A program made the position numbers and the translations under genes. A DNA stretch of 64,000 nt from Arcticibacter tournemirensis. Its GTDB lineage: Bacteria; Bacteroidota; Bacteroidia; Sphingobacteriales; Sphingobacteriaceae. Below the pieces are notes generated by a model that made no database searches, was not told the origin of the DNA, and worked only from the letters and a program-made list of their open reading frames with translations. The DNA is taken from positions 5,084,001-5,148,000 of the forward strand of contig NZ_VFPL01000001.1 in the NCBI RefSeq assembly GCF_006716645.1, in the 5' to 3' direction. This document shows, piece after piece, positions 1-64,000 of the stretch; the stretch's first letter is position 1; the number at the start of each line of letters is the position of its first letter.

Positions 1-2
1 CA

Positions 3-650
3 CAGCAACAGGTAGATGCTATGCGATTAAACGTCAGGAATGCACTGGCCCGCGTACAAACGGCAAAGAGAAAGTCAAACGACGCAGATATCAAAGCACC
101 TATTTCGGGGATCGTTAACAAACGCTTTATAGAAAAAGGTTCTTTTGTATCTCCCGGAACTCAGCTGTTTGAAATAGTTGACCTTTCCAAGCTCAAGCTT
201 AAAGTGACAGCAAATGAAACACAGGTTGTTAACCTTAAAGTTGGAGACAGGGTAAAAATCACTTCAAAAGTTTTTCCGGAAAAAGAGTTTACAGGTAAGA
301 TTAGTTTTATTGCTCCCAAAGCCGATAACAGTCTGAACTTCCCGGTAGAGATTGAAGTAAGCAATAATAGCGGAAACGAGTTGAAAGCAGGAATGTACGG
401 AACTGCAGTATTTGATTTACCACAACAGCGTCCGGTTATTACAGTTCCAAGGACAGCATTTGCAGGAAGTGTGAACAGCAATAAGGTGTTTGTTCTTGAT
501 GGAAGTACAGCACGCTCCAGAAATGTAACTCCCGGAAGAATCGCAGGCGAACGTGTCGAAATCCTCGAAGGACTAAAAGAAGGTGAAACAGTTATAACCA
601 GCGGGCAGGTTAATCTCACAGATGGGACTCAGGTACAAGCAGTGAAATAA
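3..650 (+). CDS. RND efflux periplasmic adaptor subunit (5'-truncated by window edge)
   Basis: C-terminal part of a membrane-fusion (HlyD/MFP) adaptor that links an inner-membrane RND pump to an outer-membrane channel. The frame is open to the first bases of the window, so the true start lies upstream and the first in-frame ATG at 21 is internal. Visible are the end of the coiled-coil hairpin, the second half of the lipoyl-like domain (IKAPISGIVNKRFIEKGSFV), a beta-barrel segment and a C-terminal membrane-proximal domain ending in VITSGQVNLTDGTQV. The stop is 48 bases before the pump gene, so the two are very likely co-transcribed. Substrate cannot be read from the sequence. Confidence 0.9.
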   Translation, partial: QQQVDAMRLNVRNALARVQTAKRKSNDADIKAPISGIVNKRFIEKGSFVSPGTQLFEIVDLSKLKLKVTANETQVVNLKVGDRVKITSKVFPEKEFTGKISFIAPKADNSLNFPVEIEVSNNSGNELKAGMYGTAVFDLPQQRPVITVPRTAFAGSVNSNKVFVLDGSTARSRNVTPGRIAGERVEILEGLKEGETVITSGQVNLTDGTQVQAVK

Positions 651-698
651 GATAAGTATAAGTGGCTTGTACCAGAAACTATTAATCAAAATTAAAAA

Positions 699-3600
699 AT
701 GAAATTAGCTGAAATATCGATAAAGAGACCCACCATTGTAGTAGTGCTGTTCACAGTACTTTCCCTGCTGGGGTTTATAAGCTACAGATCCCTTAACTAC
801 GAAATGTTACCGAAGTTTTCGCCGGGGGTGGTGTCGGTTACAACAACCTATCCGGGTGCTTCGCCAACAGAAGTAGAGAACACGGTCACAAAAAAAATCG
901 AGGATGCCGTATCCTCGATGGAAAACATTAAGAAGATTACAGCTACCTCGTATGAGAGCCTGTCATCCGTAGTTATCCAGTTGAATAGTGGCGCAGATGT
1001 CGACCTCGCATTGAACGATGCACAGAGAAAAGTAAATGCAATTCTCTCTGATTTACCTGACGATGCAGAAGCACCATCACTAAACAAGTTTTCGCTCGAC
1101 GATCTTCCCATTCTGACAATGTCGTCTACATCAAATATGGACGATGCTGCATTTTACGACCTGATGGATAACCGGATTGTACCTAACATCTCAAGGGTAA
1201 ACGGCGTAGCTCAGGTAAATATCATTGGCGGTCGTGAGCGCGAAATCCAGGTGAATATTGACGAAAACAAACTGCAAGGTTACGGATTGTCACTCACTAC
1301 AGTGCAGCAAGCTATTCGAAGCTCGAATCTTGACTTCCCTACCGGAAGTATCAGGACCGAAAACCGCGACATTCTTATTAGGCTGGCGGGGAAGTATGGA
1401 AGTGTCGAAGAACTGAGGAACCTGGTTGTTTCGGATAAGAACAACGTGCAAGTAAGACTTAGAGACATTGCCGATGTCCAGGATAGTCAAAAAGACGTCG
1501 AAAAGATCGCCAGGGTTGACCGTAAAGCAGCCCTTGCACTTCAGGTTTTAAAACAGACGGATGCTAATGCCGTAGAGGTGAGCGAAGGCGTACGCAACAT
1601 AATAACAAGTCTGAAAACTGACTACAAAAACATCGACCTTAACATTACGATAGCGTCTGATAGTTCGACATACACCCTCGAATCGGCCGATGCTGTTATT
1701 CATGACTTGATATTGGCGGTAATTCTGGTGGCGTTTGTAATGCTTTTCTTCCTGCATAGTTTGCGTAATGCGGCCATTGTGATGGTATCGATCCCTGCTT
1801 CGCTGATTGCAACTTTTATAGGAATAAAACTCTTTGGATTTACGCTTAACCTGATGTCGTTACTGGGTCTTTCACTTGTAGTAGGTATCCTTGTCGACGA
1901 TGCGATTGTTGTACTTGAAAACATTTACCGGCATATGGAGATGGGCAAGAACCGCGTACGCGCTGCCTATGATGCAACAAAAGAAATCGGATTTACAGTT
2001 ACCTCCATCACACTGGTAATTGTGGTTGTTTTCTTCCCTATTGCTATCAGTACAGGTCTTGTTTCGGATATATTGCGGGAGTTTTGTGTGGTAGTCATCA
2101 TTGCAACGTTACTTAGTTTACTTGCTTCCTTTACCATTGTACCGTTGCTGTCTTCGAGATTCGGAAAGCTTGAGCACATTGAAGGGAAGAATTTCTTTGG
2201 AAAGATTATCCTTTCATTTGAAAGACGCCTCGACAGGTTCACCGCCTGGATCACCAGCCTGCTTACATGGTCGCTGGGACATAAATGGATAGTACTGGGA
2301 GGAACGGTTGTTCTGCTCTTCTCCTCAGTTGCCCTTATTGGCGCCGGCTTTATCGGAACTGAATTTTTCCCAAAAAGTGACCGCGGAGAATTCATCGTGC
2401 AAATTGAAATGCCGAAAGATGCGTCTATTGAACAAACCAATCTGGCAACGAGTAAAGCCGAAGCTATTTTAAGCCGGAAGCCTGAAGTTACAAGACTGAT
2501 CACAACTGTGGGTCAGACGAGTGATGGAATGGGGGCATCGTTAGCTACAGCATACAAGTCGGAGATAAATGTGCAGCTTGTCGATCGCAAAGAGAGAACC
2601 GACCCGTCCGACGTTTATGCTGCCCGAATAAAAAAAGAACTTGCACCTCAATTAGTGGGAGCAAAAGTTAAGACCACACCAGTGAGCATCCTCGGAAGTG
2701 CAGAACGAGCTCCTGTTGAAGTTGTAGTAAGGGGGAGTGAACTCGACAGCGTAATGAAGTTCGCCAATGTGGTAAAATCAAAGCTCGAGAAAATTGATGG
2801 AGCCACCGAAGTTAAGCTCTCTGTCGAAAGCGGAAATCCTGAAATAAGGGTACAAGTAGACAGGGATAAAATGTCGGCTCTCGGCTTAAGTCTTCAAACT
2901 GTCGGCGCTACCATGCAAACAGCATTTAGCGGAAACACCGACAGTAAGTTCAGGCAGGGAGAGTACGAATACGACATCAACATCCGGCTTGACAATTTTA
3001 ATAGAAAGAGCATGGACGATGTTAAGAACCTCACGTTTATAAACAAAGACGAACAACAAATCCATCTCGAGCAGTTTGCTACGGTTACAGAAAGTTCGGG
3101 GCCAAGTCAGCTTGAACGCCAGGATAAAAGCACGAAGGTATCAGTGCAGTCGCAGGTGGTGGGGCGACCGTCAGGAACTATTTTCTCTGAACTTGAAACC
3201 CAGATTAAAGACCTGCCCAGGCCAGCCGGAGTTAGCTTTATCTTTGGCGGTGATATGGAAAACCAATCAGAAGGCTTTGGAACATTAGGTGTTGCCCTGC
3301 TGATGTCTATCATCTTGGTTTACCTTATTATGGTAGCCCTCTACGACAACTATGTATACCCATTTGTGGTGATGTTTTCTATCCCGCTATCGGTAATAGG
3401 GGCTTTGCTCGCCCTGGCACTCACAAATAACTCTCTGAATATATTCACCATTCTTGGTTTGATCATGCTTATTGGATTGGTTGCAAAGAACGCCATTATC
3501 CTTGTCGACTTTACAAATCAGCAGAAAGCGGAGGGTAAGAGTACAAGGGAAGCATTAATTATGGCCAACCACGCCCGGCTCCGCCCTATTCTGATGACAA

Positions 3601-3875
3601 CCATTGCGATGGTTATCGGTATGCTTCCTATCGCAATTGCAAAAGGCGCAGGGGCAGAATGGAAAAATGGTTTGGCCTGGGTTATTATGGGGGGCCTTAC
3701 CAGTTCCCTATTCCTCACACTCATTATCGTTCCGGTAATTTATGAAGCTTTTGATAAGATTCTTACTTACTTCGGGTTCAATAAGCACGACGACGATATA
3801 GATGTTCTGATGACGGAGCCCTATACTGGCGAGATCGACGACGACGAGTATGAAATGATGCAATATAATAAATAG
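699..3875 (+). CDS. RND family efflux pump, inner-membrane permease (HAE1-like)
   Basis: 1058-residue proton-driven exporter of the AcrB/MexB superfamily, full family length. It shows the RND plan: an N-terminal membrane helix (about residues 12-30), a large periplasmic loop, a block of helices, a second periplasmic loop and a second helix block. TM4 contains VDDAIVVLENIYR with the acidic pair D400/D401 that forms the proton relay in this family; TM10 carries LVAKNAIILVDF. The pair with the preceding adaptor gene argues for a tripartite pump exporting drugs, solvents or other hydrophobic compounds. The acidic C-terminal tail is typical of Bacteroidota homologues. A rho-independent terminator follows directly. 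Confidence 0.95.
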   Translation: MKLAEISIKRPTIVVVLFTVLSLLGFISYRSLNYEMLPKFSPGVVSVTTTYPGASPTEVENTVTKKIEDAVSSMENIKKITATSYESLSSVVIQLNSGADVDLALNDAQRKVNAILSDLPDDAEAPSLNKFSLDDLPILTMSSTSNMDDAAFYDLMDNRIVPNISRVNGVAQVNIIGGREREIQVNIDENKLQGYGLSLTTVQQAIRSSNLDFPTGSIRTENRDILIRLAGKYGSVEELRNLVVSDKNNVQVRLRDIADVQDSQKDVEKIARVDRKAALALQVLKQTDANAVEVSEGVRNIITSLKTDYKNIDLNITIASDSSTYTLESADAVIHDLILAVILVAFVMLFFLHSLRNAAIVMVSIPASLIATFIGIKLFGFTLNLMSLLGLSLVVGILVDDAIVVLENIYRHMEMGKNRVRAAYDATKEIGFTVTSITLVIVVVFFPIAISTGLVSDILREFCVVVIIATLLSLLASFTIVPLLSSRFGKLEHIEGKNFFGKIILSFERRLDRFTAWITSLLTWSLGHKWIVLGGTVVLLFSSVALIGAGFIGTEFFPKSDRGEFIVQIEMPKDASIEQTNLATSKAEAILSRKPEVTRLITTVGQTSDGMGASLATAYKSEINVQLVDRKERTDPSDVYAARIKKELAPQLVGAKVKTTPVSILGSAERAPVEVVVRGSELDSVMKFANVVKSKLEKIDGATEVKLSVESGNPEIRVQVDRDKMSALGLSLQTVGATMQTAFSGNTDSKFRQGEYEYDINIRLDNFNRKSMDDVKNLTFINKDEQQIHLEQFATVTESSGPSQLERQDKSTKVSVQSQVVGRPSGTIFSELETQIKDLPRPAGVSFIFGGDMENQSEGFGTLGVALLMSIILVYLIMVALYDNYVYPFVVMFSIPLSVIGALLALALTNNSLNIFTILGLIMLIGLVAKNAIILVDFTNQQKAEGKSTREALIMANHARLRPILMTTIAMVIGMLPIAIAKGAGAEWKNGLAWVIMGGLTSSLFLTLIIVPVIYEAFDKILTYFGFNKHDDDIDVLMTEPYTGEIDDDEYEMMQYNK

Positions 3876-3898
3876 GCATTAATTGATTCATGATATAT

Positions 3899-3925
3899 AA
3901 AAAAGGGGCTTAAGGCCCCTTTTTT
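3899..3925 (+). terminator. Rho-independent terminator after RND pump
   Basis: AAAAGGGGC and GCCCCTTTT form a near-perfect stem around a very short TTAA loop and are followed by a T run. It lies 24 bases after the pump stop codon and should end the efflux operon. Confidence 0.9.
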
Positions 3926-3965
3926 ATGTCACCCAGATAAAGTATATTCGCTAAAATGACCGGTT

Positions 3966-4700
3966 ATGCTTAGTCTTTTAATTAACTTCATCTGTCTTTT
4001 CAGCGCGTGTATGACATCAAACCAATTCACACTAGACGTAAAGCCGAAACAGGCGACAATTCTTGTTTTTTACAAAACGGGAGGTTATTATCATAAATCT
4101 ATTCCTGCCGGTATCATGGTCATCCAGGCCCTTGGAAAGAATAATAGCTTCAAAGTTGATACAACTGCAGATGCTTCGCATTTCACCGGGGGAAACTTAA
4201 AAAAATATGCCGCTGTCATTTTTCTTAACACCACACACGAAGTTCTTGACCCCGGGCAGCAGAAGGCATTCGAAACCTATATAAGGTCAGGAAAGGGCTT
4301 TGTGGGCGTTCATGCGGCCACTGATACGGAGTATGAATGGCCATGGTATGGAAAATTAGTTGGCGCTTACTTTACAAACCATCCGAAAGTACAGAAAGCC
4401 ATTATCAAAGTAACCGACAAGAAACATCCTTCCACTAAATTGCTGCCGGATGTTTGGGAACACACCGACGAGTGGTATAACTTTAAAGACATCAATCCGG
4501 ACATGAAAGTGCTTGCCTGGCTTGACGAGAAAAGTTACGAAGGCGGAACGAACGGGAACGAACACCCTATCGCCTGGTATCATGAATATGATGGCGGACG
4601 CGCATTTTATACAGGCCTGGGCCACACTGAAGAAAGCTACAGTGACCCACTGTTTTTAAAACACCTGCTTGGAGGAATTCAATACGCAATAGGCAAATAG
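3966..4700 (+). CDS. ThuA-like domain lipoprotein
   Basis: 244-residue protein of the ThuA family, a class I glutamine amidotransferase-like fold named after a trehalose-utilization protein and common in Bacteroidota sugar catabolism. Supporting motifs are GFVGVHAATDTEYEWPWYG in the middle and AWYHEYDGGRAFYTGLGHT near the end. The first 15 residues are hydrophobic and end in FSAC, a slightly weak lipobox, so export and lipidation are likely (inference). Biochemical function is not established for this family, though oxidation of sugars has been proposed for some members. No sugar genes are adjacent. It stands alone between two hairpins. Confidence 0.85.
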   Translation: MLSLLINFICLFSACMTSNQFTLDVKPKQATILVFYKTGGYYHKSIPAGIMVIQALGKNNSFKVDTTADASHFTGGNLKKYAAVIFLNTTHEVLDPGQQKAFETYIRSGKGFVGVHAATDTEYEWPWYGKLVGAYFTNHPKVQKAIIKVTDKKHPSTKLLPDVWEHTDEWYNFKDINPDMKVLAWLDEKSYEGGTNGNEHPIAWYHEYDGGRAFYTGLGHTEESYSDPLFLKHLLGGIQYAIGK

Positions 4701-4701
4701 A

Positions 4702-4733
4702 AAGGGCCGAAATACCTGGATATTTCAGCCCTT
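4702..4733. terminator. Hairpin terminator downstream of thuA-like gene
   Basis: AAGGGC-c-GAAATA pairs with TATTTC-a-GCCCTT around a six-base loop, directly after the stop codon at 4700. There is no long T tract, so it may act as a weak or processing-type terminator. Confidence 0.6.
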
Positions 4734-4891
4734 ATGTAATATTATTTCAAAGGAAATGTACTGATACTGCCGTCAGTAAACATTTCTTTGCAATTCTAAC
4801 AGTAGTTAAACGGTGCCAAACAAGATCTGTTAAGAGGATTGTTATGCCGCGACTCTCAACTCTGGACATTCAACTACTTTTCACCTTCAAC

Positions 4892-6295
4892 TCATATATG
4901 GATAGCTCTGTTATCAGAAGCAGCCAACGACGCTTCTTTAAACGCCTCCGTATAGGTTGGGTGTGCATGACTGATGCGGCCGATATCTTCAGCCGAAGCG
5001 CGGAACTCCATAGCCACTACAGCCTCCGCGATCATATCGGCAGCGCGGGGACCGATTATGTGAACTCCAAGGATCTCATCTGTTTGAGCGTCTGAGAGTA
5101 CTTTTACCAGGCCATCTGTGTCCATGCTTGCACGCGCCCTGCCACTAGCTTTAAATGGGAATGAACCCGTCTTGTATTTCGTGCCCTGTTGCTTTAGTTG
5201 TTCTTCGGTAGATCCCACACTTGCTACTTCAGGCCAGGTATACACAACTCCAGGTATTAAATTGTAGTTTATATGTGGTTTCTGTCCGGCAATGGTTTCT
5301 GCTACAAACACCCCTTCCTCTTCCGCTTTGTGAGCAAGCATGGCGCCCTTTATCACATCACCGATGGCATATACTCCCTTTACAGAAGTTTCCAGATGGT
5401 CATCTACCGGTATTTTCCTGCCCCGCTCTTCAGGCTTAATTCCAATATTTTCCAATCCCAGGCCCTCTGTATATGCGGTACGACCGACAGCCACGATACA
5501 ATAATCACCCTCAATAGTTATATTATCCCCTTTCGGACTTTCGGCAGTAACACTCACCCTCTTTCCCTTTACAGATGCTCCCGTGACTTTGTGACTCAAA
5601 AGGAATTCGAAACCCAGCTTAGTAAGAGATTTCTGCAATTCTTTACCCATGGTCTTGTCCATTGTAGCAATAATTGAATCGAGAAACTCAACTACTGTTA
5701 CCTTAGCTCCAAGTCGTGCATAAACCGAACCAAGCTCGAGGCCGATCACGCCCCCTCCGATAACAATAAGATGTTTCGGCACTTCCGGAAGATTCAAGGC
5801 CTCTGTAGAAGTAATGATCCTTTTCTTATCAATTGGAAGAAAAGGTAAGGCAGTAGGCTTCGAGCCCGTAGCTATGATTACTTTTTCAGATGTAATCGTT
5901 TCCTCCGAGCCATCCTGTTTGCTGATCTTTATGGTGTTTTTATCTTTAAAGGAGGCAACTCCGGTATAGGGAGTAATCTTATTCTTTTTAATGAGATAAG
6001 AAATGCCCGAAGTGTTCTCCTGAACCACCTGATTTTTGCGGGAGATCATCTGTGGAAGATCAACCTTCAGATCTTTTATTAAAATACCATGTGTTTTAAA
6101 GGTGTGAGCGGCATTATAATAATGCTCAGAAGAATCGAGAAGAGCTTTTGAAGGTATACATCCTACATTCAGACAAGTACCGCCAAAAGTGTTATACTTT
6201 TCAATTATGGCAGTTTTAAGTCCTAACTGAGCACAACGGATAGCGGCAACATATCCGCCGGGTCCGCTGCCTATTACTGTTACATCGTATTGCAT
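4892..6295 (-). CDS. lpdA: Dihydrolipoyl dehydrogenase (E3)
   Basis: 467-residue flavoprotein that reoxidizes dihydrolipoyl groups of 2-oxo acid dehydrogenase complexes with NAD+. It has the FAD-binding GSGPGG near residue 9, the redox-active disulfide in GGTCLNVGC (C41 and C46), an NAD-binding GGGVIGLELGSVYARLG, and the C-terminal HAHPTYTE dimer-interface motif with the catalytic His445-Glu450 pair. Length and motifs are those of a full enzyme. The E2 and E1 genes of the 2-oxoglutarate complex lie about 7 kb away on the same strand, so this is probably their E3 and may also serve other complexes. A candidate -7 box is 18 bases upstream of the start. Confidence 0.97.
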   Translation of the reverse strand: MQYDVTVIGSGPGGYVAAIRCAQLGLKTAIIEKYNTFGGTCLNVGCIPSKALLDSSEHYYNAAHTFKTHGILIKDLKVDLPQMISRKNQVVQENTSGISYLIKKNKITPYTGVASFKDKNTIKISKQDGSEETITSEKVIIATGSKPTALPFLPIDKKRIITSTEALNLPEVPKHLIVIGGGVIGLELGSVYARLGAKVTVVEFLDSIIATMDKTMGKELQKSLTKLGFEFLLSHKVTGASVKGKRVSVTAESPKGDNITIEGDYCIVAVGRTAYTEGLGLENIGIKPEERGRKIPVDDHLETSVKGVYAIGDVIKGAMLAHKAEEEGVFVAETIAGQKPHINYNLIPGVVYTWPEVASVGSTEEQLKQQGTKYKTGSFPFKASGRARASMDTDGLVKVLSDAQTDEILGVHIIGPRAADMIAEAVVAMEFRASAEDIGRISHAHPTYTEAFKEASLAASDNRAIHI

Positions 6296-6312
6296 AATGA
6301 TATCTGTTTATT

Positions 6313-6320
6313 CAAAGTTA
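6313..6320 (-). promoter_or_regulatory. Candidate -7 promoter element for lpdA
   Basis: The minus strand reads TAACTTTG, matching the Bacteroidetes TAnnTTTG box, 17 bases before the ATG at 6295. I see no clear TTG at the -33 distance, so this rests on the -7 box and its position. Confidence 0.4.
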
Positions 6321-6346
6321 AGTCAATCTATATAAAGATAAGGTCA

Positions 6347-7507
6347 TTAAATCTCAGGATGACGTTTAAATTCACTCGAGCGATCAAAAAGGTACCGGTA
6401 AGTATGATGCGTTTTATAAACTCTGGCGCCGATCTGTTCAGCTATGTGCATCATCCTGGGGTTAAAATCACCAATCCAGTTCATCTGAACGTTCTCATAG
6501 GCCTTGTTATTTAACAGGGAGTTTGCGGCAGCGACAATCATTGCTATCTCAACGCCCTTCTTTTGCTGTTCTGGTATTATGCCAAAAACGAGGCCATACA
6601 TTGTCCGGCATTTCCCCGTCCACTTGTTAAAAAGCAATCTAAGCTTTGTTGTCAGATTTAGTTTACCTTTTGCATATTTGACGAAGAGCTCATTCAACTC
6701 CGGAATACTGAGAAAAAAACCAACAGGTTCATTCTTATAATAAGCAAACCAGGCGATCCGCTCGTCGATAACCGGCGTCAGAGAGCTAATCATTTTCCTG
6801 GCAGCCTCGAAGCTCATCTCTCCTACGCCTTCATGGTTCACCCATGCTTTATTATATACAGCGCGAAAATCATGGATGTAGGATTCAAGATTCTTCTTTT
6901 TAATATTCCTGAAAGAGTAATCGGGATTACGAAATATTCTTGCTGCAACATCATAGTACACTTTTTTTAAAGGTTCTCTAACGTTTCGGAGATAGGTATA
7001 CTGCTTAAAAAACACTTTAAAGCCATACTCTTCAAAAAAATCCCGGTACCAGTAAGGGTTATAATTACAACAATAACAAGGTGGGCTGAAGCCTTCAACG
7101 AGCAAGCCCCACCAACGTTCACGGCTACCGAGATTAACCGGGCCATCCATCGCTTCCATATTCTGCTGCTTCAACCAATCGCGAGCTGCATCAAAAAGCA
7201 TAAACGCCGCCTTTTTGTCGTTAATACATTCAAAAAAACCTATACCACCCGTAGGCTGTTCGAAAGTGTAAGCCGAAAAAGGATTTACGAACGCAGCAAT
7301 CCTTCCTATCGCTTTGTTCGTCTTATCGGTTAAAATCCATCGGATACACTTCCCTGCCTCATAGTATTTGTTATTGCCTTCAGTAAATACATTCTCTACA
7401 TCTTCATCCAATGGTCTTATATAATTAGGATTGTCTTTATATAGATCTACGGGAACTTGCAGAAACTGCCGGATCAAAAAAGGATTATTTACTTCTGTTA
7501 AATTCAT
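6347..7507 (-). CDS. GNAT-like acyltransferase domain protein, function unknown
   Basis: 386-residue soluble protein with no signal peptide or membrane segment. It opens with IRQFLQVPVDLYKDNPNYIR and contains stretches reminiscent of the GNAT acyl-CoA fold (IGRIAAFVNPFSAYTF; GLVFGIIPEQQKKGVEIAMI, where the acceptor pyrophosphate loop would be), so a double GNAT-type fold is plausible. I recognise it as a conserved Bacteroidota hypothetical rather than a named enzyme; the substrate is unknown. It is transcribed toward lpdA with 51 bases between them. A TAnnTTTG box lies 33 bases upstream, so it probably has its own promoter. Confidence 0.7.
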   Translation of the reverse strand: MNLTEVNNPFLIRQFLQVPVDLYKDNPNYIRPLDEDVENVFTEGNNKYYEAGKCIRWILTDKTNKAIGRIAAFVNPFSAYTFEQPTGGIGFFECINDKKAAFMLFDAARDWLKQQNMEAMDGPVNLGSRERWWGLLVEGFSPPCYCCNYNPYWYRDFFEEYGFKVFFKQYTYLRNVREPLKKVYYDVAARIFRNPDYSFRNIKKKNLESYIHDFRAVYNKAWVNHEGVGEMSFEAARKMISSLTPVIDERIAWFAYYKNEPVGFFLSIPELNELFVKYAKGKLNLTTKLRLLFNKWTGKCRTMYGLVFGIIPEQQKKGVEIAMIVAAANSLLNNKAYENVQMNWIGDFNPRMMHIAEQIGARVYKTHHTYRYLFDRSSEFKRHPEI

Positions 7508-7539
7508 TAAAATTCGGAAGGAAATTATTAAAACGGCGT

Positions 7540-7547
7540 CAAAGCTA
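7540..7547 (-). promoter_or_regulatory. Candidate -7 element for the GNAT-like gene
   Basis: The minus strand reads TAGCTTTG, an exact TAnnTTTG match, in the 81-base divergent spacer before the start at 7507. No convincing -33 TTG was found. Confidence 0.35.
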
Positions 7548-7588
7548 TAACTGTTTTCCTAAATTAGCAGCATTACATTGTTTTATTC

Positions 7589-9451
7589 ATGAAAAGATAC
7601 ATTATCCTGTTTTTTTTAACACTTTCTTTACAATTACGGGCCCAAACCGCCGATTCGGCGTATATACATGATCATTACAGTAAGATTGAAAAGTATATCA
7701 CCATGCGCGACGGTGTGAGGTTGTTTACTTCAATCTATGTTCCTAAAGACCGGACAAAAAAATATCCGATACTTTTAAACCGAACTCCTTATACTGTAGC
7801 ACCTTACGGCAGTAACGAGTATAAAAAAACCCTCGGCCCCTCGATGCTTTTCGCACGTGAAGGATACATCTTCGTTTATCAGGATGTTCGTGGAAAATGG
7901 ATGAGCGAAGGTACATATGAAGATATCCGGCCTCATGTAGCGTCAAAGAAAAATAAAAAAAACATCGATGAAAGTACGGATACATACGACACGATCGACT
8001 GGCTGATAAAGAACATAAAGGAGAATAATGGGAAAGCGGGAATTTACGGTATCTCCTATCCAGGCTTCTACTCAACTGCTTCGCTTCCCGATGCACATCC
8101 CGCATTAAAAGCTGCTTCTCCGCAGGCTCCGGTAACCAACTGGTTTATCGGAGATGATTTTCACCATAACGGAGCACTCTTTCTCGCCGACGCATTTTCA
8201 TTCTACTCGACCTTTGGAGTACCCCGGCCAAAGCCTATCACCCCGGATAAGGGCCCAAAAAGCTTTTCGTATTATACTCGCGACAATTATAAATTCTTCA
8301 TGGACCTGGGCCCGGTTAAGAATGTAAGTAAGAAATATTTCGGCGATTCCATTAAATTCTGGAATGATGTTACTACTCACGGAACCTATGATGAATTTTG
8401 GAAAGCCCGGCTTATAACACCTCATTTGAAAAATATTAAACCTGCCACACTTATAGTCGGCGGACTTTTTGATGCGGAGGATTGTTATGGAGCATTTGCC
8501 ACCTATGAGGCCATCGAAAAGCAAAATGCTAAAAACAAAAATACCCTTGTAATGGGCCCCTGGTTTCATGGAGGGTGGTCCAGATCCACAGGTGAAAGCT
8601 TTGGAGATATAAAATTTGATCAGGCAACGAGTACCTGGTACCAGGAAAATGTCGAATTCCCTTTCTTTCAGCATTATCTTAAAGACAAGCCAGCGCCCGA
8701 TCTTCCTGAGGCGTTAGTATTTGAAACCGGATCTAATAAATGGAAAAAATACACAGCCTGGCCACCAGCCGAAGCAAAGCAGGAGAAGCTATACTTCCAG
8801 CCGGATAGTAAGCTTGCCTTTAATAAGCCAGATAAAGATAATAGCTATGACGAATATGTAAGTGATCCTTCACGCCCTGTACCCTATGCCGACGGCGTTC
8901 ATTTGCAGCGAACCAGAGAGTATATGATCGACGACCAGCGCTTCGCATCAAAACGACCTGATGTTATGGTGTATCAAACCGAACCCCTGACGGCAGATCT
9001 CACAATTGCAGGCCCGGTAATAGCCGACCTGATGGTTTCAACTACTGGCACAGACGCCGATTATGTTGTCAAGCTGATTGATGTTTACCCTGACGACTAT
9101 CCTAATAACACCCCCAACCCACGAAATATTCAAATGGGTGGATATCAAATGCTGGTACGGGGAGAAGTGATGCGGGGAAAGTTCAGAAACAGCTATGAAA
9201 AGCCGGAACCTTTTAATCCCGGCAAAATCACTCAGGTGAAGTATTCAATGCCTGATGTATCACATACCTTTAAAGCGGGACACCGTATCATGGTCCAGGT
9301 TCAAAATTCATGGTTCCCATTGGTAGACAGGAATCCGCAGAAGTTTGTTGATATCTATAATGCTGACGAAAAAGACTTTCAAAAAGCGACGCACCGCATT
9401 TATCACGAAACCCCGAACGCTTCGTGCATTATCATTCCGGTTGTAAAATAG
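7589..9451 (+). CDS. CocE/NonD family hydrolase (X-Pro dipeptidyl-peptidase S15-like), exported
   Basis: 620-residue alpha/beta hydrolase with an N-terminal signal peptide (cleavage likely near LRAQ-TADS), so periplasmic or secreted. The nucleophile elbow is GISYPGFYS (Ser156), with candidate acid Asp295 in GGLFDAEDCYG and His327 in MGPWFHGGW. The C-terminal third is the beta-sandwich X-Pro dipeptidase C-terminal domain typical of S15/CocE enzymes. Members hydrolyse acyl esters, glutaryl-7-ACA or Xaa-Pro peptides; the substrate here cannot be told. An M1 peptidase gene starts 5 bases after its stop, so the two exported hydrolases probably form a peptide-degrading pair (inference). Confidence 0.9.
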   Translation: MKRYIILFFLTLSLQLRAQTADSAYIHDHYSKIEKYITMRDGVRLFTSIYVPKDRTKKYPILLNRTPYTVAPYGSNEYKKTLGPSMLFAREGYIFVYQDVRGKWMSEGTYEDIRPHVASKKNKKNIDESTDTYDTIDWLIKNIKENNGKAGIYGISYPGFYSTASLPDAHPALKAASPQAPVTNWFIGDDFHHNGALFLADAFSFYSTFGVPRPKPITPDKGPKSFSYYTRDNYKFFMDLGPVKNVSKKYFGDSIKFWNDVTTHGTYDEFWKARLITPHLKNIKPATLIVGGLFDAEDCYGAFATYEAIEKQNAKNKNTLVMGPWFHGGWSRSTGESFGDIKFDQATSTWYQENVEFPFFQHYLKDKPAPDLPEALVFETGSNKWKKYTAWPPAEAKQEKLYFQPDSKLAFNKPDKDNSYDEYVSDPSRPVPYADGVHLQRTREYMIDDQRFASKRPDVMVYQTEPLTADLTIAGPVIADLMVSTTGTDADYVVKLIDVYPDDYPNNTPNPRNIQMGGYQMLVRGEVMRGKFRNSYEKPEPFNPGKITQVKYSMPDVSHTFKAGHRIMVQVQNSWFPLVDRNPQKFVDIYNADEKDFQKATHRIYHETPNASCIIIPVVK

Positions 9452-9456
9452 TAGTA

Positions 9457-11145
9457 ATGATGAGAATACGGCTCCGTTTCTTTTTGCCATTGCTGACATG
9501 CCTGATATATAGTACTATCGCACACAGCCAGTTGCTTAACAGAACTGAATTGTTTACTCGGGCCGATACCCTTAGAGGAATGCTTTCTCCGCTAAGAACC
9601 TGTTACAATATCTCTTACTACCATCTTGACCTGAAGGTCGATCCGGGAAAGAAGTATATTGTAGGATCCAATAAGTTCAGGTTTACTGCCACCACTGATT
9701 TTCGAAAATTGCAGTTTGACCTGTTTAATAATCTTAACATAGAAAAGATCCTTTTTAAAGGGAACGTACTTAAGTATACCCGAGAATACAATGCAGTTTT
9801 TGTTGATTTTGAAGATACCATCAAGAAAGGTTCTTCAGAAGAATTTACAGTATACTATTCCGGAAAACCCGTAGTTGCTAAAAATCCACCCTGGGATGGC
9901 GGCTTTATATTTACAAAAACAAGCAAGGGAAAACCATGGATAGCAGTGAGCTGCCAGGGTCTGGGAGCGAGCAGCTGGTGGCCAAATAAGGACCACCAGT
10001 CGGATGAAGTGGACAGTATGATGATAAGCATATCGACACCATCGGGTCTGGCCGATATCAGTAACGGCCGGTTGCGCTCTACTGAAAAACTAGATGACGG
10101 ATATGTGAGATATAACTGGTTCGTTTCTTACCCCATTAACAATTACAACGTAACACTGAACATTGCCGATTTTAGTCACTTTTCTGATGAGTATGAAGGA
10201 GAATCGGGAAAGCTGACCCTTGATTATTATGTACTGCCGGAAAATTTAAAGAAAGCAGGGCCTCACTTTGCCAGCGATGTAAAACCGATGCTACAATGCT
10301 TTGAACGCTGGTTTGGCTCCTACCCTTTTTACCGCGATGGTTATAAGCTGATAGAAACGCCCTATCTGGGAATGGAACACCAAAGTGCGGTTGCTTATGG
10401 CAACCGGTATCAAAAAGGGTACCTGGGCAAAGATCTTTCAGAGACTGGATTAGGACTGAAGTGGGACTATATCATTATTCACGAGTCAGGACATGAATGG
10501 TTCGGTAACAACATTACATCTAAGGATATCGCCGACATGTGGATCCATGAAGCGTTTACTACTTATTCAGAAGGATTATTTGTGGAATGCAAAGAGGGTA
10601 AGGAAGCTGGAGCGAAATATATCAGGGGACAACGCAGCGCAATCCTGAATGACATTCCTCTTATAGGCCCGTATGATGTAAATAAGGAAGGATCAGGGGA
10701 TATGTATTTCAAAGGCAGTAACATGCTTCATACCCTGCGTTCCGTAATCAACGACGATGAAAAATGGCGGCTGATATTAAAAGGTCTCAATAAAACCTTT
10801 GGACTGAAGACCGTTACAACTGCAGATATCATTACATATATAAACAAAGAAGCAGGAAGGGACCTAACGCCCGTTTTTGATCAGTATCTTCGCTTTACCA
10901 GCATTCCAACCCTGGAAATTAAAAAAGCCAGAGGAGGTAAAAATACGTTGATCTACCGATGGAAAGCGACAGCCACCGGCTTTAATATGCCGGTAAAGGT
11001 GCGTTTTACCGACAATAACAAAGATAAAAATAACTGGTTCTTCATTGAGCCATCAGGCAACTGGCAAAGCCTCGATTTACCCTTATCTGCACATGGTATA
11101 GAGGCTGATACCGATAACTTTTATATTAATACTAATTTACTTTAA
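9457..11145 (+). CDS. M1 family zinc aminopeptidase, exported
   Basis: 562-residue gluzincin metallopeptidase. I chose the ATG at 9457 (a second ATG follows at once) because it gives a clean signal peptide ending near IAHSQ; an upstream GTG overlaps the previous gene. Zinc site: HESGHEWFGNN (His342, His346) with Glu365 nineteen residues later, the HExxH-x18-E pattern of M1 enzymes. The exopeptidase motif GxMEN appears as LGMEHQSAVAYGN, with His where Asn is usual. It is shorter than the 850-residue PepN class and lacks the long C-terminal helical domain, as in many Bacteroidota short forms. It probably degrades peptides in the periplasm with the adjacent CocE-like enzyme. Confidence 0.92.
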   Translation: MMRIRLRFFLPLLTCLIYSTIAHSQLLNRTELFTRADTLRGMLSPLRTCYNISYYHLDLKVDPGKKYIVGSNKFRFTATTDFRKLQFDLFNNLNIEKILFKGNVLKYTREYNAVFVDFEDTIKKGSSEEFTVYYSGKPVVAKNPPWDGGFIFTKTSKGKPWIAVSCQGLGASSWWPNKDHQSDEVDSMMISISTPSGLADISNGRLRSTEKLDDGYVRYNWFVSYPINNYNVTLNIADFSHFSDEYEGESGKLTLDYYVLPENLKKAGPHFASDVKPMLQCFERWFGSYPFYRDGYKLIETPYLGMEHQSAVAYGNRYQKGYLGKDLSETGLGLKWDYIIIHESGHEWFGNNITSKDIADMWIHEAFTTYSEGLFVECKEGKEAGAKYIRGQRSAILNDIPLIGPYDVNKEGSGDMYFKGSNMLHTLRSVINDDEKWRLILKGLNKTFGLKTVTTADIITYINKEAGRDLTPVFDQYLRFTSIPTLEIKKARGGKNTLIYRWKATATGFNMPVKVRFTDNNKDKNNWFFIEPSGNWQSLDLPLSAHGIEADTDNFYINTNLL

Positions 11146-11261
11146 AATATCTGTAACGTTAGGCACCCAGCCAGCGTCTTATTGATACGGAAAGAGAGGA
11201 ATCCTTCATGGATATTAATCATCATCCCTGGAAACGCTACTACCGCAGAAAATAGTTTAAA

Positions 11262-11990
11262 ATGAAAAAGATATTTGCATCATTCGGCTGGATATTGTTA
11301 TTACTGCCTTTTTTAAGCTTCGCAGGTACAAGGACTATGTTTAGTCCGGTTAGTCACCCTATGGCTGATACTGAAACCAGACAGGTTTCGGGCTTTCATT
11401 CAATTAGCTCCGGAGGTTCGTTCGATGTTTTTGTTAAACTTGGCAACACTGAAAGCCTTCGTTTAGAGGGCGACGAGGATTTGTTTAGCAAGATTGAAAC
11501 AAGGGTGGAGAACGGCGACTTAAAAATACGCTACAAGACTGGGGTACGCATTAGTGGATGGAACAAAAAAGTGTCGGTTTATATTACGGCCCGCTCGCTG
11601 CGCAGCCTTAGTGTCAGCGGATCGGGCGATATGGAAGTAAGCGGAACAATAAAGGGCGACAAGCTGGATACCCGTGTAAGCGGATCTGGAAGCATTACTC
11701 TTACAGCTTCAGTTAACGCGTTTACTTCCGCAGTAAGCGGATCGGGCGAAATAAAAGCTGAAGGATCTGCAAAGACTGCCAGTATACAAATCAGCGGTTC
11801 CGGTGAGTTTGAAGGAAAAGAATTACGGACAGATAAGGCAGATGTTAAAGTGAGCGGATCCGGCAGCGTAACGATTCATGCAAATACATTGCTGAATGCT
11901 GTTGTGAGCGGATCAGGTGACGTTTATTATTCGGGCAATCCCCGCGTAAATCAAACGAAAAGCGGTTCGGGAAAAGTATCAAGAATCTAA
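11262..11990 (+). CDS. Head GIN domain (DUF2807) exported protein
   Basis: 242-residue protein with a signal peptide (about residues 1-22, ending FLSFAG) followed by a putative auto-transporter adhesin head GIN domain. The domain is a right-handed beta-helix built from short repeats containing VSGSG or ISGSG, with about eight SGSG motifs visible from residue 120 on. At DNA level the repeats reuse AGCGGATC-like words. Such proteins are common in Bacteroidota; function is unproven, with surface adhesion or envelope sensing proposed. It is followed by a terminator. A 15-codon ATG-initiated micro-ORF ends 6 bases before its start. Confidence 0.85.
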   Translation: MKKIFASFGWILLLLPFLSFAGTRTMFSPVSHPMADTETRQVSGFHSISSGGSFDVFVKLGNTESLRLEGDEDLFSKIETRVENGDLKIRYKTGVRISGWNKKVSVYITARSLRSLSVSGSGDMEVSGTIKGDKLDTRVSGSGSITLTASVNAFTSAVSGSGEIKAEGSAKTASIQISGSGEFEGKELRTDKADVKVSGSGSVTIHANTLLNAVVSGSGDVYYSGNPRVNQTKSGSGKVSRI

Positions 11991-12020
11991 GCACAGCAGC
12001 TACATACACTTATATATTTG

Positions 12021-12052
12021 AAACCTCGGGCGGTGCGGTCCGGGGTTTTTTT
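12021..12052 (+). terminator. Rho-independent terminator after GIN-domain gene
   Basis: AAACCTCGG pairs with CCGGGGTTT (one G-T pair) across a ten-base loop and is followed by seven T residues. It sits 30 bases past the stop codon at 11990. Confidence 0.8.
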
Positions 12053-12163
12053 ATGAGGAAAAGCGGACTCCAAACACTATTTCTGCAACGGAGTGTCTGA
12101 AATTTACAATCAGCATTATTCAACAAGTGCAACCCTTCTAACGATGTACACTTACACCTCCTT

Positions 12164-12886
12164 TTAAAACCTGGTATAAACAGCCAGTTGAACAACATGG
12201 TTTGCTGTGTTACTGTTGAGGCCCCTGACGTATTGATTGAGATACCCCGCTTCGATATCTGCTTTGGGACTTAAGCGGAAACCTGCAGCTACATAAGCCC
12301 GGTTCTGATCGAACACCTTGTTATTCAAATCGCTCTTGTTCTGAAGATTTAAGAATACCTCATTTTGTAAAGCTGCAAACAGACCGCTCTTGAAGTTTCC
12401 TGAAGTACTTTTAAAGGGAATCATCAAACGGGCAAAGTATCTTAATCGTTGTGAAAACAAGTCATCATTGCTTCTTTCTATAAACCTTTGCTCTACCCGA
12501 AACCTATGGGTTAAAGGGAGAGCTTTAATTTTATGAGCAAAAATATATTGCTCCCATATACGATGTTCGGTAAGATCTTTCCCTCCAGGTATATCGCTAT
12601 CGGCAAAAGTTTTTATCAAAGCATAACCGGCAGTTACATTATGCTGAGCGTTAAAATGGTAAGTTAAGCCCGGCCGTATAAGCAGATTCTTTACATATTC
12701 CCAATTATCGGCAGAGCGCGCCTGTACGTCAAAATGTATCCCTAAACGGGGAGAAACCTTATAACTATTAAACCAGGCAAGCCAGCCACTCTGCTCTGTT
12801 TGGGTCTTTTGAGCGAAAGCAGGAAGAAAGGATAAAATGAGCAGAATTAAAGTAACAATTCTTAAAATAACAGGTAGTGTGTGCAT
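12164..12886 (-). CDS. DUF2490 family outer-membrane-type protein
   Basis: 240-residue protein with an N-terminal signal peptide (ends near LPAFAQ). It has the alternating aromatic/polar strands of a small outer-membrane beta-barrel: GWLAWFNSYKVSPRLGIHFD, then repeated segments such as HRFRVEQRFIERS, ending in the C-terminal strand VVQLAVYTRF with a terminal Phe. This matches the DUF2490 family seen in Bacteroidota and Proteobacteria; its function is unknown. It is transcribed in the same direction as odhB, with a strong stuttered hairpin between them. Confidence 0.8.
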   Translation of the reverse strand: MHTLPVILRIVTLILLILSFLPAFAQKTQTEQSGWLAWFNSYKVSPRLGIHFDVQARSADNWEYVKNLLIRPGLTYHFNAQHNVTAGYALIKTFADSDIPGGKDLTEHRIWEQYIFAHKIKALPLTHRFRVEQRFIERSNDDLFSQRLRYFARLMIPFKSTSGNFKSGLFAALQNEVFLNLQNKSDLNNKVFDQNRAYVAAGFRLSPKADIEAGYLNQYVRGLNSNTANHVVQLAVYTRF

Positions 12887-12911
12887 TTATGAAGATAAAA
12901 GGTAAAAGTCT

Positions 12912-12954
12912 AAAGGTAAAAGTGCAGAGCCAGGGGTTTTACACTTTTACCTTT
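12912..12954. repeat. Intergenic hairpin of stuttered words (AAAGGTAAAAGTG)
   Basis: A 13-base perfect inverted repeat, AAAGGTAAAAGTG at 12912-12924 and CACTTTTACCTTT at 12942-12954, with a further GGTAAAAGT copy just before it at 12901. It lies directly downstream of odhB. It could act as a terminator or processing hairpin, or be a short dispersed repeat. Confidence 0.75.
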
Positions 12955-12966
12955 ATGTTGTATTTA

Positions 12967-14526
12967 TCAGACGCCTAAGAGTAAGCGTGCCGGATCCTCG
13001 AGAAGCTGTTTTACTCTTACAAGAAAGCTAACGGATTCCCTTCCGTCAATTATCCTATGATCATATGAAAGAGCAACATACATTATCGGGCGTATTACAA
13101 CTTCGCCGTTTAAAGCCACAGGGCGTTCAACGATATTATGCATTCCCAGAATAGCTGATTGAGGCGCGTTTATAATCGGAGTTGACATCATGGATCCAAA
13201 TACCCCTCCGTTGGTAATAGTGAATGTACCACCCGTCATTTCCTCTATAGTTAGCTTGTTATCACGGGCTTTTCCTGCAAGAGTCAATACAGCCTTTTCA
13301 ATTTCGGCCAATGTCATCGACTCAGCATTCCTGATAACAGGGACAACCAAGCCTTTAGGCGCTGATACAGCTATTGATATATCTGCAAAGTCACTGTATA
13401 CCACTTCATCATTGTCAATTCGTGCGTTTACACTAGGAAACTCCTTCAAGGCCTCACATACTGCCTTTGTGAAGAACGACATGAAACCCAGACCTACACC
13501 ATATTTGTCTTTAAACTTTTCCTTATACTTTGACCTGAGATCCATTACCGGCTTCATATCTACCTCGTTGAAAGTAGTAAGCATGGCTGTCTCATTTTTC
13601 ACAGATACAAGCCGCCTTGCTACGGTCTTACGCAGAGACGACATCTTCTCACGGCGCTCGTTTCGGTTACCCGAAGAAACACTAACCGACACCTGCGCTT
13701 TGGCTTCCGGCTTTACCGGTTCGGCAGGGCCGGCGCCTTGTGTTTGCGTCCTGGCGGCCTGAGCTTTCTGAGCATCTTCCTTCGTTATCCTGCCTCCAAC
13801 ACCCGATCCATTTACAGAAGCAGGGTCCACGCCTTTCTCAGATAAAATCTTTGCGGCAGATGGAGAAGGAGTACCTGCTGCATAAGATGGCGCCCGATCC
13901 GGAACCGCCTTAACAGCCGACTCTTTCGACGGACTTTCTCCGTTCGACTTAGGAGCAGGTGAACCCGCACCTTTACTTATAGAACAAACAACAGCTCCAA
14001 TTTCAAGTGTATCGCCTTCTTTCGCAATGTAGTGAAGCGTACCAGCAACTTCTGCAGTCAACTCAAAAGTTGCTTTATCTGATTCAAGTTCGGCAATCTG
14101 CTCATCCATTTCTACCTGATCACCATCATTCTTAAGCCACTTCGATAGTGTCACCTCGGTTATGGACTCTCCAACCGGTGGAACCTTTATCTCAAGCGAC
14201 TCTGATTTCCCCGACTGAGCGGTGGACGTACTATCAGCATCCTCAACGCTTTCGTTTGCCGCATCGGCTTCGGGTTTTGTACCCCCGGCACTGCTTTCTT
14301 CAATTGAACAAACCACAGCTCCGATTTGGAGTGTATCTCCTTCAGATGCAATAGTTTTTAAAGTTCCCGCAGCTTCTGCTGTTAACTCAAAAGTTGCCTT
14401 GTCAGATTCAAGCTCAGCGATAACCTCATCCATCTCAACAAACTCACCATCTTTCCTGATCCATCTAGACAAGGTTACTTCTGAAATCGATTCGCCGACC
14501 GTTGGAACTTTGATCTCTAAACTCAT
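12967..14526 (-). CDS. odhB: 2-oxoglutarate dehydrogenase E2 (dihydrolipoyl succinyltransferase) with two lipoyl domains
   Basis: 519-residue E2 core of the 2-oxoglutarate dehydrogenase complex, transferring succinyl groups to CoA. Domain order: lipoyl domain 1 (residues 2-76, Lys43 in [10 protein letters not shown]), acidic Ser/Ala linker, lipoyl domain 2 (110-184, Lys151 in the same motif), linker, peripheral subunit-binding domain (about 220-257, [17 protein letters not shown]), linker, then the catalytic acyltransferase domain ending in [16 protein letters not shown] with the His-x3-Asp-Gly active site. Succinyltransferases usually have a single lipoyl domain and about 400-420 residues, so this one is longer; the two domains are roughly 80 percent identical. 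It is followed upstream by E1 (odhA), with 153 bases between. Confidence 0.95.
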
Positions 14527-14640
14527 AATATATTTATTTTTATATAATGTTCTTTTGTACCTCTTCCGGTCACCCTATCACCACTACACGGCATACTCCA
14601 TCTATCCCGGCATCTTGAATATGTTGTTTCTTAAATCCTG

Positions 14641-14680
14641 ACTCTTGCATCTTGATACTTGCATCTTGATACTTGATACC
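14641..14680. repeat. Stuttered intergenic repeat (CTTGATACTTGATACC type), copy 1
   Basis: The spacer between odhA and odhB holds reiterated words CTTGCAT, CTTGATACTTG, CATCTTGATACTTG and ATACC. The block ending CTTGATACTTGATACC recurs at 22141-22156 in another intergenic region. The last base is the first base of the odhA stop codon region. Confidence 0.7.
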
Positions 14681-17475
14681 TAATCTACGTTTACAACCTT
14701 TTTGGTGGTTTTCACTACCGATTTTTTCACTTCCTTACCCGCTGCATCTTCAAAAGACTTACCAACGATATATAACTGCTGTGAAATATGCTGCTTGGAA
14801 TAACCAGTAGCAGTACTGCTGCTTTCCTTTCTTGATATAACTTCAAGGTTGAAACTTGAATTCCTGAATTTCCTGCAGATAAAAGGCCATGCCCCCATAT
14901 TCTCGGGTTCTTCCTGTACCCAAATGAATTCTTCGGCTTTGTTGTATTTTTCCTTAACAGCTTTTAACTGCGTATATGGGATGGGGTATACCTGCTCAAC
15001 ACGTACTATAGCCACGTCGCCTCTTTTATCAACCTGCTGTTTCTCCAAAAGGTCATAATAGACCTTTCCAGTGCAAAACAATACCCTTTTTACGTCCTTA
15101 GGCTTTACAAATGCATCGTCTATAACTTCTTTGAAATGCCCTTCTGTGAATTCGGAAATGTTGCTCACGCATAAAGGATGCCGCAACAGGCTCTTCGGCG
15201 TAAAAACCACCAATGGTTTACGGAAGTCGCGTTTCAACTGGCGTCTTAATAAATGGAAGAAGTTAGCCGGCGTTGTACAGTTAGCAACCTGTATATTATT
15301 TTCTGCACATTGTTCAAGGAAACGCTCAATTCTTCCGGAGGAGTGTTCAGGGCCCTGTCCTTCATAACCATGCGGAAGCAATAACACAAGGCCGTTAGAG
15401 CGCTGCCATTTTGTTTCTGCACTTACCAAAAACTGATCGAGGATAGTTTGAGCACCATTTACAAAGTCGCCAAACTGCGCCTCCCAGATAGTAAGGGATT
15501 GTGGATTGGCTAAAGCATATCCGTATTCAAAGCCTAAAACGCCATACTCCGACAGGTGAGAATTATAGATATCGAACTTATTTGCACTTCCTTCCTTCTG
15601 AATTTCACATAGAGGGACATACTCTTCTTCCGAATCCTCCATTTTAACGACAGCATGACGATGAGAAAAAGTTCCTCTCTCGACATCCTGGCCGCTTACC
15701 CTTACCCTGAAACCTTCATCCAACAAAGTACCGTAAGCAAGCAGCTCGCCCATGGCCCAGTCAAAAGTCTCGTTTTGGACCATCTTTTTGCGGTCTTCGA
15801 ACAACTTCTCAATCTTCTTAAAAAATTTTTTATCGGCAGGCAAGGATGTGATTTTCTCTGCAATTTTTGTCAAAGCATCCTTTGGTACCGCTGTCTGCGA
15901 CGTCTCTTCAAAGTCCTCCGGCTTTGCCATTCTAAGTCCGCTCCATGCACCCGAAAACATCGGATTGGGTTCATAGGTATTGCTTTCTTTTGATTCATTC
16001 AGCCTCTCCTGCAGCAGGGCCCTGAAGTCCTTTTCCATCTCTTTTGCAAGGCTGGCATCCACACTTCCCTGTTCAAGAAGCTTTTTATTATAAATCTCCC
16101 TTGGATTAGGGTGTTGTTCAATAATCTTATACAGGGAGGGCTGAGTAAATTTCGGTTCATCAGCTTCGTTGTGCCCGTAACGCCGATAACAAAGTATATC
16201 AATAAATACATCATTATGAAAGCGTTGCCTGTATTCCACAGCCATACCAATAGCATAGATCAAAGCCTCTACATCATCTCCATTAACATGGAAAACAGGC
16301 GACAACGTTACTTTTGCCACATCTGTACAATACGTTGACGAACGGGCATCTTTATAGTTCGTAGTAAAACCAACCTGGTTATTGATTACAAGGTGAATTG
16401 TTCCGCCTGTCTTGTAACCGTCCAGCTTAGCCATCTGAAGGACTTCGTATACAATACCCTGACCGGCAATTGATGAGTCACCATGAATCAGAATGGGAGC
16501 CAGGCGTGTATTGTCTCCGTTATACTTAAAATCAATTTTTGAACGGCTTATTCCTTCTACAACCGGATCAACAGCTTCAAGATGTGAAGGATTCGGACAA
16601 AGGCTTAAATGAACCTTCTTCCCCGATTCGGTTTCAACATCTGTTGAAAAGCCCAGATGGTATTTTACATCACCACCATAAGGTTTCGATTCATCAAACG
16701 CCCGGCCTTCAAACTCTGCAAAAATGTCTTTATAGGTTTTATGCATGATATTGGCAAGAACGTTTAAACGTCCACGGTGTGCCATGCCAATTACAAACTC
16801 TTCTATTCCGAGTTCAGCACCCTTTTCAATTACGTAATCAAGCCCGGGTATTAAACTTTCAGCCCCTTCCAGCGAAAAGCGCTTTTGTCCGAGGAACTTT
16901 GTACCAAGGAAGTTTTCAAAAACTACAGCCTCGTTCAGCTTTTTTAAAATCCGCTTTTTGGTTTCGATCGAAAGGTTGGGCGTATTACGCTCCCTTTCCA
17001 TCCGCTCCCTGAACCATTTAACTTTGTGGGGATTACGTATGTATACAAACTCCGCTCCTATAGACTGGCAATAGGTTTGTTCCAGAAGATTATGGATGTC
17101 ACGCAAAGTTGCAGGACCAAGGCCTACTTCTGCACCTGCGTTGAATACGGTATCAAGGTCGGATTCAGCCAGGCCAAATGTTTCAAGTTCCTTTCCTGGA
17201 TAATACTTTCTGCGTTCGCGTACCGGGTTGGTTTTCGTAAACAAGTGCCCGCGCTGACGGTACCCATAAATCATATTCATCACTTTCATTTCCTTCAGGA
17301 AATGATCGGAGTTCCCGTCCTGAGCAACTTTGCCTTCGGCTTCCCTTCCGAAATCAAATCCCTCGAAAAATTTCTGCCATCCAAAATCTACTGATTCGGG
17401 ATCCTGCAGATATGACTGATAAAGAGAATCTATATAAGATGAATGTGCGTTACTGAGGTATGACAAATTGTCCAT
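14680..17475 (-). CDS. odhA: 2-oxoglutarate dehydrogenase E1 component
   Basis: 931-residue thiamine-diphosphate enzyme that decarboxylates 2-oxoglutarate and succinylates the E2 lipoyl groups in the TCA cycle. I start it at the ATG at 17475 (MDNLSYLSNAHSSYIDSLYQ), the usual N-terminal E2-binding segment; an in-frame TTG at 17502 is less likely. Motifs include GMAHRGRLNVLANIMHKTYK, HGDSSIAGQGIVYE, INNQVGFTTN, and in the transketolase-like second half LPHGYEGQGPEHSSGRIERF. Length is as expected for the family. It lies directly upstream of odhB, forming an E1-E2 unit; E3 is encoded separately at 4892-6295. Confidence 0.97.
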   Translation of the reverse strand: MDNLSYLSNAHSSYIDSLYQSYLQDPESVDFGWQKFFEGFDFGREAEGKVAQDGNSDHFLKEMKVMNMIYGYRQRGHLFTKTNPVRERRKYYPGKELETFGLAESDLDTVFNAGAEVGLGPATLRDIHNLLEQTYCQSIGAEFVYIRNPHKVKWFRERMERERNTPNLSIETKKRILKKLNEAVVFENFLGTKFLGQKRFSLEGAESLIPGLDYVIEKGAELGIEEFVIGMAHRGRLNVLANIMHKTYKDIFAEFEGRAFDESKPYGGDVKYHLGFSTDVETESGKKVHLSLCPNPSHLEAVDPVVEGISRSKIDFKYNGDNTRLAPILIHGDSSIAGQGIVYEVLQMAKLDGYKTGGTIHLVINNQVGFTTNYKDARSSTYCTDVAKVTLSPVFHVNGDDVEALIYAIGMAVEYRQRFHNDVFIDILCYRRYGHNEADEPKFTQPSLYKIIEQHPNPREIYNKKLLEQGSVDASLAKEMEKDFRALLQERLNESKESNTYEPNPMFSGAWSGLRMAKPEDFEETSQTAVPKDALTKIAEKITSLPADKKFFKKIEKLFEDRKKMVQNETFDWAMGELLAYGTLLDEGFRVRVSGQDVERGTFSHRHAVVKMEDSEEEYVPLCEIQKEGSANKFDIYNSHLSEYGVLGFEYGYALANPQSLTIWEAQFGDFVNGAQTILDQFLVSAETKWQRSNGLVLLLPHGYEGQGPEHSSGRIERFLEQCAENNIQVANCTTPANFFHLLRRQLKRDFRKPLVVFTPKSLLRHPLCVSNISEFTEGHFKEVIDDAFVKPKDVKRVLFCTGKVYYDLLEKQQVDKRGDVAIVRVEQVYPIPYTQLKAVKEKYNKAEEFIWVQEEPENMGAWPFICRKFRNSSFNLEVISRKESSSTATGYSKQHISQQLYIVGKSFEDAAGKEVKKSVVKTTKKVVNVD

Positions 17476-17499
17476 GAATATCAAATTCTTAAGATAGGT

Positions 17500-17507
17500 C
17501 AAAAATA
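17500..17507 (-). promoter_or_regulatory. Candidate -7 element for odhA
   Basis: The minus strand reads TATTTTTG, which fits TAnnTTTG, 24 bases before the chosen ATG at 17475. No TTG is seen at the right -33 distance. The region is AT-rich, so a chance match is possible. Confidence 0.3.
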
Positions 17508-17581
17508 AAAGTTTAACCTTATAATAACTAAGTATTTTCTGTCAAAAATTATTTGGAAGGGTAAAACAACTGCCCATTGGC

Positions 17582-18850
17582 TTACGAGGCGTTATTGTAT
17601 TCACTAAACCATTTTTTTATATCATCTTCCTGCGCCACTTCCTCAAATTTAACTATAATATTTTTGTTTGACGACAGGATCCGGCTTCCCAGTATTGTCG
17701 CCCAGGTGCCGAGATTGTTTGCAGGTGAAAAGTCAATCGCCTTTTCTTCATAGTATGCCGAACCAGCCATCCACGGAACCTTCAATGTCTTAACAAGAAA
17801 CGTACCGGCATATTGTTTACATATATCACTAATGTACCCAGTAGCGTTTAGTTTCCGCATACAAGCGTCCGTCAGAGGTTCTCCGGTAACCCCCGATTTC
17901 CATCCCTCGAACTTAGTCTTCTCTTTGGAGGAAAGCGCCTTCCTGGTCTCTTCTTTTTGAGGAATTATACTGCCATGCTTTTTTAGCATAAATCGAAAGT
18001 AATCGCGCCATTGTAATTCAATAATCATTCTGGCTGCCAGATCAGGCATCTGCTTTTGGTATTTCTTTACCTCCCAATACACTTCTCTTGGAGAAAGACA
18101 ACCCGCTGAAAGCCACGGTGAGAGCTTCGGCGAAAGAGACCTGCTGCCTTTATTTCCAAGCAACCCGGCTCCAAGCAGAAAGTCCTTCAGTTTTTTAATT
18201 CCTTCCGACTCCCCACCTTTAACCTCTAATTTTATGTGATCATCCTCTGGATCGGCATCAATCCCCAGAAAACTAAGATCAGGCAGCGATTCATTCCTTA
18301 TCCCATCCGGGACCTTAACAAGTCCGGGAGTATCGAAACAAGGGCGCACAGTGCTGTCTCTTTCTATCTTCTTCCTGAACACAGAAAAGTCGTCGGGGAT
18401 ATTCTTAATAGGGAAAGGCAGATCCTCTTTATGATACAATGTGTGTCCGATAAAGTGCTTAAGGTTTATATGTTGTTTCCATAACGCAGCTTCAACCTTC
18501 GCAGAGATGTTTGTTTCCTCTGGTGCCACTTCCCGGTGATGATATACTTCTTTTACGTTATAAAGGTGACAGATATCGGGCAACACTTCTTCGGGCTTTC
18601 CTTTTTTTACGACAAGATCTCCACCCAGGCTACGCAGCGATTCTCTTAGGTTGATTACGCTTTCAAATAAGAACCGCGCTCTGAAAGCGCCGGTTTTCTT
18701 AGCCCCAAAGTCGGTCTTTTTAAAATACCTGGGATCAAAGCAATATACCGGTATAACTTTGCCGGCACGCTTTACCGCTTCAATAAGGATCTCATTATCG
18801 TGTATTCTTAAATCATTCCGAAACCAAATTAATATGGTTTTTTCACTCAT
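17582..18850 (-). CDS. Cryptochrome-DASH-like photolyase family protein with divergent FAD domain
   Basis: 422-residue member of the photolyase/cryptochrome family, closest in layout to the DASH group. The start at 18850 gives MSEKTILIWFRNDLRIHDNE; upstream codons to 18898 are probably untranslated. The N-terminal antenna (photolyase) domain is ordinary, including FRARFLFESVINLRESLRSL and LGGDLVVKKGKPEEVLPDI. The C-terminal domain is unusual: where family members have an NRxR motif this one has YISDICKQ, and the segment DYDxxSNxGxWxW-AGxGND is replaced by DFSPANNLGTWATILGS, after which the protein ends within 33 residues. FAD binding and repair activity are therefore uncertain. Confidence 0.85.
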   Translation of the reverse strand: MSEKTILIWFRNDLRIHDNEILIEAVKRAGKVIPVYCFDPRYFKKTDFGAKKTGAFRARFLFESVINLRESLRSLGGDLVVKKGKPEEVLPDICHLYNVKEVYHHREVAPEETNISAKVEAALWKQHINLKHFIGHTLYHKEDLPFPIKNIPDDFSVFRKKIERDSTVRPCFDTPGLVKVPDGIRNESLPDLSFLGIDADPEDDHIKLEVKGGESEGIKKLKDFLLGAGLLGNKGSRSLSPKLSPWLSAGCLSPREVYWEVKKYQKQMPDLAARMIIELQWRDYFRFMLKKHGSIIPQKEETRKALSSKEKTKFEGWKSGVTGEPLTDACMRKLNATGYISDICKQYAGTFLVKTLKVPWMAGSAYYEEKAIDFSPANNLGTWATILGSRILSSNKNIIVKFEEVAQEDDIKKWFSEYNNAS

Positions 18851-19047
18851 GTCAATTAGCGCCGTAAAACTGGCAATATAACTAAAAAAACAGATCATCT
18901 CTCTCTCTAAGAAGGCCCTGAAACAGAATATTTACATCATCAAGACAAACACTTCACTTTCTTTTAATACAGTTATTGATTTCCAAAAAAGTGTTATATT
19001 AGGTTCAGAACAGAATATGTTTTAACTTTATGTAAAACGACCCATTT

Positions 19048-19476
19048 ATGAAGACAGTAAGATATATTTTGCAGAACAAGCCCGGCGCTGTTTACTCAGT
19101 TGGTGTTAATACTTCGGTGCTCGAAGCGCTGAATGTAATGATGGATAAGAATATCAGCGCCCTGTTAATTACAGAAGGTGATTTGCTTCTAGGAATATTT
19201 ACAGAAAGGGATTATGCACGAAAAATTGCGTTAAGGGGGAAATCGTCGAAAGATACACCCATAACTGAAGTAATGACAGCAACACCAATTACTGTTTCTC
19301 TGGATGATGAGATCGACGTATGTATGCAGCTAATGACAAATAAACACATCCGCCACTTACCCGTTACCGATCAGGAAAAGATAATCGGAATGGTATCTAT
19401 CGGAGATGTGGTTAAGTCAATAATTGAGATACAGAAAGAAACGATCAAACAACTCGAAAGCTACATCAACAGCTAA
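19048..19476 (+). CDS. CBS domain pair protein
   Basis: 142-residue protein made of two CBS motifs forming one Bateman module, with no other domain. The first CBS spans about residues 10-65 (LEALNVMMDKNISALLI, then GIFTERDYARKIAL) and the second about 74-130 (ITEVMTATPITVS, then RHLPVTDQEKIIGMVSIGDV). Such stand-alone pairs bind adenine nucleotides and regulate partner proteins; the partner is unknown here. It ends 4 bases before the convergent ferredoxin-like gene, so the two transcripts probably overlap at their 3' ends. Confidence 0.9.
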   Translation: MKTVRYILQNKPGAVYSVGVNTSVLEALNVMMDKNISALLITEGDLLLGIFTERDYARKIALRGKSSKDTPITEVMTATPITVSLDDEIDVCMQLMTNKHIRHLPVTDQEKIIGMVSIGDVVKSIIEIQKETIKQLESYINS

Positions 19477-19480
19477 GTCG

Positions 19481-19813
19481 CTATTTCTTTAGGGCACGCA
19501 GCTTATCGAAGTCCATAACCAGGCGTTCTACAACCCGGCCATTTTCAAGATGTTCAGTTACAATCTCTTCGACGTCTGCTAACTGAACATTCCCATAAAA
19601 TACTCCCTCGGGGTATACCGCGACAGAGGGACCAAGTTCGCAGGCTTCCAAACAGCCCGCCTTCTGAGCCCTGATTTCGGTGTTCAGCTGCTTGTCTTTA
19701 ATTAGTTTTTTGAATGCAGCCACCAGAGAAAGTCCGTGCCCTTCACCGCAACTTACCCGGCTTCCCTCGGGTCGTTGATTGGTACAGATAAATAGATGTT
19801 TTGTATAAAGCAT
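19481..19813 (-). CDS. Thioredoxin-like [2Fe-2S] ferredoxin
   Basis: 110-residue protein starting at the ATG at 19813 (MLYTKHLFICTNQRP); longer in-frame starts would run into the divergent gene. It has the spaced cysteines of thioredoxin-fold [2Fe-2S] ferredoxins: Cys10, Cys22, then Cys54 and Cys58 in GCLEACELGPSVAVYPEGV. These proteins carry electrons; the redox partner is unknown. It is transcribed away from the TIGR01777 epimerase gene, whose start is only 22 bases off. Its -7 box lies so close to the ATG that the mRNA may be leaderless. Confidence 0.88.
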   Translation of the reverse strand: MLYTKHLFICTNQRPEGSRVSCGEGHGLSLVAAFKKLIKDKQLNTEIRAQKAGCLEACELGPSVAVYPEGVFYGNVQLADVEEIVTEHLENGRVVERLVMDFDKLRALKK

Positions 19814-19818
19814 AATAA

Positions 19819-19826
19819 CAAAGATA
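19819..19826 (-). promoter_or_regulatory. Candidate -7 element for the ferredoxin gene, almost touching the start codon
   Basis: The minus strand reads TATCTTTG, an exact TAnnTTTG match, ending 5 bases before the ATG at 19813. Transcription would begin at or within a base or two of the start codon, implying a leaderless message if this box is used. Confidence 0.5.
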
Positions 19827-19835
19827 TGATAAAAG

Positions 19836-20759
19836 ATGATTAAAACAGTTCTGATAACTGGCGCAACAGGCCTCATCGGAACGCGCCTTGCGCAATTGCT
19901 ATTGAACGAAGGCTATGTTATTCATACGTTGAGCAGGAAAGGAATATCCGGTCAGCCTGAAATTAAAGCATTTAAATGGGACCCCGAAAGAGGCACTATT
20001 GACGAAAAATGCCTGGAAAATGTCGATGCAATAATCCATCTGGCAGGCGAAAGTATTGCCGGTAAAGCATGGACTAAAAGCCGTAAACAAAAGATCATTA
20101 GAAGCCGGACTGATTCGGTACGACTCATATATCAGCTTATTCAAAATAATCCTTTGTCGAAAGTAAATACTATTATATCAGCTTCAGCTGTTGGATATTA
20201 TGGTGACCGCGCCGATGAATTGCTAACGGAAGAGTCACTGCCAGGCAATGATTTTATGGCTCAAACCTGCACTACCTGGGAAGATGCAGTTGACTATGGA
20301 GAATCCCTGGGACTAAGGGTTGTGAAGCTAAGAACCGGTATTGTTCTCGCATCAGAAGGTGGAGCATTACCACAACTGGCGGGTACGGTAAGAACAGGGT
20401 TTGGTGCAGTTTTAGGTTCAGGAAAACAATGGATGCCATGGATCCATCTTGATGATGCTGTGCGAATGTATAAGTTTGTCCTGACTAACGAAAAAGCCAC
20501 AGGAACTTACAATCAATGCAGCCCTAACCCGGTTACCAATAAGCAAATGACCCTTGCTATTGCCGATGTTCTGAGAAAACCTTTATGGCTGCCCCGGGTT
20601 CCTTCCTTTATTTTAGGTATTGTCCTTGGCGAAATGAAGGCAGTGGTTTTGAACAGCACCAGGACGTCTGCAGGAAAAATCCTAAATTTGGGATTCACCT
20701 TCCGGTTCAACACCCTTGGGGAAGCTCTTGAGAGTATATATGGAAAAAAGTCGCGTTAA
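19836..20759 (+). CDS. TIGR01777 family epimerase (NAD-dependent epimerase/dehydratase fold)
   Basis: 307-residue extended short-chain dehydrogenase-like protein of the TIGR01777 (YfcH-like) group. It has the N-terminal dinucleotide-binding GATGLIGTRLAQLL, the typical HLAGESIAGKAWTKSRKQ, the SASAVGYYGDR active-site region with Tyr, and the C-terminal DUF1731 segment. Enzymatic function is not established for the group. The last 20 bases overlap the start of a CPD photolyase gene, a strong sign of translational coupling. The divergent neighbour is a [2Fe-2S] protein. Confidence 0.92.
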   Translation: MIKTVLITGATGLIGTRLAQLLLNEGYVIHTLSRKGISGQPEIKAFKWDPERGTIDEKCLENVDAIIHLAGESIAGKAWTKSRKQKIIRSRTDSVRLIYQLIQNNPLSKVNTIISASAVGYYGDRADELLTEESLPGNDFMAQTCTTWEDAVDYGESLGLRVVKLRTGIVLASEGGALPQLAGTVRTGFGAVLGSGKQWMPWIHLDDAVRMYKFVLTNEKATGTYNQCSPNPVTNKQMTLAIADVLRKPLWLPRVPSFILGIVLGEMKAVVLNSTRTSAGKILNLGFTFRFNTLGEALESIYGKKSR

Positions 20760-22059
20760 CATATTCTGGTTTCGAAGAGATTTACGGCTCCACGACAACG
20801 CGGGATTGTACCACGCTCTAAAAGCGGGCCTGCCTGTTCTCCCGCTCTTTATCTTCGACCTCAATATTCTTGACAAGTTACAGGATAAAGATGATGCCCG
20901 TGTAACCTTCATTTTCGACGCCCTGGAAGCACTCAACAAAGAACTTGTTTCTTATGGATCGTCTCTTGTTGTTAAATATAATTTCCCGGAGCGTGCCTGG
21001 GAAGAACTTACCGGAGAATTTAATATTCAACAGGTTTTCACCAATAACGACTATGAACCTTACGCCCTCGAACGCGATGCTGAGATCTTAAAATTACTAG
21101 CGGAAAAAAGCATTCCGCTTCTCTCCTTTAAAGATCATGTGATCTTCGAAAAAGATGAAGTAAAAAAAGACGATAAACAACCATATACTGTTTTCTCTGC
21201 TTATAAAAGGAAATGGCATGAAATACTCAAACCCCAACAGCATTTTAGTTCATATCCGATTGAAAGTTATTTCCATAACTTCCACCATTACCAACCATTA
21301 GAAATACCAGGATTAAAGGCTATAGGGTTTCAAAGAAGCCCTATCACGTTCCCTTCAAAGCATTACGAGCATCTTATAGCGAATTATAAAGAAACACGTG
21401 ACATACCGGGGATTGAAGGCACAACGAAAATAGGCATTCATTTACGGTTCGGAACACTTAGCATACGAGACCTTGCCCGCTCAGCGTATGCTCAGCCTGA
21501 TGATACCTGGCTAAGTGAATTGATCTGGCGAGATTTCTATGCCATGATACTATGGCATTTCCCAACGACCACAACACATTCATTCAAAAAGGAATTCGAC
21601 AATATAAACTGGAGAAACAATGAAAAGGAGTTCTTATGCTGGTGTGAAGGTAAAACGGGGTATCCGATTGTAGATGCTGGTATGCGGCAGTTAAATGAAA
21701 GCGGCTGGATGCACAACAGGGCTAGGATGATTACAGCGAGCTTTCTTACGAAGCATCTCTTAATAGACTGGCGATGGGGCGAAGCTTACTTCGCCAGAAA
21801 ACTGTTAGACTACGATATGGCCAGCAATATTGGCGGCTGGCAATGGGCGGCCGGATCGGGCAATGATGCGGTGCCCTACTTCAGAGTATTCAACCCTGAA
21901 CTCCAGACTAAAAAGTTTGATCCGCAATTCAAATATATAAAGAAGTGGGTGCCGGAAGTAGGCGATCCCTTCACATACCCCCAACCTATTGTCGAACATA
22001 CATTTGCGCGGCAAAGAGCTCTCACTGAATTTAGAAAAGCCCTGGCGTCCAAGTTTTAA
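20740..22059 (+). CDS. phrB: Deoxyribodipyrimidine (CPD) photolyase, class I
   Basis: 439-residue flavoprotein that splits cyclobutane pyrimidine dimers with blue light. I place the start at the ATG at 20740 (MEKSRVNIFWFRRDLRLHDN), which overlaps the end of the epimerase gene by 20 bases. The N-terminal antenna-binding domain is followed by the FAD-binding helical domain with all usual signatures: SELIWRDFYAMILWHFP, GYPIVDAGMRQLNESGWMHN, NRARMITASFLTKHLLIDWR and GGWQWAAGSGNDAVPYFR. Asp and Asn residues contacting FAD are in LLDYDMASN. It contrasts with the cryptochrome-like protein at 17582-18850, where these motifs are degraded. Confidence 0.95.
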   Translation: MEKSRVNIFWFRRDLRLHDNAGLYHALKAGLPVLPLFIFDLNILDKLQDKDDARVTFIFDALEALNKELVSYGSSLVVKYNFPERAWEELTGEFNIQQVFTNNDYEPYALERDAEILKLLAEKSIPLLSFKDHVIFEKDEVKKDDKQPYTVFSAYKRKWHEILKPQQHFSSYPIESYFHNFHHYQPLEIPGLKAIGFQRSPITFPSKHYEHLIANYKETRDIPGIEGTTKIGIHLRFGTLSIRDLARSAYAQPDDTWLSELIWRDFYAMILWHFPTTTTHSFKKEFDNINWRNNEKEFLCWCEGKTGYPIVDAGMRQLNESGWMHNRARMITASFLTKHLLIDWRWGEAYFARKLLDYDMASNIGGWQWAAGSGNDAVPYFRVFNPELQTKKFDPQFKYIKKWVPEVGDPFTYPQPIVEHTFARQRALTEFRKALASKF

Positions 22060-22116
22060 CACTGAATTTACTTGATTTATACAAACATTACTATTTCAAA
22101 GCGGTTATCCCCTATT

Positions 22117-22156
22117 ATCAAGGTATCTTGATACTTATATCTTGATACTTGATACC
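22117..22156. repeat. Stuttered intergenic repeat (CTTGATACTTGATACC type), copy 2
   Basis: ATCAAG-GTAT-CTTGAT is a perfect palindrome at 22117-22132, followed by CTTGATACTTGATACC, the same block as in the odhA-odhB spacer. GGTATC and GATACC also pair across the unit. It lies between phrB and the nucleotidyltransferase gene. Confidence 0.7.
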
Positions 22157-22176
22157 ATAATCTATATTTTAGCCGA

Positions 22177-23076
22177 ATGAAACCAACATTACTTATTCTA
22201 GCCGCAGGCATGGCCAGCCGCTATGGAAGCATGAAACAAGTTGACGGATTTGGTCCCAATAACGAAACTATTATTGATTACTCAATCTACGATGCGATTC
22301 GGGCTGGATTTGGCAAAGTAAGTTTCATAATCCGTGAAGAATTTCTCGACAGCTTTAAATCAATATTTGAGCCTAAACTGAAGGGAAAGGTTGAGATCGA
22401 TTATGTTTTCCAAAGTTACGACCTTTCAAAATATGGTATTACTAAAAATATCGAAAGGCAGAAACCATGGGGCACTGGTCACGCAGTACTTGAAGCAGGT
22501 GCGCAGATCAACGAACCTTTCTGTGTTATCAATGCAGATGACTTCTATGGATATGATGCTTTCCAAAAAATGGCCAACTTCCTGAACTCTGAAGTCCGCG
22601 ACGACAACTATTCTCTAATGGGTTACGAAGTAGATAAAACCTTGTCAGAATACGGTGCTGTATCACGCGGAATTTGTAGAGTAAACAGCGAAGGCTACCT
22701 GCAGGAAATCAATGAGCGCACAAAAGTCTATACAAAAGAAGGACAGATTGTTTTTGAAGAAGATAACGGGAACATAACTCCTTTGCATGAAGATGCACGT
22801 GCATCAATGAATTTCTGGGGTTTTACACCAGCAATCTTTGAACAAGCGAAGCCTATGTTTACCCGCTTCGTTGAGGCCAATGAGAACAATCCCAAAGCCG
22901 AATTCTTTATCCCTTTAATGGCCGAAGAACTTGTTAAAACCGGCCAGGCCAACTTCAAAGTAATTCCGACTTCTTCGAAATGGTTTGGAGTAACCTATAA
23001 GGAAGATAAACCGATTGTTCAAAAGAGTCTTGCTGACCTGGTAGAAAACGGTACATATCCGGATAAACTCTGGTAA
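22177..23076 (+). CDS. Sugar-phosphate nucleotidyltransferase-like protein
   Basis: 299-residue member of the NTP-transferase (GT-A-like) fold. The N-terminus LLILAAGMASRYGSMKQVD is the nucleotide-binding loop (a variant of GxGxRxG followed by a Lys), and VINADDFYGYDAF carries the metal-binding Asp. The region after residue 200 is not that of a typical glucose-1-phosphate thymidylyl- or uridylyltransferase. It is a common Bacteroidota gene whose sugar and nucleotide substrates are unknown. It stands alone, convergent with the ribosomal cluster, and shares a bidirectional terminator with rplQ. Confidence 0.85.
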   Translation: MKPTLLILAAGMASRYGSMKQVDGFGPNNETIIDYSIYDAIRAGFGKVSFIIREEFLDSFKSIFEPKLKGKVEIDYVFQSYDLSKYGITKNIERQKPWGTGHAVLEAGAQINEPFCVINADDFYGYDAFQKMANFLNSEVRDDNYSLMGYEVDKTLSEYGAVSRGICRVNSEGYLQEINERTKVYTKEGQIVFEEDNGNITPLHEDARASMNFWGFTPAIFEQAKPMFTRFVEANENNPKAEFFIPLMAEELVKTGQANFKVIPTSSKWFGVTYKEDKPIVQKSLADLVENGTYPDKLW

Positions 23077-23090
23077 ACAAATAATTACCA

Positions 23091-23132
23091 AAAAAAAGAA
23101 GCTGCTCTTTCGAACAGCTTCTTTTTTTTTTT
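23091..23132. terminator. Bidirectional rho-independent terminator
   Basis: AAAAGAAGCTG and CAGCTTCTTTT form an 11-base stem with a ten-base loop, flanked by an A run on the left and a T run of about twelve on the right. It would stop the nucleotidyltransferase transcript on the plus strand and the 15-kb ribosomal transcript on the minus strand. Confidence 0.9.
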
Positions 23133-23150
23133 GATATATAAAGAAGAGTA

Positions 23151-23702
23151 TTACTCTGCTTTATCTTCACCCTTTGCAGGTCCTGTCTCAGGAGCATTGT
23201 CTTCAGCAGAAGGCTCAGCTTCTGCACTAACAGGAGCTTCTGTTTCAGCAACTGGAGCAGTTTCTGCCTTCTTTGCTTTACCAGAACCACGTCTGCGTGT
23301 TGTTTTCTTTTCAGGTTGCGCAGCAGCCTCAGCTTTGTAAGTAGTATTATAGTCTACCAGCTCAATAAGCGCCATTTCTGCGTTATCACCCAAGCGGTTA
23401 ACCAACTTTATAATACGGGTATAACCTCCAGGACGGTTGGCAACCTTCGCTGCTACATCGCGAAATAATTCAGTAACTACTTCCTTATCCTGAAGATAAC
23501 TGAAAACAGTTCTGCGTGAATGAGTTGTATCATTCTTAGCCTTTGTGATTAAAGGTTCAACATAGGTACGTAAAGCTTTAGCTTTAGCCAATGTTGTAGT
23601 GATACGCTTGTGTTTAATAAGCGAAGAAGCCATATTTGCCATCATCGCTTTACGATGGCTGTCAGTACGGCCTAAATGATTGATTTTCTTTCCGTGTCGC
23701 AT
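23151..23702 (-). CDS. rplQ: 50S ribosomal protein L17, with acidic/alanine-rich tail
   Basis: 183 residues; the conserved L17 fold covers about the first 120 ([20 protein letters not shown] is the diagnostic N-terminus). The remaining 60 residues are a low-complexity tail, first basic ([14 protein letters not shown]) and then rich in Ala, Glu and Pro. Extended L17 tails are common in Bacteroidota and probably disordered. It is the last gene of the ribosomal cluster, 98 bases after rpoA, and is followed by a bidirectional terminator. Confidence 0.97.
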
Positions 23703-23800
23703 TTTACTTTTGTTTTACATGCTTATACCGTTCCGGTTTGCTGGAGGAATTATAAACATGTCGCTTACTCTTTTATTATTCCCTGTCCTCTCGACAAGGC

Positions 23801-24793
23801 TTATTCTTCTTCTAATTTATATTTAGACAGGTTCATTCCAAAAGAAAGACCTTTTGACTTTACCAAATCCTGGATCTCTGTTAATGATTTCTTACCAAAG
23901 TTTCTGAATTTAAGCATATCTGCTACATCATATGAAACCAGGTCAGCAAGTGTGCGAATATCTGCAGCTTTCAGGCAGTTAAGGGCACGTACTGAAAGAT
24001 CTAAATCAACTAATTCAGTCTTAAGGATCTTACGCATATGAAGAATTTCCTCGTCTACTTCCTTAGTCTCCTCTTTAGCCTGAGCTTCAAGCATGATATT
24101 TTCATCAGAAAATAACAGGAAGTGATGTATAAGGATCTTTGCAGCTTCTTTTAATGCATCTTCAGGATGAATAGAACCATCTGTTGTAATATCAAGAACA
24201 AGTTTCTCGTAGTCAGTTTTCTGTTCTACACGATAGTTCTCAATAGTATACTTAACGTTCTTAATAGGTGTGTAGATAGAATCTATAGCTATAACTCCTA
24301 CGTTCGCATCAGGATTCTTATTTTCTTCAGCGGCTACATAACCTCTGCCTTTAACAACTGTTAGTTCAACCTCCAGAGTGACATTCGATTCCATATTACA
24401 CAGAACCAAATCAGGATTCAATACAGTAAAGTTGCTCGAGAATCTGGTGATGTCTCCAGCTTTAAATTGCTCCTGACCGTTAATCATCACATATACCTTC
24501 TCTGATTCACCGGTTTCGCCAGTCTTTTTAAACCTTACCTGCTTCAGATTCAGGATAATCTCAGTAACATCTTCAACAACACCTTTTATGGTTGAGAATT
24601 CGTGAGAAACCCCAGAGAAACGTACAGACGTAATTGCATAACCTTCGAGGGAAGACAATAAAATACGACGTAAAGCATTACCTATGGTAACACCGAAACC
24701 AGGTTCCAACGGACGAAATTCAAACGTACCGTCGAAATCCGTAGATTTCTGCATGATAACTTTATCAGGTTTCTGGAATGCTAAAATTGCCAT
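23801..24793 (-). CDS. rpoA: DNA-directed RNA polymerase alpha subunit
   Basis: 330 residues, full length. The N-terminal domain (to about residue 235) dimerizes and assembles polymerase: [20 protein letters not shown] and [15 protein letters not shown] are its core motifs. The C-terminal domain (about 255-330) that contacts UP elements and activators is intact: [20 protein letters not shown] (here VDLDLSVR), then [20 protein letters not shown]. It sits between rpsD and rplQ as in most bacteria. A ten-base-pair hairpin lies in the rpsD-rpoA gap. Confidence 0.97.
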
Positions 24794-24826
24794 TTATTTT
24801 CAGTTAAGTTTTTTTAAACTGTAAAG

Positions 24827-24853
24827 ACTGCCAGACACAACCGGTCTGGCAGT
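24827..24853 (-). promoter_or_regulatory. Intercistronic hairpin between rpsD and rpoA
   Basis: ACTGCCAGAC and GTCTGGCAGT form a perfect ten-base stem with a seven-base loop, 10 bases past the rpsD stop on the transcribed strand. No long U run follows directly. It could partly terminate, tune the ratio of S4 to alpha subunit, or serve as a processing site (inference). Confidence 0.6.
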
Positions 24854-24862
24854 TATATATTA

Positions 24863-25471
24863 TTACTTAGAGTACAACTCGACGATCAGGTTTTCCTTGA
24901 TGTTTTCAGGAATCTCATCGCGGCTTGGGTAGTTCAGGAATTTTCCTGTAAAATTATTAACATCCCACTCTAACCATGCATATTTATTGATTCTGCGTCC
25001 GGCAACTGAGTTTGTTACGGTTTCAAGCGACTGTGAACGTTCGCGAACAGCAACAACATCACCAGCACGTAGAGAATACGAAGGAATATTTACAACTTCA
25101 CCGTTAACAGTGATATGTTTATGACCAACTAACTGACGTGCTGCAGATCTTGTTGGTGCAATACCTAAACGGTAAACGGTATTATCTAAACGAGCTTCAA
25201 GGAGCTTCAGAAGGTTCTCTCCGGTAATTCCTTCCTTGGCAGAAGCCCGGTGAAATAAATTCTCAAACTGACGCTCAAGAACACCGTATGTATATTTAAC
25301 TTTTTGTTTCTCCATCAGCTGAACAGCATATTCAGACTGTTTTCCACGGCGCTTTGAAGCACCATGCATTCCTGGAGGATAATTTTTTCTTTCTAATGCC
25401 TTGTCAGGACCAAAAATTGGTTCTCTGAACTTACGGGCGATCTTGGATTTAGGACCAGTGTATCTTGCCAT
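24863..25471 (-). CDS. rpsD: 30S ribosomal protein S4
   Basis: 202-residue primary 16S rRNA-binding protein of the small subunit body. The N-terminus [20 protein letters not shown] and the S4 RNA-binding domain ([20 protein letters not shown], then [19 protein letters not shown]) are clear. The zinc-binding cysteines found in some bacterial S4 proteins are absent. In other bacteria S4 represses its own operon; the 121-base leader before this gene holds two hairpins that could play such a role here. Confidence 0.97.
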
Positions 25472-25592
25472 TTTGTTCGTTTAAAGTATCAGGCAGCCCG
25501 CAGCTGCCGAATCTTATCTTTAATTAATTATTTACGTTCTTATGTCCACTGTTTCGTGGCACGTTTTGAGTTTAGTTTTAGCTTTCAGCTAA
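25472..25592 (-). promoter_or_regulatory. rpsD leader with two hairpins, possible S4 autoregulatory site
   Basis: The 121-base gap between rpsK and rpsD contains GGCAGC-ccgca-GCTGCC (25491-25507) just before the rpsD start, and a CCAC/GTGG hairpin further upstream. Most gaps in this cluster are under 20 bases, so the length and structure stand out. Autoregulation by S4 is known in other phyla; here it is inference. Confidence 0.35.
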
Positions 25593-25982
25593 TTAAACTC
25601 TTCTCCTCTTTGGAGGGCGGCATCCGTTGTGAGGAAGCGGAGTAATATCCTTAATGGTTGTTACTTCGATACCTGCTGTCTGTAGTGTACGGATGGCAGA
25701 CTCACGACCAGCTCCCGGACCCTTAACAAATACTTCAACCTTACGGAGACCTAAATCAAATGCCACTTTACCGCAATCAGCAGCAGCTTGTGAAGCAGCA
25801 TATGGGGTATTTTTCTTAGATCCTTTAAAACCCATCTTTCCTGCAGATGACCAGGATATTGCCTGACCCTGAGAGTTGGTTAAAGTCACTATGATATTAT
25901 TGAAAGTAGCGTTTATGTGTGCCTGTCCAACCGGCTCAATAACCACAATACGCTTTTTCGTTACTTTTTTAGTCTTAGCCAT
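25593..25982 (-). CDS. rpsK: 30S ribosomal protein S11
   Basis: 129 residues; a component of the 30S platform near the anticodon end of E-site tRNA. The N-terminus is basic ([12 protein letters not shown]), followed by [20 protein letters not shown] and [20 protein letters not shown]; it ends with the family signature [13 protein letters not shown]. It lies 13 bases after rpsM. Confidence 0.97.
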
Positions 25983-25995
25983 TACTTATCTCGTA

Positions 25996-26373
25996 TTATT
26001 TAGTAGCCTTTTTCTTGTTAGCAACAGTCTTACGTTTTCCTTTACGGGTACGGGTATTGTTCTTAGTCCTTTGTCCGCGTACAGGTAATCCTTTACGATG
26101 ACGAAGACCACGGTAACATCCAATATCCATTAAACGCTTAATGTTCAACTGAACTTCAGAACGGAGAGAGCCCTCTACCTTAATCTGGTCGTTAATAATC
26201 GAACGGATCGCCGCTAACTGATCATCGGTCCACTCTTGTACTTTCACATCATACCCTATACCGGCTTGATCTAAAATGCTCTGAGCTGTAGCTCTTCCGA
26301 TACCGTAAATGTAAGTAAGGCCGATCTCTCCTCTTTTGTTTCTTGGTAAATCAATACCTGCTATTCTTGCCAT
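25996..26373 (-). CDS. rpsM: 30S ribosomal protein S13
   Basis: 125 residues; head protein contacting 50S and P-site t[23 protein letters not shown] and [19 protein letters not shown] are typical, with the helix-turn-helix region and the [19 protein letters not shown] motif before a basic tail ([10 protein letters not shown] type). It follows rpmJ after a 91-base gap occupied by a stuttered repeat. Confidence 0.97.
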
Positions 26374-26382
26374 ATTTTTTTA

Positions 26383-26460
26383 ATGATTGATTGATTGAAT
26401 GATCGATTGATTGAATACCGGATTAATCTTAGTCATTCAACCTTTCAGTCCTTCAATAAT
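26383..26460. repeat. Stuttered intergenic repeat (ATTGATTGAAT type) between rpmJ and rpsM
   Basis: The left half repeats GATTGATTGAAT and GATCGATTGATTGAAT; the right half holds TCATTCAACCTTTCAG and TCCTTCAAT, which are partly complementary (TTGAATGA with TCATTCAA). It fills almost the whole gap between two ribosomal protein genes and resembles the other word-like repeats in this window. Confidence 0.65.
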
Positions 26461-26464
26461 TATT

Positions 26465-26581
26465 TTACCCCTGGCGCTGCTTGTACTTAGGGTTCTTTTT
26501 GTTAATTACATAAAGTTTACCCTTACGGCGAATTATTTTGCAATCAGCGCTGCGCTTCTTTATGGATGCTCTAACTTTCAT
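26465..26581 (-). CDS. rpmJ: 50S ribosomal protein L36 (Cys-poor form)
   Basis: 38 residues: [20 protein letters not shown], then a short basic stretch and the C-terminal NPKYKQRQG. It lies between infA (1 base away) and rpsM, the standard position. Only one of the usual four zinc ligands remains (Cys14): the first Cys is Ser, the third is Asn and the His is Tyr, so it should not bind zinc, as in other Cys-minus L36 proteins. Confidence 0.93.
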
Positions 26582-26582
26582 C

Positions 26583-26801
26583 TTATTTATATCTGTAAGT
26601 AATTCTGCCTTTTGTTAAATCGTATGGTGACATTTCCAGTTTTACCTTGTCGCCAGGCAATATCTTAATATAATGCATTCGCATTTTGCCTGATATATGA
26701 GCAATAATTTCATGCCCGTTTTCAAGCTCCACCCGGAACATGGCATTGGATAATGCTTCTTTTATTATACCGTCTTGTTCAATAGAGGCTTGTTTAGCCA
26801 T
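26583..26801 (-). CDS. infA: Translation initiation factor IF-1
   Basis: 72-residue OB-fold protein that binds the 30S A site during initiation. It has the usual [20 protein letters not shown] start, then [20 protein letters not shown] and the C-terminal KGRITYRYK. It lies between map and rpmJ. A candidate -7 box stands 45 bases upstream, so the alpha-operon part of the cluster may have its own promoter. Confidence 0.96.
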
Positions 26802-26845
26802 ATTTTATTGATTTCTATTTAATTATACCCTAACATTTGGGGTTG

Positions 26846-26853
26846 CAAAATTA
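26846..26853 (-). promoter_or_regulatory. Candidate internal promoter (-7 box) upstream of infA
   Basis: In the 103-base, very AT-rich gap between map and infA the minus strand reads TAATTTTGC, which fits TAnnTTTG. Transcription from it would give a leader of about 40 bases and could supply infA-rpmJ-rpsM-rpsK-rpsD-rpoA-rplQ independently. No clear -33 TTG is present. Confidence 0.4.
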
Positions 26854-26904
26854 AATAAAAAAATTTAATTTATTTGCTTCCTTCCTGTATTTTCTTATTT
26901 TTTG

Positions 26905-27693
26905 TTATATCGTCGCAGCGCCAAGCACTTCGTCGATATAATCAAATGAAGAAAGCACATCCGCTTTACCTTTGCGCACGGCAACGGTATGTTCATAATG
27001 TGCAGATGGTTTTCCGTCAATCGTACTTACAGTCCAGCCATCTTTCCAAAATTTCACTCCCGCTCGTCCCAGGTTGATCATTGGCTCTATCGCAATCACC
27101 ATGCCTTCCTCCAGCTTCATTCCCGATCCGCGCTTACCGTAATTAGGTACCTCCGGCTTCTCATGGAGCGAATATCCAACCCCATGTCCCACCAATTCTT
27201 TAACTACGCCAAACCCGTTTTTTTCAGCATGATCCTGAACAGCAAAAGCGATATCTCCAATCCTCAAACCGGCTACAGCCTTTGCAACACCAAGGTCAAG
27301 ACATTCCCTTGTAACTTTCAGAAGCTTCTTTACAGCCGGATCGATCTCTCCAACCGCGAAGGTAAACGCCGAATCGCTAACAAACTTATTCAGTATTACA
27401 CCACAGTCAACGGAAATTATATCCCCCTCCTTCAATTCATAGCCCCCTGGGAAACCATGTACAATACTATCGTTAGTGGATATACATAGCGAATAAGGAA
27501 ATCCATTGTAGTTCAGGAAAGCCGGCACACCGCCATTATCCCTGATATACGTCTCGGCAGCGTTATTGATCTCAATGGTTTTAACACCCGGACGAATAAG
27601 TTTTGCCATTTCGCCCAGGGTTTTTGAAAGAAGTGAAGAACTGGCTCTTATGAGCTCTATCTCCTCATCTGTCTTAAAATTAACCTTTGGCAT
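26905..27693 (-). CDS. map: Methionine aminopeptidase, type I
   Basis: 262-residue dinuclear metalloprotease that removes the initiator Met. Metal ligands are recognisable: Asp in ISVDCGVILNKFVSDSAF (two Asp), His in GHGVGYSLHEKPEVPNYG, Glu in MVIAIEPM and Glu in EHTVAV. No N-terminal extension or zinc finger, so it is the short class Ia form. It is placed between secY (9 bases) and infA, as in many bacteria. Confidence 0.96.
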   Translation of the reverse strand: MPKVNFKTDEEIELIRASSSLLSKTLGEMAKLIRPGVKTIEINNAAETYIRDNGGVPAFLNYNGFPYSLCISTNDSIVHGFPGGYELKEGDIISVDCGVILNKFVSDSAFTFAVGEIDPAVKKLLKVTRECLDLGVAKAVAGLRIGDIAFAVQDHAEKNGFGVVKELVGHGVGYSLHEKPEVPNYGKRGSGMKLEEGMVIAIEPMINLGRAGVKFWKDGWTVSTIDGKPSAHYEHTVAVRKGKADVLSSFDYIDEVLGAATI

Positions 27694-27702
27694 GTTCTTA
27701 AA

Positions 27703-29031
27703 TTAAAGTGCGGGACCAGTAGCCCCTGTTGCAACAGGAGTACGCCCTCTTAGTCTTCCCGTCTTCATCAATCCGTCGTAGTGACGCATTAACAAATGGC
27801 TTTCAATCTGCTGCAGTGTATCTAGAACAACACCCACCAGGATAAGGAGTGAAGTACCCCCATAGAAGTGAGCAAAGTTGCTGTTTATACCCAGAATGAT
27901 CGCAATAGACGGTAGTATGGCAATAATTGCAAGGAAAACAGAGCCCGGAAGCGTTATTTTAGAAATAACAGCATCGATATACTCTCCTGTAACTTTGCCT
28001 GGTTTTATCCCCGGAACAAATCCGCCATTCTTCTTCATATCATCCGACATCTGAACGGGATTAACCGTTATCGCGGTATAGAAGAATGTAAAAGCAATAA
28101 TCAAAAATGCAAATGTTCCATTATAGGCAACAGAAGTATAATTGGTTAATGCCGACAACACAGGTCCCTGAGCACCAGGGAAAAATTGCCCGATACTCAT
28201 TGGTATAAACATCAGAGCCTGAGCGAAAATGATAGGCATTACACCAGCAGCATTCACCTTTAAAGGAATATACTGACGAACGCCTCCATATTGCTTATTT
28301 CCGACTATCTTTTTAGCATACTGAACAGGAATCTTTCGAACCCCCTGAACAATAAGGATAGTAAATACTACCACAAAGAATAAGGCGATAATTTCAACGA
28401 TAAAAGGAATGATTCCACCACCAGTTAATCTTGAATCAAGCTCGGCTATAAAGGCTCCGGGAAGCTGGGCGATAATCCCAACCATGATGATCAATGAGAT
28501 CCCGTTACCTATTCCTTTATCAGTTATTTTTTCCCCTAACCACATTACAAATAATGTACCTGCAGTAAGAATCACCATAGAAGAGATCGAGAACAAAGGT
28601 TCTCCAAGCATCTTCGCATCAGGAGTAATCTGTGTACGAACATACCCAACCGCTTGTAATAATGTGATAGCAACGGTAAGATAACGTGTGATCTGATTCA
28701 GTTTCTTCCTTCCGCTCTCTCCCTCCTTCTGCATCTTCTGAAAAGTTGGAACAGCAATACCTAACAGCTGCACAACAATGGATGCAGAGATATAGGGCAT
28801 TACACCTAAGGCGAATATTGACGCCCTGGAGAATGAACCTCCTGCAAACATATTTAATAAACCAAGGAGGCCTTCCTGTGCCTGATGTTCAAGCGCAACA
28901 GGGTTTACTCCCGGCAATACAATGAAAGAACCAACACGGTAAATTAAAAGAAATAAGAGTGTGTTTAAAATACGCACTCTTAAGTCTTCAATTTTCCAGA
29001 TATTGGAAAGGGTAGTGAATAACTTCTTCAT
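27703..29031 (-). CDS. secY: Preprotein translocase subunit SecY
   Basis: 442-residue core channel of the Sec translocon, with ten hydrophobic segments expected and visible along the sequence. The plug/TM2 region contains NMFAGGSFSRASIFALGVMP, and YISASIVVQLLG and TLFVMWLGEKITDKGIGNGI are family signatures. It lies 3 bases after rplO, the usual spc-operon position, so membrane-insertion capacity is coupled to ribosome synthesis. Confidence 0.97.
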   Translation of the reverse strand: MKKLFTTLSNIWKIEDLRVRILNTLLFLLIYRVGSFIVLPGVNPVALEHQAQEGLLGLLNMFAGGSFSRASIFALGVMPYISASIVVQLLGIAVPTFQKMQKEGESGRKKLNQITRYLTVAITLLQAVGYVRTQITPDAKMLGEPLFSISSMVILTAGTLFVMWLGEKITDKGIGNGISLIIMVGIIAQLPGAFIAELDSRLTGGGIIPFIVEIIALFFVVVFTILIVQGVRKIPVQYAKKIVGNKQYGGVRQYIPLKVNAAGVMPIIFAQALMFIPMSIGQFFPGAQGPVLSALTNYTSVAYNGTFAFLIIAFTFFYTAITVNPVQMSDDMKKNGGFVPGIKPGKVTGEYIDAVISKITLPGSVFLAIIAILPSIAIILGINSNFAHFYGGTSLLILVGVVLDTLQQIESHLLMRHYDGLMKTGRLRGRTPVATGATGPAL

Positions 29032-29034
29032 TAA

Positions 29035-29481
29035 TTACAATTTAACAATTGCACCACCGGCTGCTTCAATCGACTTCTGAGCAGAAGCTGTAAAAGCATG
29101 GGCTGTAACTTCAAGTTTGCTTGTTACTTCTCCTCTTCCAAGGATCTTTACACGGTCATTCTTTGATACTAATCCGTGTTCCTTTAAGGTGTCAAAGTTG
29201 ACACTTGTAAGGCTGAATTTCTCTGCAAGGGCTTGTAAAACGTCTAAGTTAACGCCTACATATTCCACGCGGTTAACATTCTTAAAGCCAACCTTTGGTA
29301 CCCGGCGTTGTAAAGGCATCTGTCCGCCTTCGAAACCAACTTTCGATGATGTACCTGAACGGGAACCAGCACCTTTATGACCACGGGTTGAAGTACCCCC
29401 GCGACCGGAACCAGTACCCCTGCCTATACGTTTCTTATTTTTAGTTGAACCTTCTGCAGGTTTCAAATTACTTAAGTTCAT
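29035..29481 (-). CDS. rplO: 50S ribosomal protein L15
   Basis: 148 residues. The N-terminal half is the glycine/arginine-rich extended tail that reaches into 23S rRNA (RIGRGTGSGRGGTSTRGHKG), followed by GGQMPLQRRVPKVGFKN and a globular C-terminal domain. Placed between rpmD (2-base gap) and secY. Confidence 0.97.
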   Translation of the reverse strand: MNLSNLKPAEGSTKNKKRIGRGTGSGRGGTSTRGHKGAGSRSGTSSKVGFEGGQMPLQRRVPKVGFKNVNRVEYVGVNLDVLQALAEKFSLTSVNFDTLKEHGLVSKNDRVKILGRGEVTSKLEVTAHAFTASAQKSIEAAGGAIVKL

Positions 29482-29483
29482 GA

Positions 29484-29663
29484 TTAAATACTTTCTACTG
29501 CTACAAGATGATTAATTTTCCGTACCATCCCGATGATAGCCGGGGTAGCTTCTACCTCTACAGTCTGGCTGATTTTGTTCAAACCAAGAGCCTGCATGGT
29601 TCTTTTCTGGCGCTCGCTTCTGTCGATAACGCTTTTAATCTGAGTGATCCTGATTTTCGCCAT
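29484..29663 (-). CDS. rpmD: 50S ribosomal protein L30
   Basis: 59 residues read directly from the gap between rpsE and rplO: MAKIRITQIKSVIDRSERQK, then TMQALGLNKISQTVEV and a final GMVRKINHLVAVES. The repeated pattern is the short bacterial L30 fold. The gene is 5 bases after rpsE and 2 bases before rplO, its standard place. Confidence 0.95.
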   Translation of the reverse strand: MAKIRITQIKSVIDRSERQKRTMQALGLNKISQTVEVEATPAIIGMVRKINHLVAVESI

Positions 29664-29668
29664 GATAC

Positions 29669-30187
29669 TTATCCGTTAAAAACTTTACTAAGATCCACAC
29701 CACGTTGCTGCGCTACTGTGTACGCATCTCTCATCTGAGATAAAGCAGATACTGTTGCTTTTACCACGTTATGCGGGTTTGATGATCCTTTAGACTTTGC
29801 TAATACGTTATGAACACCGGCACTTTCAAGTACTGCACGCATAGCACCACCAGCAATAACTCCGGTACCATTTGAAGCAGGTTTGATTAACACATAACCA
29901 CCTGAAAATTTTCCATATTGTTCGTGAGGCACAGTTCCGTTAATAACCGGAACTTTCACCAGGTTCTTTTTAGCATCATCGATACCTTTAGCGATTGCTT
30001 CGGTTACTTCTTTAGCTTTTCCAAGTCCATAGCCTACCACTCCGTTTTCATCACCAACCACTACGATTGCTGAGAAACTGAATGTACGGCCCCCTTTAGT
30101 AACTTTAGCAACACGCTGTATGCTAACTAAGCGATCCTTTAATTCGATTTCGCTTGATTTTACTCTTTTTATATTGATCGTTGACAT
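29669..30187 (-). CDS. rpsE: 30S ribosomal protein S5
   Basis: 172 residues. The N-terminal double-stranded RNA-binding domain shows [20 protein letters not shown] and [19 protein letters not shown]; the C-terminal domain includes [19 protein letters not shown]. It takes part in mRNA unwinding and decoding fidelity. Located between rplR (12 bases) and rpmD. Confidence 0.97.
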
Positions 30188-30199
30188 CTATTCTTCAGA

Positions 30200-30553
30200 T
30201 TAAAAATTAAGACCACCTTCACGTGCGCCTTCAGCCAGTGATTTAACACGTCCGTGGTATAAATAACCATTCCTATCAAATACCACCTGGCTGATACCGG
30301 CTGCAACAGCTTTCTCTGCTACAAGCTTACCAACAGCCTTAGACTGTTCAACTTTATTTCCATTTGCAGAAAACTCCTTTGATAAAGAAGATGCTGAAAC
30401 GAGGGTCTTACCTGTAGTATCATCAATAACCTGAGCATAAATTCCTTTATTGCTTCTGTATACTGACAAACGGGGGCGTTCAGTAGAGCCAGCCAATCTG
30501 CGTCTGATGCCTTGTTTAATTCGCGCTCTGCGAGATAATTTACTTCCTGCCAT
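30200..30553 (-). CDS. rplR: 50S ribosomal protein L18
   Basis: 117-residue 5S rRNA-binding protein. The basic N-terminus ([20 protein letters not shown]) and the core [18 protein letters not shown] are typical, ending [20 protein letters not shown]. It follows rplF after 6 bases. Confidence 0.97.
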
Positions 30554-30559
30554 GACTTA

Positions 30560-31117
30560 TTATTTTTTAGCTGCTGATTTACCTGCTTTTCTTCTTAACA
30601 CTTCACCTACAAACTTAATACCTTTTCCTTTGTAAGGCTCAGGAGCACGCAGGGAACGTATTTTAGCTGCAACTTGTCCTAATAATTGTTTGTCGATACT
30701 TTCCAGTATAATCGTTGGATTTTTACCTTTATCAGCAGTTGTTGTTACTTTAATTTCTTTAGGTAATTCAAACACATAATGGTGTGAATATCCAAGCACC
30801 AGGTCCAGGGTATTTCCTGTATTAGAGGCACGGTAACCCACGCCCACTAGCTCCTGCTGCAATTTATATCCTTCAGTAACACCTTTAACCATGTTGTTTA
30901 AAAGTGACCGGTAAAGACCGTGAAGGGCTTTATGGCGTTTCTGTTCAGACGGACGCACTACTAGTAGTTTTCCATCTTCCTGAGAAACAGTTATATCTCC
31001 GTCTAAACGTTGTGATAATTCACCTTTGGGGCCTTTTACTGTAACCACATTATCTGCAGATACGGTAATAGTAACACCACCAGGGATTTCTATTGGGGCT
31101 TTTCCTATTCTTGACAT
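30560..31117 (-). CDS. rplF: 50S ribosomal protein L6
   Basis: 185 residues forming two repeated alpha/beta domains near the GTPase-associated centre. MSRIGKAPIEIPGGVTITV marks the N-terminus; the C-terminal domain carries the family signature RAPEPYKGKGIKFVGEVLRR. It follows rpsH after 16 bases. Confidence 0.97.
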   Translation of the reverse strand: MSRIGKAPIEIPGGVTITVSADNVVTVKGPKGELSQRLDGDITVSQEDGKLLVVRPSEQKRHKALHGLYRSLLNNMVKGVTEGYKLQQELVGVGYRASNTGNTLDLVLGYSHHYVFELPKEIKVTTTADKGKNPTIILESIDKQLLGQVAAKIRSLRAPEPYKGKGIKFVGEVLRRKAGKSAAKK

Positions 31118-31133
31118 CCTTTAATCCTCCTGA

Positions 31134-31532
31134 TTAATGTACGTAACATAATACTTCGCCACCAATGTTCAGGTTGCGGGCTTCCTTATCGGTCATTACT
31201 CCCTTAGAGGTAGAAATGATCGCAACTCCCAAACCATTTAATACACGTGGCATCTTGTCTACACCTGCATATTTTCTCAAACCAGGCTTACTCACACGTG
31301 TAAGGGTGCGAATAGCAGGAACTCTAGTTACCGGATGATATTTCAATGCAATTTTGATTGTACCCTGTGCATTGTTGTCCTCGAACTTGTAGTTCGCGAT
31401 GTAACCTTTATCAAAAAGAACTTTTGTGATCTCCTTTTTGAGGTTTGATGCAGGAATTTCTACAACCCTGTGGTTGGCCTTAATGGCATTCCTTACTCTC
31501 GTAAGATAATCTGCTATTGGATCTGTATTCAT
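31134..31532 (-). CDS. rpsH: 30S ribosomal protein S8
   Basis: 132-residue central-domain assembly protein. The start [20 protein letters not shown] and the C-terminal [20 protein letters not shown] are diagnostic. In E. coli S8 represses the spc operon by binding its mRNA; no homologous site can be asserted here. It is separated from rpsN by 142 bases that hold a long stuttered inverted repeat. Confidence 0.97.
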
Positions 31533-31586
31533 TATTTGTTGTTTTTGGTAGTGGTATCACACATTGGACCTGCTACCGGTTAATAT

Positions 31587-31675
31587 TTATTGTTGCGGGT
31601 TCCAGGTTGTAAGTTGTAGGATAAAGCGCCTTACAAAGGCCCGCAACCCACAACTTACAACCTGCAACTCTTTAT
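31587..31675. repeat. Large inverted repeat of GTTGTAAGTTGTAGG words between rpsN and rpsH
   Basis: Left arm GTTGCGGGTT plus AGGTTGTAAGTTGTAGG; right arm CCCGCAAC plus CCACAACTTACAACCTGC, which is the near-exact complement in shuffled order. The shared word set also occurs at 33729-33790 and between mreB and mreC. It would be transcribed within the ribosomal mRNA as a strong hairpin. Confidence 0.8.
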
Positions 31676-31944
31676 TACCAGCTGGCCTTCTTTACTCCCG
31701 GAATCTTTCCGGCAAGAGCCATTTCGCGGAATGTTACACGAGAAATACCGAACTGCCTCATATATCCTCTCGGACGACCAGTTAATTTACAACGGTTGTG
31801 TAAACGAACCGGAGAAGCATTTTTAGGTAATTTATCCAATGCTGCAAAATCTCCTTCAGCTTTCAAAGCAGCTCTTTTCTCAGCATACTTGGCAACTAAT
31901 TTAGCACGCTTAACTTCCCGTGCTTTTACACCTTCTTTAGCCAT
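31675..31944 (-). CDS. rpsN: 30S ribosomal protein S14 (zinc-free form)
   Basis: 89 residues, the longer class of S14 lacking the CxxC-x12-CxxC zinc ribbon; a single Cys is in [20 protein letters not shown]. The end [11 protein letters not shown] is the family signature. The start overlaps the rplE stop by 8 bases, consistent with translational coupling. Confidence 0.97.
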
Positions 31945-32503
31945 TATTTACTGTCTGATTTTTAAATGGTAAACCAAATTGCTTTAATAATTCCAGCGCC
32001 TCAACATCGTTTTTTGCTGAAGTTACAAAGGTAATATCCATTCCCATAATTTTACTGATCTTGTCAATATTGATTTCAGGGAAAATGATTTGCTCAGATA
32101 TACCTAAAGTGTAATTGCCGTGTCCGTCAAAACCTTTGTCGTTGATTCCTTTGAAATCGCGGATACGAGGTAAAGCAACAGAGATCAAACGATCAAGGAA
32201 CTCATACATCTGGCTGTCACGTAAAGTAACACGAACGCCAACCGGCATTCCCTTACGCAACTTAAAGTTAGAAATATCTTTCTTTGACTTTGCTGCAACC
32301 GCCTGCTGACCAGTAATTGTAGTAAGTTCGCTGATTGCCGTTTCTATTAACTTTTTGTCTGTAGTTGCTGCTCCAACACCCTGGTTGATAGCAATCTTTT
32401 CAAGCTTAGGAACCTGCATCACGCTCTTGTACTGAAATTTATCTTTCAGTGCAGTGCGGATCTCGTCCCTGTATTTTGATTTTAATCTTGGTACGTAACT
32501 CAT
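31937..32503 (-). CDS. rplE: 50S ribosomal protein L5
   Basis: 188-residue protein of the central protuberance that binds 5S rRNA and contacts P-site tRNA. Diagnostic segments are [39 protein letters not shown] and [17 protein letters not shown]. The start overlaps the rplX stop (ATGA) and the end overlaps the rpsN start. Confidence 0.97.
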
Positions 32504-32844
32504 TGCTTAATTTCCTCCCCGGATTTTTTAGCTATTCTAACTAGTTTACCTGCAGCATCCTTTTGTCTCCCGACACGGGTTGGCTTACCGGTTTTAGCAT
32601 CAACAACCATCAGGTTAGAGATATGAATAGGAGCTTCCTTTTTAATAATACCGCCGTTAGGATTTGCAGCATTAGGCTTGGTATGGCGTGAAACCATGTT
32701 CGCACCTTCTACAATAGCCCTGTTATCTTTTAGAATTATTTCTAAAATTTTGCCCTGCTTACCTTTAGAGTCGCCGGCTATTACCTGAACCAAATCACCT
32801 TTACGGATTTTCAGCTTAGGCTTTACTTTATTATTCTTTACCAT
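32500..32844 (-). CDS. rplX: 50S ribosomal protein L24
   Basis: 114-residue assembly initiator of the large subunit, with the KOW motif [20 protein letters not shown] followed by [20 protein letters not shown]. Located 1 base after rplN; its stop overlaps the rplE start by four bases. Confidence 0.97.
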
Positions 32845-32845
32845 G

Positions 32846-33214
32846 TTACAATACCTCCGGTGCTAATGATACAATTTTCATGAATTGTTTTTCACGCAGC
32901 TCTCTTGCAACCGGACCGAAGATACGAGTACCACGTGGTTCGTCCTGATTATTCAATAATACAGCTGCGTTATCGTCGAAACGGATATAAGAGCCGTCCT
33001 TGCGCCTGATTTCCTTTTTGGTCCTTACCACAACTGCTTTCGACACAGTTCCTTTTTTAACGTTACCAGAAGGAAGCGCACTTTTCACGGTTACAACGAT
33101 CTTGTCACCAACAGAAGCATAACGCTTCCCGGTGCCGCCCAGAACACGGATCACTAAAACTTCTTTAGCTCCGCTGTTATCTGCAACATTCAGTCTTGAT
33201 TCCTGTTGTACCAT
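32846..33214 (-). CDS. rplN: 50S ribosomal protein L14
   Basis: 122 residues, five-stranded barrel protein at the subunit interface. [20 protein letters not shown] and [19 protein letters not shown] are diagnostic, as is the C-terminal [20 protein letters not shown]. The ATG overlaps the rpsQ stop by one base (TAATG). Confidence 0.97.
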
Positions 33215-33468
33215 TACTTAGCCCTTTCTAAAATTTCAACTAATCTCCAGTTTTTATTCTTACTCAGCGGACGAGTCTCCATAATCAACACTGTATCACC
33301 GATACCACAAGTGTTGCTTTCGTCATGAGCCATAAATTTGGTAGTCTTGTTAACAAACTTTCCATAGATCGGATGCTTAACCTTCCGTTCTACAGCAACC
33401 ACGATGGACTTATCCATCTTGTTGCTAACTACCAACCCGGTACGGGTTTTTCTTAATTTTCTTTCCAT
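33214..33468 (-). CDS. rpsQ: 30S ribosomal protein S17
   Basis: 84 residues starting [20 protein letters not shown]; the frame continues upstream but this ATG fits the family and leaves 13 bases after rpmC. OB-fold rRNA-binding protein; [17 protein letters not shown] and [20 protein letters not shown] are its signature segments. Confidence 0.96.
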
Positions 33469-33481
33469 TTCGACTCTAAAA

Positions 33482-33712
33482 TTATTCAGTTTCAGAAGCG
33501 GACTCTGGCTTAGCAGCAGCATCTGCCGCTTTACGCTTAGTCAATTCTGTATTTAAACGTGCGATATCTTTTCTCACCTTGCTAATACGAGATGGATTCT
33601 CTATGGCAGAAACTGTATGCGCAAATTTTAATTTTGTGAGATTGGCTCTTTCCTCGCTTATGCGGGAAACAATCTCTTCAGTTGATAGCTCTAATATTTC
33701 TGAGGTTTTCAT
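33482..33712 (-). CDS. rpmC: 50S ribosomal protein L29
   Basis: 76 residues starting at [20 protein letters not shown]. The two-helix hairpin near the tunnel exit is followed by [20 protein letters not shown] and a short Ala/Glu-rich tail. An upstream in-frame ATG would add residues from a repeat region and is unlikely. A 79-base gap containing a stuttered repeat separates it from rplP. Confidence 0.95.
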
Positions 33713-33728
33713 CTTTTCTTTATTTGTT

Positions 33729-33790
33729 GTGTGTTCCGGGTTGCGGGATGCGGGAAGGAACCCACAACATTCAACCTGCAACCTTCAACA
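33729..33790. repeat. Stuttered inverted repeat (GGTTGCGGG type) between rplP and rpmC
   Basis: Words TTCCGGGTTGCGGGATGCGG on the left and GAACCCACAACATTCAACC plus TGCAACCTTCAACA on the right are partly complementary. They share GGTTGCGGG and CCCACAAC with the rpsN-rpsH spacer, so this looks like a second copy of the same family. Confidence 0.65.
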
Positions 33791-33791
33791 T

Positions 33792-34214
33792 TTATGCTTC
33801 TACGTAATCTCTACGTACTACAAATTTGGTTTGTACCGGTAATTTCTGAGCGGCTAAACGCAATGCCTCTTTAGCTATTTCCAAAGGCACACCTTCAGCT
33901 TCAAAAATCATTCTACCCGGACGGACAACGGCAACCCAGTATTCCGGAGCACCCTTACCTTTACCCATACGTACTTCCGCAGGTTTCTTGGTAACAGGCT
34001 TGTCAGGAAAAATCCGAATCCACACCTGGCCTTCACGTTTCATATAACGTGTAACCGCAATACGTGCAGCTTCTATCTGGCGACTTGTTATCCACGCCGG
34101 TTCCAATGATTTAATTCCGAAAGAACCGAAGGCAAGCTCAGCACCACGGGTAGCTAAACCTTTCATTTTGCCCTTCTGCATCTTTCTGAACTTCGTTCTT
34201 TTTGGCTGTAACAT
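33792..34214 (-). CDS. rplP: 50S ribosomal protein L16
   Basis: 140 residues; helps position tRNA in the A and P sites. [19 protein letters not shown] and [20 protein letters not shown] are diagnostic, together with [20 protein letters not shown]. It follows rpsC after 42 bases. Confidence 0.97.
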
Positions 34215-34256
34215 CTCTGTTTGTATTTATATCGTTAACGATGTCTGAACTTCTAT

Positions 34257-35171
34257 TTATTTCTTTCCGCGAAATCCTCCGGCCGCGCCACCACGGTTCG
34301 GGCCAGCCTGGCCTCCGCGATTTTGTCCTCCGGGACGATTCTGACTGCCACCACGGTTCTGGCCACCCTGACCGCCACGGTTATCTCCTCCACTGCGTCT
34401 GTCGCCTCCACCGCGTCTGTCATTAGCGCCTCTGCGATCATTTCCACCTCTGCGGTCACCTCTTTCACCACCTCCGAAAGCTGCAGCGCCTTCGCCTCTG
34501 CCTCTTACGCCGGTTGTCTGACCGATATTCGGAGAAAGATCACGTTTACCGTAAACTTCACCTTTACAGATCCACACTTTCACGCCAATCTTACCATATG
34601 TAGTAAGAGCTTCTGCAAGTGCGTAATCAATATCAGCACGGAAAGTATGCAATGGAATTCTTCCTTCTTTATATTGCTCAGTACGTGCCATTTCAGCTCC
34701 ACCTAAGCGGCCTGAACACATTACCTTGATTCCTTCGGCACCTATACGCATCGTTGAAGCGATAGAAGTTTTCATTGCACGACGGAAAGAGATACGAGCT
34801 TCGAGTTGCTTTGCAATTCCTTCTGCTACTAACTGAGCATCCAGTTCAGGACGTTTGATCTCGAAGATATTGATCTGAACATCTTTCTTTGTCAGCTTCT
34901 TTAACTCTTCCTTGATCTTATCAACTTCCTGACCACCTTTTCCGATAACAATACCTGGACGGGCAGTGTGGATGGTTACTGTAATACGCTTTAATGTACG
35001 TTCGATCACCAATTTAGCAACACCGCCTTTAGCGATACGAACAGAAAGATACTTGCGAATCTTTTCATCTTCAACTAATTTATCGGAGTAGTTGTTGCCA
35101 CCGAACCAGTTAGAATCCCAACCTTTGATGATTCCTAATCTGTTACCTATTGGATGTGCTTTTTGTCCCAT
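34257..35171 (-). CDS. rpsC: 30S ribosomal protein S3 with long RGG-rich C-terminal tail
   Basis: 304 residues. Residues 1-221 are a normal S3: [20 protein letters not shown], the KH domain with [19 protein letters not shown], and the C-terminal domain with [20 protein letters not shown]. From about residue 222 to the end is an 83-residue tail of Gly, Arg, Asn, Asp and Gln in RGG-like units (for example [18 protein letters not shown]) ending FRGKK. Bacterial S3 is commonly 210-280 residues, so this tail is long. It is probably disordered and RNA-binding near the mRNA entry site (inference). Confidence 0.96.
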
Positions 35172-35177
35172 TTCTCC

Positions 35178-35540
35178 TTAATTAGTTTGTGTTTCTAGAT
35201 TCTTGCTGTCAACAACCAGAGTTACGTGGTTAGAACGTTTACGAATTCTGAATCCACGGCCCTGAGGGGCAGGCCTAAGCCTTTTTAACTGACGGCCACC
35301 GTCTACAAACACTGTTTTCACAAACAATTCGTTGTCTTCCGGACGTTGTCCTTCGTTCTTGGCTTCCCAGTTTTTGATGGCCGATAACAAAAGTTTCTCA
35401 ACTTTCTGGGCAGCTTCTTTATTTGTATACTTTAAAATATATAGTGCCTTTTCAACACGCTCACCACGGATAAGGTCAACAACCAGTCTCATCTTACGAG
35501 GCGAGGTAGGGCAATTATTTAGTTTTGCTACTGCTTCCAT
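35178..35540 (-). CDS. rplV: 50S ribosomal protein L22
   Basis: 120 residues; its beta-hairpin lines the nascent-chain tunnel. [20 protein letters not shown] is the N-terminal signature and the hairpin region reads [19 protein letters not shown]. It lies 3 bases after rpsS and 6 before rpsC. Confidence 0.97.
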
Positions 35541-35543
35541 TGC

Positions 35544-35810
35544 TTATTTTCTCTTTTCAGCGTGACCTCTAAATGTTCTGGTTGGAGCAAATTCTCCCAA
35601 CTTGTGACCAACCATGTTTTCAGTTACATAAACAGGTATAAACTTGTTACCATTATGTACTGCAAATGTATGACCTACGAAATCCGGAGAGATCATCGAC
35701 CGGCGTGACCAGGTCTTAATAACTGATTTCTTACTGGTTTCGTTCATAGAAAGCACTTTGCCTTCCAGATTGTGATCAATATAAGGGCCTTTTTTAATCG
35801 AACGTGCCAT
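35544..35810 (-). CDS. rpsS: 30S ribosomal protein S19
   Basis: 88-residue head protein paired with S13. [40 protein letters not shown] and [20 protein letters not shown] are the family signatures. Start overlaps the rplB stop by one base. Confidence 0.97.
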
Positions 35811-36634
35811 TATTTCTTCCTCCCTTCAATAATATAACGATTTGAGGTTTTCTTCTTATTACGGGTCTTATAACCTTTCGAAAGTACCCCGGTTCTTGAA
35901 CGTGGATGACCACCTGAAGCCCTTCCTTCACCACCACCCATAGGGTGATCGACAGGGTTCATTGCAACACCACGAACACGTGGGCGATAGCCCAGCCAGC
36001 GTTTTCTTCCAGCCTTACCCAAAACTTCATTTGCCTTTTCAGAATTTGAAACTGTTCCGATAGTGGCAATACAAGAGGCCAGGATCATACGGGTTTCGCC
36101 TGAAGGCATCTTAATGATAGCATACTTCCCGTCACGGGCAGATAGCTGAGCATAAGTACCTGCACTACGTGCAATCGACGCACCCTGACCCGGATTGAGC
36201 TCAATGTTATGAATAATTGAACCTAGAGGAATGTTCTTTAAGGGAAGAGCATTGCCTACTTCTGGTGCTACTCCTTCGCCGGATACTACGGTTTGACCAA
36301 CCTGTAATCCTTCGGGAGCAATAATGTAGCGCTTTTCGCCGTCGGCATAGTGCAACAGAGCGATACGTGCAGTACGGTTAGGATCGTACTCTATAGTGGC
36401 AACAGTTGCGGGGATATTATTTTTATCGCGTTTAAAATCAATCAATCGGTATGCTTTTTTATGTCCCCCACCGAGATAACGCATAGTCATTTTACCGGAA
36501 TTATTCCTACCGCCTGATTTCTTGATAGAAACTACTAACGACTTTTCAGGAACGTTTGTAGTAACATCTGAATAATCGCCTCCTACGCGGAAACGAGTAC
36601 CAGGGGTAACCGGTTTAAATCTTCTAACTGCCAT
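35810..36634 (-). CDS. rplB: 50S ribosomal protein L2
   Basis: 274 residues; needed for subunit association and peptidyl-transferase activity. The active-region loop [20 protein letters not shown] carries the conserved His; [20 protein letters not shown] and [20 protein letters not shown] are also diagnostic. Seven bases separate it from rplW. Confidence 0.97.
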
Positions 36635-36641
36635 GTTCTAA

Positions 36642-36932
36642 TTAAATATTGCTGTAAAAGTCAATAGTTTCACCATCTTTCAGCGTTACAATAGCTTTCT
36701 TGTATTTAGGCGAACGCCCGGAAACAAATCCTGCTTTTGTGTAACGGCTTTTTGCTTTACCAGAAACCACCATCGTGTTTATCGCCTGGATATTAACACC
36801 ATACATTTGTTCAATTGCACCTTTGATCTGCAATTTGTTGGCTCTGTAATCTACTTTAAATGCAAACCGGTTTAACTTCTCAGTTAACGCGGATGCTTTC
36901 TCTGTTAAAATAGGTTTTTTTAAGATTTCCAT
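36642..36932 (-). CDS. rplW: 50S ribosomal protein L23
   Basis: 96 residues at the tunnel exit, the docking site for signal recognition particle and trigger factor. MEILKKPILTEKASALTEKL opens the protein, and KLQIKGAIEQMYGVNIQAIN follows. Two bases separate it from rplD. Confidence 0.97.
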   Translation of the reverse strand: MEILKKPILTEKASALTEKLNRFAFKVDYRANKLQIKGAIEQMYGVNIQAINTMVVSGKAKSRYTKAGFVSGRSPKYKKAIVTLKDGETIDFYSNI

Positions 36933-36934
36933 AA

Positions 36935-37564
36935 TTACCTGGCGAATGCCTCCTCCAATGTTTTAACAGAACCAGTAGTTAACAAAAGCTTTCCTGCGTT
37001 CAATACATCATAAGTATTCAACTGATCGGCAGTGATCACTTTCGCTTTCTTAATATTTCTGCTTGATAAATACACATTATTATTAGCAGCCGGTAATACC
37101 AGCAAAGTCTTTTCTGAAGCAATGTTCAGATCTGTCACCATCTTGATGTAGTTCTTTGTCTTTATAGAATCGAAAGAAAAATCTTCAAGAATGACAATGT
37201 TATTGTCTTTTGCCTTGTATGATAAAGCCGACTTACGGGCCAGTTGCTTTAACTTCTTGTTTAATTTAAAGCTGTAGTCGCGTGGCTGCGGACCGAAAAT
37301 ACGGCCACCACCATTAAACAATGGTGATTTAATGCTACCTGCACGCGCACCGCCTGTACCCTTTTGTTTATATAATTTACGGGTCGATCCGGCAATCTCG
37401 TTACGTTGCTTAGATTTATGCGTACCCTGACGTTGATTAGCAAGATATTGCTTAACGTCCAGATAAATTGCATGATCGTTAGGTTCTACACCAAAAATCT
37501 CTTCAGGAAGTTGCACCTTGGCACCTGTTTCTTTACCTGAAATGTTTAATACGCTAACTTCCAT
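36935..37564 (-). CDS. rplD: 50S ribosomal protein L4
   Basis: 209 residues. The long internal loop that reaches the exit tunnel includes [20 protein letters not shown] and [20 protein letters not shown]. In E. coli L4 represses the S10 operon; the short leader here is upstream of rplC and no homologous structure is evident. One base separates it from rplC. Confidence 0.97.
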
Positions 37565-37565
37565 C

Positions 37566-38183
37566 TTATTTATCCACGATTACGTAAGAACCCTTAGCTC
37601 CCGGAATAGAACCGCTAACTACCAATAAATTTTGTTCAGGATAAATCTTCAAAACCTGAAGGTTCTGAACTTTAACTCTTGAACCACCTGTACGGCCTGC
37701 CATACGCATGCCTTTAAATACACGTGAAGGCCATGAAGAAGCACCTAACGAACCAGGAGCTCTTAGTCTGTTATGCTGTCCGTGAGTCGCCATACCAACA
37801 CCACCAAAACCATGACGCTTCACAACGCCCTGGAAACCTTTACCTTTTGAAGTACCAACAACATCAACGAAGTCGCCTTCAGCAAAAAGTTCAACAGTTA
37901 TTGTATCGCCCAAACTTTTCACATCTTCAAACGTTTTAAACTCCACAAGCTTCCGCTTTGGAGTAGTGTTTGCTTTTGCGAAATGGCCTTTTAACTGTTC
38001 GGTAGTGTTCTTTTCTTTCTTCTCGTCGAAAGCTAACTGAACTGCCTCGTACCCGTCTTTCTCAGAGGTACGAACCTGTGTTACAACACAGGGGCCAGCT
38101 TCGATAACCGTGCATGGAATATTGCGTCCATCGGCATCGAAAATGCTGGTCATTCCTACTTTTTTTCCAATAATACCTGACAT
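37566..38183 (-). CDS. rplC: 50S ribosomal protein L3
   Basis: 205 residues, first gene of the ribosomal cluster in this window. [20 protein letters not shown] and the central-loop region [20 protein letters not shown] near the peptidyl-transferase centre are diagnostic, as is [20 protein letters not shown]. rpsJ (S10), normally just upstream, is not present; instead there is a promoter-like sequence and an IS element. Confidence 0.97.
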
Positions 38184-38258
38184 TTTCTTTTATTTCTTTT
38201 GCGCCCATCGAAGCAGTAGGGCTTCGCTCAAGGCATAATAATCCCTCGAAAGGGAGGG

Positions 38259-38288
38259 CAAAGATAGAAATGTTTAATTAATTATCAA
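38259..38288 (-). promoter_or_regulatory. Promoter of the rplC-led ribosomal operon
   Basis: On the minus strand TTG (38288-38286) is followed after 19 bases by TATCTTTG (38266-38259), an exact match to the Bacteroidetes -33/-7 pattern TTG-N19-TAnnTTTG. Transcription would start near 38254 and give a leader of about 70 bases that begins with a CCCT/AGGG hairpin. Best promoter match in the window. Confidence 0.65.
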
Positions 38289-38429
38289 ATAGTTAGGATG
38301 TTATTTTTTAAAGAAAATCGCAGCGAAGACTGTCACACTACTCCCCCGCTTTTAGTTAATACCAAAAACGTACTGTTTGCCCCGGCGGAATATCACTTGT
38401 GCGACAAATATATGTCGTTTCTCCGTCAC
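38289..38429. other. Non-coding spacer upstream of the ribosomal promoter
   Basis: No credible gene. It holds an AT-rich stretch just upstream of the -33 site (AAATAACATCCTAAC on the minus strand) that could act as an UP element, and the inverted repeat CGACA-aatata-TGTCG at 38403-38418. The 11-base array begins at its right end. Confidence 0.5.
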
Positions 38430-38528
38430 GCTGACGAACAGCTGACGAACAACTGACGAACAATTGTAAAGCAGTTGACAAATAACTGACGAGCAATCGA
38501 CAAGGGGTTGACGAACAGCTGTCTTGTC
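38430..38528. repeat. 11-bp-period tandem array, part 1 (GCTGACGAACA units)
   Basis: Nine consecutive 11-base units: GCTGACGAACA twice, ACTGACGAACA, ATTGTAAAGCA, GTTGACAAATA, ACTGACGAGCA, ATCGACAAGGG, GTTGACGAACA and the partial GCTGTCTTGTC, which runs into the IS end. The period is not a multiple of three, so it is not coding; it is close to one helical turn. It lies 140-240 bases upstream of the ribosomal operon promoter. Confidence 0.85.
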
Positions 38529-38536
38529 CTGAAATA

Positions 38537-38640
38537 GCTATACAGGTTAATGAATAAATCCTGAATTAATTATACACTTCGATTTGTTATTCCTGTTTCG
38601 ATTATACACTGCAATTTGTTAATCCTGTTTGAACTATACA
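38537..38640. repeat. 32-bp iterons at the orfB-proximal end of the IS
   Basis: TATACA occurs at 38539, 38571, 38603 and 38635, exactly 32 bases apart, and CCTG at 38560, 38592 and 38624 with the same spacing. The two middle units (38569-38600, 38601-38632) are about 80 percent identical. Probably transposase-binding sites; the other end has a single TATACA copy. Confidence 0.8.
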
Positions 38641-39533
38641 AGGACAAGTCCCTCCTTTTTTGATTTTTTATTTTTCCAGCGTTTCATCAAGACCCCTGCC
38701 CGTAAATGCGCCTGCTCAGGGGTTAGGTAATCACAACTGGCATGAGGTCTTACCTCATTATATGCCCGGATGCTTTCGGCGATCTTTGTTTTGGTGTCCT
38801 CAAAGCCGAGTCCTGAGTGATGCAGATTGAATTCTTCTTTGAGAATCCCGTTCACCCGTTCAGCCAGTGCATTTTCATAGGGATCGCCATTTTCGGTCAT
38901 ACTGATGGCAATCCTGCTGCCCAGTAAAACCTCTACATACTCTTTGCTGCAATACTGGGATCCCCGGTCGGAATGATGGATCAGTTCATCCTGATAGATC
39001 CGCTGGTCCAGGGCCATTCGCAGTGCTTCTACACATCCTTCCGCGCTGAGATCTTTATGAAAGCAGTAACCCATGATCTTGCGGGAGTAAGCATCCGTCA
39101 CCAGGCTGAGATAACCCCATCCGCTGTTCATGCGGATATAAGTAATGTCACTCACCCATACCTGCTCGGGACGGTTAACCCTCAATTCTCTCACCAGATT
39201 GGCATATTTATGCATCCAATGGCGCGAATCGGTCGTCACTACCCGCCTCTTTCTGCGACGGATATCCAGTCCGTGCTCCCGCATCAGATCAAATAAATAG
39301 TCCCGCCCGATCCGGATGCCATGCTCTGCCAGCATGGGAGCGAGCATGTAATGTAATTTCAGGGTACCTGTCCGCGGAAGGCCCTGACGGATCTGATGGA
39401 CATGCTGAAGGGTGATCTCCTCTTTTAATCCAATATCCTCATAGCGCCACTGGTGGTCATACCAGGCATGGCGGCTCTTGCCAAACAATCTGCACAGCGT
39501 CTTTATTCCCATTCGGGGCTCCTCCTGTTTCAT
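38634..39533 (-). CDS. IS3-family transposase OrfB (DDE integrase domain)
   Basis: 299 residues with an N-terminal HTH_21-like region (LCRLFGKSRHAWYDHQW) and an rve integrase core. Catalytic triad: Asp in WVSDITYIRMNSGWGYLSLV, Asp in LIHHSDRGSQYCSKEYVEVL and Glu in YENALAERVNGILKEEF, the D-D-35-E pattern. The ATG overlaps the orfA stop (ATGA), and a -1 slippery site in orfA allows an OrfAB fusion of about 482 residues. The stop codon lies inside the last 32-base iteron. Confidence 0.95.
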   Translation of the reverse strand: MKQEEPRMGIKTLCRLFGKSRHAWYDHQWRYEDIGLKEEITLQHVHQIRQGLPRTGTLKLHYMLAPMLAEHGIRIGRDYLFDLMREHGLDIRRRKRRVVTTDSRHWMHKYANLVRELRVNRPEQVWVSDITYIRMNSGWGYLSLVTDAYSRKIMGYCFHKDLSAEGCVEALRMALDQRIYQDELIHHSDRGSQYCSKEYVEVLLGSRIAISMTENGDPYENALAERVNGILKEEFNLHHSGLGFEDTKTKIAESIRAYNEVRPHASCDYLTPEQAHLRAGVLMKRWKNKKSKKEGLVLV

Positions 39534-40081
39534 TTTGGTGACTGTTTGGCTCCAGACTTTTTTCGGATATCGATTTTAAGCTGTTCTTCGGCTATATCGA
39601 TCATCGTCTCCAGGGCCCGGATCTTTAACTGTGCCTCTGCCAGTTGTTCCGCCAACCTCTTGACCTGGCCTGACGAATCTCCTTTTGGTTCCTTCTCTTC
39701 TGATTTCACGGGTGCTATTTGACGCCTAAGTTCGGCATTTTCTGCTTTCTGTTGTCTTAGCCAGCCGGCTACTACTGTTTTGCTCCTTATTCCAAAAGCT
39801 ATACATGCTTCCCGAACCGACATCCCTGACTCCACGGCCCGCAGCACTGACCGTTTCTCCGAGGGACTATACCTCCGGTTTTGCCCTGCATGATACGCCT
39901 CTGATCCATACCGGCTCATCCAATTGGTCAACGTTGATTTGTGCATCCCATATTCCCGCAGTATCTCCCGACGCGGAACTCCTGATTCGATCTTTTGGAC
40001 TATTGTCTCAATTTCTCGCTTGGTAAAGGGAACATTCTTATTCTCCCTTGTTGACTTTTTTTCTCCTCTTTTTGTTTCCAT
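39530..40081 (-). CDS. IS3-family transposase OrfA (HTH DNA-binding)
   Basis: 183 residues with a helix-turn-helix (EYGMHKSTLTNWMSRYG) and a second HTH-like segment (ACIAFGIRSKTVVAGWLRQQ), then a leucine-zipper-like helix (VKRLAEQLAEAQLKIRALET) used for dimerization. Longer than the 90-100 residue OrfA of many IS3 elements because of the duplicated HTH. It ends 30 bases after an in-frame A AAA AAG heptamer. Confidence 0.92.
   Translation of the reverse strand: METKRGEKKSTRENKNVPFTKREIETIVQKIESGVPRREILREYGMHKSTLTNWMSRYGSEAYHAGQNRRYSPSEKRSVLRAVESGMSVREACIAFGIRSKTVVAGWLRQQKAENAELRRQIAPVKSEEKEPKGDSSGQVKRLAEQLAEAQLKIRALETMIDIAEEQLKIDIRKKSGAKQSPK
39557..39563 (-). promoter_or_regulatory. Programmed -1 frameshift slippery site (A6G) in the IS transposase
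   Basis: On the coding strand orfA reads CGA AAA AAG, so A AAA AAG is in the correct X XXY YYZ phase. After a -1 slip the frame continues GTC TGG AGC CAA ACA GTC with no stop into the orfB ATG. This is the classical IS3-family signal for making the OrfAB transposase. Confidence 0.8.
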
Positions 40082-40122
40082 ACACTTCTTGTTGGGTGTA
40101 TAGCTTTTTTAGGAATGGACAA

Positions 40123-40210
40123 GCTGACGAGGAAGAAGAAAGCCAGGAACGAATGAAAAACAACCAGAAAGCGAAGATCTAAGACAGAAACGAAAACCAT
40201 GTGACGAACG
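40123..40210. repeat. 11-bp-period tandem array, part 2 (other side of the IS)
   Basis: Starts GCTGACGAGGA and ends TGTGACGAACG at 40200-40210, seven 11-base steps later and in register with part 1. Intermediate units are degenerate but keep a purine-rich GACGA-like core (for example AGGAACGAATG, GAAAGCGAAGA). With part 1 it makes about 17 units across the insertion site. Confidence 0.6.
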
Positions 40211-40230
40211 TAAGAGAAAAATCAGGAGAC

Positions 40231-40275
40231 AAGAATAGAGCGGGAGAATTATGTTTGTTCTCCCGCTCTATTCTT
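40231..40275. terminator. Strong hairpin terminator after the PfpI-like gene
   Basis: AAGAATAGAGCGGGAGAA and its exact complement form an 18-base-pair stem with a nine-base loop, starting at the stop codon of the PfpI-like gene. It isolates that gene from the array and the ribosomal operon. Confidence 0.85.
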
Positions 40276-40834
40276 AAGAGTGCTGCCCTTCGTGAATACC
40301 TTCAGCAAACTCTTCACACATTTTCCGGTTAAACGCAGGAAGGTCGTCAGGGGTACGGCTTGTTACCAAACCCTGATCGACAACCACTTCACGATCTACC
40401 CAGTTTGCGCCCGCATATATAAGGTCTGCCTTAATTGAAGGATACGAAGTCATTTCCCTGCCTTCAACTACTCCTGCGGTAATGAGCGACTGAGGGCCAT
40501 GACAAATTGCTGCCACAGGTTTACCGGCATCAAAGAAATCTTTAATAAAGCTTATCGCCTGGTCGTTGAGGCGCAACTGATCTGGATTAATCACTCCTCC
40601 CGGCAACACGAGCCCGTCATAATCTTCGACTTTTACCTCCGAAATGTGTTTATCAACCGGCACATCTATCGACCATTCATGATTTTTCATGGCTCTTACA
40701 GTCTCCTTTTGCGGCGAAATAACGTGCACGTTTGCCCCCGCTTCTTCCAGTGCCTTTTTCGGGCTGGTCAATTCAACTTCCTCAAAACCACTCTCCGTAA
40801 GAATAGCAATGTTGCGATTACTTAAATTTGCCAT
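40274..40834 (-). CDS. DJ-1/PfpI family protein (type 1 glutamine amidotransferase-like)
   Basis: 186 residues starting at the ATG at 40834 (MANLSNRNIAILTESGFEEV). The nucleophile elbow is AAICHGPQSL with Cys111 next to His112, and the conserved Glu is in SGFEEVEL. The proteins of this branch (YhbO/PfpI-like) are stress-linked deglycases, proteases or chaperones; the activity here is not determined. It is a single-gene unit with its own terminator. Confidence 0.92.
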   Translation of the reverse strand: MANLSNRNIAILTESGFEEVELTSPKKALEEAGANVHVISPQKETVRAMKNHEWSIDVPVDKHISEVKVEDYDGLVLPGGVINPDQLRLNDQAISFIKDFFDAGKPVAAICHGPQSLITAGVVEGREMTSYPSIKADLIYAGANWVDREVVVDQGLVTSRTPDDLPAFNRKMCEEFAEGIHEGQHS

Positions 40835-41001
40835 AATGTTTTTATTTGGTAGATTATAGATATAAAAAGTAACGCCTCGAAAAATCATTTGTTTTAAAGA
40901 TTTTAAAGTGCAGCAGCCCTCTCTTCGGCGAGCAGCAGCTTTGGGCTTACACTTTTGTCCTCTTATCCCTTTTCCTTATCTTTGGATTGTAACTCATCAC
41001 C

Positions 41002-41586
41002 ATGCTAAAAAAACGTATTGCCATCTTTGCATCCGGTTCGGGCTCGAATGCCCAGAAGATAATGGAACATTTCAAAAAACACGCCGATGCAGAAGTAGCC
41101 ATTGTACTTTCAAATAATCCAAATTCATACGTTTTGCAGCGCGCCGATAATTTTGAGATCCCGTCGCATGTATTCGACAGGTTTGAATTTTACAAAACAG
41201 ATAATATCGTTACCCTCCTTAAAAAAATGGAGATTGATATTATAGTGCTGGCCGGTTTCGTATGGTTAATTCCGGAAAACCTTTTAAAGGCATTTCCTAA
41301 TAAGATCATCAATATTCATCCGGCGCTTCTTCCCAAATATGGAGGCAAAGGAATGTATGGCGACAACGTTCATAAGGCCATACTTGCAAATCACGAATCC
41401 GAATCGGGTATTACTATTCATTTTGTAAACGAGAATTTTGATGATGGGGAAATTATCCACCAGTCCCGTTTCAAAATTGAAAAAGGCGATGACATCGAAA
41501 TGATCAAATTTAAAGGTCAACAACTCGAACATCTGCATTATCCAAAAGTGGTAGAAAGCTTATTAAAAAAGATGAAGAGTCTGTAA
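41002..41586 (+). CDS. purN: Phosphoribosylglycinamide formyltransferase
   Basis: 194 residues; transfers a formyl group from 10-formyl-THF to GAR in purine biosynthesis. Signatures: ASGSGSNAQKIMEHF (phosphate binding), IINIHPALLPKYGGKGMYG with catalytic Asn104 and His106, and ENFDDGEIIHQ with Asp148. Length is normal. Another purine gene, purH, lies at 57 kb, not adjacent. An upstream AT-poor leader of about 110 bases has no clear promoter match. Confidence 0.96.
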   Translation: MLKKRIAIFASGSGSNAQKIMEHFKKHADAEVAIVLSNNPNSYVLQRADNFEIPSHVFDRFEFYKTDNIVTLLKKMEIDIIVLAGFVWLIPENLLKAFPNKIINIHPALLPKYGGKGMYGDNVHKAILANHESESGITIHFVNENFDDGEIIHQSRFKIEKGDDIEMIKFKGQQLEHLHYPKVVESLLKKMKSL

Positions 41587-41673
41587 AAGCAGAAATCAGC
41601 TGTCTTTCGGAAATTTTTTGTCGGGTAATGTAATTATTTTATGTTTTACCTCGTCATATCTAAAATCAATCTA

Positions 41674-42219
41674 ATGAAACCATTATTTCCATCTGGTAAA
41701 AACCCTTTCAGTAGTGTTATATGGTCTCATTGTTTTTCTAACTCCACATCATTCACTGCTGTCAGTATTGTCTATGCTATAATTATGGCAATACTTATAG
41801 GCGGATGCAGTCACGACAGAGGCAAAATAAAGCTTCATGCCAGAGATTCTGCTGACAGCGCGATCTCCGGCCACTGGGTACTAATAGACAGTTCCTCAAA
41901 AAGCCAGCAAAGGAGTACATCGTTGGATCGGGATACTCTTACAGCTTTCATCCTGAACGAAGATCATTCAGCAACATTATACAAGAAGGGGCCTGCTGCA
42001 ATTAAAGAAATGGCAGGAAACTGGAAATGGAGTAAAGAAATTAGTGATTCTGCAGGCCGGCCAGTAAAGCAGCATAGCAAAGCGATTGTGATCACTGATC
42101 ACACAACAAACGATTCTATAATCAGCCTCAAAATCACGGGTGATCTGCAGAAAGACGAACCTATATTAAGCATCCCTAATAGTTTATCCTATAAAAAAGA
42201 GCCGGAAAGAACGCACTGA
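41674..42219 (+). CDS. Small hypothetical lipoprotein, lipocalin-like
   Basis: 181 residues if started at the ATG at 41674; an upstream ATG at 41641 is also in frame. A hydrophobic segment ends in AILIGGC, a good lipobox with the Cys about 45 residues in, which is long for a lipoprotein signal. The mature part has GHWVLIDSSS and TAFILNEDHSATLYKKG followed by GNWKWSKE, a pattern seen in Bacteroidota lipocalin-like lipoproteins. Function unknown. It could instead be an unlipidated anchored protein. Confidence 0.6.
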   Translation: MKPLFPSGKNPFSSVIWSHCFSNSTSFTAVSIVYAIIMAILIGGCSHDRGKIKLHARDSADSAISGHWVLIDSSSKSQQRSTSLDRDTLTAFILNEDHSATLYKKGPAAIKEMAGNWKWSKEISDSAGRPVKQHSKAIVITDHTTNDSIISLKITGDLQKDEPILSIPNSLSYKKEPERTH

Positions 42220-42291
42220 TATCCTCTCCGGCAAAAGGCGCCCTCATGCGAACATGCGGACTCCTTTTCTTCTTCTTTCTGCGGGAACCAA

Positions 42292-43983
42292 TCAGTCCCA
42301 TATACTTTCAAGCTGGTACACTTTCAAATCAGAGACAGAGGCTGTACCTCCCCTGGCCGAAATGGAAAGTGACCGGATCTCTGGTTTTATATTTATATTG
42401 ACCGGCATAAACAGCAGGCCATCACCCGCGAACACCTCCAGTCCGGTTCTGTCAGCGTATATTATTAATTTTTGTTTACCTTTTTGTAATGGGGCGGAGG
42501 CGGTAACTCCATCGATGGTGAGCTCCTGTTTAACCGCATTATAAATCACCGGAACCCCGCGAACGTTTAGTACTACTTCTTTCGCTGTACCAGGTTCAAA
42601 CTCAAGCCTTATTTCTGCCAGCTCAATATCAAGGGAAGACAGAGGGTTTGCGGAGTTGTCCTTCAGCTTCATTTTGCCGTACGAATATGTTTTGTTACGT
42701 AGAGCTTCCAGCTCTTTAACAGGTCTGCGGATGAGTCTTAATCCCTCTGTTCTCCGTTCCAGTTTCAGTTCCAAAGGGATACTCATTGATTGGTTAAAGT
42801 TCATTCCCTCTCTGTCGGTATGAGTTCGCCACCAGCCAATCTCAATACGCCGGCCCTTAGGTTCGTTGCTGTAAGTTTGGGCGGCATAAAAATCCCTTCC
42901 CCGTTGTCCGTTTAACCTTTCTGTTTCGGGTTTAAAAACCTTACCGTCAAAGTTCCCTATAGCATATTCGCTGTTTGCCCCCGTAAGTATCCATTTCGTT
43001 TCTTTGCTTCCTTCAACAGTGAGTTGAAAAAACTCCGGACATTCAAACAGGTAGCCATCTCTGCCTGCTCCTCCATTGATACTACTGACAGGAGTCCAGT
43101 CCTTCAAGTCAGGAGAAGTGAGGAACTGCATACTATGCTGCTCGTGCGCTCTCTCCACATAAACCACCATCACCCATTGCTTAGACGGTTCGTACCATAC
43201 TACTTTGGGATCCCGGTTGTCCTTGTTGATCCTCGGAACAACGGCCTTTTCGAGCTTCTGAAAACTACGGCCGTCTGTGCTCCAGGCCAGATACTGCGAC
43301 CATGCTCTTGCACCAGTAAAAAACATCACCATCGCAGGCTTGCCGGGCTTACCCAAACCACTTGTATTCTCCTGATCAACCACGGCACCACCACTGAAAA
43401 CCGGACCGAATGGACCAGGATGAAGAGCAACGTCCAGTTCTTTCCAATGTACCAGATCTTTACTTACAGCATGGCCCCAACTCATATTTCCCCATCCGCG
43501 TCCATAAGGATTATGCTGAAAAAAAAGATGGTATTCACCATTATAGTAGACCAATCCATTAGGGTCATTCGTCCAGCCTCTTTTAGGAGAGAAGTGAAAC
43601 TGCCCGCGAAACTTTTCTTTATATAATCCGTCATCATTGCCGTCTGTATCGCTTTGCACTATCGGATTGAATACCCCCGACCCTTGCTTAATCTTATCCA
43701 CCCTTAATTCGACTGGTTTTCCCTTCCACTGGGAAATATCAAGATAAGCCAGCCAATCGGGTGTTTCCTCAGCGAGCTCTATGTCAAAAAAACGTGTGTT
43801 AATACCATCCACCCAAAGTTCAACATTACGTTTAGGCGCGCCGTTCTTTACCGGCAAAACGAGGTACTTTTTTTCAGCTGTAAAATATTTGCTGTAATTC
43901 ACCTCGGGCGGTGCATTACGCTCCTGTGCCCACGCTGTTATAGATAATAAAGCGAGAAAAAAAATGTTCGAGAATATCTTCAT
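42292..43983 (-). CDS. GH32 fructan hydrolase (levanase/inulinase-type), secreted
   Basis: 563 residues from the ATG at 43983, which gives a clean signal peptide (KIFSNIFFLALLSITAWAQ); an ATG 36 bases upstream overlaps the susD stop. An N-terminal beta-sandwich of about 100 residues (DUF4980-like) precedes the five-bladed propeller. Active site: nucleophile Asp140 in GWTNDPNGLVYY, stabilizer Asp258 in NRDPKVVWY and acid/base Glu314 in FECPEFF. A C-terminal beta-sandwich completes the fold. It cleaves beta-fructosyl bonds; endo or exo action and inulin versus levan preference cannot be read. Last gene of the fructan operon. Confidence 0.95.
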   Translation of the reverse strand: MKIFSNIFFLALLSITAWAQERNAPPEVNYSKYFTAEKKYLVLPVKNGAPKRNVELWVDGINTRFFDIELAEETPDWLAYLDISQWKGKPVELRVDKIKQGSGVFNPIVQSDTDGNDDGLYKEKFRGQFHFSPKRGWTNDPNGLVYYNGEYHLFFQHNPYGRGWGNMSWGHAVSKDLVHWKELDVALHPGPFGPVFSGGAVVDQENTSGLGKPGKPAMVMFFTGARAWSQYLAWSTDGRSFQKLEKAVVPRINKDNRDPKVVWYEPSKQWVMVVYVERAHEQHSMQFLTSPDLKDWTPVSSINGGAGRDGYLFECPEFFQLTVEGSKETKWILTGANSEYAIGNFDGKVFKPETERLNGQRGRDFYAAQTYSNEPKGRRIEIGWWRTHTDREGMNFNQSMSIPLELKLERRTEGLRLIRRPVKELEALRNKTYSYGKMKLKDNSANPLSSLDIELAEIRLEFEPGTAKEVVLNVRGVPVIYNAVKQELTIDGVTASAPLQKGKQKLIIYADRTGLEVFAGDGLLFMPVNINIKPEIRSLSISARGGTASVSDLKVYQLESIWD

Positions 43984-44012
43984 GAAATGTGATTTAAATT
44001 GACCTGACTTAT

Positions 44013-45731
44013 TTACCATCCCTTATTCTGCTGGTACAATCCTTTACTGTAGTTTATTTGGTTAAGGGGAATGGGTAAGTATTCGTCCCTGCCCTTAGTA
44101 AATTTAGCCTCCGCTAAATGCGCTGACCTTGTCTTTTCAATGCTAAAGTAAGTATTTATTACTTCTGCAGCTATTCCCCATCTTACCAGATCAAAAAACC
44201 GGTAGCCTTCTGTTGCAAACTCCAGCCTGCGTTCCCACCTTAAAGCCTGGCGGGCAAAATCCCGGGTCCAGGTACAATTGATCCCTGGCTTATAGACGTC
44301 GATACCATAGTGAGAAATCGGAGTACCATCGGCTTTTTTCAGCAGAGAGAGACTACCAGCGGCCCGGGTTCTCAATTGATTAATCAGAGGCAAGGCTTCG
44401 TCCTGCCGCCCCAGCTCAATAAGCGCTTCGGCTTTGAACAGTAATACATCATCGTAACGTATTATATCCCAATTCTTAGAGCTTGACATAAAGGGCGGAA
44501 TTTTCTGAAAGGAGGGGTCATCAGGGGCAACAACTTCCTTCATACTGGCAAAGGCATCATAAACTTCAGGAGCCCGCGCCCATGATCTTTGAAAGATGAA
44601 ATTAGCTTTATACTTATAAGGATGTCCCGGAATAGCAACGGTGTGGTCGAGCCGCGGATCAAAAGTTCCGGTAGTATAATCGCCTGAGGCGGCAACATCA
44701 TTACTATTGTATGAGTTATACATTGGAAGGCCTTTTTCATCCGTTTTAAAAGCGTTGATCAAATCGTGACTGGGGACGTGGAATCCACAGCATCCGTATT
44801 CCTGATTCATGGGGTAGCTCAGCTTATGCCCTTCGTCAAGTCTGCCCTTTGGCGTTCCATCATCTTTCGAATACTGAATAGCAAATACAGATTCGGCACT
44901 ATTTTCGTGCTGGGTAAGAAAATTAGCGGCAAAGTCAGTATTTAAGTGATAGTTTCCGGAGTTGATCACCTCGTCGCAAAGATTGTTCACCTCAGTCAGC
45001 AAAGCAGCATCAACAGAAGTCACTGCATTATCTTCATTCTGTTTATATGCCTGATACAACAACGCTTTAGCTAAATAGGCCTTGGCTGCATATTTATCCG
45101 GCCTTCCCGCATCCGTTCTGGTCTGTGGGAGCCGATCGGCCGCATCCCGGAATCCTCCTGTTATTTTATTCCAAAGCTCATCATCAGATAGTGTTCTGTT
45201 AGATACAGAATCATAAGTTGCTTTGGGAACAGTTTCGTCTATATAGGGGACGTATTTAAAGAGTATTTTTGCAAGAAAGTAGAAATGTCCGCGAAGGAAA
45301 TACATTTCTCCCAGGCGCTCCGATTTGAGGGGATAAACAGACTGATCTATTGCATTCAATCTTCTTAACGCGTCATTAACCCGGCCAATACATACATATA
45401 ATCGATACCAAACAAGATCGGTTTTTGAATTATCTACCCGATTTAAAGAGAACGTTTCATAGAGGTGAAAGTCGCCTATATCACCAGGACCGTCTCCACC
45501 TTTATATGTATCTCCGCCACGAATGCTTCCGTAAGGCCACATACTTGAGTATGGGGCCTCGAAGTAGTCATTTCCCAGGCCTGAATAGGCGGCAATTACC
45601 ATTTTATCAACGTTTTCAGGTGTATTAAGATCCTCATCAGATATAACGCCCTGCGGTGTTTCATCCAGAAACCTCTTACATGATGATAAAACCCCAAGAA
45701 TGAGCACGATTATCAGGAATTTACTTTTCAT
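44013..45731 (-). CDS. SusD/RagB family outer-membrane lipoprotein
   Basis: 572 residues from the ATG at 45731. The signal ends in the lipobox GVLSSC, followed by KRFLDETPQGVISDEDL, the standard mature N-terminus. It contains the tetratricopeptide-type helices of SusD (RLGEMYFLRGHFYFLAKILF; YAAKAYLAKALLYQAYKQ) and the C-terminal RWERRLEFATEGYRFFDLVR signature. It acts as the lid over SusC and binds the fructan or its oligosaccharides at the surface. It sits 19 bases after susC. Confidence 0.96.
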   Translation of the reverse strand: MKSKFLIIVLILGVLSSCKRFLDETPQGVISDEDLNTPENVDKMVIAAYSGLGNDYFEAPYSSMWPYGSIRGGDTYKGGDGPGDIGDFHLYETFSLNRVDNSKTDLVWYRLYVCIGRVNDALRRLNAIDQSVYPLKSERLGEMYFLRGHFYFLAKILFKYVPYIDETVPKATYDSVSNRTLSDDELWNKITGGFRDAADRLPQTRTDAGRPDKYAAKAYLAKALLYQAYKQNEDNAVTSVDAALLTEVNNLCDEVINSGNYHLNTDFAANFLTQHENSAESVFAIQYSKDDGTPKGRLDEGHKLSYPMNQEYGCCGFHVPSHDLINAFKTDEKGLPMYNSYNSNDVAASGDYTTGTFDPRLDHTVAIPGHPYKYKANFIFQRSWARAPEVYDAFASMKEVVAPDDPSFQKIPPFMSSSKNWDIIRYDDVLLFKAEALIELGRQDEALPLINQLRTRAAGSLSLLKKADGTPISHYGIDVYKPGINCTWTRDFARQALRWERRLEFATEGYRFFDLVRWGIAAEVINTYFSIEKTRSAHLAEAKFTKGRDEYLPIPLNQINYSKGLYQQNKGW

Positions 45732-45750
45732 ATTCACTAATTTTAAGTTT

Positions 45751-48700
45751 TTAAAATGATACGTTTACTCCGATGGTGGTAATAGTCGGAATAGGGAAAG
45801 CCTGATTTGGGATTTCCGGATCGGCGGCGGTAAATGATTTACTCTTTATAGTAAAGAGATTACTGCCCTGCAAAAAAACGCGCGCTCCCTGGATCCCTGA
45901 CGATTTAAAAAGATTTTTAAGATTATACCCCAGCTGAAGGTTTCTTAATTTTAAATACGAGCCCTTTTCATAAAAATAAGTTGACGCTCGCCCTTCGTTA
46001 TTTCGATCGACTAAAGTTAGTGCCGGAATTTCCGAACTACTATTTTGAGGAGTCCAGGCATTCAGGGTTCTTTCGCCCCAGTTACTGCCCACCCACAGGG
46101 ATGAAAAGTCGGTAAATGTTTTGAATTCATTATAAACATCATTGCCCTGAATACCCTGGAAGAAACAGCTGAAGTCAAAACCTTTGTATCGTAGTTCGAG
46201 ATTAAGCCCATATTGAAATTTAGGATTACCGTCGGCAATGAAGTCGCGGTCTTTATCATCAATAACGTTGTCGCTGTTCAGATCTTTGTACCTTATGCGG
46301 CCAATACCCTTTCCGGTTTGAGCCGGAGAATTGTCCACTTCCTGTTGTGATTTAAACAATCCATCTGCCACATATCCGAAAGAAGAATTAATAGAGCGGC
46401 CAAGAATTGTTTTGTCAGTTCCATTACCGGGGTATGAAGCTAAAACCTGAGAAGGAAGAGAGGTTACTTTGTTCCTGTAGGCGGAAATATTTGCGGTTGC
46501 TGAAAAGGACCACTCCTTTGAAAGGTTTCCGTTATAAGAGAGCAAAAACTCAAGTCCCTTATTTTGCATGGAAGCTCCATTAAACCAATAATTTCCTCCT
46601 TCGCCTAATACAGCGAGGAACCCTGGACTAATTAAAATGTCGGAGGTCTTCTTTACGAAATAATCGACCGATCCGCTGAGGCGATTTCCAAATAAACCAA
46701 AGTCGGCACCCCAGTTCGACTCAGTTGTACTTTCCCACTTCAGTTTATCATTTGCCTGCTGGATCAAAGTAAACCCAGATGGCAGTTGTCCTGAACCTGC
46801 GCCGGTTATATCATAAGCAGATCCACTGTCGAAAGCAAAAGTCTGATCTATTCCATAAATAGCGGAATACAATGCATAAGTAGCGTTATTTGCTATTTCC
46901 TGGTTACCTGATTTGCCCCATCCATACCTAAGCTTAAGATCTGAAAGGATAGTATTGTTTTTCAGGAAAGGCTCCTCGCTGATTCTCCAGCCCAAAGAAA
47001 AGGCAGGAAAAACGCCGTACCTGTTATCTTTACCAAAGCGCGATGATCCGTCCCGGCGAAGAGTAACAGAAGCCAGATATTTATTATCATAAGAATAATT
47101 CCCTTTACCGAAAAAAGACAATAATGAATATCCCGTACCGCTCCCTCCGTTGTCTTTATTAGAGGAACCAGCATCGAGGTAAGCATAATCAATATTCTCC
47201 AGAGCATACCCTTGCCTTGATGCAAAAAAGTTCTGGTTGATATACTTAATCTGTTCATGCCCTAAAACGAAGTCGGCACGATGTTTAGCTGAACTCAACG
47301 TGTAGTTGATCGTGTTCTGCCATACCCAATTACCGTCGTAACCCTGATTGGTGACATTTTGATTAGAGGGGTCAGATAAAAACCCGGAAACGTATGACTT
47401 CCGAAGTGTCCTCTGATAAGATCCGTTATAATCTACGCCAAGACTGGTTCTGAAATGTAAATTTGGAACAACTGCGAAATCGGCATAGGCATTACCGAAA
47501 ACGCGATAGAAATATCCTGAATTTTGCTTGTTGTCTTCTATCAGCCGCACAGGATTATGCCGGTCGGTCATGCCTGGTGCTGGTCCGCCCCATCCCCCAT
47601 CTACGGTGTGTACAGGTACAACTGCCGGCTGTACAAGAGACGTAAAGAGGATATCACCGAGAGGGATTAATGCATTTTTAATGTAAGTAACATTCATGTT
47701 CTCCCCTACCTTCAGCTTATTCTTCCAAAAGCTATAGTCCGAGTTAAACCGGGAGTTAATCTTGTTACTTTTTGAGGATTTAACAATACCCTTATTGTCA
47801 TAATAGCCCACAGAAAAGAGACTATTTCCACGTTCTCCGCTGTTGCTGAGCGAAATATTAACTTGTTGTATCTGGGATGTCTGGCTGATCTCGTCGTACC
47901 AATAGGTATTGGCGGGCTTCATCGTCTTTGCAGCATCAATAAATTCAGGATAAATAATTTTGTTCAGCACCGGGTCATCGAAGTTGCCGTTCCAGTCGTA
48001 CTGATAAATCTGATTGTTATTAGGGTTTGACCGGTCATTTACAGCAGCCTGCCAATACGCCCGTCCTTTCCCATCAGCATCAAGGGTCTTTTGTTTAGAA
48101 ATATAAGATTGAAGAGAGGACGAAACATCGACATCTATTTTGGTATTGCCCTTTTTAGCTTTTTTTGTTGTAATAATAATCACTCCATTTGCCGCCCTAG
48201 AACCATAAATTGTAGCAGACGAGGCGTCTTTTAACACCTGAAATGATTCAATGTCGTTGGGATTAAGTTCCTGGAGCCCCCGTTTAGTAGGAATACCGTC
48301 GATTACATACAAAGGATCGTTGTTTCCGAGGGTTCCTACCCCCCTTATTCGTACAGTTGCCCCACCTTGAGGCGATCCATCGCTGGTAATAAACACTCCG
48401 GGCACTCGACCCTGCAACGCTTTCACAGGATTGCCCACTGGAATATCTTTAATCTCATTTACATCAACAACCGACACCGCTCCGGTTAGATCAGCCTTCT
48501 TCTGACTCTGGTAACCGGTAACCACAACTTCATTCAGAGACCGGGGAGCACCTGTTAATACAACATCTATTACAGTCCTGCTATCGACGGTTATCTCTCT
48601 CGATACATAACCAATATAAGAAAATACAAGAGTAGACCCCGCATTTGGAACCTTAATAGAATAACGGCCTTCGGCACTTGAACTGGCACCGATGTTCTGA

Positions 48701-48834
48701 CCCCGTACCAAAATACTTACCCCCGGTAACGACTCGCCCTTCTCATCGGTGATCTTGCCAGAAATAGTGATACTTTGCGACCTTGCAACATGAATGCAAC
48801 AAGTCATAGCAATTAGAAAATAAATAATTCTCAT
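45751..48834 (-). CDS. SusC/RagA family TonB-linked outer-membrane transporter
   Basis: 1027 residues. Signal peptide (ends ARSQ), then a carboxypeptidase-regulatory-like domain (about 20-100; SGKITDEKGESLPGVSILVR), a TonB box region and plug (LNEVVVTGYQSQKKADLTGA; VRIRGVGTLGNNDPLYVIDG), then the 22-strand barrel ending in a terminal Phe (TTIGVNVSF). It imports fructo-oligosaccharides with energy from TonB-ExbBD, capped by the SusD lipoprotein encoded next. Heads the SusC-SusD-GH32 part of the operon. Confidence 0.96.
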   Translation of the reverse strand: MRIIYFLIAMTCCIHVARSQSITISGKITDEKGESLPGVSILVRGQNIGASSSAEGRYSIKVPNAGSTLVFSYIGYVSREITVDSRTVIDVVLTGAPRSLNEVVVTGYQSQKKADLTGAVSVVDVNEIKDIPVGNPVKALQGRVPGVFITSDGSPQGGATVRIRGVGTLGNNDPLYVIDGIPTKRGLQELNPNDIESFQVLKDASSATIYGSRAANGVIIITTKKAKKGNTKIDVDVSSSLQSYISKQKTLDADGKGRAYWQAAVNDRSNPNNNQIYQYDWNGNFDDPVLNKIIYPEFIDAAKTMKPANTYWYDEISQTSQIQQVNISLSNSGERGNSLFSVGYYDNKGIVKSSKSNKINSRFNSDYSFWKNKLKVGENMNVTYIKNALIPLGDILFTSLVQPAVVPVHTVDGGWGGPAPGMTDRHNPVRLIEDNKQNSGYFYRVFGNAYADFAVVPNLHFRTSLGVDYNGSYQRTLRKSYVSGFLSDPSNQNVTNQGYDGNWVWQNTINYTLSSAKHRADFVLGHEQIKYINQNFFASRQGYALENIDYAYLDAGSSNKDNGGSGTGYSLLSFFGKGNYSYDNKYLASVTLRRDGSSRFGKDNRYGVFPAFSLGWRISEEPFLKNNTILSDLKLRYGWGKSGNQEIANNATYALYSAIYGIDQTFAFDSGSAYDITGAGSGQLPSGFTLIQQANDKLKWESTTESNWGADFGLFGNRLSGSVDYFVKKTSDILISPGFLAVLGEGGNYWFNGASMQNKGLEFLLSYNGNLSKEWSFSATANISAYRNKVTSLPSQVLASYPGNGTDKTILGRSINSSFGYVADGLFKSQQEVDNSPAQTGKGIGRIRYKDLNSDNVIDDKDRDFIADGNPKFQYGLNLELRYKGFDFSCFFQGIQGNDVYNEFKTFTDFSSLWVGSNWGERTLNAWTPQNSSSEIPALTLVDRNNEGRASTYFYEKGSYLKLRNLQLGYNLKNLFKSSGIQGARVFLQGSNLFTIKSKSFTAADPEIPNQAFPIPTITTIGVNVSF

Positions 48835-49063
48835 TTGACTAATTGGTTTTTAAAGCCCGTGAAATACTATGAATAGGACACGGCGCTTGGTTTGCGATAC
48901 TCATTTCTAATGAGTTGATTCGTATTTTTCGATAGGATTTACCATGGGAGTTGGATACTGTATCCGGTTCTCAACCCATAAATCGTCTTTTCTTCATTTT
49001 TTTAAGTTTAACTGGTTAATTGATTTAGTTAATGGGACTATTTTCCATAGCCGGATTCGTTGG
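48835..49063 (-). promoter_or_regulatory. Leader region of susC
   Basis: 229-base gap after the fructokinase gene. It holds two small hairpins, ACTCAT-ttcta-ATGAGT (48899-48915) and GGATAC-t-GTATCC (48952-48964). No TAnnTTTG box was found. A promoter or an operator for the divergent hybrid regulator would be expected here by analogy with other fructan loci (inference). Confidence 0.35.
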
Positions 49064-49975
49064 CTAAAGCCTGACGCTTTTGTAATCGTTCATAAACAGA
49101 TCAAGATCTGACACTGTATAAGAAGGGCAGGCTCCATAATGAGACGTGACAAATCCGGCCAGCGCCGACGCATAATTAAGCGATTCGCTTATTGTATTTC
49201 CGCGGCACCTTTTAGCGAGAAATGCAGCAAGAAAAGAGTCTCCACTGCCTACTGTATCTTTTACAGCTACTTTGTGTGAAGGAACATCATATTGGCGATC
49301 CCCATTGTAATACGAAGCCCCTGCTATCCCTTTTGTTACCAGAACCTCACTGATTCTAAAGCGATCCTGAAGCTGCTTTACATTCTCCTGTTCTGTATCA
49401 AAAGATCCACCTGTTAGTTTGGCAATGATCTTCAGTTCATCACTATTCAGTTTAACGAGGTCCGCCCTTGTAAGTAGCTCCGTTAAGTTCTCAGGTGTAT
49501 AATATGGCTCACGTAAATTAATATCCAGAACCTTGTATTGTGATGCCTCAAGCAAACCAAAAAGAGTTTTACGAGTTACGTTATTCCTGCTTGACAAGCT
49601 TCCAAAGACCAGCGCCCCGGCATTTGAAACAAGAGGAATCAGGTGATCGTCGGGTTGTATGAAATCCCAGGCAACCGGAAAGCGTATATCGTACCTTATA
49701 TCGTGGTCCTCCATCACAATGGCTTCAACAGTTGAAGTTGGGTATGCCTGGTCCATCTGACAGAAATCTGATTGTACCCCAATATCATTCAGGAATCGTA
49801 AAAGCCCATTCCCATCGTCGTCATTTCCGACACGACTAATCAAGAGGCTTTCTATCCCCAGTTGCTTCAGGTGGTAGGCTACATTCATAGGGGCACCGCC
49901 CGGTTTTTTACCTGAAGGAAGGTTGTCCCAAAGAATCTCTCCAAAACAAACGACTTTAATATCTCTGTCATTCAT
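49064..49975 (-). CDS. Fructokinase (PfkB family)
   Basis: 303-residue ribokinase-fold sugar kinase. N-terminal GGAPMNVAYHLKQLG binds sugar; the C-terminal ATP/anion-hole motif is KDTVGSGDSFLAAFLA with the catalytic Asp. Context between the MFS sugar porter and susC in a fructan locus argues for fructose as substrate, as for the equivalent gene in the Bacteroides thetaiotaomicron fructan locus. The gene follows the transporter by 16 bases. Confidence 0.92.
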   Translation of the reverse strand: MNDRDIKVVCFGEILWDNLPSGKKPGGAPMNVAYHLKQLGIESLLISRVGNDDDGNGLLRFLNDIGVQSDFCQMDQAYPTSTVEAIVMEDHDIRYDIRFPVAWDFIQPDDHLIPLVSNAGALVFGSLSSRNNVTRKTLFGLLEASQYKVLDINLREPYYTPENLTELLTRADLVKLNSDELKIIAKLTGGSFDTEQENVKQLQDRFRISEVLVTKGIAGASYYNGDRQYDVPSHKVAVKDTVGSGDSFLAAFLAKRCRGNTISESLNYASALAGFVTSHYGACPSYTVSDLDLFMNDYKSVRL

Positions 49976-49991
49976 ATGAATATTTTTTAGG

Positions 49992-51320
49992 TTAATGCAT
50001 GACTACGTTTTCCTGAATCTGCTCAAGCGATTTCCCCTTCGTCTCCGGCATTACACGCCATACAAATAATAATTGCAAGATCATCATGATGCTAAAAAAC
50101 AGGAAGGTGTTGCCGCCACCCAGCTTTTCTGCGAAGTATGGAAAGCTGAATGCAATGGCTGCGGCCATTACCCAATGAGTAAAACTGCCGAGGGTCTGAC
50201 CTTTTGCCCGGACTTCATTGGGGAAGATTTCAGAAATAAATACCCAGATGACAGCCCCTTGTGAAAAGGCAAAGAAGGCAACATAGATCATTAGATAAAA
50301 TGTTATCAGAAACCCGTTAAAATGGCCCGAGTAGAACGTGAATGATACCATGGAAAGCGACGCTATCAGACCAAAAGAGCCTATAAGCATGAGTGTCCTC
50401 CGCCCTATCTTATCGATAAAACCTATGGCAATAAGCGTAAAGGTGAAATTCACTAATCCAATGCCAACCGTAGACAATAAAGAAGTATGTGCACCAAGAC
50501 CAGCCATTTCAAATATCCGGGGAGCATAATAGATAATGGCGTTTATTCCTGAGACCTGATTGAAGATCGCAAAAAGTATAGCTAACATAACGGGGAACTT
50601 GTACTTTTTCGACAAAAGAGGTTCCTGGATACTCAGCTTTTGATGCTGGCCGGAAAGAGTGATAGCCTCCAGTTCTTTTTCATATGAGAGAGGACTAATT
50701 CGCTTCAGGACTTCACGGGCCTCATCAAAACGCTGCCTCTGTAAAGCGAGCCATCTGGGGCTCTCAGGGATAAAACGAATTAATACGAGATATATAAGAG
50801 AAGGGAAAGACTGAATACCCAGCATCCATCTCCATGAAGTCTCACCACTTTGCCCGATCAGATAGTTCGACAGATACGAAATCAGTATTCCAAGTACCAC
50901 GTTAAACTGGAATAAGGCAACAAGGCGCCCTCTTGACCGTGCAGGAGATATTTCGGATATATATATAGGGGCAGTCACAGAAGAAACTCCTACCCCAATG
51001 CCACCGGCAAAACGAAAGAATAAAAACACATACCAATCCGATGCGAGTGCTGTGCCGAGAGATGAAAGCAGATATAATAAAGCAACCAGGTATAACGTAT
51101 TCTTACGACCAATCCGGTCGGAGGGAATAGCACCTAATAAAGCTCCCAATACTGTTCCAATTAAAGCGATAGATACCGTTAATCCGTGTTCGATGACATT
51201 TAGGCTCCAATATTGCTGTATAGATTTTTCAGCGCCTGAGATTACAGCGGTGTCAAATCCAAATAAGAACCCTCCTAAGGCCACTACAAGCGACCACGCT
51301 ATTACGTAATTTTTTTTCAT
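49992..51320 (-). CDS. MFS sugar porter (probable fructose/H+ symporter)
   Basis: 442 residues, twelve hydrophobic segments. Sugar-porter signatures: SDRIGRKNTLY between TM2 and TM3, SRGRLVALFQFNVVLGILIS in TM5 region, PESPRWLALQ after TM6, FNQVSGINAIIYYAPRIFEM in TM7 and the C-terminal PETKGKSLEQIQ. It imports monosaccharide released in the periplasm; fructose is inferred from the fructokinase and GH32 neighbours. First gene of the leftward fructan operon. Confidence 0.94.
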   Translation of the reverse strand: MKKNYVIAWSLVVALGGFLFGFDTAVISGAEKSIQQYWSLNVIEHGLTVSIALIGTVLGALLGAIPSDRIGRKNTLYLVALLYLLSSLGTALASDWYVFLFFRFAGGIGVGVSSVTAPIYISEISPARSRGRLVALFQFNVVLGILISYLSNYLIGQSGETSWRWMLGIQSFPSLIYLVLIRFIPESPRWLALQRQRFDEAREVLKRISPLSYEKELEAITLSGQHQKLSIQEPLLSKKYKFPVMLAILFAIFNQVSGINAIIYYAPRIFEMAGLGAHTSLLSTVGIGLVNFTFTLIAIGFIDKIGRRTLMLIGSFGLIASLSMVSFTFYSGHFNGFLITFYLMIYVAFFAFSQGAVIWVFISEIFPNEVRAKGQTLGSFTHWVMAAAIAFSFPYFAEKLGGGNTFLFFSIMMILQLLFVWRVMPETKGKSLEQIQENVVMH

Positions 51321-51629
51321 GAATTATCCAGGTTTACCAATGCAAATAAGAAGGGAAATCGGCCGGCCGGCGTTAAATTGCATTCCAAAGTCTTTAAACT
51401 TTAAAAAAGGCCAAAAAAACATCTAAGTAACTGGATATCTGCCGAATAATTATCGATTACAGATTCAGACGCCCGGCTAAAGTTTAAACATGTTACACGT
51501 TTCTTTAAAATTGATTCATAAAGCGCCATTCAAACTTATTCAGAGCTAATGACTAAGAATCTGGAATTTTAAGTACTCAATATATTTTCTTAATTTTCTC
51601 AAACCGGTATCGCATTATCTCAACTCCTT
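51321..51629. promoter_or_regulatory. Divergent control region of the fructan locus
   Basis: 309 bases between the MFS gene and the hybrid regulator. No gene is seen. It includes the perfect palindrome CGGCCGGCCG (51360-51369), the local repeats CTTTAAACTTTAAA and AAAGTTTAAACATG, and long AT-rich stretches. No exact TAnnTTTG box on either strand. Operators for the regulator are likely here but I cannot place them. Confidence 0.4.
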
Positions 51630-54458
51630 ATGATAAAGATTAGAAAGGGAAGCGCCTTTGAAATGCTTATGAATTTTCTGATGCTCCCGTTGGTCATCTG
51701 CCTGAGTACTGTTCTCATCCAGGGATGCACTACCTCTTCAAAAAATGATGAACCAGAGTACACCATCGGGTTTTCGCAATGTATAGGTTCTGATGAATGG
51801 AGAAGAACCATGCTGGATGAAATGAAAAGGGAGCTTTCATTTTATCCAGGTGTTAAGTTATTGTATGAAGATGCCGAAGGAAATAGCAAAAAGCAGATAG
51901 GACAGGTCAAAGAAATGCTCCGCAAAAAAATCGACTTGCTTATCATTTCGCCTAATGAAGCCCGGCCTTTAACGCCGGTGGTAGAAGAAGCCTTTAATAG
52001 AGGAATACCGGTAATTATAATCGACAGGAAAATATCCTCAAACTTATATACTTCCTATGTAGGCGGCAACAACTTTGAAATTGGAAGAATAGCGGCGGAA
52101 TATATAGCCGGCAAACTGAACGGCAAAGGTAAGATACTGGAAGTAATGGGATTACCGGGATCCTCTCCGGCAATTGAGAGACAAAGGGGATTCAATGAAG
52201 GTATCAGTAAATACCCCGGCGTCCATATCGCAAAACAAGTGTATGGGAACTGGCTAAAACGCGAAGCTGAAAAAGAAGTTGCAAAAGTAATATCCGCTTA
52301 TCAGGATATTGATGTGGTCTTCGCCCACAATGATCAAATGGCATTGGGTTCATATCAAGCTCTTAAGAGATCGTTGCCTGCAAGCAAGATTAAAATAGTG
52401 GGGGTTGATGCACTACCTGGCGCAAGCAACGGCTTGAGATACGTTTCAGACGGCATTCTCTATGCATCTATGCTCTACCCTACCGGAGGTAAAGAGGCTA
52501 TCAGAACAGCATTGGCCATCTTAAATCACATGCCGTTTGATAAAGAGAATATCCTTAAAACGCTGGTTGTCGATTCAAGCAATGTTCAATTGATGAAGCT
52601 GCAATCAGACAAAATCAACAGTCAGCAAATAGACATCGAACGACAGCAGGAGATGCTGGAAGAACAAAGGAAGATCTACCACAACCAACAGATCTTTCTC
52701 AATATACTGGTGGTAAGCCTCGTTCTGGCGATTGTTTTTGGAGGCGTGGCTTTTTATGCGCTAAACGAAAACTGGAAAAACAATAAGGCACTTGAAATCA
52801 AGAATGAGGAAATAATAAAACAACAGCAGCAGCTCATCGAAATGTCTGCCAAGGCAAAAGCCGCTTCAGAAGCCAAATTTAATTTTTTCACTAATATTTC
52901 GCATGAGTTCAGAACACCCCTTACCTTGATTATGACATCGCTCGAAGATCTGTTTTCCGATTCCCGTATGACAGCCGGAACAAGAAAACATCTCTATATG
53001 ATTAGTAAAAACGCAAGCAGGCTGCTGAAACTGATCAATCAACTCGTTGATTTCCGTAAAATTGAATATGACAAGATGAGCATTAGCGTATCGGAAAACA
53101 ATATCATTTCGTTTATCAGCGAGATCATGAGTTCCTTTAAGGAGGTAGCCCATAAAAGGAATATTGATATACGGTTAGTAAGCAGAGATAAGGAATTAAA
53201 TATATGGTTTGATGTCAATATGCTTGACAAAGTAATTTTCAACCTCTTATCCAATGCCTTTAAATTTACGAACGACAATGGCAGGGTTCTGATAACAATA
53301 TCCTCAAAACCAGAGGAAGGCATTGCTGAAATAGTTATAGAAGATAACGGCATCGGCATGTCGGAAGAAGCGGTGTCTCATGCTTTTGATCTTTTTTACC
53401 AGGGAGATACCGATCGGTCTAAAGGATCGGGAATCGGGCTTTCTTTATCAAGAGAAATTGTTATTCTCCATAAAGGGACAGTAACTGTTAACAGCACAAA
53501 GGGAAAAGGCACCGCCTTTAAAATAACACTACCTCTTGGAGATAATCACATTGGGCAGAAGGAGAAAATTTACGGAGCAGGGCAGTACATGCCGGATGAG
53601 GATACCATCAGACTATATACCGCAGAACTTAAAGATTCGGGGCTTAGCGATCATCATGAAGAGACGGCGATAGTTACAAAGGAACATTCTGTATTAATTA
53701 TTGAAGACAACGACGATATGCGGCAGTTCCTGCAGGAGAAATTGTCGGAACACTACGAAGTATATACCGCGGCAAATAGTACAGAAGGGCTACACGAAGC
53801 TTTTGAAAAGATACCCGATCTTATTATTTCAGATGTAGTAATGCCGGGTCAATCGGGCACTCAACTTACGCAGATATTAAAAAATGATATCCGGGCTTCT
53901 CACATCCCGATTATTCTTCTCAGCGCAAGAGCAAACCCCGAACAACAGCTCGAAGGAATCAAAGCTCTTGCCGACACCTATATTACCAAACCTTTTAAAA
54001 TCCAGTTTCTACTGGAAGCCATCAGAAATCTCTTAAATAACCGCCAGTTACTTAGGTCGCGATATACAAGTGAACTTCCCGTTGATGCAAGAACCAGTAC
54101 TTCAGGCAAACTCGATAAGAAGTTTCTGACAGTATTTTCAGGCATAGTAGAAAGCAATATCTCTAACGAAAACCTAAACGTGGAAGATATTTGCAAATCA
54201 ATAGGTATCTCCCGCGTGCAGCTATATCGCAAGGTGAAAGCTCTTCTGGGCTGTAGTGTGTCAGAATACATTATTAACAAGCGGTTAAAAAAGGCTAAAT
54301 ACCTGTTATTAAATGAGGATCTTTCGATTGCAGAAATTACTTACAAGGTAGGGATCTCCTCTCCTACTTATTTTTCTACACTATTTAAAGCAAAGTACGG
54401 ATGTACACCTTCGGAGTTCAAAAGGAAGAATGTTGCAGAAAAGCTTATTCATAGCTAA
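51630..54458 (+). CDS. Hybrid two-component regulator with periplasmic sugar-binding domain (fructan HTCS)
   Basis: 942 residues. Order: hydrophobic N-terminus ending LIQGC (Cys33, a lipobox); LacI/RbsB-type periplasmic sugar-binding domain (about 44-320, GGNNFEIGRIAAEYIAGKL, VFAHNDQMALGSYQAL); coiled stretch; membrane segment (about 355-377); HisKA with His425 in FFTNISHEFRTPLTLI; HATPase (N box SNAFKFT, G box DNGIGMS); receiver with Asp735 in IISDVVMPGQSG; AraC-type HTH to the end. The architecture is that of BT1754, the fructose-sensing regulator of the B. thetaiotaomicron fructan locus, so fructose is the probable signal. Divergent from the operon it should control. Confidence 0.94.
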   Translation: MIKIRKGSAFEMLMNFLMLPLVICLSTVLIQGCTTSSKNDEPEYTIGFSQCIGSDEWRRTMLDEMKRELSFYPGVKLLYEDAEGNSKKQIGQVKEMLRKKIDLLIISPNEARPLTPVVEEAFNRGIPVIIIDRKISSNLYTSYVGGNNFEIGRIAAEYIAGKLNGKGKILEVMGLPGSSPAIERQRGFNEGISKYPGVHIAKQVYGNWLKREAEKEVAKVISAYQDIDVVFAHNDQMALGSYQALKRSLPASKIKIVGVDALPGASNGLRYVSDGILYASMLYPTGGKEAIRTALAILNHMPFDKENILKTLVVDSSNVQLMKLQSDKINSQQIDIERQQEMLEEQRKIYHNQQIFLNILVVSLVLAIVFGGVAFYALNENWKNNKALEIKNEEIIKQQQQLIEMSAKAKAASEAKFNFFTNISHEFRTPLTLIMTSLEDLFSDSRMTAGTRKHLYMISKNASRLLKLINQLVDFRKIEYDKMSISVSENNIISFISEIMSSFKEVAHKRNIDIRLVSRDKELNIWFDVNMLDKVIFNLLSNAFKFTNDNGRVLITISSKPEEGIAEIVIEDNGIGMSEEAVSHAFDLFYQGDTDRSKGSGIGLSLSREIVILHKGTVTVNSTKGKGTAFKITLPLGDNHIGQKEKIYGAGQYMPDEDTIRLYTAELKDSGLSDHHEETAIVTKEHSVLIIEDNDDMRQFLQEKLSEHYEVYTAANSTEGLHEAFEKIPDLIISDVVMPGQSGTQLTQILKNDIRASHIPIILLSARANPEQQLEGIKALADTYITKPFKIQFLLEAIRNLLNNRQLLRSRYTSELPVDARTSTSGKLDKKFLTVFSGIVESNISNENLNVEDICKSIGISRVQLYRKVKALLGCSVSEYIINKRLKKAKYLLLNEDLSIAEITYKVGISSPTYFSTLFKAKYGCTPSEFKRKNVAEKLIHS

Positions 54459-54481
54459 TAAACCATCCATGAATGATCAGC

Positions 54482-54514
54482 AAAAAGGGTGCCTCTCAAA
54501 AGAAGCACCCTTTT
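54482..54514. terminator. Bidirectional hairpin terminator
   Basis: AAAAGGGTGC and GCACCCTTTT form a ten-base stem with a twelve-base loop, flanked by A and T tracts. It lies between the hybrid regulator and the convergent anti-sigma fusion gene and should serve both. Confidence 0.88.
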
Positions 54515-54531
54515 CTATAAGCACACTTATA

Positions 54532-56097
54532 TTACTTAAGAGCGTATTTATATACCACTGTTTTTCCTTCGCTGTTTTGCCCGGCGAGATAAGGTACTCC
54601 ATCGGCAGATATCTGCATATCGAAATTATTAACAGTCCCGCTGATCACGAGCCTGGCTTTATTCCAACTATTCAAATCTTTATTGAAGGTCTTTACATAT
54701 AATCCTGCCGCGGTGCTTTCAACCTGTGGCTGGACCCATGCAAAGAATAAGGTACCATCGGGATGTACAGAAAGAGCAAAGTTATCAGAAGTACCAAGAA
54801 CAGGAACTCCCTGTCCGACTTCTTTCCAGACACCGCCCTCGAGCTTCATCACGTGGTCAACCCTTTTACCAGATACCGATTCCTGATAGGCAGCATACGT
54901 GGTGCCATCGGGCGCAACTGCAGGGCTAACCATCTGATATCCGGCAGTAGCATTAGCGCCGAATGAACTCGTGCCCACAATATTCCAGGCAGAACCATTT
55001 AAAACAAACACAGATGGCCTGTTGGTATTGGTCGAACGGTCCATTACTCCAAGATATAACTTACCGTTTGCCTTGATCAGCTGGGTATAAAAAGCCAGGA
55101 TGCCAGGAGTGCTGTCGTATGACCATTGTCCATTTTTAAAGCTCATCACAACCACTGCCCGGTTAGCTATTCCCGGCTCGGGAGTAGCGCCGTCTTTAGT
55201 CATCGAAATGTAGGGTATGTTCGAGTCGTCAAGTGCTATTGAGAGGTAACTGGGCTTGAACAATGTAAACCGGCTGCTACCTACAACAGACCAGGTACCA
55301 GTATATTTAATTACAGTTACTTTCTGCTCACCACCCATGTAATCCTTATAGGCAACATAGGTATTTCCTGCTTTATCGTATGCGATGGCAATATTATCAG
55401 CTCTGAATTCCGACACGCCCTTTTGCTCTCCCAGGAATTGCCACCCGCTCGCGGTAAGAGCGGCAACAGCGCACTTCTTATCATTTGTGGCAATAGATGC
55501 CCCATTTTCATCGGTTCCTGTACGTTGATAGGCAATTGCAGGAAGGTTCGTTACTGGGTTGATAGCCATCTTTATCCCTGCAGCGCCTGATCCTGTAACG
55601 TTCGATCCTATTAGCTGCCATTCATATTCTTTAATATATGTGATGGTGACTGAATATCTCTGGGACTCAGTGGATCCTGGCTCTGACACTTCATATACCA
55701 GCTTATTTTCCGACGATTCAAGGGAGCTGGAAAAGTCGTTCTTACTTACTCTGCTTTGTTGCTCTACACCGGCCACCTTTACGACACACCCTTCCGAGAC
55801 CTCAAAACGGGCAGCAAGCTGCGACAGATCTCCTGAAAGCAGCGGTAATATTCGATTGGCTTTATGTTGTGTTTTGACTGCCACTTTTTGCCAGGCTTGG
55901 TCGACATCTACAGAAGAAAAGAAGTCCAAATCCTTTTGGACCGATTCGCTATCTCTAAAAGATTCTAACAGCTTCCTGTTTTCTTTGTCCTCATTGAGCC
56001 ATTTTTCGAGCGATTCACTCTCCGTTGGACTCAATTTACCCTTGAGGAAACGGGCAATTAAGCCGGCATATTCAAAAATACTCTTCTGCATTTTCAT
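54532..56097 (-). CDS. FecR-type anti-sigma domain fused to a DUF5018-like domain and a seven-bladed propeller
   Basis: 521 residues. Residues 1-80 match the cytoplasmic N-terminus of FecR anti-sigma proteins (LIARFLKGKLSPTESESLEK, NRKLLESFRD, VDVDQAWQKV). Where a membrane helix and the FecR periplasmic domain should follow, the sequence passes directly into an Ig-like DUF5018-type segment (about 83-154, RFEVSEGCVVKVAGVEQQ, YSVTITY) normally found in exported lipoproteins. Seven repeats with Trp at 160, 219, 269, 325, 371, 424 and 478 and AYxxxGxxYxAY-like strands then indicate a complete beta-propeller. I see no signal peptide or membrane helix. The ECF sigma gene lies 112 bases upstream. 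Likely a gene fusion; function unknown. Confidence 0.8.
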   Translation of the reverse strand: MKMQKSIFEYAGLIARFLKGKLSPTESESLEKWLNEDKENRKLLESFRDSESVQKDLDFFSSVDVDQAWQKVAVKTQHKANRILPLLSGDLSQLAARFEVSEGCVVKVAGVEQQSRVSKNDFSSSLESSENKLVYEVSEPGSTESQRYSVTITYIKEYEWQLIGSNVTGSGAAGIKMAINPVTNLPAIAYQRTGTDENGASIATNDKKCAVAALTASGWQFLGEQKGVSEFRADNIAIAYDKAGNTYVAYKDYMGGEQKVTVIKYTGTWSVVGSSRFTLFKPSYLSIALDDSNIPYISMTKDGATPEPGIANRAVVVMSFKNGQWSYDSTPGILAFYTQLIKANGKLYLGVMDRSTNTNRPSVFVLNGSAWNIVGTSSFGANATAGYQMVSPAVAPDGTTYAAYQESVSGKRVDHVMKLEGGVWKEVGQGVPVLGTSDNFALSVHPDGTLFFAWVQPQVESTAAGLYVKTFNKDLNSWNKARLVISGTVNNFDMQISADGVPYLAGQNSEGKTVVYKYALK

Positions 56098-56209
56098 TAA
56101 TTCCTAATAAAGAAACCTGAAAACAGAAACAGGGTGACAAACACTAAAAAAATATTAACAAGTGCGGGTTTATTTTACAAGAAAACAGAAAAAGAAATAA
56201 ATAAAAGAC

Positions 56210-56767
56210 TTATTTAAAAACAAATAAAGCGAAAACCAAAAACACCTCAGGATTCAACTTCAAACGAAGCAATTGAAGCCCTCTTTTCTTTTGGGTTTTA
56301 ACAGTATTTATACTCACGCCTAGCTTCTCTGCTATTTTAGGATTTTTAAGTCCTTCCAGATAGCCTAACTTGAATACCTTTTGGCAGCCATCGGGCAGAG
56401 TATCTATAACACGGTAGATTTCATCCATTACCTCTGAACGGATAATGGCATGTAAAAAACGGGCGTCTTCACTCGGATCGGGATCCTGGGATAGGATATA
56501 TTTTTCCTCAACTTTCTGTCTTCTAAGGTAGTTAAGACTTGCATTGCGAATACTCGAGTACAAAAAGTTTCTGATTGCTCCCGGATGAGATGATATTTCG
56601 GCACGCAAATGCCAATACCTGATAAAACACTCCTGAACTATATCTTCGGAGTGGCTTTTATCTCCTAATATTTGAAATGCGAAATGACAAAGCCTGGGAT
56701 AATAGCATCTAAACAATTCCTCAAGCGATGGAACAATTACGTCTTCGTTAGGCCACTGGTCTTCCAT
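56210..56767 (-). CDS. ECF-type RNA polymerase sigma factor (Bacteroidetes expansion family)
   Basis: 185 residues from the ATG at 56767. Sigma region 2 includes LFRCYYPRLCHFAFQILGDK and SEDIVQECFIRYWHLR; region 4 contains LPDGCQKVFKLGYLEGLKNP and the HTH IAEKLGVSINTVKTQKKRG. Such factors normally pair with a FecR anti-sigma and a SusC-like receptor. Here the downstream partner is the atypical anti-sigma/propeller fusion, and no SusC/SusD pair follows, so its signal and target genes are unclear. The end is hydrophobic (VFLVFALFVFK). Confidence 0.93.
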   Translation of the reverse strand: MEDQWPNEDVIVPSLEELFRCYYPRLCHFAFQILGDKSHSEDIVQECFIRYWHLRAEISSHPGAIRNFLYSSIRNASLNYLRRQKVEEKYILSQDPDPSEDARFLHAIIRSEVMDEIYRVIDTLPDGCQKVFKLGYLEGLKNPKIAEKLGVSINTVKTQKKRGLQLLRLKLNPEVFLVFALFVFK

Positions 56768-57166
56768 ATTCAATTCGCACCGATAATATCAATAAAATGG
56801 TTAACAGAACGCTCCAACACAGGCTCATACTATAACCACTTTTGCCACTTCCAAAGTCAATATGAATTTCAGGGAGAGGTAGTGATCTGCCGGTCCGGCA
56901 GAAATCTTTCTAAAATTAGAAAACATTGAATTAAAAAAGAAATATTTTGAAAGATTTTCAGCAAAAAGGCCAACCAAGTTAAAACTTCACAACGTTCCGT
57001 GCATTCTATTGTATTGATCATTATGCATTTTTTAATAAAAAAAGTATTGAAGGCTGTTACTCCAGAAAGCACGATATTAACATTCAATTCTTTTTTTAAC
57101 ATTCCTTTTTATTCAAATTTTTTAACTCACAAAAATTCTATCTTTGCAGCTTAAAAATCTCACTCA
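56768..57166. other. Intergenic region between the sigma factor and purH
   Basis: About 400 bases without a credible gene. It contains a small hairpin CTGCCG-gtc-CGGCAG (56887-56901), long A/T-rich runs, and near its right end the purH promoter box. The sigma factor promoter must lie in its left part but no TAnnTTTG match was found there. Confidence 0.6.
57139..57146 (+). promoter_or_regulatory. Candidate -7 element for purH
   Basis: TATCTTTGC, an exact TAnnTTTG match, ends 20 bases before the purH ATG at 57167. The sequence upstream is T-rich without a clear -33 TTG. Confidence 0.55.
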
Positions 57167-58693
57167 ATGAACCATCCTGTTAAGATAAAAAATGCTTTAA
57201 TTTCAGTGTATTATAAAGACGGACTGGAGCCGTTAATAAAAAAATTAAATGAATCGGGAGTAACGTTTTACTCTACAGGTGGTACGGAGAAGTTTATAAA
57301 AAGTATGGGATGCGAGGTTGTGCCCGTTGAGGACCTCACCGGTTATCCTTCTATTTTAGGAGGCCGGGTAAAAACATTACATCCTAAAGTTTTTGGAGGG
57401 ATTCTTTCCAGAAGGGACCTGCTGGAAGATAAAGAGCAGAGTACGCAATATGAGATTCCTGAAATTGACCTGGTCATTGTAGACCTTTATCCATTTGAAG
57501 AAACTGTAAAAGCGGGGCTGCCTGAAGACGAAATTATAGAAAAGATCGACATTGGAGGCATCTCGCTTATCCGTGCTGCAGCTAAAAATTTCAACGACGT
57601 AGTGATTGTTGCCTCAAAGAATGACTACAGCACGCTTCTGGACATTTTACAGCAAAATGAAGGCAGCACGTTTCTGGAACAACGGCGCGAATTTGCAAAA
57701 AAGGCATTTAACATCTCTTCGCACTACGATACTGCGATATTCAACTATTTCAACCAGGAAGATCCGTTACAGGTTTTCAAACAGAGTATGCAGCAGGTAA
57801 AGACACTGCGTTATGGAGAGAACCCCCACCAGAAAGGTTATTTCTACGGTGATCTGGATGCCCTGTTCACTCAGCTTAACGGAAAAGAACTTTCGTACAA
57901 TAATCTTGTAGACGTGGATGCTGCGGTAGCTCTAATCGACGAATTTACTGAACCTACATTTGCTATTCTTAAACACACCAATGCTTGTGGAGTTGCTACC
58001 AGATCAAATCTTCTGACCGCCTGGAAAGATGCGCTGGCATGCGATCCGGTTTCGGCCTTTGGTGGTGTGATTATCTGCAATGGTGAGGTTGACGAAGAAA
58101 CTGCTATAAAGATCAACAAACTCTTTTTTGAAGTTCTTATTGCACCATCCTTCAGCGCGGATGCCCTAGAAGTTCTTACAGAAAAGAAAAACCGCATCCT
58201 GCTGCAACGTAAAGAGGTAAAACTCCCCGGAAAGCTGTTTAAGACGCTTTTAAATGGAGTGATTGAGCAGGATAAGGATTCTGTTATTGAAGGCCCGGGA
58301 CAAATGACTCCGGTTACTGTAAATAAACCAACCGAAGCGGAGCTTCAGGATCTTTTCTTTGCAAACAAACTGGTAAAACATACTAAATCAAATACGATTA
58401 TCCTCGCAAAAAACGGACAGCTTCTTGCCAGCGGAGTAGGTCAAACCTCACGAGTTGATGCACTGAAACAGGCCATTGAAAAAGCAAAATCCTTTAATTT
58501 CGCTTTGGATGGAGCAGTAATGGCATCCGATGCTTTTTTCCCTTTTCCAGATTGTGTAGAGATCGCAGCTGAGGCAGGTATTACAGCCGTTCTCCAGCCT
58601 GGAGGTTCTGTAAAAGATCAGCTTTCTATAGACATGGCAAACGAAAAAGGAATTTCCATGGTGATGACCGGAGTGCGACATTTTAAACATTAA
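57167..58693 (+). CDS. purH: Bifunctional AICAR formyltransferase/IMP cyclohydrolase
   Basis: 508 residues catalysing the last two steps of IMP synthesis. The N-terminal IMP cyclohydrolase (methylglyoxal-synthase-like) domain shows YSTGGTEKFIKSMG and GGRVKTLHPKVFGGIL. The AICAR transformylase half has RYGENPHQKGYFYGD, ILKHTNACGVATRSN with catalytic Lys-His, and the C-terminal SDAFFPFPDCVEIAAEAGI and GGSVKDQLSIDMANEKGI. Full family length. It is followed by the mreB gene with a separate promoter candidate. Confidence 0.97.
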   Translation: MNHPVKIKNALISVYYKDGLEPLIKKLNESGVTFYSTGGTEKFIKSMGCEVVPVEDLTGYPSILGGRVKTLHPKVFGGILSRRDLLEDKEQSTQYEIPEIDLVIVDLYPFEETVKAGLPEDEIIEKIDIGGISLIRAAAKNFNDVVIVASKNDYSTLLDILQQNEGSTFLEQRREFAKKAFNISSHYDTAIFNYFNQEDPLQVFKQSMQQVKTLRYGENPHQKGYFYGDLDALFTQLNGKELSYNNLVDVDAAVALIDEFTEPTFAILKHTNACGVATRSNLLTAWKDALACDPVSAFGGVIICNGEVDEETAIKINKLFFEVLIAPSFSADALEVLTEKKNRILLQRKEVKLPGKLFKTLLNGVIEQDKDSVIEGPGQMTPVTVNKPTEAELQDLFFANKLVKHTKSNTIILAKNGQLLASGVGQTSRVDALKQAIEKAKSFNFALDGAVMASDAFFPFPDCVEIAAEAGITAVLQPGGSVKDQLSIDMANEKGISMVMTGVRHFKH

Positions 58694-58757
58694 ATCGTAT
58701 AAATAGGGATAAGACAGATAAGAGCCTTTAACAATCTCTTATTTAAAAAAAAGAATT

Positions 58758-58765
58758 TAACTTTG
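58758..58765 (+). promoter_or_regulatory. Candidate -7 element for mreB
   Basis: TAACTTTGC fits TAnnTTTG and lies 31 bases before the mreB ATG at 58797. No -33 TTG is evident. It would drive the whole mreB-rodA cluster. Confidence 0.45.
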
Positions 58766-58796
58766 CATACTTTTTTAAATTTTAAACACTTCCCTG

Positions 58797-59819
58797 ATGG
58801 GTTTATTTAATTGGTTTACACAAGAGATTGCTATTGACCTGGGTACAGCAAATACCCTCATCATACATAACGATAAAGTGGTGGTTGACGAACCGTCGAT
58901 TGTTGCCTTCGACCGCACAACAAATAAAATCATCGCCATTGGCCGCCAGGCAATGCAGATGGAAGGTAAGACGCACGAAAATATCCGTACTGTCCGGCCT
59001 CTTAAAGATGGTGTTATTGCCGATTTTAACGCGGCAGAGCACATGATCAGGGGAATGATCAAAATGATCAACAACGGAAAAGGATGGTTTTTCCCTTCTT
59101 TAAGGATGGTAATTTGTATCCCCTCCGGCATTACAGAGGTTGAAAAGCGAGCGGTAAGAGATTCAGCCGAAATAGCGGGAGCAAAGGAAGTTTACCTGAT
59201 CCATGAGCCAATGGCTGCTGCTGTCGGTATCGGAATAGATGTGGAAGAGCCGATGGGAAATATGATTATCGACATCGGTGGCGGAACTACCGAAATCGCG
59301 GTAATTGCACTTTCAGGTATTGTATGCGACCAGTCAATCCGCGTTGCGGGCGACAATTTCGACAGCGATATCGTGCAATATATTCGTCGCCAGCATAATA
59401 TCATGATTGGAGAACGTACCGCCGAAAAAATAAAGATTGAAGTCGGCGCTGCACTTCCCGAATTAACCGATCCTCCTGCTGACTTTGCTGTACAGGGACG
59501 TGATCTGATGACCGGTGTGCCGAAACAAATTACCGTTTCTTATACCGAAATAGCCCATTGTCTTGATAAGTCTATATCCAAGATCGAAGAGGCTATTCTG
59601 AAAGCGCTTGAAATAACGCCTCCTGAGCTGTCAGCTGATATTTACCAGACAGGTATTTATCTTACCGGCGGTGGCGCCCTGTTACGCGGACTGGATAAAA
59701 GGGTAGCAGCGAAAACAAAATTACCAGTTCACGTGGCCGAAGATCCTTTGAGAGCAGTAGTTCGCGGAACAGGTATAGCCCTTAAGAATATCGGAGGCTT
59801 TAAATTTTTAATGCAATAA
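58797..59819 (+). CDS. mreB: Rod shape-determining protein MreB
   Basis: 340-residue bacterial actin that organizes lateral cell-wall synthesis. ATP-binding phosphate-1 loop IAIDLGTANTLI, phosphate-2 IIDIGGGTTEIAVIALSGI and the adenosine motif ITPPELSADIYQTGIYLTGGGAL are present. The N-terminal GLFNWFTQE could form the membrane-binding helix. First gene of a canonical mreB-mreC-mreD-mrdA-rodA cluster, which implies a rod-shaped cell. Confidence 0.97.
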   Translation: MGLFNWFTQEIAIDLGTANTLIIHNDKVVVDEPSIVAFDRTTNKIIAIGRQAMQMEGKTHENIRTVRPLKDGVIADFNAAEHMIRGMIKMINNGKGWFFPSLRMVICIPSGITEVEKRAVRDSAEIAGAKEVYLIHEPMAAAVGIGIDVEEPMGNMIIDIGGGTTEIAVIALSGIVCDQSIRVAGDNFDSDIVQYIRRQHNIMIGERTAEKIKIEVGAALPELTDPPADFAVQGRDLMTGVPKQITVSYTEIAHCLDKSISKIEEAILKALEITPPELSADIYQTGIYLTGGGALLRGLDKRVAAKTKLPVHVAEDPLRAVVRGTGIALKNIGGFKFLMQ

Positions 59820-59822
59820 ATG

Positions 59823-59906
59823 AGTTATAAGTTGTAAGTAGTACGTTATAAGTATTTAAACCTTGTAATTTTTCTACTTACAACTTATAACCTACAACTT
59901 ACAACT
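59823..59906. repeat. Inverted repeat with 18-bp perfect arm between mreB and mreC
   Basis: GTTATAAGTTGTAAGTAG (59824-59841) is the exact complement of CTACTTACAACTTATAAC (59874-59891). A further CTACAACTTACAACTC follows. The words match the repeat in the rpsN-rpsH spacer. It fills the 90-base gap between two co-transcribed genes. Confidence 0.85.
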
Positions 59907-59909
59907 CAT

Positions 59910-60743
59910 ATGCGTAATCTCTGGCTTCTTATCAGTAAGTATAACGCATTTTTCCTTTTCATTATTTTTTTCATTGTCTCGGTTGCCCTTATCATACGAA
60001 ATAACTCTTTTCAGAGAGCCGGGGTACTCAATTCATCAAACCAAATCATAGGTCAGGCGTATGAACGCATGAACCAGTTCCAGGCTTACCTGAGGCTTGC
60101 CAAGGTAAACGACAGTCTTGCTGCAGAAAATGCACGACTCAGGGGCCTGTTAAAAAATGCTTTTTTTGATGATAGTGTTCAGCAAAAAACAGTTAAGGAT
60201 ACTGTGGCCAGACAACAATATACCTTTATTGTTGCGCGCGTAATTAATAACTCTGTTCATCAAAAAGACAATTACCTTACTATTAACAGGGGGATGCGTC
60301 ATGGAATTAACAGAGGGATGGGTGTTATCAGTTCTTCGGGTATCGTCGGAATTGTGAAAGACGTTTCGAGCAACTTCGCAACAATCACATCGCTTTTAAA
60401 CAGTGACACGAAGATCAGCGCAAGTATCGCAGAGAATCAGGCATTCGGATCGCTCGTTTGGGGCGAAGGGAACCACAATCCTCAAATAGCCCTTTTGCAG
60501 GACATTCCGAATCATATCATAGTAAAAAGAGGGCAGCATGTAGTGACATCGGGATACTCTACTTTATTCCCCGCCGGACTCCCTATCGGAAGAGTCATCG
60601 GTACAAAAGCAAAAGGAGGGGATAGTTTTCCCGAAATAGAGGTAATGCTTCATACTGATTTTTCAACGTTACAATACGTGTATGTAATCAGAAACGTATT
60701 TGCTGCAGAAAAAGAAAACTTAGAAACCGGGAGTAAACAGTAA
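59910..60743 (+). CDS. mreC: Rod shape-determining protein MreC
   Basis: 277 residues. One N-terminal membrane helix (about 13-30, FFLFIIFFIVSVALII), a coiled coil (about 60-90) and the periplasmic two-barrel domain (GIVGIVKDVSSNFATITSLL; SGYSTLFPAGLPIGRVIG). MreC activates PBP2-RodA from the periplasm. The stop overlaps the mreD start by one base. Confidence 0.95.
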   Translation: MRNLWLLISKYNAFFLFIIFFIVSVALIIRNNSFQRAGVLNSSNQIIGQAYERMNQFQAYLRLAKVNDSLAAENARLRGLLKNAFFDDSVQQKTVKDTVARQQYTFIVARVINNSVHQKDNYLTINRGMRHGINRGMGVISSSGIVGIVKDVSSNFATITSLLNSDTKISASIAENQAFGSLVWGEGNHNPQIALLQDIPNHIIVKRGQHVVTSGYSTLFPAGLPIGRVIGTKAKGGDSFPEIEVMLHTDFSTLQYVYVIRNVFAAEKENLETGSKQ

Positions 60744-61258
60744 TGGGAAGGACTATTATTAAAAACATCGTCCGCTTCGCGGTACTAATATTTATCCAGG
60801 CATTCCTCCTGAAGAATATCGGTTTTTATAACCTGGCGACTCCATTTTTATATATCCTCTTTATTCTTCTGCTCCCTTTTGAAACACCTAACTGGCTTCT
60901 GTTTCCAATCGCGTTTCTTACAGGCTTAACCGTAGATGCGTTTTATGATACCGCCGGGATTAATGCAGCTGCTTGCACCGTACTGGCCCTCGTGCGCACT
61001 ATTTTTATAAACATTACTGTTCAAAGACAGGGGTTTGAGAACGAACCTGAGCCAAAACTTGGGATCATGGGATTCCGCTGGTTCTTTTTCTATACGGTAG
61101 TTCTCACACTTTTCCATCATCTTACGCTGATCTTTCTGGAAGCATTTAGTTTTTCTGATTTGAAATACATACTAATTCGCTTCCTTTTATGTTCTCTTTT
61201 TACAGTATTTTTAATTTTAATATCAGAATTTATTTTCTTCCGTAAGAAAGAGCGCTAA
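60743..61258 (+). CDS. mreD: Rod shape-determining protein MreD
   Basis: 171-residue membrane protein with about five hydrophobic helices and few conserved motifs; AFLTGLTVDAFYDTAGINAA is the recognisable segment. Identification rests on hydrophobicity and its place between mreC and mrdA. It ends directly before the mrdA ATG. Confidence 0.9.
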   Translation: MGRTIIKNIVRFAVLIFIQAFLLKNIGFYNLATPFLYILFILLLPFETPNWLLFPIAFLTGLTVDAFYDTAGINAAACTVLALVRTIFINITVQRQGFENEPEPKLGIMGFRWFFFYTVVLTLFHHLTLIFLEAFSFSDLKYILIRFLLCSLFTVFLILISEFIFFRKKER

Positions 61259-63193
61259 ATGAATAGTTTCTTCCCCCGCAGGTATGTTGTACAAGGGATA
61301 TTTATAGTAATAACCGTTATTTTACTGGCTCGCCTGTTCTATATTCAGGTGATAGATAAAAGCTACTTCCTTTCTGCCAATAACAACGTGTTAAGGACGG
61401 TTACTATCTATCCGGCCCGGGGAGTAATATTGGACCGCAGGGGCAAAATACTTGTACAGAACGAACCGGTTTACGACCTTATGGTTGTTCCAAGAGAAGT
61501 AACACCCTTTGACACTCTTGAGTTCTGCAGGTTAATCGGAATTTCCAAGGCCAACTTTACAAAGAAATTCGAAAAGGCAAAAAGCTTCTCCCCTTACCGG
61601 GGCTCGGTTCTCGAAAAACAATTATCTGCAGTTACCTTCGCCAGGTTCCAGGAAAAGCTATTCGAGTTTAAGGGATTCTATATTCAGAAACGATCTGTGA
61701 GACGTTATCCTGACAGCATCGCAGCCCAGTTCCTTGGATATATTAATGAGGTGAATGAGAATGATATCAATAAATCAAACGGCTTTTATAATCCCGGTGA
61801 CTACATCGGCCGAACAGGAGTTGAAAAATCATATGAAGAGGTTTTAAGGGGGCAGCGAGGAGTACAAAAGCTAATGGTCGACGCCTTCAATCGCCCAAAA
61901 GGCCACTATGCTGAGGGGAAATATGACACCCTTGCGTCAACCGGAGATAATCTTATTTCATCACTTGATAAAGACTTGCAGAAATTCGGCGAGCAGCTGA
62001 TGAACAACAAAATTGGCAGCATTGTAGCAATTGAACCGTCGACAGGAGAAATCCTTGCATTTGTCAGCAGTCCATCGTATGACCCTAACCTAATGGTGGG
62101 AAGATATAAGGGAAACAACTACATGCGGCTATTAAACAGCCCGAATAAACCATTGTTTATTCGCCCGATACAGGCCGAGTATCCGCCGGGTTCGATATTT
62201 AAGGTTATTAACGCACTGATCGGTCAGCAGTCGGGAGCTATCAACGCGGGAAGCCAGTTCTTTTGCGGTGGAGGATATCGTTATGGACGCAGGGGACTGA
62301 TGCGCTGTACGCACGTTCATGGCTCTCTTGACCTGGCACAATCTATCCAGTATTCCTGCAATACATATTATGGCTTCGTCTACAACAGGATGATTGATCA
62401 CTCGGGTATGCGTTCGGCAAAGGCCTATCAGAAGTGGTTCGACGCTGTTGCCCGCTTCGGCGTGGGAAGCAAACTAGGAATCGACCTTCCTAACGAACGA
62501 AAAGGCAACCTACCGTCTGTTTCCTTCTATACGCGCCATTTCAGAAGCGACAAATGGACCTCCAGTTACAATATCTCGCTCTCGATCGGGCAGGGAGAAT
62601 TGGGCATTACTCCCTTACAGATGGCAAACGTAGTGGCAGCGGTTGCCAACAGAGGTTTCTTTTACACACCTCATCTTATAAAAGCGTTCGGTGAGAAAAA
62701 AGTGATTAAGGAAGAGTACACCCGCAAGAATAGTGTCGGGGTTGATGCCAGGTACTTTGCTCCGGTTATCGAAGGAATGAGTCGGGTTGTAAATCAACCC
62801 GGCGGTACAGCTTCTTATTCAAGAATTTATGACATTGAAATGTGCGGTAAAACAGGGACAGTACAGAACCCCCACGGCGAGGATCACTCTGTATTTTTCG
62901 CGTTTGCCCCCAGGAATAATCCCAAAATAGCCATTGCAGTGGTTGTAGAGAATGCAGGGTTTGGCGCTACCTGGTCGGCTCCTATTGCAAGCTTAATGGT
63001 CGAAAAATATCTGCGTGACTCTATATCCAGACCGAAAGCCTACGTTGAGCGCCTGCTTAAAGCAAATCTGCTGCCGGGCGCCAAGCCGAAGCCGCGGGCA
63101 ATACAACGCAACACAGGAGATTCCACCGTGCAGAAACTGGAGTTGCAACCCGTTGAAACAATCACACCTAAAGCTGTTTTGAAAGATGAATAA
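61259..63193 (+). CDS. mrdA: Penicillin-binding protein 2, elongation transpeptidase
   Basis: 644-residue class B PBP of the elongasome. N-terminal membrane anchor (about 8-27), pedestal domain beginning YPARGVILDRRGKILVQNEP, then the transpeptidase with the active-site Ser in PPGSIFKVINAL (SxxK), SCN in IQYSCNTYYGF (SxN) and CGKTGTVQNPHG (KTG). A proline-poor C-terminal tail of about 50 residues is basic. It works with RodA, whose gene overlaps the last 8 bases of this one. Confidence 0.96.
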   Translation: MNSFFPRRYVVQGIFIVITVILLARLFYIQVIDKSYFLSANNNVLRTVTIYPARGVILDRRGKILVQNEPVYDLMVVPREVTPFDTLEFCRLIGISKANFTKKFEKAKSFSPYRGSVLEKQLSAVTFARFQEKLFEFKGFYIQKRSVRRYPDSIAAQFLGYINEVNENDINKSNGFYNPGDYIGRTGVEKSYEEVLRGQRGVQKLMVDAFNRPKGHYAEGKYDTLASTGDNLISSLDKDLQKFGEQLMNNKIGSIVAIEPSTGEILAFVSSPSYDPNLMVGRYKGNNYMRLLNSPNKPLFIRPIQAEYPPGSIFKVINALIGQQSGAINAGSQFFCGGGYRYGRRGLMRCTHVHGSLDLAQSIQYSCNTYYGFVYNRMIDHSGMRSAKAYQKWFDAVARFGVGSKLGIDLPNERKGNLPSVSFYTRHFRSDKWTSSYNISLSIGQGELGITPLQMANVVAAVANRGFFYTPHLIKAFGEKKVIKEEYTRKNSVGVDARYFAPVIEGMSRVVNQPGGTASYSRIYDIEMCGKTGTVQNPHGEDHSVFFAFAPRNNPKIAIAVVVENAGFGATWSAPIASLMVEKYLRDSISRPKAYVERLLKANLLPGAKPKPRAIQRNTGDSTVQKLELQPVETITPKAVLKDE

Positions 63194-64000
63194 CCAAAGA
63201 AGCTTCTTTTTCAATATTGATTGGCTCACCATCCTGATTTACCTGGCTCTTTGTGTTATAGGGTGGTTTAATATCCATGCAGCAGTATACGATCCGCTGC
63301 ATCCAAGTATTGTGGATATGAGCACCAATTATGGTAAGCAATTCGTCTTTATCATTACTGCTTTAATACTGGGCCTGGTCATCATCTTACTCGACAGCAA
63401 GTTTTTTAGCACATTTTCTCCTGTCTTTTACGGTATAACTCTTTTGCTGCTGATCACGGTCCTGATCGTAGGGCGCAACGTAGGAGGAAATCAGGCATGG
63501 ATACCTTTGGGTAGCTTCAGATTACAACCATCCGAATTTGCTAAGTTTTCAACCTGCCTCCTTTTAGCACACTATATAAGTTCGACCAACTTAAAGATGG
63601 GCGATCTGAAAATGATCGGAGTGTGTATCATTATCCTATTTATTCCTACCGCTCTAATTATGCTGCAGCCGGATACAGGATCGGCTCTTACATTTACTTC
63701 GCTGGTTTTTGCTTTATACCGGGAGGGGCTTTCAGGTTATATACTGATTATTGGGGCCATACTAATCGTGCTGTTTATTTTGTCGCTGCTTATCAACAAA
63801 TTTATTTTAGTCACCATACTTGTTGCCATTGCAGTAATGGCACTGGCTCTATTCAGGCAGAGCCGAAAATTTGTTGTTCCTATTACGGTCACCACCGTCG
63901 CATGTATTGCTTTTATCTTCAGTGTAAATTTTGCGTACCAGAATATCTTGCAATCACATCAGCGAAATAGGATTGATGTAATTCTGGGAAAGGTTAACGA
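63186..64000 (+). CDS. rodA: Rod shape-determining protein RodA (3'-truncated by window edge)
   Basis: SEDS-family peptidoglycan glycosyltransferase, partner of PBP2. The ATG at 63186 overlaps the mrdA stop (ATGAATAA). The 271 visible residues show repeated hydrophobic helices with family signatures GNQAWIPLGSFRLQPSEFAK and LIMLQPDTGSALTF. The frame stays open to the window end, so the C-terminal part is missing. The short frame at 63623-63970 in another phase is a shadow of this gene. Confidence 0.95.
   Translation, partial: MNNQRSFFFNIDWLTILIYLALCVIGWFNIHAAVYDPLHPSIVDMSTNYGKQFVFIITALILGLVIILLDSKFFSTFSPVFYGITLLLLITVLIVGRNVGGNQAWIPLGSFRLQPSEFAKFSTCLLLAHYISSTNLKMGDLKMIGVCIIILFIPTALIMLQPDTGSALTFTSLVFALYREGLSGYILIIGAILIVLFILSLLINKFILVTILVAIAVMALALFRQSRKFVVPITVTTVACIAFIFSVNFAYQNILQSHQRNRIDVILGKVN

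Follow-up and report, generated by a model that had tools for sequence, protein, structure and literature searches.

Comparison with intact operons shows that an in-frame deletion of about 9.6 kb within a single nutrient-uptake operon of Arcticibacter tournemirensis joined the cytoplasmic head of a FecR-type regulator to the end of a propeller lipoprotein. We favor, at a probability of about 0.5, a reading in which this deletion gave rise to a cytoplasmic fusion protein whose head binds the neighboring sigma factor, making it a regulator blind to signals, with the propeller as a passenger. The gene is nature's version of a classic laboratory construct, truncated FecR: the head is off the membrane, and the sigma gene and a probable target promoter are kept. 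An active gene would allow a direct test of whether released FecR heads of Bacteroidota activate or inhibit their sigma factors, and would be an example of a single deletion turning a surface-sensing system internal. The features of the window, the whole stretch of 64,000 nucleotides that was analyzed, are as follows.

56210..56773, minus strand: intact ECF sigma factor gene, 187 aa, TTG start (TIGR02985, 148 bits, regions 2 and 4)
56113..56137, minus strand: conserved element upstream of fecR, a putative sigma-dependent promoter (TCACCC ... TTTTCAGGTTT), matching the intact operons
54532..56097, minus strand: fused gene of 521 codons, an intact open reading frame
55858..56097, minus strand: FecR-type cytoplasmic head, residues 1 to about 73-80, from homology, conserved columns and predicted helices
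Somewhere within 55834..55881, minus strand: deletion junction, from the end of FecR homology and the start of lipoprotein homology
55624..55836, minus strand: truncated second Ig-like repeat of the lipoprotein, from comparison with the parent
54535..55623, minus strand: beta-propeller with seven Trp motifs, from homology, AlphaFold, fold matches and conserved positions
54482..54514, minus strand: probable terminator, a strong hairpin with a T tract 3' of the fused gene, from sequence and RNA fold

The fused gene adjoins the ECF sigma gene (56210-56773) on the same strand, and its frame is open over all 521 codons (54532-56097), as a preliminary description made from the sequence had reported. 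FecR homology stops at about residue 73 and lipoprotein homology begins at about residue 88, which places the junction between the two. A site at about 55850-55870, where a frameshift or assembly chimera would have counted against that description, falls within the junction stretch (55834-55881), and the frame is intact across the gene. The RNA fold of 54462-54530, around the probable terminator, has an energy of -25.8 kcal/mol.

The assignment of the N-terminus to the FecR type is borne out by homology. Residues 2-72 match the FecR of a relative (E 1.4e-14), residues 6-90 match another FecR of the same genome (E 4.3e-9), and 14 of the 16 conserved columns of FecR heads are kept. Helices are predicted at residues 7-18, 24-36, 38-48 and 51-62 in the full-length AlphaFold model. 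Pfam, NCBIfam and PHROGs scans of the fusion returned nothing significant, and the Pfam families PF04773 (FecR) and PF16344 (FecR_C), both found in an intact relative, are missing from it.

The remainder of the protein derives from the lipoprotein. Residues 76-519 match that of a relative at E 7.5e-86, and the seven Trp motifs can be read directly from the sequence. The propeller part is modeled by AlphaFold with a mean pLDDT of 87.6, and its closest structural matches in the PDB are sialidase-like, lectin-like and kelch propellers which, at about 10-18% sequence identity, are matches of fold only; a PDB sequence search with the fusion found no match. These results uphold the earlier view of the tail as a seven-Trp propeller. 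They differ on the segment that precedes it, which had been called DUF5018-like. Only part of the second of the parent's two Ig-like repeats, namely its C-terminal part, is retained, and Pfam finds no DUF5018 (PF16410) match in the fusion. A sub-threshold DUF5018 match (17.6 bits against a cut-off of 38.2) lies instead in the first Ig-like repeat of the intact parent, which is deleted here. Residues 75-130 have a pLDDT below 50 in the full-length model, in a run with almost no aligned relatives over that segment; taken from the model, this means a predicted flexible joint or unfolded remnant.

Neither parent's route to the envelope is recognizable in the fusion. Measured as the best mean over 19 residues, hydropathy reaches at most 0.94, compared to 1.4-2.1 for the membrane helix of the relatives' FecR proteins and 1.65-1.96 for the lipoprotein signal peptides, and neither sequence nor hydropathy reveals a signal peptide, a lipobox Cys or a membrane helix. 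The preliminary description, which had listed an overlooked helix as a way in which it might be wrong, was right that both the helix and the signal peptide are absent. The fusion has lost the membrane helix and periplasmic portion that belong to FecR, together with the lipoprotein's signal peptide. The product should therefore remain cytoplasmic, alongside its sigma factor, in agreement with the location proposed at the outset.

The parent of the fusion is a conserved operon ordered ECF sigma, FecR, SusC, SusD, small protein, M16 peptidase and Ig/propeller lipoprotein, with phosphoesterase as an optional last gene, and the comparison reveals this operon together with a promoter-like element that its members share. 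For example, in Desertivirga xinjiangensis (G011) the FecR and propeller matches lie 10 kb apart on one contig, in a region that forms a single operon from sigma through phosphoesterase and includes a 158-aa protein. The same gene order is found in Pedobacter genomes and, at greater distance, in G056, G276, Pontibacter mangrovi and Membranihabitans marinus. The sigma-FecR-SusCD-M16-propeller operon (L033:5033-18503) is common to several families of Bacteroidota, and the 158-aa protein whose gene separates those of SusD and the M16 peptidase (L033:11828-12304) is conserved in it and has no Pfam match.

The window retains gene 1 (sigma), the head of gene 2 (FecR) and the end of gene 7 (the propeller lipoprotein), and the span that corresponds to the junction measures 9540-9671 bp in nine intact operons. 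In a propeller tree the window is sister to the Pedobacter/Desertivirga group (support 100/99), and in a sigma tree its sigma is sister to the sigmas of the operon (85/83). The congruence of the two trees indicates that both ends share one history, of which an internal deletion is the simplest account. Thus, of the two origins first suggested, deletion or recombination, the former stands, and recombination between unrelated loci is not needed since both halves come from one operon. Recombination between two operons was considered because a congener (G002, L091:10900-12689) has a similar sigma/FecR pair, preceded by the same promoter-like element, with a different SusC; it is less likely, given that the window's sigma groups with those of the propeller operon.

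No close copy of the missing SusC or M16 genes was found elsewhere in the genome, and thus no sign of their relocation. The best full-length SusC match is 32-33% identical, compared to 54-59% among the Pedobacter/Desertivirga operons, and the best M16 match is 34% identical, compared to 66-71%. For SusD, the small protein and the phosphoesterase, the search covered the flanks of the fused gene, where tblastn with the operon proteins turned up no credible remnants. SusC-like matches number 162 in this genome, and a few of them contain internal stop codons (e.g., L102:1-4500).

Among the genomes searched, only this one carries the fusion. Each of the 43 related propeller loci checked encodes a separate lipoprotein with a hydrophobic N-terminus followed by Cys, and FecR heads match only separate FecR genes. 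Among 400 genomes of the family, 32 others have a propeller match, none in a fused-looking frame. A single-sequence scan of genome contigs with the fusion found no relative, and a profile scan of genome contigs found 25 loci and no fusion. The search for homologs with the same junction, which the preliminary description had proposed, was run without turning up a second genome. No paper on anti-sigma factors carrying WD40 propellers came up in a literature search.

The regulatory setting of the fused gene is partly preserved. In intact operons the gap between sigma and fecR holds a 25-bp element, TCACCC-NN-WTT-NNN-NTTTC-RRG-TTT, that usually starts 36-38 bp before fecR (at one locus, L107, the fetched DNA was too short to contain all of it). 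Positions 56113-56137 on the minus strand are a perfect copy and the sole perfect match in the genome, and no perfect match is expected in shuffled window sequence. Allowing two mismatches, two sites were found elsewhere in the genome; a reversed control pattern likewise gave two matches. From this pattern of conservation, the element is probably the promoter used by the sigma factor. The sigma itself retains 64 of the 73 columns that are invariant among the sigmas of the operon. Upstream of the sigma gene, six of seven intact operons read carry an exact TTG-N20-TAnnTTTG, and the seventh (L082) has one change. The best score for this pattern upstream of the window's sigma (56774-57166) is 7 of 9 positions, and because the near-perfect motif of the operon is missing, the sigma/fusion pair may be weakly expressed.

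Work on model systems suggests how such a protein could act. Fragments 1-59 to 1-85 of the Escherichia coli FecR bind FecI and render it active without inducer, and in Pseudomonas an FpvR fragment inhibits (PMC9249621). A FecR N-terminal fragment of this kind is produced by RseP cleavage (PMC8144685). In the present case, the deletion of about 9.6 kb placed the FecR head, in frame, on the end of an exported lipoprotein, and the resulting protein, which lacks the FecR helix, the periplasmic part and the signal peptide, should be left in the cytoplasm. The head probably still binds the neighboring sigma factor. As it ends before the membrane helix and would be cytoplasmic, it should act on sigma regardless of the outer-membrane signal, much as a released FecR N-terminal fragment would. 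By analogy, the fusion is probably a soluble protein that regulates its sigma factor while blind to the signal; activation and inhibition are both possible. The protein would be made from a promoter that this sigma factor probably recognizes. Its propeller most likely rides along as a folded passenger, although a role as a sensor is possible.

The fusion resembles several known systems in part. As in regulators of the FecI/FecR type, the sequence for a cytoplasmic head immediately follows an ECF sigma gene, but the fusion lacks their membrane helix, PF04773 and PF16344. RseP-released or truncated FecR fragments (E. coli 1-59 to 1-85) likewise consist of a soluble head ending before the helix, with inducer-free action expected for both, whereas the fusion is, as predicted from its sequence, a natural gene product with a tail of about 440 residues. 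The propeller is the same as that of the operon's Ig/propeller lipoprotein in Pedobacter, Desertivirga and others (32-48% identity), which has a signal peptide, a Cys and two Ig-like repeats where the fusion has only part of the second. Dma anti-sigma factors, also from Bacteroidota, similarly combine an anti-sigma head with a large beta-structured C-terminal domain; however, they have a membrane helix, a disordered tether and a beta-barrel (PMC13088901), none of which is present in the fusion, whose tail is a propeller.

The fused gene is either young or maintained, and it may accordingly be a rewired switch or a young relic. The intact frame had been taken to favor a maintained gene. Although the frame is indeed intact, an open frame alone is no proof: in a simulation of neutral drift with substitutions only, the frame remained open with a probability of 0.46, 0.24 and 0.03 at 1, 2 and 5% divergence, respectively, and with indels added this probability was 0.09 at 2%. 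It is possible, if on the unlikely side, that the gene is a recent dead relic, in which the deletion wrecked the operon and the open frame is too young to have decayed. The loss of SusC and M16, the single occurrence of the fusion among the genomes searched, the lack of a good match to the usual promoter before the sigma gene and the simulated survival of neutral frames at 1 and 2% divergence are all consistent with this. Such a relic fits less well with the conserved positions kept in the promoter-like element, the sigma gene, the FecR head and the propeller, the last of which retains 37 of 40 conserved positions, on a par with intact relatives. Conservation of the Ig remnant relative to the propeller also speaks against it. 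The ratio is 0.75, the lowest of 38 sequences (bootstrap 0.53-0.98), based on 61 columns and on a comparison picked after the alignment was seen. The greater divergence of the Ig remnant is suggestive of time elapsed after the two parts were joined and of a propeller that has remained under constraint.

Alternatively, selection could be keeping the gene as a new regulator: a soluble anti-sigma factor that controls sigma in a closed loop, with the propeller sensing a ligand or partner in the cytoplasm; we consider this doubtful. The sigma gene, its only recognizable target element and the fusion do form a compact unit, and the propeller is conserved, is predicted to be well folded and has sugar-binding propellers among its fold matches. 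Yet no second genome searched carries the fusion, a propeller that evolved for export would need to function in the cytoplasm, and the contrast between Ig remnant and propeller is no more than suggestive. It is correspondingly improbable that the deletion created a self-contained cytoplasmic circuit composed of an ECF sigma, a single target promoter and a FecR-head/propeller reader of a cytoplasmic ligand or partner. An assembly artefact that dropped 9.6 kb is very unlikely: although the fusion is known from a single assembly, the locus lies inside a 5.19-Mb contig of a genome that is in 2 contigs and 100% complete, the missing SusC and M16 have no close copy elsewhere in it, and the reading frame is preserved across the join.

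In the five congeners that were read, the neighborhood of purH contains relatives of the genes at 34257-42219 of the window (one contig, that of G002, is short), and nothing like 42292-56773 was found between purH and these relatives. Because this segment has no counterpart in the congeners, the fusion lies in a variable stretch of the genome. An Rfam scan of 48000-60000 found no match. The fusion shares the variable stretch with a fructan-type cluster that is missing there in the congeners read. This cluster (42292-54458) consists of genes for GH32, SusD, SusC, a sugar kinase, a sugar transporter and a hybrid two-component sensor.
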